A DNA stretch of 64,000 nt from Sipunculus nudus. Taxonomy: Eukaryota; Annelida; Sipuncula; Golfingiida; Sipunculidae. The stretch's first letter is position 1, and every line of letters starts with the position of its first letter. Below, piece by piece: positions 1 to 64,000 of the stretch. Where the stretch lies: contig CM049318.1 in NCBI GenBank assembly GCA_026874595.1, positions 47,348,456 to 47,412,455 of the forward strand, given 5' to 3'. The notes beneath the pieces are model-generated. The model made no database searches. It saw only the letters and a list, made by a program, of their open reading frames with translations, and was not told the DNA's origin. A program made the position numbers and the translations under genes.

Positions 1-847
1 CCATTGCTCTTTTATTTTGCGGATACACGTAGTCCCTTGTCGACTACCCGTATTCTAGTTATTCAACTGTTTACCTGCTAGATGTTACTTGTTAACAAGC
101 AATGGGTTTGTAAATATATGCCAGGTCTTTATATTATCGCCCAGTAATGAAGACGGATTTCCTGTGGTTTGATATTCCCCATAATTATAATGCGTATATA
201 TTAAATAGATAATAATACAACTGATATACCAGGAAAAGTGAATGTAAGGTAAGATCGCAAAAAGGAACCCCCACGAATCAATGATTATGTAAAAATCGCG
301 AAAATTTAACCCTGCTAATATGAAGCACACCAAGGTAATCTTGGAACAAGCGCATGCATCCATAAGCTCCATCTACAAGGATGTTCATTCTGTAAATATA
401 GGATGTTGTAAATAAAACAATTGAACTTTCCTTGGTGTTTCTTTCGACATGATGTAACGTATGAGGACCCTTATATATAAGTAAGAAAACAGGTTCTCAT
501 TGATGCGCCATTATTCATTTTAAAGGAAACAAAATGCGCTAATACATTTATCGACTTCTCTGATAGATTACGTTTTAACAGATTATTTATTTGTGCATTT
601 AAAAGAGTGCGAGATAGTGAACTTTCTATACTTTTTGCGTATTTTTCTTAATCTATATAAGTAATATTTCCGATACGTCTCTTGTTTAAAATTTTATCAA
701 ATTTGTGATTTTACCTCCCCCGTGTGGAACAATTTGTAAAGTTTTCAACCTGCCTTCACATGCATCTCTGGAAAATTGTATTTCAACTATTAAGTTTCAT
801 TAATACAAAATACTCACATACTTATAAGTCTTTCCCTTCTTATATAA
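1..847. other. Non-coding DNA before the LTR element
   Basis: AT-rich sequence with scattered short open frames on both strands and no recognisable protein motif, tRNA or tandem array. The right part may contain the eroded start of the LTR that is recognisable from about 848, but I cannot align it to the other LTR copies. Confidence 0.5.
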
Positions 848-1545
848 TTACTGCCTTCCTCGCCTGGCGGGAATTGCATTCTCAGTTTAATCCGTACTGG
901 TTGAACTCTCGTTGTCATGCTAGCTTGGGGCTTTCTCGCCTGGCCGAGCCGGGTCGGGCTCATGTGTCGACCCTGGTATGTAGAGACACAGCGATGTTTT
1001 TCTAGATAATTCCTGTAACGTGTGTACTGTGTTAGATTCTTTAGATTGTTCGAGAAATGGAAGCTTCTCGGCTTTGGGTGAGAAGTTATAAATAGGGGGC
1101 TATGTTTTAGAGCCGAGAGAGAGGTGAGAGAATATTCCAGCGGACGGAAGCAAGTTAGTCAGTGTGTGGGACCTATCCGATTATCAAGTAATTTCAGGGA
1201 TTCTATTATTACTAACTCAATGTAATTTAATGCTGCCTGCCTCAAATTTACTTTCATGATTGTTACAATAGCTTTACATTGGACTGTTATTCATGTGAAC
1301 TGTTCGCCAGGTTTATACATTTTAAAGGACTTATCACTGTGACAGTGGTGGTATCCAGGTAATGTGCTCTTTGTTTATTTTACTGTGTGATTGTATTGAT
1401 TTGTTGTTATACCGCTGTTATACTGTGTAATTGTATTGATTTAGTGTATTGTAATGTTAGGGTTGTTTTAAGAAGAAATTATAGTTAATTTTAACGAAAA
1501 ACCTCTGACTTCTTTATTCATTTCCCTAGACATTTCACGCGACAC
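848..1545 (+). repeat. 5' LTR of the truncated retrotransposon
   Basis: Long, near-continuous similarity to the reverse complement of 36182-36961. Shared blocks include the start of recognisable similarity near 848, the stretch around 1040-1140 with the TATA box, the GTGACAGTGG block near 1340, and the end block at about 1525-1540. The first 60 or so bases expected from the complete copy (which starts TGTTACGGG) are not recognisable here, so the 5' edge is eroded or replaced. The right edge is set by loss of similarity just before the gag start region. Confidence 0.75.
1087..1095 (+). promoter_or_regulatory. LTR TATA box
   Basis: TATAAATAG sits about 20 bases before a block (TTAGAGCCGAGAGAGAG) also found, with small changes, after the TATA-like sequences of the other two LTR copies (TATATAAAG in the 36-kb copy, TATAAATAGG in the 52-kb copy). 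Conservation across three copies supports it as the LTR core promoter, with transcription starting shortly downstream. It is a motif-level call. Confidence 0.6.
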
Positions 1546-1647
1546 ATTGTTTTATCATACATTGTTTACAAGATTACATACTCATTACAATACATCGTTT
1601 ACAGGATTTATCTCAGTGGTTTTTTGTTATTGTTTTAACATCTTAAC

Positions 1648-2870
1648 ATGGCAGATTTCAAACCTGAGAAATTTGTTTACGATCCCGACCCTTATCAACT
1701 TGAACGGTTGACAAAGGAACAGTTGTTGTGTTTGGGACAACACTTAGGGCTAAGTGTGAAAAGAGCTTTGAGAAAGCCTGATATCATTGCTAAAATCATG
1801 CAGGATCTAGTTAGTAAAGGTTTAATTGATGAGAGTGAAGTTGAAACATAAAAAAATGACAGCCTTTCTATGCAATTAGAATTTAAAAAGTTGGAAATGC
1901 AACATGAGCTAGCATTAAAGGAGAGGGAGGAACATGAAAGGTTCGAAAGAGAAAGACTAGAAAAAGAAATAGAAACAGAAAGACTAGAAAAAGAAAAAGA
2001 AATTGAGTTAAAACGACTGGAGTTAGAAAGACTTAAACTAGAACATAGTCTACGTGCTGCCCAAACTCACAGTTTTGATGTTGCTAAACACATTAGACTT
2101 GTCCCACCTTTTCAAGAAAAAGAGGTTGATGAATATTTCTTGCATTTTGAGAAGGTAGCTGGAAATTTAAAAAAGGCTTAAGGAAATTGGACTATGCTGT
2201 TAAAAAGTGTATTGACTGGCAAGGCCAGAGAAATTTATACAGAGCTTTCAGTAGAAGCTGCAGCTGACTATGACCTGGTAAAGCGGTTAATCCTAAAAGG
2301 TTATGAAATAGTTCCGGAGGCTTACCGCCAGAAATTCAGAAATTGGGAAAGCGCAAAGATCAGACCTACGTTCAATTTGCTAGGAGTAAAGAGCAGTTGC
2401 TTGATCGCTGGTGTAATTCTAAAAATGTAATGAAAGGTAATGACAATTTGCGCCTGTTAATTTTGCTTGAAGAATTTAAGCGCTGCATTAACGCAGATGT
2501 TAAAATTTTTCTTGATGAGAAAAGTCCTGAAACACTTGACATTGCTGCTCAATTAGCTGATGATTATTCATTAACACACAAAATGTCCTTTACTAGCAAA
2601 TCAAACCAGTCATTCACAAACAATGATGTAAATCAGTATGGTCAAAAGAAGTTTAAAGCGCAGTCAGCCAGAACTAGTAGTCCTGATAGTTCAGCAAAGT
2701 CCATTGCTACATCTCAGTCCACGTCCACTGTGTCTAAGTCCAACCAAGTCCAATCATTTTCAAAGAAAATCTGTAATTACTGCAAGAAGGAAGGTCATCT
2801 AATATCTGACTGCTGGAAACTTGCGAATAAACCAAATAGCAAACCTTCTGGTTTCAAAGTCTATGCATAG
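1648..2870 (+). pseudogene. Broken gag-like gene (coiled coil, SCAN-like, zinc knuckle)
   Basis: Retroelement structural protein that would coat element RNA. Domains in order: an N-terminal helical segment (1648-1851), a charged Glu/Lys/Arg coiled coil (about 1870-2050), a SCAN-like capsid segment (about 2100-2580; it includes VPEAYRQKFRNW and later LLDRWC and LADDY), a Ser/Thr-rich linker, then a zinc knuckle CNYCKKEGHLISDC (CX2CX4HX4C) near 2776-2820. Breaks: TAA at 1849-1851 and TAA at 2179-2181, both leaving the same frame open on the other side, and a frameshift between about 2343 and 2400. The ATG at 1648 begins the first conserved segment, so I take it as the start. I did not write out a repaired frame. 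The SCAN-like call rests on pattern memory of Gypsy gags in metazoans. Confidence 0.7.
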
Positions 2871-2965
2871 CTTAGTACAAGAGCCAGGCTCTTCTTTTAA
2901 TGTAAATAAGGGGTACAACTCCTTTATTGACTCTTATAAAGTAGTTTGATGCTACGGAGGCCCAA

Positions 2966-3740
2966 GTGCCGTCTGAATCCCAAGAAGAATCCGTAGCTTG
3001 CGGGGTTAAACCCTCTGTTGATTCCTGCGAGGAATTAAATAAGGCTAGGTCCTTTCAAGACACCTGCAAGGAGTATCCTTTAAATAAGGCTAAGTACTTT
3101 TATGACTCTTGCGAGAGTATTTCAAATGAGGCCAGGTCCACTTATGACAAACAGAAGTTTGTTTCTGCTGAGGAAAATTCCTCTGTTGACTCCCATGAGG
3201 AGTTTGATGATAAAAAGGATGTAGATTCCTTAAATGACTCTGAAAAAGAGTTTATGACTGACACTGTCAATGTCAGTTCTTTGTTTTATGAAGCTGAGGT
3301 AGTAGATTCCTCTCCTGATTCTGAAATGGAGTTATTTGAGCCATTCATAAATAATGGTTTTGTATCACTTTCAAGTGATTTTTCAGATTCTACCCCTATT
3401 AGAATTTTGAGGGACACTGGTTCAGGCCAGACTCATGTTAGCAAACACTTTGCCATTTTCTAATATGTCTTTTACTGGCGCACATGGACTTGTTTATGGT
3501 GTGTTTTCAGACAAGCACACTTCAGTTCCGCTTCACAGTATAAATTTAAAGTCTGATTTGATTTCTGGGAATATTACTGTGGGCAAAAGAACTATTTTAC
3601 CCTTTAAGGGAATTCAGTTGCTACTAGGCAATGATGTTGCAGATGACAAAGTAGAGCCTGTACCAATAGTGACAGAAAAGCCGTCACTTGATCAGGACAC
3701 TTATCCGGAAAGTCAGGAAATTCCTGACCTTTCACCTTAA
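2966..3740 (+). pseudogene. Retropepsin-like protease region, frameshifted
   Basis: An acidic Ser/Asp/Glu-rich linker (2966-3370) with repeated DSCEE/DSHEE-like motifs leads into ILRDTGSGQTHV (near 3400-3440), which carries the D-T-G-S catalytic motif of pepsin-type retroelement proteases. The next frame (3435-3740) continues with the second half of the fold and a LLLGNDVA block, in the place where retropepsins have their conserved late I-L-G-x-D-like strand. The change of frame near 3440-3460 breaks the domain. The region ends in a stop at 3738-3740 and no polymerase follows. It lies in a different frame from gag, so expression would have needed frameshifting or bypass, if it was not simply broken there too. 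Confidence 0.65.
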
Positions 3741-4361
3741 TGCATATTATGAACCATTCCTGGCCTCAAAACTATCACCAAATGAATATGTGCATTTTGA
3801 ATTTAGATGAAAATGACCCTTTGTATGTGTTTCTATGTCACTTTCCGGCAAAAAATGCTATATCATGGCGATTGGTGTTATTTCTCTTGAAAGTATGACA
3901 TTGACCTTGACCTTAATGCATGATATGTACCTTTTATGACCTCAGAGGTATTACCAAGTTTATGGGCAGCCTTATGTCAAATGTAATGACACTTTAAATG
4001 TTTTTATAACACTTTGGTTAAAAGGTTCCCATATCAGGACGAGTTTGGATTTTTTCCAGCGAAATTTGATATAATGTTAGTTGGAAATGACGCCTATGAC
4101 AGTTAGTTATGGAATTATGGCCATTTACTATTTCACCTCTAATAATGGAGCCCATCTTGGATGGATTTTTGGAAAATGACAGTTTGCCGTATGTGGAATC
4201 GGGTTGGGTCTTATTTGTGCAGGAAGACTCCATAAATAAATCCGTTTTGATAACATTTTTGTCCAACCTAAGTCATTCGTTGACTGGACTATAAAATCTT
4301 TAAATCAAATGTAGTCATCTTGGTATGCAATAAACTGTTGAATATGAACAAATGTCATGGA
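3741..4361. other. Non-coding DNA with TTGACCTTGACC-type repeats
   Basis: No coding motif. The stretch near 3895-3920 has the tandem TGACCTTGACC style that is common in dispersed molluscan repeats, so this may be part of an old repeat, but I cannot define its ends. Confidence 0.4.
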
Positions 4362-4494
4362 TGTTCACAGCTGCTGCCCAGATGGTACATTTACTGTTCA
4401 CAGCTGCTGTCCAGATGGTACACTTACTGTTTACAACTGCTGCCCTGATGGTACACTTACTGTTCACAGCTGCTGCCCAGATGGTACACTTTAG
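4362..4494. repeat. Minisatellite, 33-bp unit, 4 copies
   Basis: Four tandem copies of a unit built on GTTCACAGCTGCTGCCCAGA followed by TGGTACACTTACT. Copies differ by a few substitutions. The CAGCTG core recurs in each unit except where one copy has CAACTG. Confidence 0.9.
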
Positions 4495-4546
4495 TTTTTA
4501 GTATACAAATGAAATTTAGTTAAAACCTAGTCATTCATCATTTAAT

Positions 4547-4985
4547 GTGAAATCCTAATTATCAGGACACTGACCAGGTAGCACTGCGCTCAGTCAGATA
4601 TCACCTGTGAAATCCTAGTTAACCAAGACACTGACCTCGTTAACACAGTGCATATTCTGATATTACCTTCGAAATCCTAGTTAACCAAGACACTGACCTC
4701 GTTAACACAGCGCTGATTCATATATCACCTGCGAAATCCTAGTTTACCAAGACACTGACCTCGTTAACACAGCGCTGATTCATATATCACCTGCGAAATC
4801 CTAGTTTACCAAGACACTGACCTCGTTAACACAGCGCTGATTCATATATCACCTGCGAAATCCTAGTTTACCAAGACACTAACCTCGTTAACACAGCGCT
4901 GATTCATTATATTACCTGCGAAATCCTAGTTCAGCAAGACACTGACCTCGATAACACCGCGCTGATTCAGATATTACCTGCGAAG
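4547..4985. repeat. Minisatellite, about 62-bp unit, 7 copies
   Basis: Seven tandem units, each with GAAATCCTAGTT, CCAAGACACTGACCTCGTTA and ACACAGCGCTGATTC, then TATCACCTGC. Central copies (about 4675-4905) are almost identical while the edge copies are more divergent, the usual sign of homogenisation from the middle. Confidence 0.92.
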
Positions 4986-6785
4986 GATGACATTGAGAAC
5001 ACATAGATAGACCTGGTGGTGGATACTGTATCGTTTTGCCGTCTTCATTATAAAAGGCATGGAGCAGGTGCTCGTTCACTGAACCTCCCATACAAATATA
5101 TTTTTATGCTTATTTTAGTTTGTCGCAAGAAGCAAGGCGTTTACCACCTGTGGATTGTTCTTTTCAAAGAAGGGAACCAATTTACCATAACATTTTTGTT
5201 TTTGTACTGTTTGTTTTCAAGACCGATGAAGCATGCACCAGCTTGCAGAGATTATTGATTTAACGAGTGGCTGTGTTTGGCTGTTAATTTAGGAAAGGTA
5301 GGCCTATTGATTATATCATGATTATCGAAATGACGGAGTTGAACACATGGCAAACTCACTCAGTTACCGTTGTGTCTTGTAAGTCCATGTTATTGCTGTG
5401 TTTCTTTATCGCAGAATGCCAGTCATCATGATGTCAAAATTAATCATGTTGGCTGAGAATATTTAAATTATTGGCTAGATTTTTGATGGGCCCCTCTTGC
5501 CCAGTAGACTCATAACTCATACACAACATATGCCACTAGAAATATTTTTTTTTTTGTGGTGGGGAATAATAATTTTTCGGTCTAATATGAAAATTATATC
5601 AACTATTTTACAAATTATTAACCAAACCTATATCTCAGGCTGAGGACACACCGAACATCTCACGGATTATGCCAAATTCATTAATGTTTTAATGCAGGTA
5701 GGTTGCCATGTGATGTCATCTAATAACGCGGTCATCACGTAATTTAGACGTCACGCAGCAATCTTCAGGTAATATAGTAATGGCGTAGAGCAATAATGAT
5801 TTAACGATTCTCGTTGCACGATGGAATAAAGACTGGAGTTAGCATCAAATGTTTTATTGGTACATATACACATCTCTGTGCACCCTCGTGTGAGCTTTTA
5901 CTGCTTAAGCCACCTGTCCGCGGCATGACAAACTAATTTAAATAGTCATGGCGGCCGCGTCGTTACGCGTGTGGTTGCATTAGGAACAGCACTGCTTTGC
6001 ATAAAACTTTTAAAACTCTTAAAAAGATGACGAGTCTCTATGAGGTTCCTGAAAGATGCGTTCAGTTATCCATGGTCTGTTTTTTATTTAATATCAATGT
6101 GATTGGAGCGACACTGAAAAAGAAAATGACAGGATGGGTTACGTACACTGGATTATCCTACCCGTTCATTACTTTGAATACTTGAACGTTCACCAGTTTA
6201 GTTTCGTCCTAAATACGACATATGGTGCTCTAGTATTTGATAACGAATGGTTGAACTGTTTTAATATTAATTGATAACAGAATAACTCACCAGTTACAGG
6301 TGAAGATTAGCACATGCCGTAGTTATAACATGTGTAAAGATACTTTGTAAATTAATAATTAAGAGATCACGGACAGATTATTACAAACCCTACTTACCAC
6401 ATATTTTATAAATAGAATAAAATTTTTTTGTTGGTGTTCTAGGAAATTCTGAACATTTTGTAATGTCTGACCCTATGAGTCCGAGAAACACGTCCGGCTT
6501 TTGTTCACAATAGTAAATGCCGACAGATCACGCTGCGATAAGTCCTTGAAATTTTAATTTGAAATGTATCTTGATCAATGGGAAAAATTAGGAAAATGAA
6601 CCCCCTTAGGACACAATTTTTATCATTCCCGACAGTTCAAAAAAGGACATCTCCAAGGCGTGGCTACAGAGGAGTTCCGTTTCAAGTATCACCATCAATT
6701 ATAGATTCGCTTCAAGATTTACCGGAAGTACGGTAGACAACTCGTGATTTCAATAATTCAGTAGGAAATTACAAATACGAGTAAA
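4986..6785. other. Non-coding DNA, nothing recognised
   Basis: AT-rich. Open frames are short (maximum about 80 codons) and show no domain, repeat or compositional bias that would support a gene. No tandem array, tRNA or element boundary was seen until the TIR at 6786. Confidence 0.5.
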
Positions 6786-6843
6786 AGTGCGGCGGCAAAT
6801 GGAAAAATTGTTCAAATTGTGATAAAAGTACCAAATTTGGTAC
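6786..6843 (+). repeat. Left terminal inverted repeat of composite copy 1
   Basis: Begins AGTGCGGCGG and ends with a perfect 12-bp palindrome ACCAAATTTGGT at 6830-6841. The inner 26 bases match the reverse complement of the right end with about one mismatch; the middle contains small indels. Confidence 0.75.
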
Positions 6844-7365
6844 AGTTGTAGTATTGTACACTGGCTTTCATTTAAGAAGTAGTTCCACGAAATATTCATG
6901 GTATTTCAGGGGTGGATCCTGTAATTAGTTTGGTTGTACCGATGAATAAATTAAATAATTGATAAATAATGTATAATCTTAAAGTGTTCGATCAAGGCCC
7001 TTTATTTTGCAAAACATGAAATACAGAAGTCTGCTGATGCTCTAACTTTACTTTCAAGGGAAGTTAATTCAGTTTAACATGCGACCAGATTAATGGAACA
7101 GGATGTATTTATTTATCAAGTACTGTGCAGAACTAACGCGATTTAGCACGCCTTTTTAATTTTGTTAACATGTATATATCGCAAACATGTTTCATGTAAA
7201 TTATAACAAAATATACCAATTACTAACTAAATAAAGGGTATGTGACAACAAGAATTATTACATGGGTATAATTATAACTATTTATGTTTGTCAATCAGCC
7301 TACTCAAGAGAAAGTTAATTATTCAGTAAAAATGTTTCGGAACTCTGCCTGTCTACTCTTCCTGT

Positions 7366-7960
7366 TCATATGAGGGCTCTAGACCTATTGAATAACACAC
7401 CTGTCAGAATTCCAATATGGCCCCCACAGCCCAATAGCTGAATTTCTTCCGCACGTGATAACTCAACAACAACAACATACTTCAGCTCTCCCAAATTCAC
7501 AGGGATGATTGTAACATACGAGGGCTTCAGACCTATTGAATTACAGACTTGCCGGAATTTCAATATGGCCACCAGATAATAATGGGTGATTTTCTTTCGC
7601 ACCGGATATCTCAACAAAATTTGCTTGATTTTTATCATTATATCCGGGATCATTGGTGCCTATGCGGACTCGATCCCTTTTCAATAACAAACCTGTCAGA
7701 ATTCCAATATGGCTCCCAGAGCACATTTGGGGGATATTCTTTTAAGCGCGATATCTCGACTAGAACATAGAACAAGCTTGATCTATCTCATTTACGCAGA
7801 GGTGATTGGAGACCTGTCGGAATTCCAATATGGCAACCAGAGCACTATCGTTGATTTTCTTTCGCAACAATATGCTTGATCTTTCTCAAATTCACAGGGA
7901 TCATTGGTGCCTATTAGGGCTTTTGGCCTATTGAAATACAGACTTGCTAAAAATAAAATA
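7366..7960 (+). repeat. Array of about 145-bp monomers upstream of the LINE
   Basis: About five degenerate direct repeats. Recurring blocks are AGGGCTTCAGACCTATTGAA, CAGAATTCCAATATGGCCAC, TTGATTTTCTTTCGCAC, ATATCTCAACAA and GGGATCATTGGTGCCTATG. The array ends about 180 bases before the first LINE coding motif. Tandem monomers directly upstream of a LINE can act as its promoter in other families, so this may be the LINE 5' UTR; alternatively it belongs to the TIR element. Confidence 0.8.
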
Positions 7961-8142
7961 AGGCCAACAGACTACACACATTATGTCAGACATATCATAT
8001 TTAATATTATTTGAACCAGTAGGATTTTCCCTCATGCATATGGATAAAATCCTGTTTCTGTTGTCATATTTTTCAATATTAACTTAATTTTTCACCCATA
8101 TGTAATTTAGTCCAGCACTAGCAGAAATGCTAATGCAGAATT

Positions 8143-9170
8143 AGCAACATTGAATGCACATGGACTTAAGAACAAAATTAAATCAGTAGAAGTCAAACAA
8201 TTGATAAATAATCACAGTATTGTATGTATCACTAAGACATGGGCAACCACAGATAATGAATTTTCTGATGCGTTTCACGGGTACTATGGTTATGGAATAG
8301 TCAGGAAGAGTATAGGGAGAGGAGGGGTCTTAGTTTACGTGCAACAGAAATTAAAGGGTATGATGGTGCCTTAATTAATGAAGATAAAGATTTGGTCATA
8401 GTTTGCTGCTATATTGCGCCAGCAGGTTCATCATTCTATGTGGATGAAGATGAAATAAATGGTATCAACAGGCTGGAAATTTTATTGGTATATACTTTAG
8501 CAGAATTTGATGAATTTAATTTAATTCTCCTTGGTGATTTTAATGCTAGAACTGTAAATATAACAGATATACCAGATATTCCAGGAGACTGAATTACGTG
8601 TTTTACTCCTTTTGGTAGCAGTGTAGTTGATTATGTAATTGTCAGTAGTTGTCTACTTCATAAGGTAGATGGATCCTGTGTATTATCAGATGATCCGTCC
8701 GATCACTTTCCTTTAAGCTGTTCACCTAATATTATCAGACCAAGGAAAGAGCTTTCGAATGAACACATATGCGAACTGACAAAATGGGTAAAATTTTATC
8801 AGACTGATGAAGATAAAACAAATATTTCAAAATCATTAGAACAAATAGAATGTGCGTTACTTTTCAACACATTTAATGAAACCTTAAAAACATATCCGGA
8901 CAAAGCAAGTGAGGCATTGGTTAGTATTTATCAAATTATATTCTACAGAAATAAACTAAACTTTCCGAGACAATATGAAACTAATGCAACAAAATGGTGG
9001 GACAAAGAATGTGAATTTTGGAAAAATGAAAAATATATTGCTTTGAATAAGTATATATGTACAATATCAGATGGCGACTTACTTAATTATAAACAAACAA
9101 GACAGAGGTTTAAAAAATATGAGAAGAAAAGAAGGCAATCATCCAAGCCTCAGAGGTGGAAAAGGTGATA
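8143..9170 (+). pseudogene. LINE endonuclease half, copy 1 (broken)
   Basis: Apurinic-like endonuclease of a non-LTR retrotransposon, which would nick target DNA. Visible pieces: LNAHGL (catalytic Asn region), CITKTW at about 8228-8245, RGGVLVYV, then after a frameshift near 8348 VIVCCYIAP and LLGDFNART, a TGA at 8590-8592, then DYVIVSS and SDDPSDHFPL (SDH motif) further on. The family usually has T-E-T-W where this copy has T-K-T-W, so the catalytic Glu is replaced by Lys (codon 8234-8236). A further linker segment with EFWKNEKYIALNKYI runs at 8917-9168. Not functional. Confidence 0.85.
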
Positions 9171-11065
9171 GGTGCAAAAGACACTGGTTCCATGTGAAAA
9201 AACATGAGATTTTTAAATAAAAAGAAAATTGTTACAATAGTAGAACCGGTACGTTTGTATACAAACATTTTAAGGAACTTTTGAATTCATCAACACATGA
9301 AATTAATCAAGAGTTTAAGAATCCTACTCTGGAATATTTAAAAAATGTATTAGAAATTGAAAAGGAGACAAAGCTTGATGGACTCATAACACCATGTGAA
9401 GTACAGAAAGCCATAAATGAAATGAAAAAAGGAAAGGCCTTCGGGCCTTCGATATAGTCACATATCGTCTCATATATTACAATTATTTATTAGTGTATTA
9501 GGAAATGGATTTTCCCAGCCTCTTGGAGCAAAGCATTTTATGTACCAATTCACAAAAAGGCTTCCACCATAGATCCTAAAATATTATAGAGGTATTTCAT
9601 TACTTAATACCGTGGGTAAACTATTTACAAAAATATTGGCAAACAGAATTCAAAATTATGTTGATCAAGCTGGATTATTATGTGAAGCACAAGCTGGCTA
9701 TAGGAAAGGTTATTCAACAGTAGACCATTTATTTTCTTTAAAGGGATGTGTGCAGAATTATTTAACTGCTTTTGATAGTATACAACATTATTTTATTGTG
9801 GTATGTTTCAGTTAAATCTGGGATAAAAGGGAAACTCTTACAGACACTTCAGTCAATATTTAGTCAATGAAATCATGTCTTCTTACAGAGGAAGGATTGA
9901 CAGATTATTTTGAATGTACTAACGGAACTCGACCAGGGTGCATGGTGATTCCCCTTCTGTTTTCTTTATTCATAGATGAATTTTATGAACAAATTAATGA
10001 AACAGATTGTCATGGTATAAATATTGATGAATATTTGACAAACTTAATGACACTAATGTACGCTGATGATTTAGTATGCTTCGGCGATACAATAGGACGT
10101 CTCCAAGAACAAATAAACCAGTTGCAATTTTTTTCCTGTCAATTATGGCTTAAACGTTAATTTAGGAAAGACAAAAATTATGATTTTTAGACACGGGGGT
10201 TCATTAAAAAGAATGGGGAAATGGCACTATCAAAAATACTCAAATTGAAACGGTAAATTACTATAGATACTTAGGGGTAATATTTACAAGTACATTGTCA
10301 TGGTATAAAACCATATGGTAAGAAAGCGCAGGCAATACAGGCTGTTTGAGCAGTGACTCTCATAAAAAAAACTTATATAGGAAATAAAGTTGTTTATCAG
10401 TGAGCCAGCTATTTTATCGATTTGATTGTATGGTTACACCGGTATTATTATTTGGTTCAGAACTGTGGGGCTATGAAAGATGTGAAATAACTGAAAAAGG
10501 TGCAATATAAATTTTGCAAGTATATTCTAAAATTTAGCTCTTCAGCTCTAAACGCAGCATCATTGGGAGAGTTTGGGAGGCATCCGATGTATGTCGGTCA
10601 GTTATTAAGATGTGTAAAATACTGGACAAAACTACTAACATTACGGTAAAAATAGATATCCAAAGCGTATATATAACATGCTGTTTAATCTAGATATGAA
10701 TGGAAAACACACGGGTTACTCATATAAGAAGCAAATATGCAGCGAAGGTTTCGGGTATTTGTGGATGAATCAAGAAGTAGGAGACATTAGAATATTTTTG
10801 GCAGAACAAAACTGGTCTTGTGATGTAGAAGTAAATACTAAATTTAATTTATATGGTACTTTTAAATCTATGCTCTCAATGGAGAAATATTTACTGTGTG
10901 ACTAATACCAAGCATAAACAAGCGCTAGCCAGATTGAAATGTTCAAGTCATGATTTGATGATTGAAAACGGAAGGTATAAGCAAATTGATAGAGTTTGTT
11001 GGTTTTCAAGATTTGTTTGTAGAAATAAAAATTTAAAACGTTGTTTAGTTGTACATTTACGATAA
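9171..11065 (+). pseudogene. LINE reverse-transcriptase half, copy 1 (broken)
   Basis: Pieces in order: the region before RT motif 1 ending FG-P (the GPDGI block is deleted near 9445); GKLFTKILANRIQ and AGYRKGYSTVDH (9612-9760); a junction QNYL-TAFDSI where about a dozen residues including the first catalytic Asp of motif A are missing; NGTRPGCM, then YADD at 10059-10070; NLGKTKIMIF just after; many frameshifts to 10660; a C-terminal part with GEFGRHPMYVGQLLR and finally CSSHDLMIENGRY before a stop at 11063-11065. That C-terminus recalls LINEs common in bivalves and corals, but I cannot name the clade. Loss of motif A and multiple frameshifts make it dead. Confidence 0.85.
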
Positions 11066-11729
11066 CATTTTAAAAGAATGTACCCTGATAATTAAATATG
11101 ATCCGCCCCTGGAAATTCAGGGGTTTATTTCAGTGCTCATTTGGAAATGTCCATAAGCTCATTAATACAAACAACAGATATTTTGCACTAAAACAATAAA
11201 ACTGTACATGCTTTTTAAGCACGAAGCAACATACACATTGTATGATGAAATATGTAATGTTAATAACCCATACAACGTAAGTAGTACCCCCCCCCCTCAT
11301 TGCCCTCTCCCATCGTCTCCTATATTCACAAAGGAGATATCGACGAGATGTGAATTGGTATAGTGATTATACCTTACTTTAAAACAGAAGATTTATGTCA
11401 TATTTAACATTAATTAACTTTAGTTAACTACATGTCGTTGAAAGGCAAATAGTCATTTTTTAATTACAAATGTTTACATTAATGAGATCACAAAGGTAAT
11501 TTTATTACATTTCTCATGATGATGTTAATTAAATAGAACCAAATATTCTTAAATTTTACCCAATCTTTAAGGAATGTATAAGATGTAATGTAACTATGAT
11601 GATCTTCCGTGTATTTTTTCATATAAATTTGAGTACCCCAAATTTAACATAGGCTCCGCCCGCGTTACACTGAGAAGATTTGGTGGAACTAATAAAAAAA
11701 TGAAAATGTATTATCCAAACTTCATCTCC

Positions 11730-11795
11730 ACCAAATTTGGTAATTTTATCACAATCTGAGCATTTCTTCTGTATTTTACCGTTAACCGCTGCACT
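11730..11795 (-). repeat. Right terminal inverted repeat of composite copy 1
   Basis: Read on the minus strand it begins AGTGCAGCGG and, after about 40 bases, reaches ATTGTGATAAAA and the palindrome ACCAAATTTGGT (11730-11741), in the same order as the left end. Confidence 0.75.
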
Positions 11796-12098
11796 ATAAA
11801 GAATACAGGGTAACAGCACACTTAGCAGATAACCCCATCTCATATGACTGAACTGCACCTTCCGTGGGTATCTGACTTAGCCCAGGTGACTGTCGACATA
11901 GTGACAAACCGACACGGGCCTCTGGTAATTTGTAAACAAGTTGGTATTGCTGTAACTAAGCCCCAACACTGTATAGTAAGGGGAGGATTTTTATCTTACG
12001 TCCCAAGTGCAAATCCATCAATTTTCATTTTTTTCTTTCTTTCTTGGTTCTGCCCGTGTTTGCGTTGGATCTCAAATCTGGCTAATTAAAAAAAAATT
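11796..12098. other. Spacer between two elements
   Basis: No gene, tRNA or array recognised. It ends in a poly-A-like run just before the hairpin-bounded element. Confidence 0.5.
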
Positions 12099-13142
12099 AG
12101 ATTTGTCGGAACGACACGAATGCCCCCGCCTGGGGCAAATTAGAAATATTTGTTAAATTTTGTAAATTTTTTTAAGCTCAGGAGGTGTCGTATGGTCAAA
12201 AGTAGGTCAACAAGGGCAAAATGCAAACTTGACCTGTAATGGGTCATTATCAAGCAACACACCAAAAATCAGGCCAGTATCTGCAGGCATTGTGAAAAAA
12301 GTCCATACATGTGCATTTTTCATAAAAATTTCTGTCTTTCATGAAATTTTCTATGTTCAGGACCTGTCATATGGTCAAAATAGGTCAACTGGGACGAAAC
12401 GCGAACTCGATCTGTAAGTGGTCATTATGCGCCCACAGACCAAACATTAGGTCAGTATCTGTAAGCACTGCATTGCGAAACCAGAATATTGGCAAAAGCT
12501 GATAATCAGTTATAAATTTAAATTGGAGAGGTATGTACCATGTTTCATAACAATCCACCAAATGCTTCCTGAGAAATAAGCTCCTAAGTTTTTTTCTATA
12601 CTAAGCTCTGTGACCTTGAAAAGTAGGTCAAGATCACCCATCTTTGAACTTGACCAAGATTATGTAAATATCATGCAATAGCACTGAAGAAATGAAGTTC
12701 CCGTACATGTGTATTTTTTATGAAAATTTATATTTTTCATGAAATTTTCTATGTTCAGGAGCCGTAAAACGGTCAAAAGTAGGTCAACTGGGACGAAACA
12801 CAAACTCGATCTGTAACTGGTCAATATCTGCCCGCACATAAAAAATCAGGCCAATATCTGCAGGCATTGCGAAAAAAAGTCCGTACATGTGTATTTGTCA
12901 TGAAAATTTAAATTTTCATGAAATTTTCTAAGTTTAGGAGCCGTAAAACGGTCAAAAGTAGGTCAACCGGGACGAAACGCGAACTCGATCTGTAACTGGT
13001 CATTTTCTGCCCACACACCATAAATCAGGTCAATATCCGCAGGCATTGCGAAAAAAAGTCCGTACAACTGTTTGATTTCAGAATGACGGAAGGACGGACA
13101 TGGGTAAAACTATATGCCCCGGCCACTTTGTGGCGGGGGCAT
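12099..13142 (+). mobile_element. Hairpin-bounded element with about 180-bp repeats, copy 1
   Basis: Starts with a small perfect hairpin TGTCGGAACGACA followed by GAATGCCCCCGCC. It ends with a hairpin at 13114-13142 (ATGCCCCGGCCAC, loop TTT, then GTGGCGGGGGCAT; one stem mismatch). The start GCCCCCGCC and end GGCGGGGGC are also inverted repeats of each other. Between them are about five units of about 180 bp marked by GGTCAAAAGTAGGTCAAC and GCAGGCATTGCGAAAAAAAG. One interval (about 12490-12690) has related but different sequence with a TGACCTTGAAAAGTAGGTCA block. The whole thing recurs at 46834-48012. The architecture resembles bivalve 'pearl' elements or Helentron-associated non-autonomous elements; no protein is encoded. 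Confidence 0.75.
13114..13142 (+). repeat. 3'-terminal hairpin of the element
   Basis: 13-bp stem with one mismatch and a 3-base loop, followed by ATAAAA, identical in position and near-identical in sequence in the 46.8-48.0 kb copy. A fixed hairpin at one end is a hallmark of rolling-circle type elements, but the CTRR terminus of classical Helitrons is absent. Confidence 0.7.
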
Positions 13143-13234
13143 AAAAAAACAAATGATAATGGTCACAGGTTAAAGGTTGCCTTAAATTTGAAATGAGTTA
13201 TCGCTATTACTGTTTATCGCTATTACTGTTTACT

Positions 13235-13735
13235 TGAGGGTAATCGGTGTGGGAGGGTTTAAGCCTGGGGGCTCGGGTAATCGGTGTGGGAGGGTTTAAG
13301 CCTGGGGGCTCGGGTAATCGGGGTGGGAGGAGGTTTTAAGCCTGGGGGCTCGGGTAATCGTGTGGGAGGGTTTAAGCCTGGGGGCTCGGGAAATCGTGTG
13401 GGAGGGTTTAAGCCTGGGGGCTCGGGTAATCGTGTGAGAGCATTTAAGCCTGGGGGCTCGGGTAATCGTGTGGGAGGGTTTAAGCCTGGGGGCTCGGGTT
13501 ATCTCATGGGAGGGTTTAAGCCTGGGGGCTCGGGTAATCGTTTGGGAGGGTTTAAGCTTCGGGGCTCGGGTATTCAGGGTGGGATGAGGTTTTAGCCTGG
13601 GGGCTCCGGATATCGGTGTGGGAGGGTTTGACCGTGGGGGCTCGGGTATTCGGTGTGGGAGGGTTTAAGACTGGGAGCTCGGGTAATGGGGGTGAGAGTG
13701 TTTAACCCTGGGGGCACGGGTATTCCGGGAGGGAG
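13235..13735. repeat. G-rich minisatellite, about 36-bp unit, 13-14 copies
   Basis: Unit of GGGTAATCG, TGTGGGAGGGTTTAAGCC and TGGGGGCTC. Strong G-strand bias (runs GGGAGGG, GGGGG) gives G-quadruplex potential on the plus strand. A plus-strand open frame with repeats VGGFKPGGSGNR exists only because 36 is a multiple of three; I do not call it a gene. The right-hand copies are more divergent. Confidence 0.92.
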
Positions 13736-13756
13736 GGTGCTTGTAGACATCTTGTT

Positions 13757-13759
<3 letters not shown>

Positions 13760-13808
<49 letters not shown>
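13760..13808. repeat. (TA)n microsatellite
   Basis: About 24 TA dinucleotides directly after the G-rich minisatellite. Confidence 0.97.
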
Positions 13809-13813
<5 letters not shown>

Positions 13814-14815
13814 TTGTCACCGGGGGCTGTATGGACGCTCAACACTAGCTCGGTGACATGTGTTACTGGGTATACAGCTTGTTATGGATGCGTTATGGTC
13901 TGTGTACGTGCAAGAGTGTGCACACTGTGCACGCTGTAATCCACCTCGGAGCACAGCACCTCGGTTGTCACCTTGACCCGATTATTAATTTCTGTCAATT
14001 TATGATTTGTCTGCAATATCAAGGTATAATTAGAGGTATGATGTAGAGGTAAGCGTTATATTTAATATAGGTAACACTATCCAGTGCTTATAGGTTTTTG
14101 TGATACACTGGATAAACTTACTCAATTATTAGTAATATTGTTCATTTGCATATAAATATTGTACCTGGTTTTGCCGCCAAGTTTCCCGATTAACGTCACA
14201 TGGCAGGCAACTTTTGAACTGGAGAGTTCAATGTCATGTGTTTCACTCTTTCCAGGTACGTAATTTTCAGTGTATTTTAAACACTGTACATCACTAAATA
14301 CTGTGCACGAATTATTCGGACTTTTTACACGATGCCAAGAAACTGTTAGGATTTGCATACGACGTGTGACAAAAAAAGGCTTAAATGTTGAACATTTAAA
14401 AAATAGCGCCATTAATTCTAAGTGAACAAAACATTGCTACAAAAATTCCCCAATGTTAAAGACATCATCTACGACACCCCCACCCACAAATTCCCTACGA
14501 ATTATTTAGATGTCAGCTCGTTGTGAAACGGCGCTAAATTCGTGGAAGTGGTCAGATGTTGTTCATCCTAGTAAACACAGACTTTGTTTTCAATCATTCT
14601 TTTTTTAAAAAGTCGGTGTGGTTTAAGGTTCTGAGGTATTATTCTTGGCAGCTTCACAGCCTGGTCCATTTACCTTATTACCTTGCAGAATTTAATGGTG
14701 TCTTAACCTTACCATCTGATAAACAGTCAGTTCAAACACTTGGTGAACACTTGTGGTAGGTCACGGGTCTTTCTTAGGTTCCTTTTAGTACATGCGGTTG
14801 TTTCATTGTGTCGAA
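13809..14815. other. Non-coding DNA, nothing recognised
   Basis: Short open frames only, with no domain or composition that would support a gene. Confidence 0.45.
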
Positions 14816-15447
14816 TTTTCATATTGATTTTTGCAAACTTACTTTTTTATAACTTTGGATCATAATGTAACTTAAAATCGATGTTTGCATTTTTTCTTTC
14901 CCCATCTTCGATAAACAGCAGCTATATTAAAACCCGGGCTATATATACCACGCGGAAACAGCAATTATAGACCGGGGTTACCCAAGAACAATTTAATGAT
15001 CCTCAAAAGAAATCTTTTCTCTTTTTTTCCTGTAGAATCGATTTTTGTAACAAAGAAAGTATCGAATTGTACATATTTAATGAGATAATTTGCATAATTT
15101 GCATTTCTGAATGAATTAGAGGAAATAATGGTTAAATAAATAAATCTTTTGAACGAGTGAAGTATTTCGGGTACAAAATATTAAAATTTGATAAGATATA
15201 ACGTATTTCTATATAAAACTTTATATTTTTTTATTAATAGAATGTAGATAAATTATGCAAATTATTTAAATTATTGAGATTAATGGTAGTGGTCTTTTTA
15301 TAATAAGATCATAACTTAAATATTTGCATATTATTTCACATTACGGTTATTTAAATATTTTTGTAACTTACTAGTTGTAAGATGTATTGTTTTTCATTGT
15401 TAAAGCTAATTTACATATTTGCGTTATTTAATAACTAATTTGCATTA
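14816..15447 (+). repeat. Dispersed repeat, left inverted arm
   Basis: About 630 bases that match the reverse complement of 18378-19010 with indels. Shared blocks include TCGAATTTTCATATTGATTT, TAACTTTGGATCATAATGTA, GAAGTATTTCGGGTACAAAA, GATAAGATATAACGTATTTC and GCTAATTTACATATTTGCGT. A third partial copy is at 38160-38562, so this is a dispersed family. Confidence 0.8.
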
Positions 15448-16999
15448 TGGGAATAGCGATTCCGATCGGAAAATTAAAAAAAAAAGATATTATTTGAGAA
15501 CATATATTCAGTGTGATTAAATGTATTTTTTTTCAATCCAGATGTCTAGTTAATATACAATTTACAAATTTCCATGGGCAATGAGCAACTGGTCGAATCA
15601 TGATCGATCACGGGGTATTTGGTAAAATAAATACGTACATTGGTTATTGATGTCAAGGTGTGAGAGGTTAAGATTTGACATGCACTTTATAATCAAATTA
15701 AATTGATTATCCAAATAAATTAAATATTTTCATTCATATCAGCATAAATTAATAGAGGGATAGAGGATAATAAGGAACAGAGGAAGTTCAACTCATGCAT
15801 AGTTTGATATTTGGCTGAAAGTGAATGAACATGTTATTCCTTCCAGGTGTACTGATGTTTGCAGTATTGCCACTGGGCTTATTTACAGGGGTTCAGTGTA
15901 AAAATAATGCAGATTTAACGGAAAGCGGGTTTCAATTAAATTAAACACAGAGCGTACAAATGATTACTATGGATGATGTTAACACAGGAGAATGCTTGTT
16001 CCGTATCAATAAGCCAATATGGTCAAAGAATGATAACAATGTGAACCATCTGAGCAAGAACAGTAATAATGGGTCATTCTTCAAAGTGTATGGGTAAACG
16101 TCATAGACAAAGGGTGAAAATGGTTCATAAAATTGACATTTAATAAACTAACGACACTTGAAGATATTTGTGTAAATATAAGGGTGCCAGTGTTTTAAGA
16201 TAAAAGACCACTACATGTTAATATAAGAGTCTATTAATTTCAATATGGCAGAACACATGCACTGAAATGATACTATTTCGACACATGTTACAGAAATAAG
16301 TTTACAGTATGCTGAACATATTGTAACAAATGCTTTTAATGTATACCCTACATATCATACCTGTCCATACATAACATGCATATCAGAAACGAATACGGTC
16401 AATAATTGCCCTCTCTCTCCATGTCTCTAAACCAAAGCCTCTTGCATACAGGTTTATATTGCATTTGCTATTTTCTATTGGTCTCAGTCAAGTTTCTTAC
16501 ATATGCCACGTATAATACAGAGAACTAAATCCAAAACATTTTCTGCTGTATATACAAAAATATATACGTCAATAGTACAAGTCAAGTATATTCGATCAAT
16601 ATTACAATAAATGTATAATAATGTGAATAAAACGTACATAATGAAATCGCAAATGTAATCGCAAATGTAATAACATAATTTATCAGAAGGTATCAAATAA
16701 AATATTCAGACGAAGAAGCTTATTGCGTAAATATTACTTGTCGATAGAAAAGTATACTTCGTGAATAACAGAAAGCTGTAAACCTGGACAAACTGGACAT
16801 GCACTTGACCAAATATCCAGGACAGTTCAGTTTCCACAGATAAACTAAGATGTACACAATTCATGCATTGAATTATTTTATTAAAGATTTGAAATGGGGT
16901 AACAAACTTAGGGAAAGGAAACAAAAAAACACGTAAAAGTATTTACCCATATATTATATTTAACAATATGTCCCTTTTTAACATATGTAACAACGTAAC
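15448..16999. other. Non-coding DNA inside the inverted pair
   Basis: No gene or element recognised. Minus-strand frames at 16484-16924 are short, AT-driven and hydrophobic without a recognisable motif. Confidence 0.45.
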
Positions 17000-17012
17000 A
17001 TCTCTATAGTAA
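17000..17012. repeat. Left target-site duplication of SINE
   Basis: ATCTCTATAGTAA, repeated exactly at 17460-17472 after the poly-A tail. Confidence 0.85.
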
Positions 17013-17426
17013 CCGGCTTCTGTGGCTCAGGGGTAGAGCGCAGGACTCAAAGCCGGGAGATCGTGGGTTCGAATCTCAACCGAGGCGGTGAGGTTTTTCA
17101 CGGTCGGCCCCTACCCAGGGTGAGCGCTCTGCAGGCTTAATGGGAAGGCTGTGCCCTACAGCCGTGTATCACTCACATACGAGTGCGTCTTTGGGGGGTT
17201 CCTCGGTGTTATGACCCAGCAATGGGGATGATTATACACCCAGGACCCGCAGGTGCGGTAGACACCGGGCCTGGGTGACACCAGGATATAAAAATGATAG
17301 GAAGCGAGTGCTACCGCCCTGTCAAGTAGTCCCAAACCGAAATGGAATCTCTGCAGATGTACATACTTAGTTAAGACTTAGTTAAGTCAGCATTAAAAAA
17401 ATGGAGGCGGTTACCTCCACCAAAAA

Positions 17427-17459
<33 letters not shown>
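17013..17459 (+). mobile_element. tRNA-derived SINE with poly-A tail and TSD
   Basis: A 447-bp element. The tRNA-like head has an A box TGGCTCAGGGG at 17023-17033 and a B box GGTTCGAATC at 17066-17075, the internal RNA polymerase III promoter. A tRNA-unrelated body of about 300 bases follows, then ATGGAGGCGGTTACCTCCA (a hairpin) and an A-rich tail to 17459. The exact 13-bp duplication on both sides shows insertion by target-primed reverse transcription and suggests a fairly young copy. I cannot name the family. Confidence 0.9.
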
Positions 17460-17460
<1 letters not shown>

Positions 17461-17472
17461 TCTCTATAGTAA
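17460..17472. repeat. Right target-site duplication of SINE
   Basis: Exact second copy of ATCTCTATAGTAA. Confidence 0.85.
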
Positions 17473-18377
17473 TTTTTTTAAATAACAAAATTCATGTACT
17501 AGTTTTTGTCTCATTATAAAAATTGACACTGATGTCAAAATTTTGACATGATTAAATTGTACATCCTTGTGATTCACACATGGATTGATATAAGTACTGG
17601 CGTGATACACAACCCAGGTATATCAATCGCTCAGTAAAGAGGACACAAATGATAAGCCAAAGCTTTGACAAGAATCAGTATGATTATTGGTTTGGTATGA
17701 TTATCGGTTGCCTTGAGAAGCAAAATAAAAGTAAAATAACATGACCAAAGTCACCTACTACAACATCCTTAAACCTGAAAGGAAAACAATATTCATTCTC
17801 TTTCAGAAAGACACCATATACATCTCATAACCGCTAATTAATGTTAAAACATTAAAGCATTTATTAAATATTTCATTAAACTGCTGAATAGTTTATTGAA
17901 GTAGTATAATTTTATCGTTACTTATATCGTGCAAAAATGAGTTTCTTTATCAGAGACCCAAGGATGTAAATGCTGCGCTTATTTTGCACAAAAACATTAT
18001 GATCATAATTGACCCGTCGCTCATTACATTTGCTAATTAAATTATTATATATTCAGTGGACAACTGGTGGGTAAGACCAATTTAAATGCGGCACCTAGGG
18101 ACGCACACTTGTCATAAATAACGAATGGATGCAATATAACACGCATAAAAAAAAAACCACGTTAATCACGATTCGAACCCGTTCTCATTAAATATGCAAA
18201 TTAGCTCATTGTATATTCACTGGACAATTTAAGGCGGAGACCAGTTACCTAAGTAAGCAGACAAACCATTCAATCACCCTTCATATATGCTTCTAAATTA
18301 CAATATAAAATACAAAATAACATCCAATCAATATCGCAATTACCATTGGAAATATACATGAAAATGTAATTAGTTAA
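17473..18377. other. Non-coding DNA with a local duplication
   Basis: No gene. Two similar blocks near 18010-18085 and 18185-18250 (CTCATT...TATATTCAGTGGACAA... and ...TATATTCACTGGACAA..., each followed by a GACCA-containing stretch) suggest a local duplication or two repeat fragments. Confidence 0.4.
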
Positions 18378-19010
18378 TAAATGACGCAAATATGTAAATT
18401 AGCTTTAACAATAAAAAACAATACATAACCGCTGCGGCCAACAAGAGAATTATTAAGCAACTATTTCCGTTATGATGTACATTGTACATATGAAAAACCA
18501 CTACCTTTAATCTCAATAATTTGACTAATTTGCATAAATTATCTACATTTCATTTATTAAAAAATAAAAGATTTTATATAGAAATACGTTATATCTTATC
18601 AAATTTTAATATTTTGTACCCGAAATACTTCACCCTTTCTATAAAAAGCCAAATGATCGATTATTTATTATTATTTAATCAATTCCACTTATCCATTCAG
18701 AAATGCAAATGTATGCAAATATCTCTTTAAATACGAACAAAACAACATTTTTGGTGACAGAAATCGATTCTATAGGAAAAAACAACCAAGTATCAACTGA
18801 AAAACAGTTTTTTAGGATTATTAAATTGTTCTTGGATTACCCTGGTCTATATAATAGCAATTTTCGAGTGATATATTGCCTGGGTTTTAATATGGCTGCT
18901 ATTAATCCAAGATGGGGGGAAAAATGCAAATATCGATTTTTAGTTACATTATGATCCAAAGTTATGAAAAAAGTATGTTTGCATAAATCAATATGAAAAT
19001 TCGACAGAAA
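18378..19010 (-). repeat. Dispersed repeat, right inverted arm
   Basis: Reverse-complement partner of 14816-15447. Outer ends (near 14820 and 19008) and inner ends (near 15447 and 18378) both correspond, so the two arms are full-length relative to each other, separated by 2.9 kb. Confidence 0.8.
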
Positions 19011-19229
19011 CAGGTTAAAGCCCTACATAACAAAGGAAATTTCATCAAAATTGTATGATTTATCTTCTTGAAAGAAATGTCCGAGCAGCTGGAGCTCAAA
19101 ATTGGTAAGTTTCCATTGAAAATCAAAATATTAATTTTTTATGCGGGGGTTTCAAATTGACGCGGACTGTTCCTGAGAACTATACCTTTTAATTTGTTTG
19201 GGCCTAACAAGAGACCATTGGCGCTATAC

Positions 19230-20620
19230 CAATTCTTTCCTGAGAATTCCATTTTACCGCGATTCTTATGCCGCATAACATGGGACCGGTAAACGCTTTA
19301 TGATAAAATAACTAGAGCGAAAAAAATCTTTTCGCTTACCGCATACCAGACAGTCAGACGGAGCACATATTGTATCAATAAGGCCTAAAATCTTATTACG
19401 TAACATTCTGGGAGTTCCTTGGCAAATATTCTTGGATACTTGAAATAAGGTCACCGTGACTCATCTTCCGTGACTTTAGGAAAAAAGATGACATATGAGT
19501 ACCATGAACGTCAGAAGGGCACAAATCGGATCCGCTAGGCCTAGAATCTTCTAACGCAACACTCAGGGATAACAGATATGTCACTGTTACGGGGTGACAT
19601 AAAAGCGGACCGAACTGTCTCGCTAATGAAGCTTGCTTTGCTGGCGAAGCGGTTGGTTAGCCGGACTTGTGCGCCACGTCCTGGGTTCGACTCCGGGATC
19701 GGCCCAGGATTTTTCCCCTCAACAATTTACCTTCGTAACACATCATCCAGGGAAGTTCTGAGAAAACCGCCTCAGAAATCTTAAATTAGTTCACCGTGAC
19801 ATCATCCATCGAAGTCAGGGGCAAATCTCTTTGGAAAACTAAAATTAGGTCATTTTGACCTATATTCTACGTGCTACTGGCAAACAACATGATTCTGAGC
19901 ACCGAGACAGTCACACAGAGCACAAACTTAACTGTTGGACCTAAAACCTTCTACTGTAAAATCCATGGAGGTCTTTGGCAAATCTCCTTTGAATCTTGAA
20001 ATTAGGTCACTGTTACATATATATTCTGAGAGCTAAAGGTAAAAAAAAACATGAGTACTGTGAAAGTCAGATTGGAACAAATCATAATGGTTTGAGCTAA
20101 AACCTTCAAACTGAAAATTCAAGGTCTTGGGCAAATCTCATTCAACATCTGAGATTAGCTCATGATGCCCCATATTCTGTGAGTTACGACCAAAAAACCT
20201 TATTTTGCGCACCCAGAATGTCAGGCGTGGCCATAATTTTAAATTTTGGATCCAGAAACGTGATTGTAATGTCTCCTTGGACAACCAAAATACGGTCAAT
20301 GTGACTATATACTGTGAACTATGTGACAGATCATGATTTTAGCACCCTATTAGTCAGACTAGAAACTGCTGATTTAATTAAGATCTAGGGAGGGCCCTGT
20401 AAAATCTTAGATATCCTAAAAAAGTTCATCGTGGACACTGTGAACATTTAGCACCAGATAAGTTAGATGAACACAATCGTAGCAGTTGGACATAAAACTT
20501 CTTGGTAAAGTCTTTTTGGAAACCTGATATAGGGTCGATGTATCCTATTTCCTCAGACCTATGAACAGAACGCCTGATTTTGAGTAATCTAGAAGTCATT
20601 CTGTCTGTTCAAGCTTCTTA
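19230..20620. repeat. Old degenerate satellite, about 140-bp period
   Basis: Recurring degenerate blocks: CCTAAAACCTTCTA, GGCAAATCTC, TGAAATTAGGTCACTGTGAC, CCATATTCTGTGAG, TGAGTACCGTGAAAGTCAGA and GGGCACAAATC, repeated roughly every 130-145 bases. Identity between units is low. The TGTTACG mini-element at 19585-19740 is inserted within the array. Not coding. Confidence 0.65.
19585..19740 (+). mobile_element. TGTTACG/CGTAACA mini-element with tRNA-like core, copy 1
   Basis: 156 bp, ends TGTTACG and CGTAACA (perfect 7-bp inverted repeats). Internally TGGCGAAGCGG resembles an RNA polymerase III A box and GGGTTCGACTCC a B box, about 40 bases apart as in a tRNA. The same ends and most of the core recur at 30698-30815. 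The TG...CA ends with a short inverted repeat would also fit a tiny LTR-type remnant, and the LTRs in this window also start TGTTACGGG. No coding capacity. Confidence 0.7.
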
Positions 20621-21721
20621 ACAAATATTGTTCACCAGATAATGACATTAATAATTAATACATGCATCACCAGTAGGTCGAATTCAGCTGAGCGTCATGG
20701 CCCATGAGCCACTTGATTTAAGATCCTGTGTCCGCTCCCTGGACAAGATGCAATAAAAAAATGGCGCCACCAATCTTATTCAAATGAGTAAACTATCGAT
20801 GATAAATAAGCAGATGTTTTACGTCAGCATACCTACATAAATCCCGAGTTGATATATTGCCATGATTGCTGTAATAACGGTGGTCTCAAAAATACAAGTA
20901 ATGCCCATAAAAATTTAAATAGCTCAAAATTTAAACATTTGACGCCAGCTCTCGTTGGTCTGATTCTTGGCCGTGTGCCAGCGCCGGTGTAGTTGGTAGC
21001 TAAAATAATAGCCTTTTTAAAGGTTGCCACTGCAGGGAAACGTCATTATCATGCTGGCTATTTTACTGGGAACTTGTCCCCGGGGAATGTGGGCAGGTGA
21101 AGGCAGATGGATTGTCCTGCCCAATATTGAACAGTTCTCGAATGACTGAGGCAGAAAGATAAGCTTAACACTTATGACCAATATACCCTTACAGCTTTGC
21201 AACTGTCATTTAATTTATTTCAACGAGGGCGCCATGCATGGCAAGATCTTCATCACATGTATGTATCTGCTCTGTGTAAGTCAGGGGTCACGTACAAACC
21301 CGCAATCGTTGACCCACGTGTCGCTTTTGTTCAAAGGGATCTGATGTTTATGTCTGATGTCGTGTGCACCTCTAATGCTGAAGAACAACCAAAAGTCTCT
21401 TATTCCAAGGTCAGTGAAATTGCCGCCACATAAAGCAAGAATGAACCAGGGAATATGGGCCGAAGTGAATGTCCACATGGCGGAGACTTGTTTTCTATCG
21501 AATTTTATATCAGTTTTGAAATGTTCCAATGATATTTTCCAGCCGTAAAAAATTGAACATGATAAATGCACTCTATACGAGAGATGTTATGGAAGTAATT
21601 GTGTCAATGATAATCTTAAGCCACGGGATAAGAATAAGCCGGGCTGTTCTTCATCGTGTTACGTATTTGACTGATCTTTCGACTAGTTAACATATCAGTG
21701 CATGATGTTTAGTGTTATTTA
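20621..21721. other. Non-coding DNA, nothing recognised
   Basis: Overlapping short frames on both strands near 21200-21570 have no recognisable domain. Confidence 0.45.
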
Positions 21722-23228
21722 CTGAACCCAACCGTAGTCATGGCCGATACCGAAAAGTCGACTTACTGAGCACAGCCGTAGTCATGGCCGATACCGAAAA
21801 GTCGACTTACTGAACACAACCGTAGTTATGTCGAAACCGAAAAGTCGACTTACTGAACACAACCGTAGTCATGGCCGATACCGAAAAGTCGACTTACTGA
21901 ACACAACCGTAGTCATGTCGAAACCAAATAGTCGACTTACTGAACACAACCGTAGTCATGGCCGATACCGAAAAGTCGACTTACTGAACACAACCGTAGT
22001 CATGGCCGATACCGAATAGTCGACTTACTGAACACAACCTTAATTATGGCCAATATAGCGAATAGTCGACTAACTAAACACAACCGTAATTTTGGCCAAT
22101 ATAGCAAATAGTCGACACACTAAACACAACCGTAATTATGGCCAATATAGCGAATAGTCGACTAACGAAACACAACCGTAATTTTGGCAACTATATAGCG
22201 AATAGTCGACTAACTAAACACAACCGTAATAATGGCCAATATACCGAATAGTCGAATAAATGAACACAATCGTAATTTTGGCCAATATACCGAATAGTCG
22301 ACTAACTAAATACAACCGTAATTATGGCCAATATAGCGAATAGTCGACAAACTAAACACAACCGTTATTATGGCCAATATACCGAATAGTCGACTTACTG
22401 AACACAACCGTAATTTTGGCCAATATAGCAAATAGTCGACTAACTAAACACAACCGTTATTATGGCCAATATACCGAATAGTCGACTTACTGAACACAAC
22501 CGTTATTATGGCCAATATACCGAATAGTCGACTTACTGAATACAACCGTAATAATGGCTAAAATAGCGAATAATCGACAAACTAAACACACCCGTAATAA
22601 TGGCTAATATAGCGAATGGTTGACTAACTGGACACAACAATTATTATGGCCAAAATACCGAATAGTCGACCTACTGAATACAACCGTAATTATGGTCAAT
22701 ATACCGAACAGTCAACTATCTGTTCACAACTGTTATTATGGCCAATATACGAATAGTCGGCTATCTGAACACAACCGTAATTATGGCCAATATACCGAAT
22801 AGTCGACTATCTGAACACTTCCGTAATTATGGCCAATATACCGAATAGTCGACTTACTGAATACAACCGTAATTATGGCCAATATACTGAATAGTCGACT
22901 ATCTGAACACAACCGTAATTATGGCCAATATACCGAATAGTCGACTATCTGAACACAACCGTTATTATGGCCAATTTACCGAATAGTCGACTATCTGAAC
23001 ACATCCGTTATTATTGCCAATATTCCGAATAGTCGACTTACTGAGGACAACCGTTATTATGGCCAATATACCGAATAGTCGACTTAATGAACACAACCTT
23101 AATTATGGCCAATATACTGAATAGACGACTATCTGAACACAACCGTAATAATGGCCAATATACCGAATAGTCGACTTAATGAACACAACCGAAATCATGA
23201 ACAATATACCGAATAGTCGACTTCGGAA
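21722..23228. repeat. Satellite, 44-47-bp unit, about 32 copies, GTCGAC in most units
   Basis: Unit built of CGAATAGTCGACTTACTGAA, CACAACCGTAATTATGG and CCAATATAC. The first seven or so units (to about 22030) are a subfamily with CATGGCCGATACCGAAAAG; the rest carry TATGGCCAATATAC(C)GAATAG. The switch is abrupt. Most units contain the palindrome GTCGAC. Length, homogeneity and frequent single-base differences indicate a true satellite block. There are no unique spacers, so this is not a CRISPR array. Confidence 0.95.
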
Positions 23229-26200
23229 CAAATATGTGTCGTCAGTATACACAGTCACACCTGGGAACTGGTAAAAACTGCTTTCTTTAAATGAAATCAT
23301 TGTAATCTGTTGCACTGTTGTTGTATCATTGCTTCTCTGTCTATAGTACACTAATAACTTCCTGCATGTACCATCTGTCTGTTATTAAACATTTATTTAA
23401 CATACAGGCTATTTATTGAACATTTTTACTGTTGTTTTACAAAAATAAAGACAATGTTCATTTGTATATTATTATATAAACATGAAGTATGTTGGTTTGT
23501 ACATAATAAAAATTACTGAAGCCAGATGGTGATGGTCCAGGCCGCACAAAATGAAACCCTTTAAAAGGTTGCGCCGCCTGAAAGGGGGGGGGGCCCCGCT
23601 AGGTTCCGCTTCTGCGACGAACAAGGTATGCATATTCCCGTTTCTTTCTTTAGAAAAAAGCTTTCTTGCCCTAAAACATACATTTAATTCATCCTCCATA
23701 TCTTCCTATAACATCAGTCTGGCCCTTATACGTCTTACAATAATAATACATGTAATCAGTCAAGATCTAAAATTTGAATGCCCCCGTGTTCTGTTCCAGT
23801 TCGCAAATGTAAACATCATCACTGACCAGGTCTTCAAGGTAATCATACCGATGTATGAATTTCTTGCCACGAGCACAGAACCACAAAATAAATGTAAAAA
23901 ATTGTAAATATCTTATTGGGACAGTATCTCCCTGACTCTCTTTTTTTTTTTTTTAACTTTTAGAATGAAAACAATCTTATTTAATACATCCCCCAAACAC
24001 GATAAATATATTCCTTTAAATTAAACCCTCATATTATCACTCTAACTAAAAAAATAGACAGATAAAGATAAACAGCGCAAAATAAAATGTATTAACAATA
24101 ATCATAGTCTAAGAGAAAAGAGAAAAACCATGCCAGGTATGTTTTTTTTTCATCCGGAGAAACGCCACGCAAAATTAATGCCTGCAATATTACAGTAATA
24201 ATTTATAAAGACAAGCTTAAAATCATTTTATATTGCATGTTTCATTTCTTTATGGTTGCTATTATAAATATTTACCGAACTTTAAAGAAACTTTTGAGAA
24301 GATACACTGTACCTCAACAAAGATAACTCTCACATTAACTGAGCAAAGGTACCCACTTTACAGAACATAGAGGTGAATACATTATCTAAACATAATAAAG
24401 GAATGAAAGAAATACGGCTGTCCCAAACTGCCCACTATATAATGATTTCCGCTATATAGAGGTTTCCGCTATATAGTGATGTCCGCTATACTGAGATGCC
24501 CTCTAAGAGAGATTCAACTTTAGAATAAAATGTTTATCAGAACCATTTATGGTCCATTGTATTTGTGTTAACAGCGTAAGTTTTTGTTTTGCAGATTTAA
24601 AACCTACGTTACTTTGTACCATTTTTACGACTATTTATGTTTTCTACATAAGGGCTTGGGTACTCTCAACAGCATGGCACCTATATACTCATCAATTACA
24701 CATATTACGTATAGTCAGCGGTAAAAGTATATCAAGGGTATGTACTTCTATTATCTTCAAGTCCCAAAACAAATATAAAAAATACACATGAAATTAGCGA
24801 ATTCCCTATAGTCAGTTCAACCACGTCAGGTTTAGGGCGGCCAGTACAAAAACGCCAGTATACTTCAGCTTTGTACCAGAAAATATCTTAAATGGTAAAA
24901 CATAAGGGACCAATTTATGTATGACGCCAGATGGATATATTTCTGTGTTGATGTAAGTTTCCATAGGCAGGGCCTACCATAAAAATATGCCAAATTAATG
25001 TGATTTTCAATTAAAAAATAGATATACCAAACATGTTTCATTTGCAGTCGTGGAAAGGAACATGAACAAATTTGACAGACACATATACAGGGCGGTAATT
25101 TGGTCTCTCTTATATTCTGAGAATATAAAAGGTGCTAATGAAAGAGTAGAGGTCACATTACAAGTCGTTTTAAGTTCGGAAATGGCAATTAGATAGTGGA
25201 ACTGACTGTAATAATGAATGTTAACTACATTATTTAAAAGAGAATAGACAAATGTCAACACCAGTGTTCTCCTTTTGTTCACTACATTGATTAATTTTGA
25301 ATCAGATTAATACCCTCACTTAGTTAAATAAAATGTTTCAAATGTACTTACGTGTGCAGACCGAGGGTGAAGCATCAGACAACACGGAGAGAAAGTGATG
25401 TGATTACAGCCTGGCTAACTCTCCAACAGCAAGATCCGAACTGTTAGATTGACTGGAAATCACATCAATCACGCTGCCAAGGCCGGTCAGTTGGACGGAC
25501 ATTGCTTTTGGCTTGTGTCCGTTCAGCAAGATAGACCAAACCAATGACCCAATAAGAGACGTCACAAGTCAGCCAAGGTACCGTTGGGTCCTGTACATAA
25601 CGGGCTTTATGAGAAATCTATAAATTGTATTTATAACAGAAAGCCTTTTCGGCTGGCATTGAGTATACTTAAATCAATACTTTTGTAATTATTAAAGTGA
25701 TGATTTTTGGATAGATTTCCGGACATAAGGACAGGTCTGTCAAGGACTGTCAAAGACAGATTTCTCCTCAGAGACTTTATAGCTTATATGTGAGCTATAG
25801 CGTCCGTCCGTCTAATAACACTGGCAAATTATCTCAGGCATGGCTATACAGATACTCCCAAAATTTGAAAATAGTTATGAAATGGGTAGGCTCCAAAGCA
25901 ATATGGGTGGCTCCACCTACATTTATGGTCACTTTATACGCATTTTTGTGTGTTATGGACCCCATAAGATATTGCACGCTTTTGAACTTTGTGACCTATT
26001 TAGCAATTATGAAAATTGGTCCTTTGGTTTGGTTCGTGCCCTTTTTCATTAAATTCAGACCGAACCAATAGTTTTTTCTCTGCATAGGCTGTAGGATTTC
26101 TCACTACATTTCGCACGTATATTTATCTTGGTTAAAGCATGTCACTCAGGTAATTTAGAGGCTTATCTCCACTTTTACCATTTAAGAGGTGTTTTAGACA

Positions 26201-26773
26201 CTTTCCGCCACTTCAGAATTAGAAGTCTTGAAAGTTCATACAAGCCTTTTTCATAGTCATCATTATTTATATAATTAAAGTAAACAGAACGTGCATCCAT
26301 CCCACATCCCACATCCTCTCCTATCTCCATGTAAACTTGAGCAAAACAAGATGACGTATTTGTTCAGAATCATCATGGACAGCTCATGATATTGACATTT
26401 TGATGGTTTCGGCGCCTCATTTTACATTTAGCCAAAGGCCTGCACCTGGTGATGTATCAGTTGTTCTCTGTCCACTGTAGGTTATTGTTTGCTTGGACTC
26501 AGGTTGTTGGCATTCCCTCAGTACTGTAACTGTTGTATTAATTGGGTCTGATCAAATTGTTTTTTTATCGATTCATAATATCTGTTCAGGTTTGTGGACT
26601 TCTCTTGGGTATGTGCAAACATTTTTTCCTTCAATTTTATTCGTTAATATTTCAAGTCTGTTGAAAGCCCTGGTTGATTGTGCATTCCTGTCAAAAGATA
26701 CCTAGTTTTCCGGTTTGTATATTACTATCAGTTTTACATGTGATGGAAGAAAATAATTACTATTCAGTATTTG
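23229..26773. other. Non-coding DNA, nothing secure
   Basis: The longest frame (23551-23907, plus, 118 codons) has a Gly-rich start next to a poly-G run and no domain, so I leave it out. Near 24430-24500 there is a short tract of repeated CCGCTATATAG blocks. Nothing else was recognised. Confidence 0.45.
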
Positions 26774-27000
26774 TGGAGCGTAGTGGCGTAATGGTTAAGG
26801 GCACTGGACTTGTGACCGCAAGATTGTGGGTTCCCGTCCCGTTCTGACCGCCGTCTGCGCTAAGACTCTCAGGCAATGTCTTTACCACAAGGGTGGGCTC
26901 TCTCGACCCAGAAGTGAATGGGTACTGGTCAAGGGAGAAGGGTAATATAGAACGAATAATCTTCTAGCGCCTGATATGGCAGCTTGGGGTGTATGCTCCC
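26774..27000 (+). mobile_element. tRNA-derived SINE-like element
   Basis: A tRNA-like head with A box TGGCGTAATGG (26784-26794) and B box GGTTCCCGTCC (26829-26839), spaced as in tRNA. A conserved-looking GC-rich body follows (TCAGGCAATGTCTTTACC..., GGGTGGGCTCTCTCGACCC). There is no poly-A tail or clear TSD, so the right edge is approximate. It differs from the SINE at 17 kb in both head and body. Confidence 0.65.
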
Positions 27001-27624
27001 AAGGGAGCCGAGAAAAGCTACAAGAATGAACAGGACCGACAGATCAGAAAGGCAAAGTGTAAAGTCGGATGAGACAGACATCGTCCGTGATATCAGACTA
27101 TAAACCCCCACTTTTACCTTTTATCTGTTAGTATAAACAAGAAAATGTGTAGAGATGACAAAATCCTAAAAATGTACACACCATTCATTAGTCCTGTATC
27201 TGTTTCCAGGGCTGTACTTTATCATCCTTTATTGTAGTAGGATCACTCTGTTTTCTTGAAACCACCTGGATGGCTCCATCCTGAATACTTTTGTTAATTA
27301 TGCTTAACCTCATTGTTAATTCCTTAACTCATTTTATATGTTACGATCTTAAGAATATATCTGGAGTATGTGTAAATAGATGTTTCTGAGAATGGAGGTT
27401 CACGATACTGAAAAATAAATGTCATTCCTAGAGTATAAGTCCGATATTTTTATAACAGTTGTTGAGCTATAGGCTTCAGAAAGAACAATAGCAAATTGTT
27501 TTCATATATGTATCCGCTTTTTTCGACAGATACAAATACAAATATAAACCACAATGTCAACTCCATTACAAGCCTTTATTTTCTAAAATATTCATTGATA
27601 ATGCATATGAAAACGGTAATTCCA
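27001..27624. other. Non-coding DNA
   Basis: No gene or element recognised. Confidence 0.45.
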
Positions 27625-27811
27625 TCCAAACTACACAACAAAAGGCTGATATATAATTTTGAAGAGAATAACATCTAAAATACACAACAATAGGCTGATA
27701 TATAATTTTTAAAGGGAATAACATCTAAACTACACAACAATAGGCTGATATATAATTTTGAAGAGAATAACATCTAAACTACACAACAATAGGCTGATAT
27801 ATAATTTTGAT
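27625..27811. repeat. Minisatellite, 49-50-bp unit, about 3.8 copies
   Basis: Units of CTAAACTACACAACAATAGG, CTGATATATAATTTTG and AAGAGAATAACAT, nearly identical. Confidence 0.92.
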
Positions 27812-28129
27812 AAAAAATAAGTACTTGTTGACTTAAGACCACTATGGTTATTTATTAGCTAGCGTGCAAGAGTCAAAAGAGTACAGGACAAATTTATCTT
27901 AGCCTGCGTAATGCTACCTGTTTTGATTAAATATGTCCACAGGCTAACACAAGACCACCTGCAGGTAGAATTTTGTCCTTTGCATGAATTTATGTTCCAA
28001 CAGCTTGTTATATATTTTTAACTAAAAACAAATGCACAAAACATTCAGCATTAGCCAAATACAGAACTGTTTTCATTCAGAGGTATTGATTCTTAAATAA
28101 AATGAAATAGAAATAGAGATTCACAACTT

Positions 28130-28605
28130 GAGATGAACTTTCGAATACAAAAATTGAGATTACCTTTTGAATTCAAAACTTGAGATGACCTATCGAATTA
28201 AAAAAATTCAGATGACCTTTCGAAGTCACAACTAGAGTTGACCTTTCAAATTCACAACTTGAGTATGACATTTCAAACTCACAACTTGAGTATGACCTTT
28301 TGAATTCAAAAACTTGAGTATGCCCTTTCAAATTCACAACTTGAGTATGACCTTTCGAAATCACAATTTGAGTTGACCTTTCGAATTCACAACTACAGTA
28401 TGACGTTTTGAATTCACAACTTGAGTATGACTTTTCGAATTCACAACTTGAGTATAAACTTTCGAATTCACAACTTAATTGAGTCTGACCTTTCGAAATT
28501 ACAATTTGAGATGACCTTTCGAATTCACAACTTGAGTATGACCTTTCGAAATCACAATTTGAGATGACCTTTTGAAATCACAACATGAGTATGACCTTTC
28601 AAATT
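28130..28605. repeat. Minisatellite, about 27-bp unit, about 17 copies
   Basis: Units of CTTGAGTATGACCTTTCGAA and TTCACAA, with frequent 1-2-base indels. Short minus-strand frames here are by-products. Confidence 0.92.
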
Positions 28606-28727
28606 TTCGTTTAAAAAATGTACCACTGTGTCAAGGACAAAACTACTCATACCATCTAGCCATCGGCTGTCTGTTAAAATAAACCACGGAGACCATAATC
28701 TTGCATTAACTCAAGATCTAGGCTCTC

Positions 28728-28990
28728 TATAATATTTCGGATGTTGGCTTACTGGTTGCAATATCTCAGATTTAGGCTTACTGGTTGTAATATCTCAGAT
28801 TTAGGCTTACTGGTTGTAATATCTCAGATTTAGGCTTACTGGTTGTAATATCTCAGATTTAGGCTTACCGGTTGTAATATCTCAGATTTAGGCTTACTGG
28901 TTGTAATATCTCAGATTTAGGCTTACTGGTTATAATATTTGAGATCTTGGCTTACTTGTTATAATATTCCATGTCTAGACTACTTCGTTA
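28728..28990. repeat. Minisatellite, 29-bp unit, about 8-9 copies
   Basis: Units of ATCTCAGATTTAGGCTTACT and GGTTGTAAT. The central six copies are almost identical and the right edge decays to about 28990. Confidence 0.92.
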
Positions 28991-30697
28991 TAATAACTCA
29001 GATCCTCATTCACTGCAATTATTCAAATTATTATTTCGGGTAAGTGGTGGTTAGTGGGGGAATGGGTATGCGACTTTACACAGTATATTTTGCCATTTAC
29101 CAAAATTAAACATATTCTAACACATCTTTCATGAAAACATCATCCATGGGAGAAGTGAACATGAATTATTAATTATTAAAATTAATTAACATACTTTGAC
29201 TTAAGCTCTTAATTTGGTGATAAAATAACGTAATTTCAGAATTCTCTTAATCATCTTAACAGCAGAATCCAATTAGATGCTTGATAATAACCCAAGTGGC
29301 AATTCATCAGCAGTGACCAGACGGAGGCAGAGCTTAGCGGGCCGTCCTTCATGACCAAATGATTTTCTCAGAATCCACTTTTCTTTTTTATAAGAAATCT
29401 AACGGGGACTTAAAAGTTATTGTGTTGGAAGTGTGGTTAATAATTCTATTACGTGTTGCTCAAAAATCATTATTAACCTTCATTAACTTTCTAAACTGAT
29501 ACAATTAACACAGTCGCATCTATAGATCATTCAGCCTAATAGACCCGGGTTCCGAGTTAGCCACACAAATGCGACTGGTTTGAACAAAAGGACGGCTAAC
29601 TAAGTAGTAAGCGAGTTTTGTGGCCCGACTCGGTTTGCAAAATGTCGGCTGGCTTAAACTGACCTGAAAGGCTATTCATTTGACGATGTTACAAAGTATC
29701 AATTTTATCTAAACAAGTTATCTATATTGAGTGTGATATATTGCATCCATTTTACATTTAACTAGTTTGTAATTAAATATCGAGTACAGTTTATCCTGGT
29801 GGTTTCATACTTCAACAATCACACCATCACAATCATTTCCTTTAAGCAAAAAGAAACAACGGGGAAAAACCTGTACATTTGATTCGGGCATTTTTAATTT
29901 TAAAAGATGTATCTTTTAGATAATTTTTTTCTCAAGCCAGACTGAGCTGCACAAAATCGGCTAACTTTGGCTTAATGAAATATCGGCGGCTCCTGATAAA
30001 ACTCGGCTGGCTCGGCTTATTCTTAACTCGGCTGGGGGCGGCGCAAAATGGTGGCGGCGCCGGACTCTACAGCCTAACTGTGATTTCAGTCATTTATTAT
30101 AAGTGGAAATGTAACTTGTTGACCGAAAATAACAGTGCTGTCTGTTCAGTTGGACTTCAACGAACCAATAAGTCAGATGTTCTTTTACATTCAGCAGTTA
30201 TTGGTAGAAGAAAACAAATAGTTCAATAATATCTGTTATCTCGGGACACCAGTTATTGACAAAGAAGCCGGTATAAAAATATTGACTAGAGGCAAAAAAC
30301 TGGAATCGAGCATAGGAAATTAATCATGTTGGTATTTGTTTGAAAGGAAATGTGTAAAATTCATTCAAATACCCGCGTCAGTGCACTAATATTTGTAAAC
30401 GTTCACCGTACCAGCGGCCCACCTTAAGGCACAATATGAAAGCTGATGAAGAAGCGCGGTTTCGATGTATGATGCGCGAATTTTCTGCCTGTGCTACCAG
30501 TCTGTGGTCTTTTTATACCTCCAACAGGTGGCGGGAGGTATTATATAAGACTTCAACCCCGGTTTGTTTGTCAGCAAATTTACGAAAAAAAGTTCTACAC
30601 ATTGTTTTGCAATTTTGTGGATAGTTAGAAAACATACAAGGAACGATCCATGAATTTTTTTTTTCAGGGAACTGGATCACATTATATATATATATAT
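28991..30697. other. Non-coding DNA with CTCGGCTGGCTCGG-rich patches
   Basis: No gene. Patches at 29540-29660 and 29940-30065 share TCGGCT/GGCTAACT-type words and may be pieces of one dispersed repeat, with a (TA) tract at 30683-30697. Confidence 0.4.
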
Positions 30698-30815
30698 TGT
30701 TACGGGGTGACATAAAAGCGGACCGAACTTTACGCCGGACTTGTGCGCCACCGACCTGGGTTCGACTCCCGGATCGGCCCAGGATTTTTCCGCTCAACAA
30801 TTTGCCTTCGTAACA
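30698..30815 (+). mobile_element. TGTTACG/CGTAACA mini-element, copy 2
   Basis: 118 bp with the same ends as 19585-19740, inserted in a (TA)n tract (ATATAT on both sides). It lacks about 38 internal bases that hold the A-box-like sequence in copy 1 but retains GGGTTCGACTCC, whose flanks CTGGG and CCCGG form a T-arm-like stem. This copy therefore could not have a complete internal RNA polymerase III promoter. Confidence 0.75.
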
Positions 30816-31960
30816 ATATATATTTCTATCTATATATATTATTCTAAAGCTACCTTTCCGTTGTCACATACGGCTATATTTGTTTGGTAGACGTAGAGGC
30901 AGAGCCACTGTTAGAGAGGTACAACCGATGAATGAATCTGGTGAAGCCTGATACACGTTTCTCCCTGTGCTTTATACGAAACGTACACATATATCAAAAC
31001 AATCTGCTGAATGAGTACGAAAGCATCCAGTACATGTAGCTCATGTTTGGTGTTCATGTGTCATTTGGTTTAAACGTTTTTATTTTACTTCCTGCGCTAA
31101 TATGAGTTCTCTCCATTTTTTAGCAGTGAGCTCAAAAGATATTTTATCATAGCTTCTTTTACTCACAAAGTAATCCCACGTTGGGTGAATTATTATTCAT
31201 TTTATTTTTACATTGCAAGATGCAACAATAATGTAACACTGACATTATACTAAATATTATCTGCCACATTAAATCAACATATGCCTAAAGTTATCAGAGA
31301 TCAGCCTTATAAAAAATAATGACAGTCTTGAGAATTGGAACCGCATTGGCGGAGGTCTGCGTTCCCTAAGCACATTCTAGTTTATTGGATATGATCCTAA
31401 TAGAACCATGGTAATTGTTTTGGTTCAACGCGCCCACCCTGGCATTAAAAGACATTATATGTTTTGGTGCATGCATGGCTCGAAACGTGCATATTTCACA
31501 TGTACATCCCAATAGATTCATATGCTTCGGCCATTGAAGCACAAGTTTCAACAAAAGCACCGCAAACGTGCATAATACACCCGTCTTATGTCTTGTGACC
31601 TCTGACCTCATTAAATGTGTGTGAATTTTGCCGAAAATTAAATCAAGCCCATAAACTGTTTTCGTTGATATTTATAATGAGTTTCATGAATATCCATCAG
31701 ACTTCGGGTAAGTCATCACGGCGCGACCGAAGTCCCTTGACCTCTGAACTAATTAAATATGCATGTTTTTTTTCTATGCATGTTTAAAGCCTCCAGTTCC
31801 CGTTAACATTACACCTACACCTAGGTGCAGACTTGTAGATATGTTTATGGGTGTTTTTACGACAAAAACATATTTTCAAAGACATATTTTGAACTGAACT
31901 TATATACATAGATTTAAATTATAAAGGTCCAGATAAAAAGAGCTTGATATTCTTGCACTG
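30816..31960. other. Non-coding DNA, nothing recognised
   Basis: Short frames only. Confidence 0.45.
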
Positions 31961-32590
31961 GACACGCTGACCTCCTGGAGTATTACTAAGTATGACACGC
32001 TGACCTCCTGGAGTATTACTAAGTATGACACGCTGACCTCCTGGAGTATTACTAAGTATGACACGCTAACCTCCTGGAGTATTACTAAGTATGACACGCT
32101 TACCTCCTGGAGTATTACTAAGTATGACACGCTAACCTCCTGGAGTATTACTAAGTATGACACGCTAACCTCCTGGAGTATTACTAAGTATGACACGCTA
32201 ACCTCCTGGAGTATTACTAAGTATGACACGCTGACCTCCTGGAGTATTACTAAGTATGACACGCTAACCTCCTGGAGTATTACTAAGTATGACACGCTAA
32301 CCTCCTGGAGTATTACTAAGTATGACACGCTAACCTCCTGGAGTATTACTAAGTATGACACGCTAACCTCCTGGAGTATTACTAAGTATGACACGCTAAC
32401 CTCCTGGAGTATTACTAAGTATGACACGCTAACCTCCTGGAGTATTACTAAGTATGACACGCTAACCTCCTGGAGTATTACTAAGTATGACACGCTAACC
32501 TCCTGGAGTATTACTAAGTATGACACGCTAACCTCCTGGAGTATCACTAAGTATGACACGCTTTACCTCCTGGAGTATTACTAAGTATGA
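31961..32590. repeat. Highly homogeneous minisatellite, 33-bp unit, 19 copies
   Basis: Units of CCTCCTGGAGTATTACTAAG and TATGACACGCTAA, mostly identical; the main variant is CTAACC versus CTGACC or CTTACC. Because the period is 33, the minus strand stays open for 219 codons and would encode SVSYLVILQEV about 18 times. I do not call it a gene: there is no non-repeat domain, and third-position changes are not favoured. Confidence 0.95.
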
Positions 32591-35500
32591 CATGAAACTT
32601 TTGCGCGCATTCAGTTTCAGCGAATCAAGGATATCTCGCGAAAATTACATGCTCGCAAAAATTCCGGTTCTACAGTATTAAATACATAGGAAGTTATAGA
32701 TTTTCATCACAACAACCCCTATCCTGGGATCGAGATCTGCAGATTTTCTAAGCCTGGATGGTGTATAAAAAACTGCTCTCACAATGAAAATTGCAGCACA
32801 TCTACCTTATAAGCCCGGTGCCATATATAATATGTAGATTTGGGAATTTAAAGGTTATATAGATTTTGAAACTCTGTGATTCTAAGGATGATGTAAATAC
32901 GTAATCTTTAATATATTTTGCCATATGATTGACTCTCAAAAGGTACAGGGGACCGTATATAATTTGCATTAATAATTCTATAATTGGCATAAGAATGAAC
33001 AGTCTGGATATAACGTTTTGATCAAGAAAAATGGAATGAAGAACTGTTTTAATGTAAATTAAATATCACGCACTTGTTGACCCCTCTGAAATTGATCTTA
33101 CTCTTATCACTCTTATTAGTTATTATCTTTAGAAGTGCTTCCATGCGATATATAGCAAATTGAAAATCACGAGGAAAATATGTAAATCATATTTATCAAT
33201 TTATAGTGTGTACAGGATAGCCAATTTTGCTATATGTTTAGCTGTTTTTCAATTGTTTTCTCGGTCCAGTAGCACGCACTCTTGATGTAGCCTGATGTAA
33301 AATATATCACACAAATTGATCTGGAACAAAGTCATATCTAACACATACAGCGTAATACAGGAAAAGAATAAAAAATACCTTTATACACATATAGACATGT
33401 AGCCTGTACATAAAAGACCATAGAATTAAAATTGAAAAGTACCTATTTAATCTGAAGTAAATAAGAGCACTTTTGAAAATAATCAGTTACGTCTTTTGAC
33501 AAAAAATTACAGACAGGTTCGCAAATAAAATAGCGATACCTTTATAATCTGTTTAATAAATAACGTAATGGATCGTTTCTGTCCACGCTCATAGTTGCGA
33601 TTAAATTTTTAGAGTTTTTAATTATAAGGTTTAAAATCAGTGCCTAAACCTGATATTCAATAATCAAAGATTAGAATTTAGTATTTAAAATATAAACCGG
33701 TAAAACCTGACTGAGAAGGATGAGTAGTCCTTATTTTGAATTGATTTTTTTGCCTAATAATTGAACCTGCTATCGCTATAGTCAAAGTAGAGTAGATTTC
33801 TTACACCGAAGAGTTAGGTGCTCTCAACTGTATGTAATATTACAGCAATTTTAAATGGTATTAAGATGAAGTAACCGTGTCTTTTATTTTGCTTAAATAA
33901 CATTACTGTGGATTTCATAGAATATAAGAATGATAGTGATCATGGAACCACTTTCAAACAATGCAAATTCGTTTTTGAAGTTGGTTTAACGGTATAGATA
34001 CAGGAGGTGATAACACAGGTATAACGGAGATTTCTTCACTTCAGCATAGATAATCCAAACCTCCCTAAATTGACAATGAAAGTCAGCATGCAAAGTTTTA
34101 AGTAAATAAAAAATATGTGAACCATCACTGTTAATTTCATTTTGTTGTCAATGAAAAAGGGAGAAAGAGACACAGAAACATTCTAAAACGAACATTGAAA
34201 ATCTAGTTCACTTTGACAACGTCAGTTTGGAGAATTAATTAGAAATTTCTTAATTTATTATTAATAATACATAAAAATATTAAAAAAACTTAGGGCTTAT
34301 TCATGACCTTTAATCCAGTGGAAACCATATATATTGGAATATTTTCCATGGTAGATACTCAAGCAAACCGTTTAATTTCATCAGGGAACATAATACCTAG
34401 AACTTCTTATTTTCCAATATTTTGACAAAGCAGGGTACATTAATGTTAATCACAACATCGATTTTCAAAAACTAGAATGCTAACGGGTTTAAATAATACC
34501 ACTTTCAGCTTGTTCTGCTTCCGGTTGGGATGGTCCTAATTCTACCGACCTTTGCCGCTGCAATATGGTGTGCCAAAAGAGTGGTCCGCGTGACTTGCCG
34601 CCGTTTATTTTTGGCCATTTTAATTAAACTGGATGGACAAACAGCGCCACTGAACGGTTGAATTAACATAAAGCCCTGCGGCAGTGGTCTACAGTCGACA
34701 GTCATGTATTTATGTCGCAGCACTTTGAATTAGTATATCTGTCCATGGACATGTGGTCACAACTGATACCGACGGTGAAGCACCCAGCTCGGCGTGCTGG
34801 CCAAAATCTCAGCTTGAGACGCAAGGGCTCGACTCATGCTATACGAGTGTAAAGTCAATATTAGTATACCCAGGATAATGTGCTGTCAAATATAGAATGT
34901 ACTCCCTACATATAAATAACCACTTATCAGATCAGTTGTGGACATTTTAGTGAATAAATCTGGCTTTATTCCATGACCCTTCCTTTGATATTACGGCTAG
35001 ACAGTGTTATACAGGACAAGATCGATGTCAGGTGTACTTAAATATGGAGCGAGTTGGGGTTTTGTTTCCGGATAGAGTTACAGCTTCTTGTACCACACTG
35101 ATTCACATGTCCAAGGAAGTCTAGGTCAAGTTATGACTTAATAGCCGGAAGTCTAGGTCATGTTATGGCTTACCGGAAGTCAACAGGCGATGAATTTAGG
35201 AACAATTTAGAGAAAAGATTTCCTTTATTTTCAATGTAATTTTAATCGCACTCTATCGCCTCTTTCGATTTTGTATTTTGATATCGCTATTATTTACCAG
35301 AAATGGACATAAAAATTTAGCAGACACAGTAACTTTTATCAAAAGTCTTGATCAATGATACTGTCACAAAACACATTTGATTATACCATTTTTTAATGTA
35401 CCCATCATCTCGTTCATAAAAGAATGTATCCTTGTTTGGATGTGAGTGTGATGGCTTTGTCGCTAGGGCTGTATCAGTATAGCAATATATCGATACGAAT

Positions 35501-35600
35501 CGATACGCAACGTCGATACGGTTACTTTGCACGTGCATGTTGTATTGGTCGTATGGAGGAAAAATATGACTGCTAACAATTATGGATACAAATTTAAGTT
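32591..35600. other. Non-coding DNA, nothing recognised
   Basis: AT-rich with no element ends or arrays found, apart from a short local direct repeat near 35110-35170 (GGAAGTCTAGGTCA twice). A GC-richer patch at 34510-34720 has no recognised product. Confidence 0.45.
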
Positions 35601-35615
35601 AAACTATAAACTAAA

Positions 35616-35646
<31 letters not shown>

Positions 35647-35774
35647 GAGTATTTGTCTTGTTCTGGTCTTTACAGCAAAATAACAAATATAACTATAAAC
35701 TCAAATATTATATATATATTTTTTTTACCGAGTTATATTTGTTATTTTGCTGTAAAGACCAGAACAAGACAAAT
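35601..35774. repeat. Perfect 44-bp inverted repeat with duplicated spacer
   Basis: The arm 35651-35694 is exactly the reverse complement of 35731-35774, with a 36-base spacer. The spacer (AACTATAAACTCAAATAT... to ...TTTTACCGAG) resembles the stretch just left of the first arm (AACTATAAACTAAAATAT... to ...TTTACCGAG). The order is therefore A, arm, A', inverted arm. It can form a long hairpin in single strands. Confidence 0.93.
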
Positions 35775-36037
35775 ATACGTCATATGATCGAGTGGATAAG
35801 AAATGTATATACGCGTGTCAGGGCTCCGATGACAAGCCGGCGCGTGTGAGCGATACATTCAGAGTATTAATGATATAAGCATTGTATGCTGAGAAAATGT
35901 TATATGGACAATCTACCGGAGTACGGACAGAAGCCCCGACCAACTCTAGGACAACACTTCAGTTCATGAAAATGAGGATCGTCTAGCCCACCTTGAATAT
36001 CAATATTTTCTTTATATCCTTTTCCAATACATAATAC

Positions 36038-36040
<3 letters not shown>

Positions 36041-36101
<61 letters not shown>
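36041..36101. repeat. (TA)n microsatellite
   Basis: About 30 uninterrupted AT dinucleotides. Frames through it read IYIYIY and are artefacts. Confidence 0.97.
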
Positions 36102-36105
<4 letters not shown>

Positions 36106-36181
36106 CAGAACCTAATATCAACAGATCACGTATGCGTGATGAACATAAATTTTGTCAAGAAGATAAAAAAAAATCAGATTC

Positions 36182-36957
36182 TGTAACACGAGGCAGCGTG
36201 AAATGTCTAGGGGAATGAATAAAGTGGTTCTTTGTTAACAAATAACTATAATTTATTCTCAAAACAACCGTAACATTACAATAAACTAAATCAATACAAT
36301 TACACAGTACAACAGCAAATCAATACAATCACACAGTAAAATAAACAAAGTGCACAGTACCTGGATACCACTGTCACAGCGATAAGTCCTTTAAAATGTA
36401 TAAGCCGGATGAAAAGTTCACACAAATTCCCTCGGAGAATAACAGTCCAATGTAAAGCTCTTGTAACAATCCAGAAAGTAAACTTGAGACAGGCAACACT
36501 AAATTGTAAAGTGTTAGTAATAGTAGAATCCCTGAAATTACTGGATATTCGGATAGGTCCCACAAACTGACATACACGCTTCTGTGTCCGCTGGAATATA
36601 TTCTCACCCCTCTCTCTCGGCTCTAAAACAAAGCCTCTTTATATAACTTTTCACCTCAAGCCGAGAATTTTCCAACCTCGAACCATTTAAAGAATCTAAC
36701 ACGGTATACACGTTCGAAGAACATACTAGACAAACGAATGCCGTGTCTCAACATATTAGGGTTCACAAGTAAGCTCGCCCCGGCTCGGCCAGGCGAGAAA
36801 GCCCCAAGCTAGCATGACAACGAGAGTTCAACCAGTAAGGATTAAACTGAGAGTGCAACACCCGGCCAGGCGAGGCAGCCACACGCGAGTTGCGCCCGTG
36901 TCACACAACAAAAAAGACATCTGTAAGACTTGTGCACACAATAAAAAAGGCACCCGT

Positions 36958-36961
<4 letters not shown>
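36182..36961 (-). mobile_element. Solo LTR (complete), same family as 848-1545
   Basis: 780 bp on the minus strand, starting TGTTACGGG and ending GTGTTACA, so the ends are TGTTAC/GTTACA inverted repeats as expected for an LTR. It contains a TATA-like TATATAAAG (about 36639-36647) followed by GAGCCGAGAGAGAGG, and an AATAAA polyadenylation signal (36252-36257 on the minus strand). No coding region adjoins either side, so it is a solo LTR left by recombination. One end lies in a (TA)n tract, so the target duplication cannot be read. Confidence 0.85.
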
Positions 36962-37020
<59 letters not shown>

Positions 37021-37024
37021 TATT
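36962..37024. repeat. (TA)n microsatellite abutting the LTR
   Basis: Uninterrupted TA except one TGTA, starting at the LTR end. Confidence 0.97.
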
Positions 37025-38159
37025 GCTCAATTTTCAACACTTTTTGATTTGAACAATTAAGGTATTTCTATAGACTAACATTCATGATGATTCAATAAGC
37101 CATTGAAGCAAGCAATATTCTAAATTTTCCTATAATGAAATGTACAATTGAAAGAGTATTGAGGTAATACATAAATAAAATAGAAAATGGAAAACGAAAA
37201 TATGATCTCGAAATCGGTATGCCCCCCTCCCTGAAACGAGGCCAATGATTACTGTCTTTTCCTCGCTGTTGTTGAAATCAATTTCTCGAGGTGTTTTTTT
37301 TTTTACCGGCGAAAGGTTACTCGGAATGTAATGAATGGTTAAAGCTTTTGGGAAAATCAAATAAACGTAGGACCATGTGATTGATTCATGCATTCATATT
37401 CCTGGAATTAAAAAAAAAACGGTGTAATTTCATTACATAAAAACAGCCTCTGATTTTCCCGGCCAAATACAAAGGAACGTTTTGGAAGGGGGAGTGCACA
37501 GGGCTTAAACAATATCTCCATTTTAATATTCAGCAGTCTAATCAGTAAATGAGGTTAAGTAAAAAGGGTTTTGAAAATGTTTAAGCCCACGTTGCATGTA
37601 TTTTTATCAATGTATCAAATGACAGATTGAGTTTATCCTTTGAAATGATTACCTATTTACCCAAAGAGAATAATGCAACCTACCGAGGTTTTGGCTCTAG
37701 TTTATTTAAATAGAAAAAATATGCATATATGGACATGGACCAGCTGTTGTCTATTTAGTGACTAGGGAATCTGATTACTTAAAACACTTCACTGGAGAGA
37801 ATTACCTACAGCCATGAGATGTAAATCCCATAGACAGCTGGTCTGTGATGAGTAAAATCAGCAAATTATATGGCAAATGAATGTTAATTCAAGCACCAAG
37901 TTGTTGACCTTGCTGTTGTTAGGGATATAACAGTGATCCCCCCCCCCCTCCCAATGATTATGAGAACTTTAATGTTTTTCATCACCCAAAAAAGATTATG
38001 TATATATACTTATTGTACTATGTAATGGCCACTCATTTGAAATCCAAATAAACCTTTATCGCAATACAGGCAGTTTACCTGATCTTTTGAGGAATAATTG
38101 CCCAGTAAAACTAGTGAAATCTGTCTGGCTGCCTAACCCGCTTAAAAACTTAACACATT
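37025..38159. other. Non-coding DNA, nothing recognised
   Basis: No gene or repeat recognised, apart from a C-run near 37940. Confidence 0.45.
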
Positions 38160-38562
38160 TGAAAATTTTGAACCCGAAAAACTTTAATGTTTCTTCAAAA
38201 ACCCAAATTATCAATAGTTTTATTTATTATATTTAATTCGACTAAATTATTCAGATATGCCCATTTATGCAAATTATCTCATTATATATATAATCAATTT
38301 GTGGTGGCAGTAATCGATTTTACTAGATAAATTACCCCAGAATCAACCAAGTGAAGTTTTCTGTCGAGGATTATCAAATTGTTCTTTGATTACTACTGTC
38401 TATAACGATTCTTTTCTAGTTATATACAGCCCGGGTTTTAATATGGCCGCTATGAATCCAAGGTGGCGGTAGAGAAAATACAAACATTGCTTTTTAGTTA
38501 CTTTATGATCGATATTGTTGAAAAAAGTATGCTGGCAAAAATCTATATGAAATTCCACAGTA
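38160..38562 (-). repeat. Third copy of the 14.8/18.4-kb dispersed repeat (partial)
   Basis: Same orientation as the 18.4-19.0 kb copy. Shared blocks include CCCGGGTTTTAATATGGC, CGCTATGAATCCAAG, the TTTTTAGTTAC block and GAAAAAAGTATG. It lacks the inner third of the repeat. Confidence 0.7.
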
Positions 38563-41366
38563 TATATTACTGGCCCATTGCCAAAAACAAATTGTACATA
38601 TCAGAATGGTAAAGATTTCTTATCATAAAAACAAGTCATGTTTATCCATCGAATCCGTTCATAGCATTTTGAATAAAGTGAGTAACGGTGAAACCAAATA
38701 AATCATACCTCCATTTGGAAGAATGATAATCACGGTTTAATTTCAAATGACACAATTACTACTCTAACCTGCTTTTTTATCGGCAATAACATTATTTTCC
38801 TGTTGATTCTGTCAGATGACAGAATTTGTGAGGAAAGAAGCCTCAGAACAATTAAGCATATTGTATTTTCAAAGTGACATGTTTTCATCAAGATCAATAT
38901 TTGAGCAAAAATATAGTGCAAATTCGTAAAGCTCTTACTGAGAAAAGTGTGTGAATTAAATAAAAAAGAGCACTAACAAGGAACAAAATACAAATGTGTC
39001 TGACATGGTTCTGAAATATTTAAATTTATTTAAAAAATTGGAGAAAGACAGTATTATATGTTTGGATGATACATACACTTTCATTTTAGGATAAGTTTCA
39101 CCATGGCTACCGAAAAGTCCAAAAAAAGCCAATTTCTTGTGGGCTCGTAATACACCAAAACGCATATATAAAATCACCGATAATATAAATGGGGCCACTT
39201 TATTCTTTTTTTTCATATTGTACACATATATACAAATTTTTAGAAGTGTCTGTCATTGCAAAAAAAGTGTTCAGGACAGAAAACATGACGACGGACGGAC
39301 GCCAATCCACGGCTACAGCTCACAGTTGAGATAAAAATATCTTAACATTTAAGAATAAATGAATATATGAAATTTTGTTTCTCTCACTCCGTTAATCTAA
39401 CTGCTCATATAGAGAATGGTTTTGGACATCTAAACATGAAAGTTCACCAGGAAGACTCAGAGAGCTTTTGTAAACTTTAATGAAATTCAAGAAAATCCCC
39501 TAGCAGTTGACGTCACGTTCAGAATTTTCCCTCCCGCATCCTTTGGCCGCTTCCGACAAAAAATCGGTCCCAGAATGATATGTGTCGAAAACAGAACGTG
39601 GAATTGGAAAGCTGTGTAGGCATCATATAGTCCGGCAGTCAGACCCCCGATTTCGAGTAAAGCGTGCATTGGAGTCCGCATAAAACATTTTTGCAGTCTT
39701 CTTGACCTTTTTATCCTACTCTTTAATATATACATTCCCTGCATATTCCCCATGAGGCTGGAGCAAGCCGCAATGTCGGTGAGCAGGGTTTTCCGATAAT
39801 ATTCCCTTTTATTTTTAGACTCTGGTGAAAGTCCGGCATTAATTTTCAACAATAACTTCCAGTGCATAAAGTTCAGTAGTCAGACACGCTAACCACTCGA
39901 CCATCCGGACTGGCTTCCAATGGGAATATAATTATAATCGACGCCATTTGAACACGCCGGAATAGCTTATTATTGAAACAGCAACAACATTTTAATGTAA
40001 GTGCGAATGTTTATGTTAGCATGTTGTTCCATGCTTTGTTTCACATAATAAATGAATCCTTGCTGTTTTAAGCTAGATGTGCTAGATGCGGTTTGGACAA
40101 AATAAACGATGTATTTGCATTGCCTTCAGCGTTTAAAACCATTTTGTGTGGGAGATGGGTAATAACAGTATTTCGACTGAAGACCATTAATTATTTAGCA
40201 TATACTGCACATACTTGCCAAAGAGTCAGATTTAATGTTGTTTCGTCAGCTTTAATAGAAGTGCGGCTAGAGAAGATCTTGATTTTTTGGGGGAGAAAGT
40301 TACAATCCTTTTTCTATCTGTAGATGTCTTGCCATTGTTAACAGATGTTTTGAAATCTGAGTTTGCCAAAATTATTCAAAGTGTGCAATTCTGTCATGGC
40401 ATTGCCCATGGAACCAATTCACCACGCATGAATGACCAATGACAAGGCACTCGAACCAAGTAGGATTTCCAGAATTCAAATGTAAGCACGTTTCAATAGT
40501 TTTTTTTTTTTTTTTACAAATTTGCCTTGAACATCTCTTAGTGTTTAATTCCAATGCCAAATCTAAGGTTTGCTAAACTTACAGTTTTTCTACTTACAAA
40601 TAAATGTAGTTTGCAAGATAGAAGTAAAATGTTATTTCGAATCAACCCAATCTGGGTAACCGCTGATAAACGCCAGATCAGATTGTTTCCCTGCCATAAT
40701 ATGAGCCAACGAACCAAGACAAGATGGCAAAGCAGCAGGTATGAAAGCAGGTTTATACGCTAGTAAACAATTCGCCTTAAAATGCCACAAGAACTGTTTC
40801 ATCATATACAAGAGAGACCAAAGAATATTGAAATGATGACGAAGATACATCGAAGAAGCACTTATACTATAGTGAACAGCCTCACTGATTTTTATTCTGT
40901 AGAGAAGTTTGAATTGTTTAAAGTCGTGACAAGTAGCCCCCGTTGTTAGACCCGACAGTCATGGCATAGCTCCTTATCAGCCTATCTCAAATTTTAACTA
41001 AATAATAAAGAGATGGACTAAATAGTGCGAAAAACGCAGGGGAAATGTCAGATAAGTAATAGTTATAAGGAAATGAACCAGAAAAGGAACAAATTTGACC
41101 GAAATCTATACTAATAGCAATTCAAGCGCCTGTGACCTGAGTATGTTCCACATTGCTTTCTCTTCTCAAGCAAATTTCATAACACCGCTGCTGGTGACTT
41201 AAACAGAAACATATTTACGAATTTCGTCTCAAGTCAACTGACATCATCACAAATAGACTCTCTTGTTTAGCCGGTAAAACCTGAGAGAGATCTATGAGTA
41301 TGGGGTGGCTGTTCCTACAACGAGTACCTACGTTTTCCTGCAGTTATGGCCTCGTAAATGCACATA
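38563..41366. other. Non-coding DNA with possible repeat fragments
   Basis: A minus-strand frame at 39487-39867 (126 codons) has no recognised domain. Its segment around 39600-39690 shares about 30 bases (TTTTATGCGGAC, CCAATGCA) and a second block (GGTCTGAC) with 41680-41830 in opposite orientation. I read these as fragments of one dispersed repeat rather than a gene. Confidence 0.4.
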
Positions 41367-41600
41367 AAGGACAAGAACTAAGACAGATATGGACTAAATA
41401 AGAAGTTCCAATAATGGCGACAGCTTATTCGCATGTTAAAAATTCATTAAATGGTAGTTTGAAACGATTCCCCACACTGATCTACCATGAAAACATTGGT
41501 GTAGACACCTTTATCTCTTAAATTGGACACGAACTAAGAGAGATATGAGTAAAATAAGCAGTTCCAATAATGCCGACACCAAATTTGCATATTAAAGGGT
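41367..41600. repeat. Diverged local duplication, about 155-bp spacing
   Basis: Two blocks near 41368-41425 and 41524-41580 share GGACAAGAACTAAGA-, AGATATG-, GTTCCAATAATG- and CCGACA-type words. Confidence 0.65.
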
Positions 41601-41679
41601 TTTATTCAAAATACTCAAAGGTGTCAGGGCGACACCCTCTTCAGTATTAATTAGTAGGATCCAAAGGTCATGAATCTGC

Positions 41680-41915
41680 AAATCAATTTTATGCGGACGC
41701 CAATGCATGGTTCCTCTATCAGACGACCGGACAATCATGGGATTTACATAACTCAATGTTTACGTAAAGACGCGCCATGGAAATGGGTGTTGACACGGAG
41801 GGTAGAACTGGGAGGTCTGACCGTAATCTTACTGAATTCTTACGGTATTTTCATCAGCCAGCCTTCCATTCTTTTCGAGGTCCAACGTTAATATTTGTTG
41901 AAGAAAAATTCCAAA
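41680..41915 (+). repeat. Fragment of a dispersed repeat (inverted partner near 39600)
   Basis: Starts with TTTTATGCGGACGCCAATGC and continues through GAGGTCTGACCGTAAT. The minus strand around 39690-39590 has the same two blocks closer together, suggesting a roughly 100-base difference between copies. Confidence 0.4.
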
Positions 41916-42622
41916 TAATTTTTCATGGGAATGTTATGCTATCTTTGTTAGTAGTATTATACGCAGAATTAATTTAAAATTTATTTGAAATATAATCACC
42001 TCAAAAGTACAGCAAGCCAAAAGATCAGATAAAGCGGATGGAGACCTGTATCACCGCTCAACACTGATACACTTAACCAGTGCAGACATTGTTTTGGGTG
42101 ACACCCTGTGTATACTATACATAAACGGGCAGACTTTGTTCAGCTTGCCTGGATTGAGGATTCCGCCGGGGCTTATAAATCCGGATTCGGGATGAGAGTG
42201 GCTTCCTTTTACGATAACGAACGACTTAAATCAAATATCAGGAATTTTCAGTGATTTCCCACATGTCTTATAAAGTGGGCACGATATCGTTCTTCTGATC
42301 GTGTCTACCCTGTAGCCTCAGGGCTCTTCACAACGTTACAGGGAACCACACGAGCGTGACACACGCCTTTTTTTTTCAAGTAAATGAATCATTATTTGTT
42401 AAGACGCAAACATTACAACGGTAATCTTGATAATCAGCAGTGGTATCAATATATGCCTGTGCTTCTTTGTCTCAGAATTCCCCCCCCCCCTTTCATTAAA
42501 AGTCACAGCTGGACCATTCGTTTTATTATGATGGCCATCGCATATCTTTACTTAATTTATATTTAAATACAAAATCTCCAGCGGATGAATTTTAATTACA
42601 CTCATTTAACCAGGGCATAACA

Positions 42623-43290
42623 TTGCACATTAAACAAGGACAGAATTTAATAATATCGAACATTAAACAAGGACAGATTGTAATAATATCGAACATTAAA
42701 CAAGGACAGATTGTAATAATATCGCACATTAACCAGGGCAGATTTAAAAAAATATCGCACATTAAACCAGGGCAGATTAATTTAAAATTTAATCACACAT
42801 TAAACCAAGGCGAACCAATTGTAATAACATCGCTCATTAAACCAGGACAGATTTTAAAAATATCGCACATTAAACCAAGGCAGAATTTAAAAATATACCA
42901 CATTAAACCAGGGCAGATTTTAAACACATCGCACAATAATTTAGGGCAGGTGAATTTTAATTACATCACCCATTAAACCAAGGTAAACCAATTTTAATAA
43001 CATGGCACATTAAACCATTTCAGGACAGATTTAAATAATATCGCACATTAAACCAGGGCAGATGCATTTAAGAACATGGCACATTTAACCAATTAGATGA
43101 AATTTAGAAACATGGGACATTTAACCAGGGCAGAACAATTTTAGTATGATGCCGTACTTTACCATGAAGATGAATTTTAACAAGACAACACATTAAACCA
43201 GATCACATTTAACAAAGCAGATGAATTTTAATTACACCACATATAAAACAAGGGCAGATCATTTTAATAACATTGTACATAAAAAAGGAA
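42623..43290. repeat. Degenerate minisatellite, about 33-bp unit, about 18 copies
   Basis: Units of CACATTAAACCAGGGCAG and ATTTTAATAATATCG. The left copies are similar (11-residue HIKQGQIVIIS repeats in one frame) and decay rightward with length changes. The open frame at 42623-42976 is a by-product of the 33-bp period. Confidence 0.88.
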
Positions 43291-43582
43291 CATGATTTTC
43301 AAACTGTGATGGATCAAGAGAATGTACAGGCCCTTCTTTAGTTTCTGAGGATGGAAAGATTGAAGAATGAACAGGAAGCATGATAGAACGTTAAGACCTG
43401 ATATAGTATACTTATTTATAAAATCCAGCACGCTTTTCCGTGTTAGAAAACTCGAAGCAATAATTAAACCTGGTTTGTTTTCCAGAGTAGCTCCCTTTCA
43501 TTTTATTGACACAATATCTTTGATCTAACAAAACGAACACACACCTGTCAAAGTGTTGTATAAGTATACAGTATGAACCCTT

Positions 43583-43688
43583 TTAGTGACATCTTTTCAG
43601 TGACATCTTTTCAGTGACGTCTTTTCAGTGACATCTTTTCAGTGACGTCTTTTCAGTGACATCTTTTCAGTGACGTCTCATCAGTGAA
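43583..43688. repeat. Short tandem repeat, 14-bp unit in an alternating 28-bp pattern
   Basis: About seven copies of CAGTGACRTCTTTT. After the first two copies, TGACATC and TGACGTC alternate strictly, giving a 28-bp higher-order unit. TGACGTC is a near-complete CRE/ATF core, though function is speculation. Confidence 0.93.
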
Positions 43689-44401
43689 CGGTCGATTTCT
43701 AACGCCAGCTCTTTAGCTCAGTCCGCTTGAAAGTATAAAATGGCTTCTTGCCCAGTTGGAGGCCCTTGTTCATATCCCTATATTTTTTATTGAATCCCTA
43801 CACTAATTACATCATTTGGAGGTGTAAAGGACTGGCTTTCTATATCATGCTGGGCCCATGTTTAACCACCGGGTTACCAATACGTGCCGGTAGCAGGGGT
43901 TAATACCCAATTATACACCTCATGTTCTTGGTCTTTTATCGTAATTCAATTTCACTTGGGCGGACACAAGCTGATTTAGTTGGTCTCGTGGTGACGCTGT
44001 ATCTCCTTCGCCTTGAAAGTAGTAACCATAGGTTTGGATATTGCTTTTTCAGTTTGACGCTCGTAAACCCGTCAACTGCTCAAATTATAATGGGTGTTTA
44101 TAGCGGTGCAGGTCACTTGTTCCCACCGTACCATTGTAAATACAAACATAAAACGCTGGTCATTTACGCAAATGTCAAACTAGAAACTTCAGGTCAATAA
44201 AACACATTATTTGGTGATAATTTACACGCCTTTAGATAGCTCCTATGTTAGATGAAATCTAATTAACTAGTGACTCAGTAGTGTTATCTAGATATCATTT
44301 AGTCAGAATCAAGTTGGTAACTTTTTATACATACATACATGAATACATACATAGAAATGCACATATATAATATATATACACACTTAGAAAATACATGTAT
44401 T
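43689..44401. other. Non-coding DNA with (CATA)n near 44330
   Basis: No gene. A short imperfect CATACATA tract lies at 44329-44352. Confidence 0.45.
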
Positions 44402-44530
44402 TGTTATAGCCCAGTGAAATTTGAAGTACCACGTGAGGTTTAAGCGGCGTGTGCCACATAAAGCACCGCGAGGCGGAGCCGAGCGTGCCATAATTGACAC
44501 TCGCCAAGTGAAACTTTACGATTTATAACA
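44402..44530. mobile_element. Possible small element with TGTTATA/TATAACA ends
   Basis: A 129-bp GC-richer island in AT-rich DNA with inverted 7-bp ends. It includes CACGTGAGGTTTAAGCGGC and GCGAGGCGGAGCCGAGCG. It could be a MITE-like or SINE fragment; only one copy is in the window, so this is weak. Confidence 0.35.
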
Positions 44531-46833
44531 TATCCTTGGGATATATATATGTTTTGTCCCACATGCCCCATCCCAGGGTCGGGAGCAATTTTTATCAGAT
44601 GGTGTATTCATTTATTGTAACCTTACCGCTCATAATCGAGCCCCCACTTGGTAGATCAGGCGCCCGATCTCAGTACTTGGGTTACTTATTTTCAATATCT
44701 CCAAAAATAACCAAGATCATGGGTTATTTTGAGAGATATTTATTTTCACCCTTTATGCAAACACAAGTAGTGTCTAACATGTATATAATGCATGTACTGC
44801 ATATGGTTAATATAAATGTTTAAAGAAGGGAGATTTGCCCTGAGATACGAACAACCTATCGACTACTTCCGCGCCTAGCTACAAACTTCTGATCCGCCCT
44901 GGAAGCCGGTCATCTGTGTCATCTTTTAATATTTTTAAAAACCCTTATTTCAGGTTACCAACCATTGAAAAATATCGAAGTATGGGTAAACCGGCGCTAA
45001 GGGAAAAACTATATTAAAGAAAAATGCAGGACATATAATGCCCAATGCTGGATGCAAGAATATGGGTGATAGAGTCATGGGTGAGATATTTTGGTGGTCG
45101 GGCTTGCCTCTGGCAAAGGTTTGGGTTTGTTTAATGACACCAGGATACAGGAATGTTTATGTGGGTGAGTCAATGATGTGAGTCAAATTCACATCATAAA
45201 ATAAATGTACACCCGATGCTAAACGTACAGGAATCAATTGTTATATAACGATATTTCACATTAAAATGTATTTTTCACAAAGGCACGCTTGGAACAGGCC
45301 ACAGGTTGTAGGTAACACCTGATGACCTGGGAAGTCCAACCTCGGAACAGATGATTAGTTAATTTACCAATTGAGCCATACATCAAAACTTTCATATGTT
45401 ATGGTTATTGATGGTTGTACTGAAATGATTATTGGTGCGGGTAGTAGCACATGAGAAGCGATACCCTTGGATCAGTAGTTCTGCCTAGTCAACGTAGGAA
45501 TTTACATGTTTGTAGATACTGGTTGAAAAAAATGTTGACATCCAAAGAGAAGCTTTCGTTCCATTAGCTTTTGAAAAGATGCAAAGGCATGACAAGATTT
45601 TTTATCCTTTTGAAATGAGCGTAATGTAATTTAAAACTAATTGTTCTTTTTTATATCTTATTTTATAAAGGTTATAGGCTAAACTTTAAGAGGTAATAAA
45701 GATGATAAAATATACAACAAAACGCCTTGAGATATTTGTGTGTTTTTTAAGATGATGTAATTGTTAAATGTACACTTACTAAGTGCTTACAGATGTGACA
45801 TATATCGCGTTTTTTGTAAAAATGAAAATGCTTCTTTAATTTTAATTCTTTAGATAACAACAGAAATTTATTTATATATAGCAGATCTAATAAAGGATGT
45901 TCTGGATTCCAAATATGTATATATCATTTTGATATACATATTCTAAAGCTAAGCTAAACCAAGGTAGTGCGCTAGTACAATTGTAAGACCCTAAGAATTC
46001 CGTTAATTTCCGATTTCCCTGAATACGTATTTTATTTAGGTGATAGAGGAGATGGCTGTAACTGGACATATGACCTTGCTTTTGCATGAGAGTTTTATGC
46101 TGGTTTTCGGGACATGCTGAGGGAAGTGAGGATAAACGTTCTTCTTGTACCCTCGTGCCTCCTCTAGATAGCAACATCCTGGATAGCCACTGGGGAAAAT
46201 TTAAATTGTTCTAATAAGCAAAACACTACAGAAGACGTCAAAACCGGAAGAGATTAATAACTGAGGGTCCCGCAATGTTGAGTCGAGTTTATGATCCCCG
46301 TGGACAGAAAATCAATAACTTCATCTGCCGTCACCAAACGTCACCGCGCTCCTTTCAAGACGTAATAGAGGTATACGTGAATATCCACATAGAAGTGGTA
46401 TAAAATATTATGATGTAATGATAACAGTTCTTGGACGAAGAAAGCATCTCTACTAACTCATCGAATAGTGTAATATGTATAACAGATTAGAGAATACTTT
46501 TTCACTTTCCAATTTATACGCTCCGCACAGTCAATGTGACGGACAAATCATAAGCGCGAGGGATCTTGCATAATTAGAACATTTACGAGAGCTATGTTTC
46601 TTTTGAAAGCAATATGCACAACTCACAGCTGTTCGTGAATTTAATTTGTCTTTGACGAGATTATCACGAGTACCCTCCAATAATAAAAACGTTTGTTTCC
46701 TTTTTCACGTAAACAGTTAAGGCCCTTTCAGCTGGACAACAGGTAAGTCGATTAAGTATGACTAACCATTAACATTTGTTTGATCAGAACTGTCTGACTT
46801 TGAAAAGAAGCCAAGGTAGGGGCATATCTAAAC
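44531..46833. other. Non-coding DNA, nothing recognised
   Basis: Short frames with no recognisable domain; no arrays. Confidence 0.45.
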
Positions 46834-48012
46834 TAGATGTGTCGGAACGACACGAATGCCCCCGCCTTGGGCAAATTAGAAACATTTGTAAAATTTGGAA
46901 AATTTTTTAAGTTCAGGAGGTGTCATATGGTCAAAAGTACGTCAACAAGGGCAAAATGCAAACTCGATCTGTAACGGGTCATTATCAAGCAACACACCAA
47001 AAATCATGCCAGTATATGCAGGCATTGTGAAAAAAAGTCCATACATGTTCATTTTCCATAAAAATTTCTGTCTTTCATGAAATTTTCTATGTTTAGGATC
47101 CGTAAAACAATCAAAAGTAGGTCAACCAGGATGAAACGCAAACTCGATCTGTAACTGTCATTATCTGCCCACACAAAAAAAAATCAGGGTGGTATCTGCA
47201 GGCATTGAGGAAAAAAAGTCAGTACATATGCATTTGTTATGAAAATTTATATTTTTCATGAAACTTTCTATGTACAGGAGCAGTCAAATGGTCAAAAGTA
47301 GGTCAACTGAGACAAAACAGGAACTCGATCTGTAACTGGTCATTATCTGCCTACACACCAAAAATCAGGCCCATATCTGCAGGCACTGCGAAAAAAAGTC
47401 CATACATGTGCACTTTTTTATGAAATTTTCTATGTGAGAGCACCGCCAAACGGTCAAAAATAGGTCAACCAGGACAAAACGCGAACTCGATCTGTAACTG
47501 GTCTATATCTGCTCACACACCAAAAATCAGGCCAATATCTGCAGGCATTGCGAAAAAAAGTCCGTACATGTGTATCTGTCATGAATATTTCTATTTTTCA
47601 TGAAATTTTCTAAGTTTAGGAGCCGTAAAACGGTCAAAAGTAGGTCAACCAGGAGGAAACGCGAACTCGATCTGTAACTGGTCTATATCTGCCCACACAC
47701 CAAAAATCAGGCCAATATCTGCAGGCATTGCGAAAAAAAGTCCGTACATGTGTATCTGTCATGAATATTTCTATTTTTCATGAAATTTTCTAAGTTTAGG
47801 AGCCGTAAAACGGTCAAAAGTAGGTCAACCGGGACGAAACGCGAACTCGATCTGTAACTGGTCTATATCTGCCCACACACCAAAAATCAGGCCAATATCT
47901 GCAGGCATTGCGAAAAAAAGTCCGTACAACTGTTTCATTTCGGAATGACGGAATGACGGAATGACGGACATGGGTAAAACTATATGCCCCGGCCACTTTG
48001 TGGCGGGGGCAT
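46834..48012 (+). mobile_element. Hairpin-bounded element with about 180-bp repeats, copy 2
   Basis: Same start (TGTCGGAACGACA, GAATGCCCCCGCC) and same end hairpin (47984-48012) as 12099-13142. Six tandem units are marked by GGTCAAAAGTAGGTCAAC near 46929, 47109, 47289, 47452, 47633 and 47813. Two neighbouring units (about 47580-47940) are almost identical, so the array expanded or was homogenised locally after insertion. The end region also has a small GGAATGAC triplication. Non-coding. Confidence 0.78.
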
Positions 48013-50899
48013 AAAAAATACAAGGGACCCACAAGGGTTACGATTCCCACACTGCCTTTTAATTCCTTGCCGTTCTCAGTTGAGCAGATTTTGTTACATG
48101 TCTGAAGCAGGTGTTATTGCCTGCATTTATGCTACCCAGTGTGTGATATCTGGCAACCTTTTAAAGCTTATATAGACAAACAGGAATCACAACCATATAC
48201 CTCACAAGGCATGTATTTACATTCATATATAATGTGAGATATATTTATTGTGAAGTCCGAAATCACAATATTCCGTGTCACTTGCTGTAAAGGATAGTTA
48301 ACCATGAAATAACAGCTGAAGTTGTCTCGGAAATGAAAAAGTTTATTTTTGTCTGCAGAAGATCAAAATATCTCGAGCCACCTAAAAGTTCAGTTTTGCA
48401 TTTTAATGAATGATTAATGTGTCTGCAAAATCTCATGGTGATTGCTACAGCTGTCTTTATTATATCTGGTGCTAGTTTGTTGAGTTTAATGAGTGAACTG
48501 AAATCGGAGATGCAGTTATGCCTTTATTTACAAGTAGAATGGATGGAAAGTTTAATGTAAAATCTATTTGAATTAAAAAAAAAGCTAAAATTTTGTTGAA
48601 AAGCAAGCAAGAAAAGGCAAAATTCTCGATAGAATTTCACAGGTAAGTTCTCCACTGATTGCTAATTGCATGTTCTATTGAATCATTTTACTGAATTTTT
48701 AAGTCTCATAAGTTATCTTGCAGGATTTGTAAAATTAATTAAATCAGGTAAAAAGATATTCTTTGAGCAATAAAAACAGACCATAGCTAAATTATACTAT
48801 GCAACCGCTGGAACAATGTAGATTATATATTACCAATTAGTATAGTGCTTATTATATCACACCATTACACCATATATAATAATAACAACATAAAAACAAA
48901 ATTTTCAACATGAAAAGGATAAATTAAATTGAAAATGATGGCACTGTTGTGTCACAATTTCCGTCAACCCTTCTGATAAATGTATTTATTTGTTTCACCT
49001 GTCAGAACCACAGAACTAGATGTCTCCAGTCCCTGAGCGATCACAGGCAGCATCCCCAATGAGCCATGATGGAGAATAGTTCATGGAGGGTACGACATAG
49101 AAAATTAGATCAACGACAAACGTGGATACCAGGTGCAAGTCTGTTCCCCATTACTTATATTTTGCCGAAAGGTTTATTTTGAAAATAGCTATATAAGAGA
49201 TCGAGCACAAATACTGAAAAAAATTAAGAAAAAAGTTATATAACGGACTTGCACTCCGGGGATCCAATGAAAGTACACCCCAAAACGTTGACCCAAATAT
49301 TGATACAGAAATGAACTCATCAATCTATAAGCCTCCCACCCTACAGGGGGCGGCGTAAGAAGTCTGGGGGAACCCTTATATATCAATATGACTGGGGGAT
49401 CCTGTTTGCCATATAAAAGCAGATATACTCCTGAGATTGTCGCTCTAGGTAAGTTGCTGAACTAAAATTCGTCTGTTCTCCTAAAAGTTTAACAACAACC
49501 CTATTTTAAATCAGAACGCTTTAATTCATTAAATTTAAAAATCTTTTTGCAGAAATCCATAAACATGCAGAAAACCTCAAGGTGGTGGTGATGTGACGTG
49601 CGACCCCCGTATGCCTGCTGGGCTCGCACGACAAACGTACGTTTCCTCTCAAGTTTCTTGGGGTGGAGTGAAAACACAGACATACGGGATACTTATGATG
49701 CCCGTACGGCGTTCGCACAATGGCGTCGGATGTCAGTATGGACCGTGCAAAACTATAAAAACCGCACAAAGTGTTCCGACGGTCTCAACAACCGTGCGGT
49801 GACCTACGGTCTGCGGTGACCGCAGCGGGTAGGGACCGATGCTTAAAGCGTCAGTACGTTACAGGGATAGTTTTCATGGCTCAAATCAAAGTTTACACGT
49901 AAACATGTGAAGTGTTATGTTACCGGCCGTGCTTTCATACTTGATTGACCAGGTGTAAACAAGTTCCTTTAACTCACCGAGATGAGGATGGGGATACGTC
50001 AGGGATGCTCTGGAGGATGCCAGAGAATCAGGTGAATTCATCACTCTCCCTGACATCATTTCAGTTCAGCTCAGATAAGGATAATTGTATGTACTTTTGT
50101 ACCAGCAACTATTGACTTGATGTACTTTATCCACAGAATATCATCTTGTACTGACGTATATTGATCCAACTATGAGTGAAGTCCATTATTTTGATTCTGA
50201 TATATACGAGCACTGTAGCCGGATGCCGCGATGTATATCTGGATGTGAGGGTGACCAGGCATGATAGGTTTGGGCTTCCAACAGATGATGACGGGCGTCT
50301 GATGGGCCTGGTTTTCTACAGCAGGAATAGACATGTTCCTCATTATGGCACCAGCCCACCTTACTAATTCCATTTATCTGAATTTTATTTTTATGAGACA
50401 TATAAGTTAAACTAAAGAATCATATTGTTGCGAAGAAAATCCTGCGGAGCAAAACACGATTCTATGTTTTGCGTCATTAAATTGAAATGATGTACATGTC
50501 TACCTCACTGTAACCATCCATTAAAGTCTAAAGCTTGTCTAAAGTCTTACCCAAGTTTGAGATTTCACTGCAACAATTCCAACCTAACAAGGTACTCATT
50601 ACAACAGTTCTAATTTTTTTATTAATGATAGCATGAATTGCCTTAAAATTCGCGTATATTTGGATCTCAGCTGGCATTTTTATACAATTTAAATTACCGG
50701 TTGTTCAAGTACAAAGACTGATCATTTTTTTTTTGCTGCTTGTTAATTATTCTTACTGTGCTCTTTTTAATGAATATATGCTTACTGGATGTCCCAGAGA
50801 GCTTTTGATTTGCATTAGCAAAGCGGGAACTTTTCTGTAATTTAAAATGTTTGGCGAAAATGTCTTACGAAAAATGTTAGGGAATTAATATATTTGAAC
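48013..50899. other. Non-coding DNA, nothing recognised
   Basis: The GC-richer section at 49580-49830 opens several overlapping frames on both strands but none has a recognisable domain. Confidence 0.45.
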
Positions 50900-51085
50900 A
50901 AATTCGGGGGTAGGTAGACAGACAGAGATACCAAGCTAACAGTCTGAAAGAGATAAAAGGCTCACAGAAGGACAGAGATACCAGGCTCACAGACAGTGAT
51001 ATATAGGCTCATGGACAGACAGAGATCCCAGGTTCACAGACAGACAAAGATACTAGGCTGACACGGCACAGACGAAGATGTAAGA
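50900..51085. repeat. Degenerate minisatellite, about 32-bp unit
   Basis: Five or six units of ACAGACAGAGATACCAGGCT followed by CACAG, with variable length. Confidence 0.75.
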
Positions 51086-51593
51086 TTTACATATAGATGT
51101 TACCGTATATCTACAAAATATGATAATCATTTTCAACTTTTATTTTTTTTTTCATTGTAAAAATTAGGAAATGAGTAAAGCGTTAGAGGATGCAGTTTCA
51201 ACATTGGGACGCCTCTGTTTAGAAAAAACACGAGTTAAGGAGAACCACTGGAACTCACTAGGGGACAGAAAAACAATGTGATCGCATTAGGCATCATATG
51301 GCAATTTATAATCTGCGAACTAGCTTTATTAAAATGACCCGCCACATTCTGGGTGTCATTTAATTCGCTCTTCTGTTTAAAGCGTCCTGGCATACTAGAA
51401 ATGTCACAGTCCTCTTGTATGGAGACCGGCATCTCAAATATACCCGGTGTCTGGCTCGTCTTGACTACACAAAGATATTTTTTCCTTGAGGTCTTAATTT
51501 AACAGTATCAGGCGCTCGCATGGGTGGGCCGGGTCACCACAGCCGATTCGCTGCTTTCTCCCACAGAACCATATAGTAAATCTATAAAATGTC

Positions 51594-51596
<3 letters not shown>

Positions 51597-51639
<43 letters not shown>
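51597..51639. repeat. (TA)n microsatellite
   Basis: About 21 AT dinucleotides followed by ACACAC. Confidence 0.97.
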
Positions 51640-51646
<7 letters not shown>

Positions 51647-51833
51647 CGAATTCTGGATTCGACAAGATATGACCGGTGAGGATAAGCACTATTTGATTCG
51701 TAAGGAATTTCAACTCAACCATGAAATAGAACTTGTCATTCACAAAACTGCTGTTTAATATATACTACCCGAAGGCATTTTGGTGAATATTTGTAATGAC
51801 AAAAATAACTCCACCAGGGCTTGGGTAGGTTAA

Positions 51834-52037
51834 GTGAAGACGGTTTTATATGCCAGGAATATTGAGTTACGGCAGCCTGCTGCCAACGATAGACATATTC
51901 TCTTAATAGTGGATCCGTCCGGTAACCGTAGACTCGAAGAAAGAAAAACACACCTACTGTTTATGGACCACAGGTTTAACATTATCGGAACAATAAAAAA
52001 TAACCGTATAGGTTTTGGGGATTCCAATTTTATTTGA
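51834..52037 (+). CDS. Possible exon or pseudo-exon, unknown product
   Basis: A 67-codon frame bounded by TAA on the left and TGA on the right. Unlike its surroundings it has ordinary protein-like composition: DRHILLIVDPSGNRR, LLFMDHRFNIIGTI and RIGFGDSNFI. The pattern of hydrophobic strands with D-x-x-G and D-H turns recalls a beta-propeller (NHL-like) tail of the TRIM-type proteins abundant in bivalves, but that is a weak resemblance. No splice sites were proven. It could be a gene fragment. Low confidence. Confidence 0.25.
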   Translation: MKTVLYARNIELRQPAANDRHILLIVDPSGNRRLEERKTHLLFMDHRFNIIGTIKNNRIGFGDSNFI

Positions 52038-52509
52038 ATAATTACATCAAGCGCCCTATCTAGTGTAAATCTGACGGCAAACACGTGACTACAATACATA
52101 TGGATAAATCTCATTGAAATGTTACATTGAGACCAGGGGTGAAGGTGTTATTAAAAGTGATGTCTGATATACAAAATGGCGACGACCAGACACAGGGGTA
52201 TGGTTCTGGTGAACATCAATACAGACTGAAGTACAGAATGACCTTGATTCAGATCTGAAATGTGTAACACTGGTGTCATCTTGAGAACACTGGGTAGAAT
52301 GCAGTACTGATCTATAAGAAGTGACCAGTATCCCCTACCATTCATTGAAGTAAATAATGTCACTGGTCAAAACAGATCTGTTAACTTGATGTCTCATGGT
52401 AAGACCTTCACCTCACCCTTATTCTGTCTAGGTGCAGTTGGGTTCAGGTCAAACAAAAATCGAGAAAGTTTCCCCCAAATTAGCACCAAATACTTCGGAT
52501 AATCGGGGT

Positions 52510-53165
52510 GTCCGGATCCTAGGCTTTGATTTCTGGATACCACCACTGTCACAGCTCAACAAGAGTCCTTTAACACAAATATTCAAGATGAACAGTTCAT
52601 GTAAATCTTCTCAGAGAACAGTCCGATTTAATCGCGAAAACAATCTGGTGTACCCCAAAAGTGAAGTTCTGGTAATAATCCCAAAGGCAAACTGAAGACA
52701 ATCCGTATAAAACCTGATACAAAGTCCGTTGAAGATCTGTAAGTACTGCAATTATCGGAAAGGTCCTTAAAACACTGACTAGAGACTCGCACTCTTTCGT
52801 GGTAGTTTTCTCTCTGCCGGCTCTAAACACAGCCCCTATTTATAGCTTTATAGAAGCCAAGAAACTTCCATATTCACGAACATTGAAAAGAACGCAACAA
52901 TAAACACGCGCCCACAGCGCCTGAACATACCCGAACCATCTAGAACACAAAAAACGCTGTGTCTCCATACAACAATACACGTGCGCCCTCGACACCTGAA
53001 CAGACCCGAAAATTCTATACTACAGAATGTGTTACACTCCGCGAGAGTTCAGCAAGTGCGGCTCCCACAGCAGCGCACAGGGTATGCGCTTAACACGAAT
53101 CAGAATGCCTGGCACATGCCAAGTTATGTAATATCCCGCGCATAACAAAACAGATACCTGTTACA
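52510..53165 (-). mobile_element. Diverged solo LTR, same superfamily as 36182-36961
   Basis: On the minus strand it contains TATAAATAGGGGCTGTG followed by TTAGAGCCGGCAGAGAG, GTGACAGTGGTGGTATCCAG and GGAGACACAGCG, in the same order as in the other two LTRs, with long divergent stretches between. A start at TGTAACAGG (about 53165) or TGTTATGCG (about 53155) is possible. The 3' edge is approximate. It is probably a sister LTR family rather than the same subfamily. Confidence 0.6.
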
Positions 53166-54109
53166 TATGCCAAGTTAAGAACAATAATAAAGGTATGCTG
53201 ATTGATATCATTTTAAAGAAAACCTTTTCATTTCAGTAAAATTAAGTCAATGGTCAAAATAGAAAATGCTTATAAAGATCATGTTCAAGCAAATACAGGT
53301 CAAGGTCACTCAAGCAATAATCAGTTTGAGGGATTCATATGTCGCTGTTTGCCTCAAAATGAGAACTCTGAGTGCAATGGCGCTGGTAAACAAATACAAA
53401 AGATACCAAATGGCCACTATGAATTTACCCAGGAAACTAAGCCGAGGATCGCATCTAGAAAAAAAATTATCATGGCAGTGCATAAACCATGATAAAATGT
53501 TGTGGCAGCATTCCTGAGATATAAGCATTAGAACATTGCGGGCATGGACGCCCATCTGATCAGAACAAGATGGAGTCGCCAGCACTGTCGAGCAGACAGT
53601 TGTAAACGATAGCACAGCATTTTCGTTTCTGGACACCCTGGGCAAGATTTGGTAGAGCTGATAAAATGCCACACTAATGTAGAAAACACGACCTCCCTAG
53701 CAATAACGTGACCGAGTTACAAGTATTTCGGGAAAACTCGTTTATTTACATTTGATGGTACTCAAGGCAGGAAATGAGACCTCTCTAGCATGAAAAGTGA
53801 CCTCATCATAAGCATTTTCTAAAAATTTCGTTTTTTTTTCTCGATTGACGGGAGATGTCGCAAGTTGCAGTCGATTGACTGAGAGCTGATCAAATCTATC
53901 CCAAAGAAGTGAACTAGAGCTCTAGCATGAAAAGTGACCGAGCTATAAGCATTGTCGTGATATCTCAATTTTTCATAGAGGCCAAACATCTTATACTTAA
54001 TATGGGATCGCAATGGATAAAACATTTCTTCTACATTTTCGATAATGGATTTGACAGAGTTCAATTGGGTATTGCACACATGTAAACCCACCAAATGTAA
54101 TGTGTTATT
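53166..54109. other. Non-coding DNA with a small local repeat
   Basis: CTAGCATGAAAAGTGACC appears near 53788 and 53920, so part of this may be an old tandem repeat. The minus-strand frames at 53310-53672 and 53819-54223 have no recognised domain, and the second runs into the composite's TIR. Confidence 0.4.
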
Positions 54110-54699
54110 AGTGCGGCGGCTAATGGAAAAAATGTTCAAATTGTGATAAAAGTACCAAATTTGGTACAGTTGTAGTATTGTACACTGGCTTTCATTTAAG
54201 AAGTAGTTCCACGAAATATTCATGGTATTTCAGGGGTGGATCCTGTAATTTCTTTGGTTGTACCGATGAAGAAATTAAATAATTGATCAATAATGTATAA
54301 TCTTAAAGTGTTCGATCAAGTCCCTTTATTTTGCAAAATATGAAATACAGAAGTCTGCTGATGCTCAAACTTTACTTTCAAGGGAAGTTAATTCAGTTTA
54401 ACATGCGACCAGATTAATGGAACAGGATGTATTTATTTATCAAGTACTGTGCAGAGCTAACGCGATTTATCACGCCTTTTTAATTTTGTTAACATGTATG
54501 GATCGCAAACATGTTTCATGTAAATTATAACAAATTATACCAATTACTTAATAAATAACGGGTATATGACAACATGAATTATTACATGGGTATAACCATA
54601 ACTATTTATGTTTGTCAATCAGCCTACTAAAGAGCAAGTTAATTATTCAGTAAAAAATGTTTCGGAACTCTGCCTGTGTACTCTTCCTGTTCATATGAG

Positions 54700-55260
54700 G
54701 GCTCTAGACCTATTGAATAACACACCTGTCAGAATTCCAATATGGCCACCACCGCCCAATCGCTGATTTTCTTTTGCACGTGATCACTCAACAACAACAA
54801 CATACTTCAGCTCTCCGAAATTCACAGGGATGATTGGTACATACGAGGGCTTCAGACCTATTGAATTACAGACTTGTCGGAATTTCAATATGGCCACCAG
54901 ATAATAATGGGTGATTTTCTTTCGCACCGGATATCTCAACAAGAATATGCTTGATTTTTATCATTTTCTCCGGGATCATTGGTGCCTATGCGGACTCAAT
55001 CCCTTTCCAATACCAAACCTGTCAGAATTCCAATATAGCTCCCAGAGCACAATTGGGGATATTCTTTTAAGCGCGATATCTCAACTAGAACATAGAACAA
55101 GCTTGATCTATCTCATTTACGCAGAGGTGATTGGAGACCTGTCGGAATTCCAATATGGCCACCAGAGCACTATGCTTTATCTTTCTCAAATTCTCAGGGA
55201 TCATTGGTGCCTATGAGGGCTTCAGGCCATTTAAAATAAAGACTTGCTCAAAATCAATTA
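54700..55260 (+). repeat. Array of about 145-bp monomers, copy 2
   Basis: Same degenerate monomers as 7366-7960. The last monomer is shorter than in copy 1 by about 35 bases (a TTGATTTTCTTTCGCA-type block is missing near 55172). Confidence 0.8.
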
Positions 55261-55450
55261 AGGCCAACAGACTACACACATTATGTCAGACATATCATAT
55301 TTAATATTATTTGAACCAGTAGGATTTTTCCCTCATGCATATGGATAAAATCCTGTTTCTGTTGTCATATTTTTCAATTTTAACTTAATTTTTCACCCAT
55401 ATGTAATTTAGTCCAGCACTAGTAGAAATGCTAATGCAGAAATAGCAAAA

Positions 55451-56225
55451 TTGAATGCACATGGACTTAAGAACAAAATTAGATCACTAGAAGTTAAACA
55501 ATTGATAAATAATCACAGTATTGTATGTATCACTAAGACATGGGCAACAACAGATCATGAATTTTCTGATGCATTCCACGGGTACTATGGTTATGGAATA
55601 GTCAGGAAGAGTATAGGGAGAGGAGGGGTCTTAGTTTACGTGCAATAGAAATTAAAGGGTATGATGGTACCTTAATTAATGAAGATAAAGATTTGGTCAT
55701 AGTTTGCTGCTATATTGCGCCAACAGGTTCATCATTCTATGTAGATGAAGATGAAATAAATGGTATCAACAGGCTGGACAATTTATTGGTATATACTTTA
55801 GCAGAATTTGATGAATTTAATTTAATTCTCCTTGGTGATTTAAATGCTAGAACTGAAAATATAACAGATGTACCAGATATACCAGGAGACTGAATTACGT
55901 GTTTAACTCCTTCAAAATCGTTAGAACAAATAGAATGTGCCTTACTTTTCAACACATTTAATGAAACCTTAGAAACATTTCCGGACAAAGCAAGTGAGGC
56001 ATTGGTTAGTATTTATCAAATTATATTTTTACAGAAATAAACTAAACTTTCCGAGACAACATGAAACTGATGCAATCAAAATGGTGGGACAAAGAATGTG
56101 AATTTTGGAAAAATGAAAAATATATAGCTTTGAATAAGTATATATGTACAATATCAGATGGCGACTTACTTAATTATAAACAAACAAAACAGAGGTTTAA
56201 AAAATTATGAGAAGAAAAGAAGGCA
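55451..56225 (+). pseudogene. LINE endonuclease half, copy 2 (broken)
   Basis: LNAHGL, CITKTW (Lys codon 55535-55537 in the catalytic Glu position, as in copy 1), RGGVLVYV, then a TAG at 55646-55648 where copy 1 has CAG. After the shared frameshift come VIVCCYIAP and LLGDLNART (Phe to Leu), then the shared TGA at 55891-55893. The next part of the domain, including the SDH motif, is deleted after about 55910. The linker with EFWKNEKYIALNKYI follows. Confidence 0.85.
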
Positions 56226-58175
56226 ATCATCCAAGCCTCAGAGGTGGAAAAGGTGATAGGTGCAAAAGACACTGATTCCATGTGGAAAAACATGAGATTT
56301 TTAAATAAAAAGAAAATTGTTACAACAGTAGAACCGGTACGTTTGTACAAACATTTTAAGGAACTTTTGAATTCATCAACACATGAAATTAATCAAGAGT
56401 TTAAGAATCCTACTCTGGAATATTTAAAAAATGTATTAGAAATTGAAAATGAGACAAAGCTTGATGGACTCATAACACCATGTGAAGTACAGAAAGCCAT
56501 AAATGAAATGAGTAGAGGAAAGGCCTTCGGGCCTGACGGGATAACGGTAGATATATTGAAAGATACATAAAGTCACATATCGTCTCATATATTACAATTA
56601 TTTATAAATGTATTAGGAAATGGATTTTCCCAGCCTCTTGGAGCAAAGCATTTTATGTACCAGTTCACAAAAAGGCTTCAACCATAGATCCTAAATTATT
56701 ATAGAGGTATTTAATTACTTAATACCGTGGGTAAATTATTTACAAAAATATTGGCAAACAGAATTCAAAATTATGTTGATCAAGCTTGGTTATTATGTGA
56801 AGCACAAGCTCGCTATAGGAAAGGTTATTCAACAGTAGACCATTTATTTTCTTTAAAGGGGTGTGTGCAGAATTATTTAACTGCTTTTGATAGTATACAA
56901 CATGATTTATTGTGGTATGTTTCAGTTAAATCTGGGATAAAAGGGAAACTCTTACAGACACTTCAGTCAATATTTAGTCAATGAAATCATGTCTTCTTAC
57001 AGAGGAAGGATTAACAGATTATTTTGAATGTACTAATGGAACTCGACCAGGGTGCATGGTGAGTCCCCTTCTGTTTTCTTTATTCATTGATAAATTTTAT
57101 GAACAAATTAATGAAACAGATTGTCATGGTATAAACATTGATGAATATTTGACAAAATTAATGACATTAATGTACGCTGATGATTTAGTATGCTTCGGCG
57201 ATACAATAGGACGTCTCCATGAACAAATAAACCAGTTGCATTTTTTCCTGGCAATTATGGCTTAAATGTTAATTTAGGAAAGACAAAAATTATGATTTTT
57301 AGACACGGGGGTTCATTAAAAAGAATGGGAAAATGGCATTATCAAAAATACTCAAACTGAAACGGTGAATTACTATAGATACTTAGGGGTAATATTGTAA
57401 TAAGTACATTGTCATGGTATAAAACAAAGAAAGCGCAGGCAATACAGGCTGAATGAGCAGTGACTCTCATAAAAAAAACTTTTATAGGAAATAAAGTTGT
57501 TTATCAGTGAGCCAGCTATTTTATCGATTTGATTGTATGGTTACACCGGTATTATTATTTGGTTCAGAACTGTGGGGCTATGAAAGATGTGAAATAACTG
57601 AAAAAGGTGCAATATAAATTTTGCAAGTATATTCTAAAATTTAGCTCTTCAGCTCTAAACGCAGCATCATTGGGAGAGTTTGGGAGGCATCCGATGTATG
57701 TCGGTCAGTTATTAAGATGTGTAAAATACTGGACAAAACTAGTACATTACGGTAAAAATAGATATCCAAAGCGTATATATAACATGCTGTTTAATCTAGA
57801 TATGAATGGAAAACACACGGGTTACTCATATAAGAAGCAAAATATGCAGCGAAGGTTTCGGGTATTTGTGGATGAATCATGAAAGAGGAGACATTAGAAT
57901 ACTTTTGGCAGAAAAAAACTGGTCTTGTGATGTAGAAGTAAATACTTAATTAAATTTATATGGTACTTTTAAATCCATGCTCTCAATTAATGGAGAAATG
58001 TTAACTGTGTGTGACTAATACCAAGCGTAAACAAGCGCAAGCCAGATTGAGATGTTCATGTCAAGATTTGATGATTGAAAACGGAAGGTATACGCAAATG
58101 GATAGAGTTTGTTGGTTTTCAAGATTTGTTTGTAAAAATAAAACTTTAAAACGTTGTTTAGTTGTACATTTACGA
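56226..58175 (+). pseudogene. LINE reverse-transcriptase half, copy 2 (broken)
   Basis: Contains RGKAFGPDGITVDIL (56510-56560), GKLFTKILANRIQ, the same QNYL-TAFDSI junction that lacks the first catalytic Asp of motif A, a frame change at 56981 shared with copy 1, NGTRPGCMVSPLLFSLF, YADD at 57173-57184, then frameshifts, GEFGRHPMYVGQLLR (57607-57882) and the C-terminal ENGRY and RCLVVHLR region to 58175. Dead. Confidence 0.85.
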
Positions 58176-58909
58176 TAACATTTTAAAAGAATGTACCCTG
58201 ATAATTAAATATGATCCGCCCCTGGAAATTCAGGGGTTTATTTCAGTGCTAATTTGGAAATGTCCATAAGCTCATTAATACAAACAACAGATATTTTGCA
58301 CTAAAAACAATAAAACTGTACATGCTTTTTAAGCACGAAGCAACATACACATTGTATGATGAAATATGTAATGTTTATACAGTGAACCCATACTAAGTAA
58401 GTAGTACCCCCCACCACCCCTCCTCATTGCCTTCTCCCATCGTCTCCTATATTCACAAAGAAGATATCGACGAGATGTGAATTGAGAATAGTGATTATAC
58501 CTTACTTTAAAACAGAAGATTTATGTCATATTTAACAAATAAATTAACTTCAGTTAACTACATGTCGTTGAATTGCAAATAGTCATCTTTTAATTACAAA
58601 TGTTTACACAAAGGTAATTTTACATTTCTCATGATGATGTTAAATAAATAGAATCAAATATTCTTAAATTTTACCCCATCTTTAAGGAATGTATAAGATG
58701 TAATGTAACTATGTTGATCTTCCGTGTATATTTTCATTTAAATTTGAGTACCCCAAATTTAACATAGGATCCGCCCCCGTTACACTGAGAAGATTTGGTG
58801 GAACTAATAAAAAATTAAAATGTATTATCCAAACTTCATCTCCACCAAATTTGGTAATTTTATCATAATCTGAACAAATCTTCTGTATTTTGCCGTTAAC
58901 CGCTGCACT

Positions 58910-61292
58910 ATATATTTTGTATCGGATTTCATACTCCCATCCTTCCATACTTCGAGTTAGTGGATGGCCAGCAGCTAGTGAATCGCATCTCGCATGGTCA
59001 GGAAAAAAACAAATGAACCCTGACACAAATATAATCTTTGGTAACTTATTCTTTTTTCCGAATCATAGAAACATGTCAGTTTCTTAAACGACTTTCCTCA
59101 TAAGCACAATAAAAACAAGTTGAAAAACTGAACTTTGCGTTCACGTAACATTCTACTTTTTCTGAGAACCACAAAGGAGACATTATTTTAATTAATTACC
59201 ATGGTTTGCAATTGCGATATTGAATAAATATTTTAATTTTGGTATCAAGACCAACCCAATTTTGCATAATACAAATTAAAACGTCCACCTGTTGCTGTTG
59301 CTTACATGATGTTATACTGATCTGGGAACATGAAAACCAATGTTTAGATATAATATGTGACCATAATTATGGTTAATTCTTATGATGTTGAAGAAGGTAC
59401 ACCTTTTGGCCCGTATTTTCATACTACGAATAGCCGATGTAGTTTTGAAGATGATTTTACCTAAAATTTCTTTCTGATCTGTGACTGACAACTAGGTCGT
59501 ACAAAATAGTGTGGAATTTGTCAAAATAGCGAGATATGACGGAACCGTTGCCTCCACCTTTGACGTATTATGGTTGAACCAGGAAAAGGTTCAGCAATGT
59601 TTCTCTATAGATTAATACTTTTTACTTATTTATTGATTTCGTCTGCCTGCTGTGAACAGAATTGGTTAAAACGAGATCTTTCATCAAGGTCAACTATTAA
59701 TATTAATGAATTACCATGTTTGATATTTATAACCCTTGATCAATTAAACTATGGATTTAAATACCATAACGCTCCTAAAATGCAGCACGCATATTGCCGT
59801 GAAACATGAGAAAGTTGGCCGAAATTGCAAAATATTAAAATTAAAAACTGAAAAAGAATTAGGACAAGATTTCATATTTGACAAAACAGAATCCTTTTTA
59901 CTTGATACATTATGAAATTATTCATTCATCCATGGCGATCCTGGTTTATAAATAAAAGTTGTTATTTTGAACCATCAGCTTTTAGAGCAGGATATTTATA
60001 TGATAACACCGCATAGGGCAGGTTGAGCACGCAATTATTCTATGGACTACCCTAAATCCAGATTTCCTATATATAGAAATTATTAAATACAAGGTGGTTT
60101 GAACATGTTTGCTCAAAACTATCATCGATTGTACTTAAATTATCGAAGAAAACAAGGTTTTGATTCTTGGCAACCTTAATCAACATAAAATAAAATGTAC
60201 CCCAAGCCCCAGATATAGTTTTTAATGTGCGTTTTTTTTTAAATCTTTGACCATAAAAAACCTGGGTCTAGACATAATATTGGAACAATAACATATATAT
60301 TTCTTGGGAAATCGGAAAAAATAAACGCTAATGGTGTCCTTAATTAGCATTTTTCCTTGAAATATTGGAGAAAAAAAGATTTACATCCATAGCACAATAA
60401 AAATTCAAATGTAGGCTACTGCTAATCCTCGTTATATATGGTTTTATAATAAACTGACCATGGAAACTAGGTTCTGCATGGATGTAATAACTGACAGATT
60501 ATAAGGGGCCTACTATTGGTTTCTGTTATATTTGAAACAGTAGACCTGATTTAAATGGTGGCATTATTTCCATATTACGAAAATTTAAAAATTAAAATGT
60601 AATTCACACCGTTGTTTTTATGCTATATGATATCATACTCTAAAAATTGAAAACACGTCCAATCGTTTAAATTTAGACACTATTTTGTCCCCTTTTTTTA
60701 AACACGTCGTCGGGTTTCCAAACTTATTTCAAAATATATTTCAAATATATGTTTTCACGTTTCAGCTTGAAAAATATTCAGGGATAGATGATGTAAACAT
60801 GTTTTGCAATATGTTTCAAATGAATCTCATGTTTCAGTTTTTACGGCTTAACCTGAAACAAGTGCCTTACTGATATGAAACCTAGCATGTTTCATATAAA
60901 CGGTCACACGTTTCAGCTTGAAACTGTCAAAAAGTGTAGAACGCCTTTTTGCCCCTTTTTTTCAACATGTTTGGTATATCTAAGAATGTTTCAGCTTCAA
61001 CATGTTTCAAATATTCACAAACACGTTTTAAGGAATCTTACGAATCTTGCCCACTTATAGCATTACGTCTCGATTATGCTACAATTGATACCATGCATGA
61101 TACAACGATTACAGAATAATGACACAGCCACTGTGTCTTTGGCCTATATGGTCCTAAAGCTACGATTGCGGTTCCGGCCACGGTAAGGTCGCGGTTGTTT
61201 ATACAGTCGAACATACGATATTATAAAGGACTGATTCCTTTTATGCGGTTGCGGTCGCAGTAGTTATCCGACCCGTCATCCGACAAAATTTT
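58910..61292. other. Non-coding DNA; repeated GTTTCAGCTTGAAA words near 60.7-61.0 kb
   Basis: No convincing gene. The frame at 59570-59809 has a hydrophobic N-terminal stretch (LYRLILFTYLLISSACC) that could mimic a signal peptide, but nothing else supports it. CACGTTTCAGCTTGAAA occurs at 60756-60772, again near 60907-60923, with shorter relatives to about 61030. Confidence 0.4.

Positions 61293-61357
<65 letters not shown>
61293..61357. repeat. (TG)n(TA)n microsatellite
   Basis: Short TGTGTG then about 27 TA dinucleotides with one TGTA. Confidence 0.97.
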
Positions 61358-62080
61358 GAAACAAAAATAGAACAAATATAGAACAACAAAACTGAAGATC
61401 ACACAGCCCAAAGTTAAATTGTAAATCACAATTATACATTCGCTGACTATATCAAACAAAGCGTTTCCTGCCACTAATAATTTAAAAAGTGTCGCTGTTA
61501 ATGTCCCTGTCACATTTATTTCATTTCAACTAATAGCCAGACAGGTGCTTTGCACAGCTGACAATCAAATGTTCATTCCCAAAATATCTCAAAATAATAG
61601 AAATTATATATCTTATTTTATGTTAAAATAAGGAAAAATACCAATGCTTACATTAAACTAATTTTACAGTAAAACCAGTTCCAAACTGAAATGAAATAAA
61701 TGCATTTCACAAGAGAAGAAATTAAATTACTGAACACAGGCAAGCAGCTTGTGTGATTTGTAATGACAATGTTTTACTCCTTTCAGCTTACTATAAGGAG
61801 GTTATATAACTCCCTTGTACTTCCTCATTACTTTGTGTTTTTTACTGACCTCTATGTCTCTTCCATTACTTAACACTATGTATATCTGTCGAAGATCATC
61901 ACCGATTTGACAATTTTAAGATGGGTCTGACCCCTTAACCGATCGGACATTCGGTCGCTCATCTTAAGATGAGAAGCCCAGTTAAGATGGGTCAAACCCA
62001 ATATCCAATCAGGATCTATAGGGATGCAGGCATACAGCCTTGAAGGAAAAAAAAAAGAACAAGCAAATTCGTGGAATTAA
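61358..62080. other. Non-coding DNA with a small inverted motif
   Basis: TTAAGATGGGTCTGACCC (61917-61935), CTCATCTTAAGATGAG (61958-61973, a perfect palindrome) and TTAAGATGGGTCAAACCC (61983-62000) form a small symmetric cluster. No gene. Confidence 0.5.
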
Positions 62081-62453
62081 TGTCCCCCGATTTGGGATCT
62101 TTTTGTTTTTCATGCTTGATAACGGCAGACAGACAAAGTGACAGACAGACAGAGAAAAGCCAGACACTCCAAAACTAATCCCAACAAAGGTATGCATGAG
62201 AGCAATGTCTGGCCAAAATTTGAATGAAATCAGATAATATTTAGGAAAGTTATCGCACGGAAAATAAAATCTGACGAACTGACAAACAGGGTGACAGACA
62301 GACAGACAGATGCCAGACACTACAAAACGAATCCCAACCAAAGTAAGCATGAGAGCAATCACTGACCAAAATTTGAATGAAATCGGATAATATTTAGGAA
62401 AGTAATGGCACATACACGAAAACCTGACAAACGGACAGACAGAGTGACAGACA

Positions 62454-62553
62454 GATAAGATAAGATAAGATAAGATAAGATAAGATAAGATAAAATAAGA
62501 TAAGATAAGATAAGATAAGATCAGATCAGATAAGATCAGATAAGATAAGATAA
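62454..62553. repeat. (GATAA)n pentanucleotide tract
   Basis: About 20 copies of GATAA, with GATCA variants. It is the tail of the minus-strand LINE fragment next to it (TTATC units at its 3' end). Confidence 0.93.
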
Positions 62554-62858
62554 CATTTATTAGCCTTCAGTTCCAGGAATTTGTTGTTGACTTGCAATTC
62601 ATTACATAAAAAAAGTAAATAAGTAAATAGATAGATAAATACATAAAAATAATACATAAAAATACATAAAAATCACACATAACATATTGACTATGCATGT
62701 AAAATTAAGCATGTAAAAATGATAAAACAGATAATTCTGCAGGTAAAACACATAATCCAAAACGTTAAATTTCTAAGAGGGTTGTGAGTTAAAAAGTTTA
62801 ATACTGTGTGGTACGAGAGATTTTGTAAAACGAGTTGTTCTGTAGAATATTGTATCTA
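62554..62858 (-). pseudogene. 3' end of a CR1-type LINE with TTATC tail
   Basis: On the minus strand, RTTRFTKSLVPHSIKLFN followed by a stop at 62773-62775 matches the conserved C-terminal end of CR1-clade LINE polyproteins (R-T-x-R-F-x-x-S-x-x-P-x-x-I-x-L-x-N). About 220 bases of 3' UTR follow, ending AATAAATGTTATC and the (TTATC)n tail. It is strongly 5'-truncated, as is typical, and inserted in a repeat unit of the hairpin-bounded element. Confidence 0.75.
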
Positions 62859-63490
62859 GGAAACCAGACACTCCAAAACCAATCCCAAACAAGGTAAGCA
62901 TAAAATCAATCACTGACCAAAATTTGAATTAAATAGGATAATATTTAGGAAAGTTATCGCTTGTAAATGAAAACCTGAGTGACAGACAAAGTGACAGACA
63001 GACAGACAGAAGCCAGACACTCCAAAACAAATCCCAACCAATGTAAGCATGAGAGCAATCACTGACCAAAATTTGAATGAAATCGGATAATATTTAGGAA
63101 AGTAAACGCATGGAAATGAAAACTTGACGGATGGACAGACAAAGTGACAGACAGACAGACAAACAGAAGCCAGACACTCCAAAACCAATCCCAACCAAGG
63201 TAAGCATGAGAACAATCACTGACCAAAATTTGAAATAAATCGAATAATATTTGGGAAAGTTATCTCACGGAAACGAAAACCTGACAGACCAAGTGACAGA
63301 CAGACAGACAGAAGCCAGACACTCAAAAACCAATCCCAACCAAGGTTTGCATGAGAGCAATCACTGACCCAAATTTGGATGAAATAGGATAATATTAAAG
63401 AAAGTTATTGCACGGAAACGAAACCTGACTGACGGACAGAGAGACAGACAGACAGACAGACGGACAGACAGGCAGACAAACCCAAAACAA

Positions 63491-63519
63491 TGTCCCCCGC
63501 ATCCGCGGAGCGGGGGACA
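63491..63519. repeat. Terminal hairpin of the second hairpin-bounded family
   Basis: Perfect 10-bp GC-rich stem, loop ATCCGCGGA. The element's other end carries the first half only (TGTCCCCCGA at 62081-62090). Confidence 0.8.
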
Positions 63520-64000
63520 AAAACAGATGAAATCAATGCTGCTCTGTGTTCCATGTGTCATACCCATTGTATATTTTTCTGATTTTCTGATCTACCGATA
63601 AACACCTACAGCTTTGAGATCTATCGGATGTATACAATTTGTAAATCCACCAATCCAGAAAGGGACTGCTATCATAAAAAAATTAAAATTAAATTACAAT
63701 TTTCTATATTATTATGTCGCCGATTCATAAATATGAGGAATGTCTGCCGGGGAGAGAGAGAGAGGGAGAGAGAGGGAGAGAGAGGGAGAGAGCGTGTTAA
63801 TTTCTTTCTTTCGTTGTTGAATTCAAATGGTTAGATGTTTTATATAATAAGTAGTAAATGGTTAATGTGTAGAAAGTTTAAACATTTAAAGGTCTTACAC
63901 CTTGAACATTGTTGATATAGTAAAAGTGTATCATATATAAGTATATAATATAGTGAATTTTAATTTATTACTATCTACTCTCGTGGAAAATCCACGGCTC
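63520..64000. other. Non-coding DNA with (GA)n
   Basis: Imperfect GAGAGAGG microsatellite at about 63750-63793; nothing else recognised. Confidence 0.6.

Follow-up and report, generated by a model that had tools for sequence, protein, structure and literature searches.

The 64,000-nt window analysed here, from the Sipunculus nudus contig CM049318.1, contains two copies of a transposon with terminal inverted repeats (TIRs) in which no transposase domain was found and which carries a fragment of a LINE retrotransposon as cargo. This composite is a real element, and it has been amplified to well over 100 copies in the genome. We consider it probable, at roughly 0.85, that a TIR transposon lost its transposase gene, that a block of monomer array plus LINE now lies between its arms, and that the derivative was then amplified.

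As shown in Table 1, the two copies share one arrangement, with termini reading 5'-TAGTGC...GCACTA-3'. The original prediction placed the ends of copy 1 at 6786, where its left terminal sequence AGTGCGGCGG starts, and at 11795, where its right terminal sequence CCGCTGCACT stops. The true ends lie one base outside, at 6785 and 11796, and a 3-bp target-site duplication (TSD) adjoins them; the ends of copy 2 are at 54109 and 58910. The position of the TSD next to AGTGC/GCACT was ambiguous from two copies and was settled by comparing more units. The termini of copy 1 agreed at 9 of the first 10 bases and, because of an indel, at only 26 of 60 bases in an ungapped comparison. Gapped alignment gave a TIR of about 160 bp with 69% identity, rising to 82% across a 51-nt stretch, and its local score of 56 exceeded the maxima of both 500 shuffles (25) and 500 random window pairs (26). 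The inverted repeats, expected to extend about 60 bases inward, are therefore present, longer yet weaker than expected. Copy 2 (54110-58909) has the same orientation and measures 4800 bp against 5010 bp for copy 1 (inner coordinates), with mismatches of 0.7-5.6%, by region, in arms, array and LINE. Similarity was said to stop exactly at both ends; it does cease at both, save for the one-base shift and some A/T letters at the right end; the flanks of the two copies are unrelated.

Table 1 Positions of the composite features in the window.
Feature	Position	Strand	Basis or distribution
Left TSD TAA, copy 1	6782..6784	.	TSD comparison
Left arm, copy 1 (TIR in first ~160 bp)	6785..7372	+	Arm alignment
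Array of about four ~145-bp monomers	7373..7975 (start approximate, ~7367)	+	Repeat comparison
LINE fragment (endonuclease + reverse transcriptase)	8120..10994 (start approximate)	+	~codons 53-1107 of L061 ORF
Point of ~55 missing endonuclease codons	8568..8571	+	14/14 readable composite copies
45-bp loss in RT motif A (YIDF region)	9752..9772	+	Copies 1 and 2 and L011 only, among 18 readable
LINE/right-arm junction, GATAGAG then TTTGTTGG	10994..10995	+	Same in 20/22 units, 115 genomic places
Right arm, copy 1 (TIR in last ~160 bp)	10995..11796	+	Arm alignment
Right TSD TAA, copy 1	11797..11799	.	TSD comparison
Left TSD TAT, copy 2	54106..54108	.	TSD comparison
Copy 2 of composite, 3.7% from copy 1	54109..58910	+	Alignment
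Right arm, copy 2, from same LINE/arm junction	58108..58910	+	Junction match C13:47406556, converted
Right TSD TAT, copy 2	58911..58913	.	TSD comparison

The source genome (1.43 Gb) was then the scope of the search. Exact composite ends were found 177 times and the reversed-pattern control gave 0, while matches to the LINE/right-arm junction, allowing at most 2 mismatches, had a control of 0. The units with and without the LINE were counted, as had been proposed: LINE sequence was present in all 22 units examined, which are the best matches to the left end of copy 1 and not a random sample, and in 98 of 100 listed right arms (out of 126), leaving two without it. Where both ends were readable (18 units), length ranged from 2.7 to 7.1 kb, mostly 4-5.2 kb. 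An exact 3-bp TSD flanked 16 of these 18 units and was missing in 2, whereas pairing the ends of different units gave a match in 8 of 306 cases and other offsets gave no more than 4 of 18. The duplication is thus 3 bp and not TA. TIRs common to the copies and a TSD fixed at 3 bp place the composite among class II elements. MITEs are usually shorter than about 1 kb, and the composite units are not short, non-coding elements of that sort. Seven right ends on C2 have one common flank and look like segmental duplicates.

The internal fragment combines an APE-type endonuclease with a reverse transcriptase (RT), which identifies it as a LINE. In copy 1 it scored 54.9 bits for RVT_1 (cut-off 29.6) and 23 bits for Exo_endo_phos, just under the cut-off of 24.5; in L061, a free LINE relative with an open 1186-aa ORF, both domains exceeded the cut-off and LINE-1 ORF2p structures were matched. 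The LINE is dead, as predicted, and its frame is broken in both window copies: minimal reading paths over 8121-11090 needed 16 lesions in copy 1 and 19 in copy 2, whereas shuffled versions of copy 1 averaged 43. The last ~80 codons were absent from the carried LINE in 20 of 22 units, those with a readable junction, and no LINE homology above shuffles was detected beyond 10994 (score 46 vs shuffle mean 51). The ~55 endonuclease codons missing from the composite are retained in the free L061 and L063, and copy 2 further lacks 216 bp after 8609 relative to copy 1. No TSD above shuffles flanked the LINE fragment for the boundaries tried. The predicted monomer array is also present; it matched neither the read parts of the C6 coding partner described below nor any of the three LINE loci that were read, and the first 1150 bp of L061 held no direct repeats of at least 25. 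Neither LINE relatives nor the TIR pattern were found in a viral contig collection, a genome contig collection returned two irrelevant bacterial matches for the LINE, and Rfam and tRNA searches gave no matches.

We also compared divergence among the copies. The LINE had a median divergence of 8.1% vs 7.2 and 7.4% for the arms, and LINE and arm divergence were correlated across 20 copies (r 0.45, reached by 0 of 999 permutations). Together with the exact TSDs, this result bears out the claim that the composite moved as one DNA unit, and with the TIRs it upholds the core proposal that a TIR unit acquired a LINE which then became mobile cargo. Substitutions in the LINE were nearly flat over codon positions 1/2/3 (singletons 393/358/410; shared 50/34/36), and the LINE ORF shows no sign of selection among composite copies. 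Such even change across the codon positions marks the LINE as a passenger.

A 6.9-kb unit on C6 has the same ends as the composite, a TSD of TAG/TAG and a broken gene for a large protein. With 1.3 kb of it unread, it was homologous to the composite in the arms alone, on the left to window position 7372 and on the right from 10995; identity with copy 1 was 515 of 580 aligned bases in the left arm, locus L071, and 708 of 766 in the right arm, locus L048. The interval between its arms holds a long protein frame, and the 867 codons of frame 0 of L070 contain 4 in-frame stops. The search for an element with the same TIRs thus yielded shared ends and a long frame, but the gene is broken, and because this sole coding partner read has those stops, a working transposase was not seen. 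The partner protein had no Pfam match and no PDB match; its location and motifs which we take to be of Academ kind are the grounds for calling it a putative transposase. It has 52 other matches in the genome, and a further unit lies on C9, near C9:3862039. By 3-bp TSD, size and these motifs the coding partner resembles Academ and may belong to that superfamily. Within copy 1 itself, Pfam searches of the left and right parts in six frames found no transposase domain, with weak sub-cut-off matches only, in agreement with the prediction.

As the C6 unit shares only its arms with the composite, the array-plus-LINE block apparently took the place of the transposase gene. The ancestor would have been a DNA transposon of the cut-and-paste type, ending in 5'-TAGTGC...GCACTA-3' and making 3-bp TSDs. 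After loss of the internal transposase gene, its arms would have come to enclose a block of 3.6 kb, namely the monomer array and a LINE fragment without the LINE 3' end. Most likely, this block was taken up as filler when a double-strand gap was repaired faultily. The derivative would have retained the sequences recognised by its transposase and then amplified, presumably with coding relatives, of which the C6 unit would be one, providing transposase in trans. The starting point was therefore apparently a full-size transposon with its coding interior replaced, not the MITE-type unit first envisaged.

Three other readings concern how the copies multiplied. Copies 1 and 2 share an orientation and are separated by 47 kb, a third copy follows 112 kb further on, and some other copies, on C2, have common flanks, as segmental duplication might produce; for copies 1 and 2 this origin is ruled out by their unrelated flanks, and the TSDs of the three copies differ (TAA, TAT and GTT). 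Flanks and TSDs differed likewise among the composite units compared, which speaks against a longer duplication. The presence of LINE sequence in every unit examined could suggest a LINE family whose UTRs form the inverted repeats, moved by retrotransposition. We regard this as scarcely credible: the whole unit has TIRs, a TSD fixed at 3 bp and no LINE 3' end, the composite ends are missing from the free relatives L061 and L062, homology starts at a different internal position in each of two close relatives, the pattern of 5'-truncated LINEs, LINE-free arms exist, and the ORF shows no sign of selection among copies. It is also very unlikely, if slightly less so, that a LINE-derived protein still aids movement of the element. 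The RT motif A stretch is kept in 15 of 18 readable copies, some RT matches (83-91% identity) lie within frames of ~200 codons, and frames of 445 (C9:32727094) and 422 codons (C11:8778606) occur, which may belong to free or carried LINEs; against this stand the lack of a third-position excess, the endonuclease loss common to the copies and the missing C-terminus.

Two further readings concern the origin of the block. Nesting is the commonest way in which composites arise, and a long stretch of the LINE ORF region is kept in one piece, as expected if a LINE had entered a pre-existing non-autonomous TIR element by target-primed reverse transcription before amplification. We think this route unlikely, as the LINE 3' end is absent and homology stops at the right arm, no flanking TSD was evident for the boundaries tried, although subsequent deletions might have removed these traces, and both LINE-free right arms (L048 and L065, among the 100 of 126 viewed) continue into the interior of the coding partner and not into the left side of the composite. 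A little less likely still, LINE reverse transcription patched a broken transposon, and the block, perhaps promoter-bearing, was advantageous, with the LINE-bearing form all but displacing its coding parent. If true, this would be a selectable route for class I elements to parasitise class II elements.

The composite, for which we favour replacement of the transposase gene, provides a case in which capture through gap repair can be tested in an animal. One genome shows most pieces for reconstructing how a non-autonomous transposon forms, namely a coding relative whose arms are the same, closely related free LINEs, a common 3' breakpoint and >100 derivatives. A dead retrotransposon was here multiplied through DNA transposition, and LINE copy counts and age estimates from repeat masking can be confounded by such cargo.

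The composite can be compared with several known systems. Pack-TYPE and Pack-MULE elements are non-autonomous and hold foreign DNA between TIR ends; their cargo is host gene fragments, whereas that of the composite is a transposon fragment. The human Ricksha is a DNA transposon with retroviral cargo, derived from an endogenous retrovirus, whereas the composite carries a LINE. Ricksha is listed as MuDR in the classification given in PMC5753468. KolobokP is introduced as a bivalve-rich composite-like transposon (PMC9587614); identity with it was dropped, as long terminal direct repeats are absent from the composite. The pearl-family modular MITEs of bivalves, as outlined in PMC5139131, are inverted-repeat elements with a short satellite-like array, a likeness of description, and that outline describes no LINE in them. 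The composite shares the 3-bp TSD given for the Academ superfamily (PMC5199201), again a likeness by description; Academ elements have a mean length of 5.6 kb and among molluscs are almost limited to bivalves, according to the summary in PMC10294476, and no Academ gene was seen within the composite. The closest parallel is MER6/MER6A of mammals, characterised in PMC6887750 as a mariner MITE with a V-SINE body, that is, a TIR DNA transposon with a retrotransposon piece as its interior, amplified as a unit. The phenomenon thus has precedents, and the composite belongs to a known kind of element. In MER6/MER6A the mariner ends enclose a short piece of a SINE, whereas the composite has a 3.6-kb array-plus-LINE block, another TIR family and a 3-bp TSD, and its genome also holds a coding partner. 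Evolution of this sort is established for transposons, and the composite is a clear, large example.

As listed in the table, the window holds two composites, copy 1 and copy 2, each carrying a tandem array and a LINE fragment between two arms. The inverted-repeat ends described in the original prediction were confirmed in both, extending ~160 bp at 69% identity and scoring 56 where controls reached no more than 25-26. Each of the four window TIRs also contains a 12-bp perfect palindrome, ACCAAATTTGGT (e.g. 6830-6841), possibly a protein-binding site. Mismatch between the two copies was 0.7-5.6% per region (4.1 and 5.0% in the arms, 5.6% in the array, 3.2% in the main part of the LINE). The LINE, expected to be dead, was indeed broken in the window copies, with 16 and 19 lesions on minimal paths across 8121-11090. 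Within it, five lesions of copy 1 coincided exactly with lesions of copy 2, and another two or three had a counterpart at most 30 bp away; one more common lesion was found at 11060, beyond the end of the LINE. Lesions at identical places indicated that both copies derived from a single unit whose LINE was already broken.

Positions of the composites, other window features and matches to the partner protein (window positions unless a contig is named)
Feature	Position	Orientation or structure	Flanks
Copy 1 composite	6786-11795 (C13:47355241)	same as copy 2	unrelated to those of copy 2
Copy 2 composite	54110-58909 (C13:47402565)	same as copy 1	unrelated to those of copy 1
Third composite (L011)	C13:47514161		
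Tandem repeat	12701-13066, 46900-47928	~180 bp	
Very regular array	21721-23222	33 copies of a 46-bp unit	
Very regular array	31961-32592	33-bp units, 98% match, 219-aa open frame	
Open frames	1870-3740	we take them to resemble LTR-retrotransposon gag with a zinc knuckle	
Partner-protein match	C11:72059889	open frame, 974 codons	
Partner-protein match	C2:30530687	open frame, 957 codons	
Partner-protein match	C15:58900084	open frame, 892 codons	
Partner-protein match	C2:79317677	open frame, 840 codons	

Further units were collected from the 1.43-Gb source assembly, in which the window lies on contig C13. The left 161 bp as query gave 305 first-look candidates, and all 40 that were scored had 94-100% identity; copies 1 and 2 and the best 20 other left-end matches formed a set of 22 units. 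The proposed count of units with and without the LINE found LINE sequence in 22/22 of these best matches; one (L013) retained only about the last 160 bp, and others had internal LINE deletions. With the right end as query there were 206 candidates; 40 were scored, and 30 right ends were cut out with 1.5 kb on either side, six from units already in the set. LINE sequence lay upstream of the right arm in 27 of the 30, the others being two arms interrupted internally (L043, L058) and a coding partner on contig C6 (L048). The L043 arm is broken by other sequence but runs uninterrupted in L044, which has an identical outer flank; upstream of the L043 arm, sequence similar by eye to the ~180-bp window repeat was also seen. 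An 18-bp end pattern occurred exactly 177 times genome-wide (reversed-pattern control, 0), and the 100 ends listed included 21 pairs in which a left and a right end face each other at a spacing of 3.5-14.1 kb, and 58 unpaired ends. Counts from scored lists are lower bounds because only the best candidates were scored, pattern counts cover the whole genome for exact or near-exact occurrences, and the units examined, as best matches, are biased to young copies. Seven right ends on C2 at ~77-80 Mb (L038, L039, L049-L053) have a common flank, AGCATGTTG, and are probably a single insertion multiplied by segmental duplication.

Both ends were readable for target sites in 18 of the 22 units (L014, L015, L021 and L028 were left out). 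An identical 3-bp duplication flanked 16 of the 18 when one further base on each side was counted as element (T or A at the left, A at the right), the exceptions being L020 (TTA/TGT) and L022 (GAG/AAG). When left and right ends were taken from different units, 8/306 matched; other offsets gave at most 4/18, and a 4- to 6-bp repeat at that place was found in none of the 18. Matching flanks and controls therefore defined the element as 5'-TAGTGC...GCACTA-3' with a 3-bp TSD. The original prediction had proposed to look for TA or longer duplications; the one found is 3 bp long and not TA, pointing to DNA transposition and not TPRT.

The possibility that the LINE family itself ends in these inverted repeats was contradicted by two free relatives. 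In L061, on C5, an uninterrupted frame of 1186 aa encodes endonuclease and reverse transcriptase (RT), and composite ends and arms are absent; L062 showed no arm homology. L062 (87% DNA identity to copy 1 where the two align) and L063 (91% across 207 bp, within 1.2 kb read) are closer relatives than L061, and their homology starts at differing internal points, as in 5'-truncated LINEs. LINE homology ends at GATAGAG|TTTGTTGG (10994/10995) in 20/22 units, L014 and L015 not showing this place; past it, similarity to L062 was never above shuffles. This junction occurred 115 times genome-wide at up to 2 mismatches (control, 0). About 80 codons are missing at the 3' side of the fragment, and L062 retains the absent C-terminus. 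About 55 endonuclease codons, present in L061 and L063, are missing in 14/14 readable copies (8/22 were unreadable there). Of 18 copies readable at the RT motif A stretch, only copies 1 and 2 and L011 had lost it and 15 kept it, and the copy 1 stop at 8590 was, among the copies compared, confined to the same three. The founding copy had therefore suffered less damage than copy 1; its endonuclease and C-terminus were incomplete, but its RT need not have been dead.

Among composite copies, substitutions were spread almost evenly over the three codon positions: 393/358/410 for singletons, 50/34/36 for those common to at least 3 copies, and 16/13/23 for those private to copies 1 and 2 and L011. 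L062 differed from the composite majority by 35/28/49 over 720 codons, so that a comparison of the free with the carried form shows a mild third-position excess. Median distances were similar, at 8.1% for the LINE versus 7.2 and 7.4% for the arms, with correlated matrices (r 0.45, 0/999 permutations; 20 copies, without L013 and L014). These patterns show the LINE to be a passenger of the element that was not put to use. A 97-residue RT query gave 2915 candidates, 150 of them scored. The upper half, mostly at 73-100% identity with mostly short frames, are composites in checkable cases, save L062 and L063; the lower part, mostly at 55-69% with frames up to 1286 codons, are other LINEs. C9:32727094 (445 codons, 83%) and C11:8778606 (422 codons, 85%) may be either free or carried. 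Eleven RT matches with recurring spacings cluster at C17:10.46-10.83 Mb, which suggests a tandem segmental duplication.

A right-arm pattern occurred 126 times genome-wide, and among the 100 listed, 89 coincided with LINE junctions. Nine of the other 11 still had LINE upstream; the two without were the C6 unit (L048) and its C9 counterpart (L065), 81% identical over ~300 bp of non-LINE sequence continuing into the arm. In the ~6.9-kb C6 unit the left end is exact, the right end differs by one base and the duplication is TAG/TAG. Its left arm matches copy 1 to 7372, where the array starts (515/580 aligned bases), and its right arm from 10995 (708/766). Its interior encodes a long protein with 4 in-frame stops in 867 codons (frame 0 of L070, the interior locus), and L048 continues it with a cysteine-rich tail. 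For the autonomous element with the same TIRs that the original prediction proposed to look for, this unit is a candidate relative with a broken frame. The protein had no relatives in Pfam or PDB; a 70-residue stretch gave 53 genome matches, the next best at 57% identity, and four in open frames of 840-974 codons may be coding transposons that belong to other families and are younger. We assume that the motifs of the C6 protein (MDQPLY..., EEADTR...TVDTDVVVLAV...HAITGCD and the cysteine-rich tail) mark it as Academ-like, of the type with an XPG-type nuclease.

The simplest history would be one replacement, in which the transposon lost its coding interior and the array-plus-LINE block (7373-10994) took its place. 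We consider this very probable (about 0.85), the C6 unit having been compared over all but ~1.3 kb of its ~6.9 kb. The units have the same right-hand join, which speaks for one founding event; the left-hand join was compared in copy 1. At the right-hand join the two parents have a single base (G) in common, the picture left by end joining when gap repair has been cut short. In mouse zygotes, retrotransposon sequence is reported to be captured at double-strand breaks (PMC4516963). After capture, transposase acting in trans presumably multiplied the derivative. Copies 1 and 2 and L011 lie within 160 kb of C13 at mutual distances of 2.7-3.8%, and their common loss of RT motif A together with differing TSDs (TAA, TAT, GTT) points to local transposition.

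In the passages cited, Academ elements have a TSD of 3 bp (PMC5199201), average 5.6 kb and, among molluscs, are nearly confined to bivalves (PMC10294476). The closest precedent is MER6, a mariner MITE whose body is a SINE (PMC6887750), and the pearl elements of bivalves hold arrays between inverted repeats (PMC5139131). In view of these two precedents, we rate the composite as a probable variant of an already known kind of element, the variant itself appearing new.
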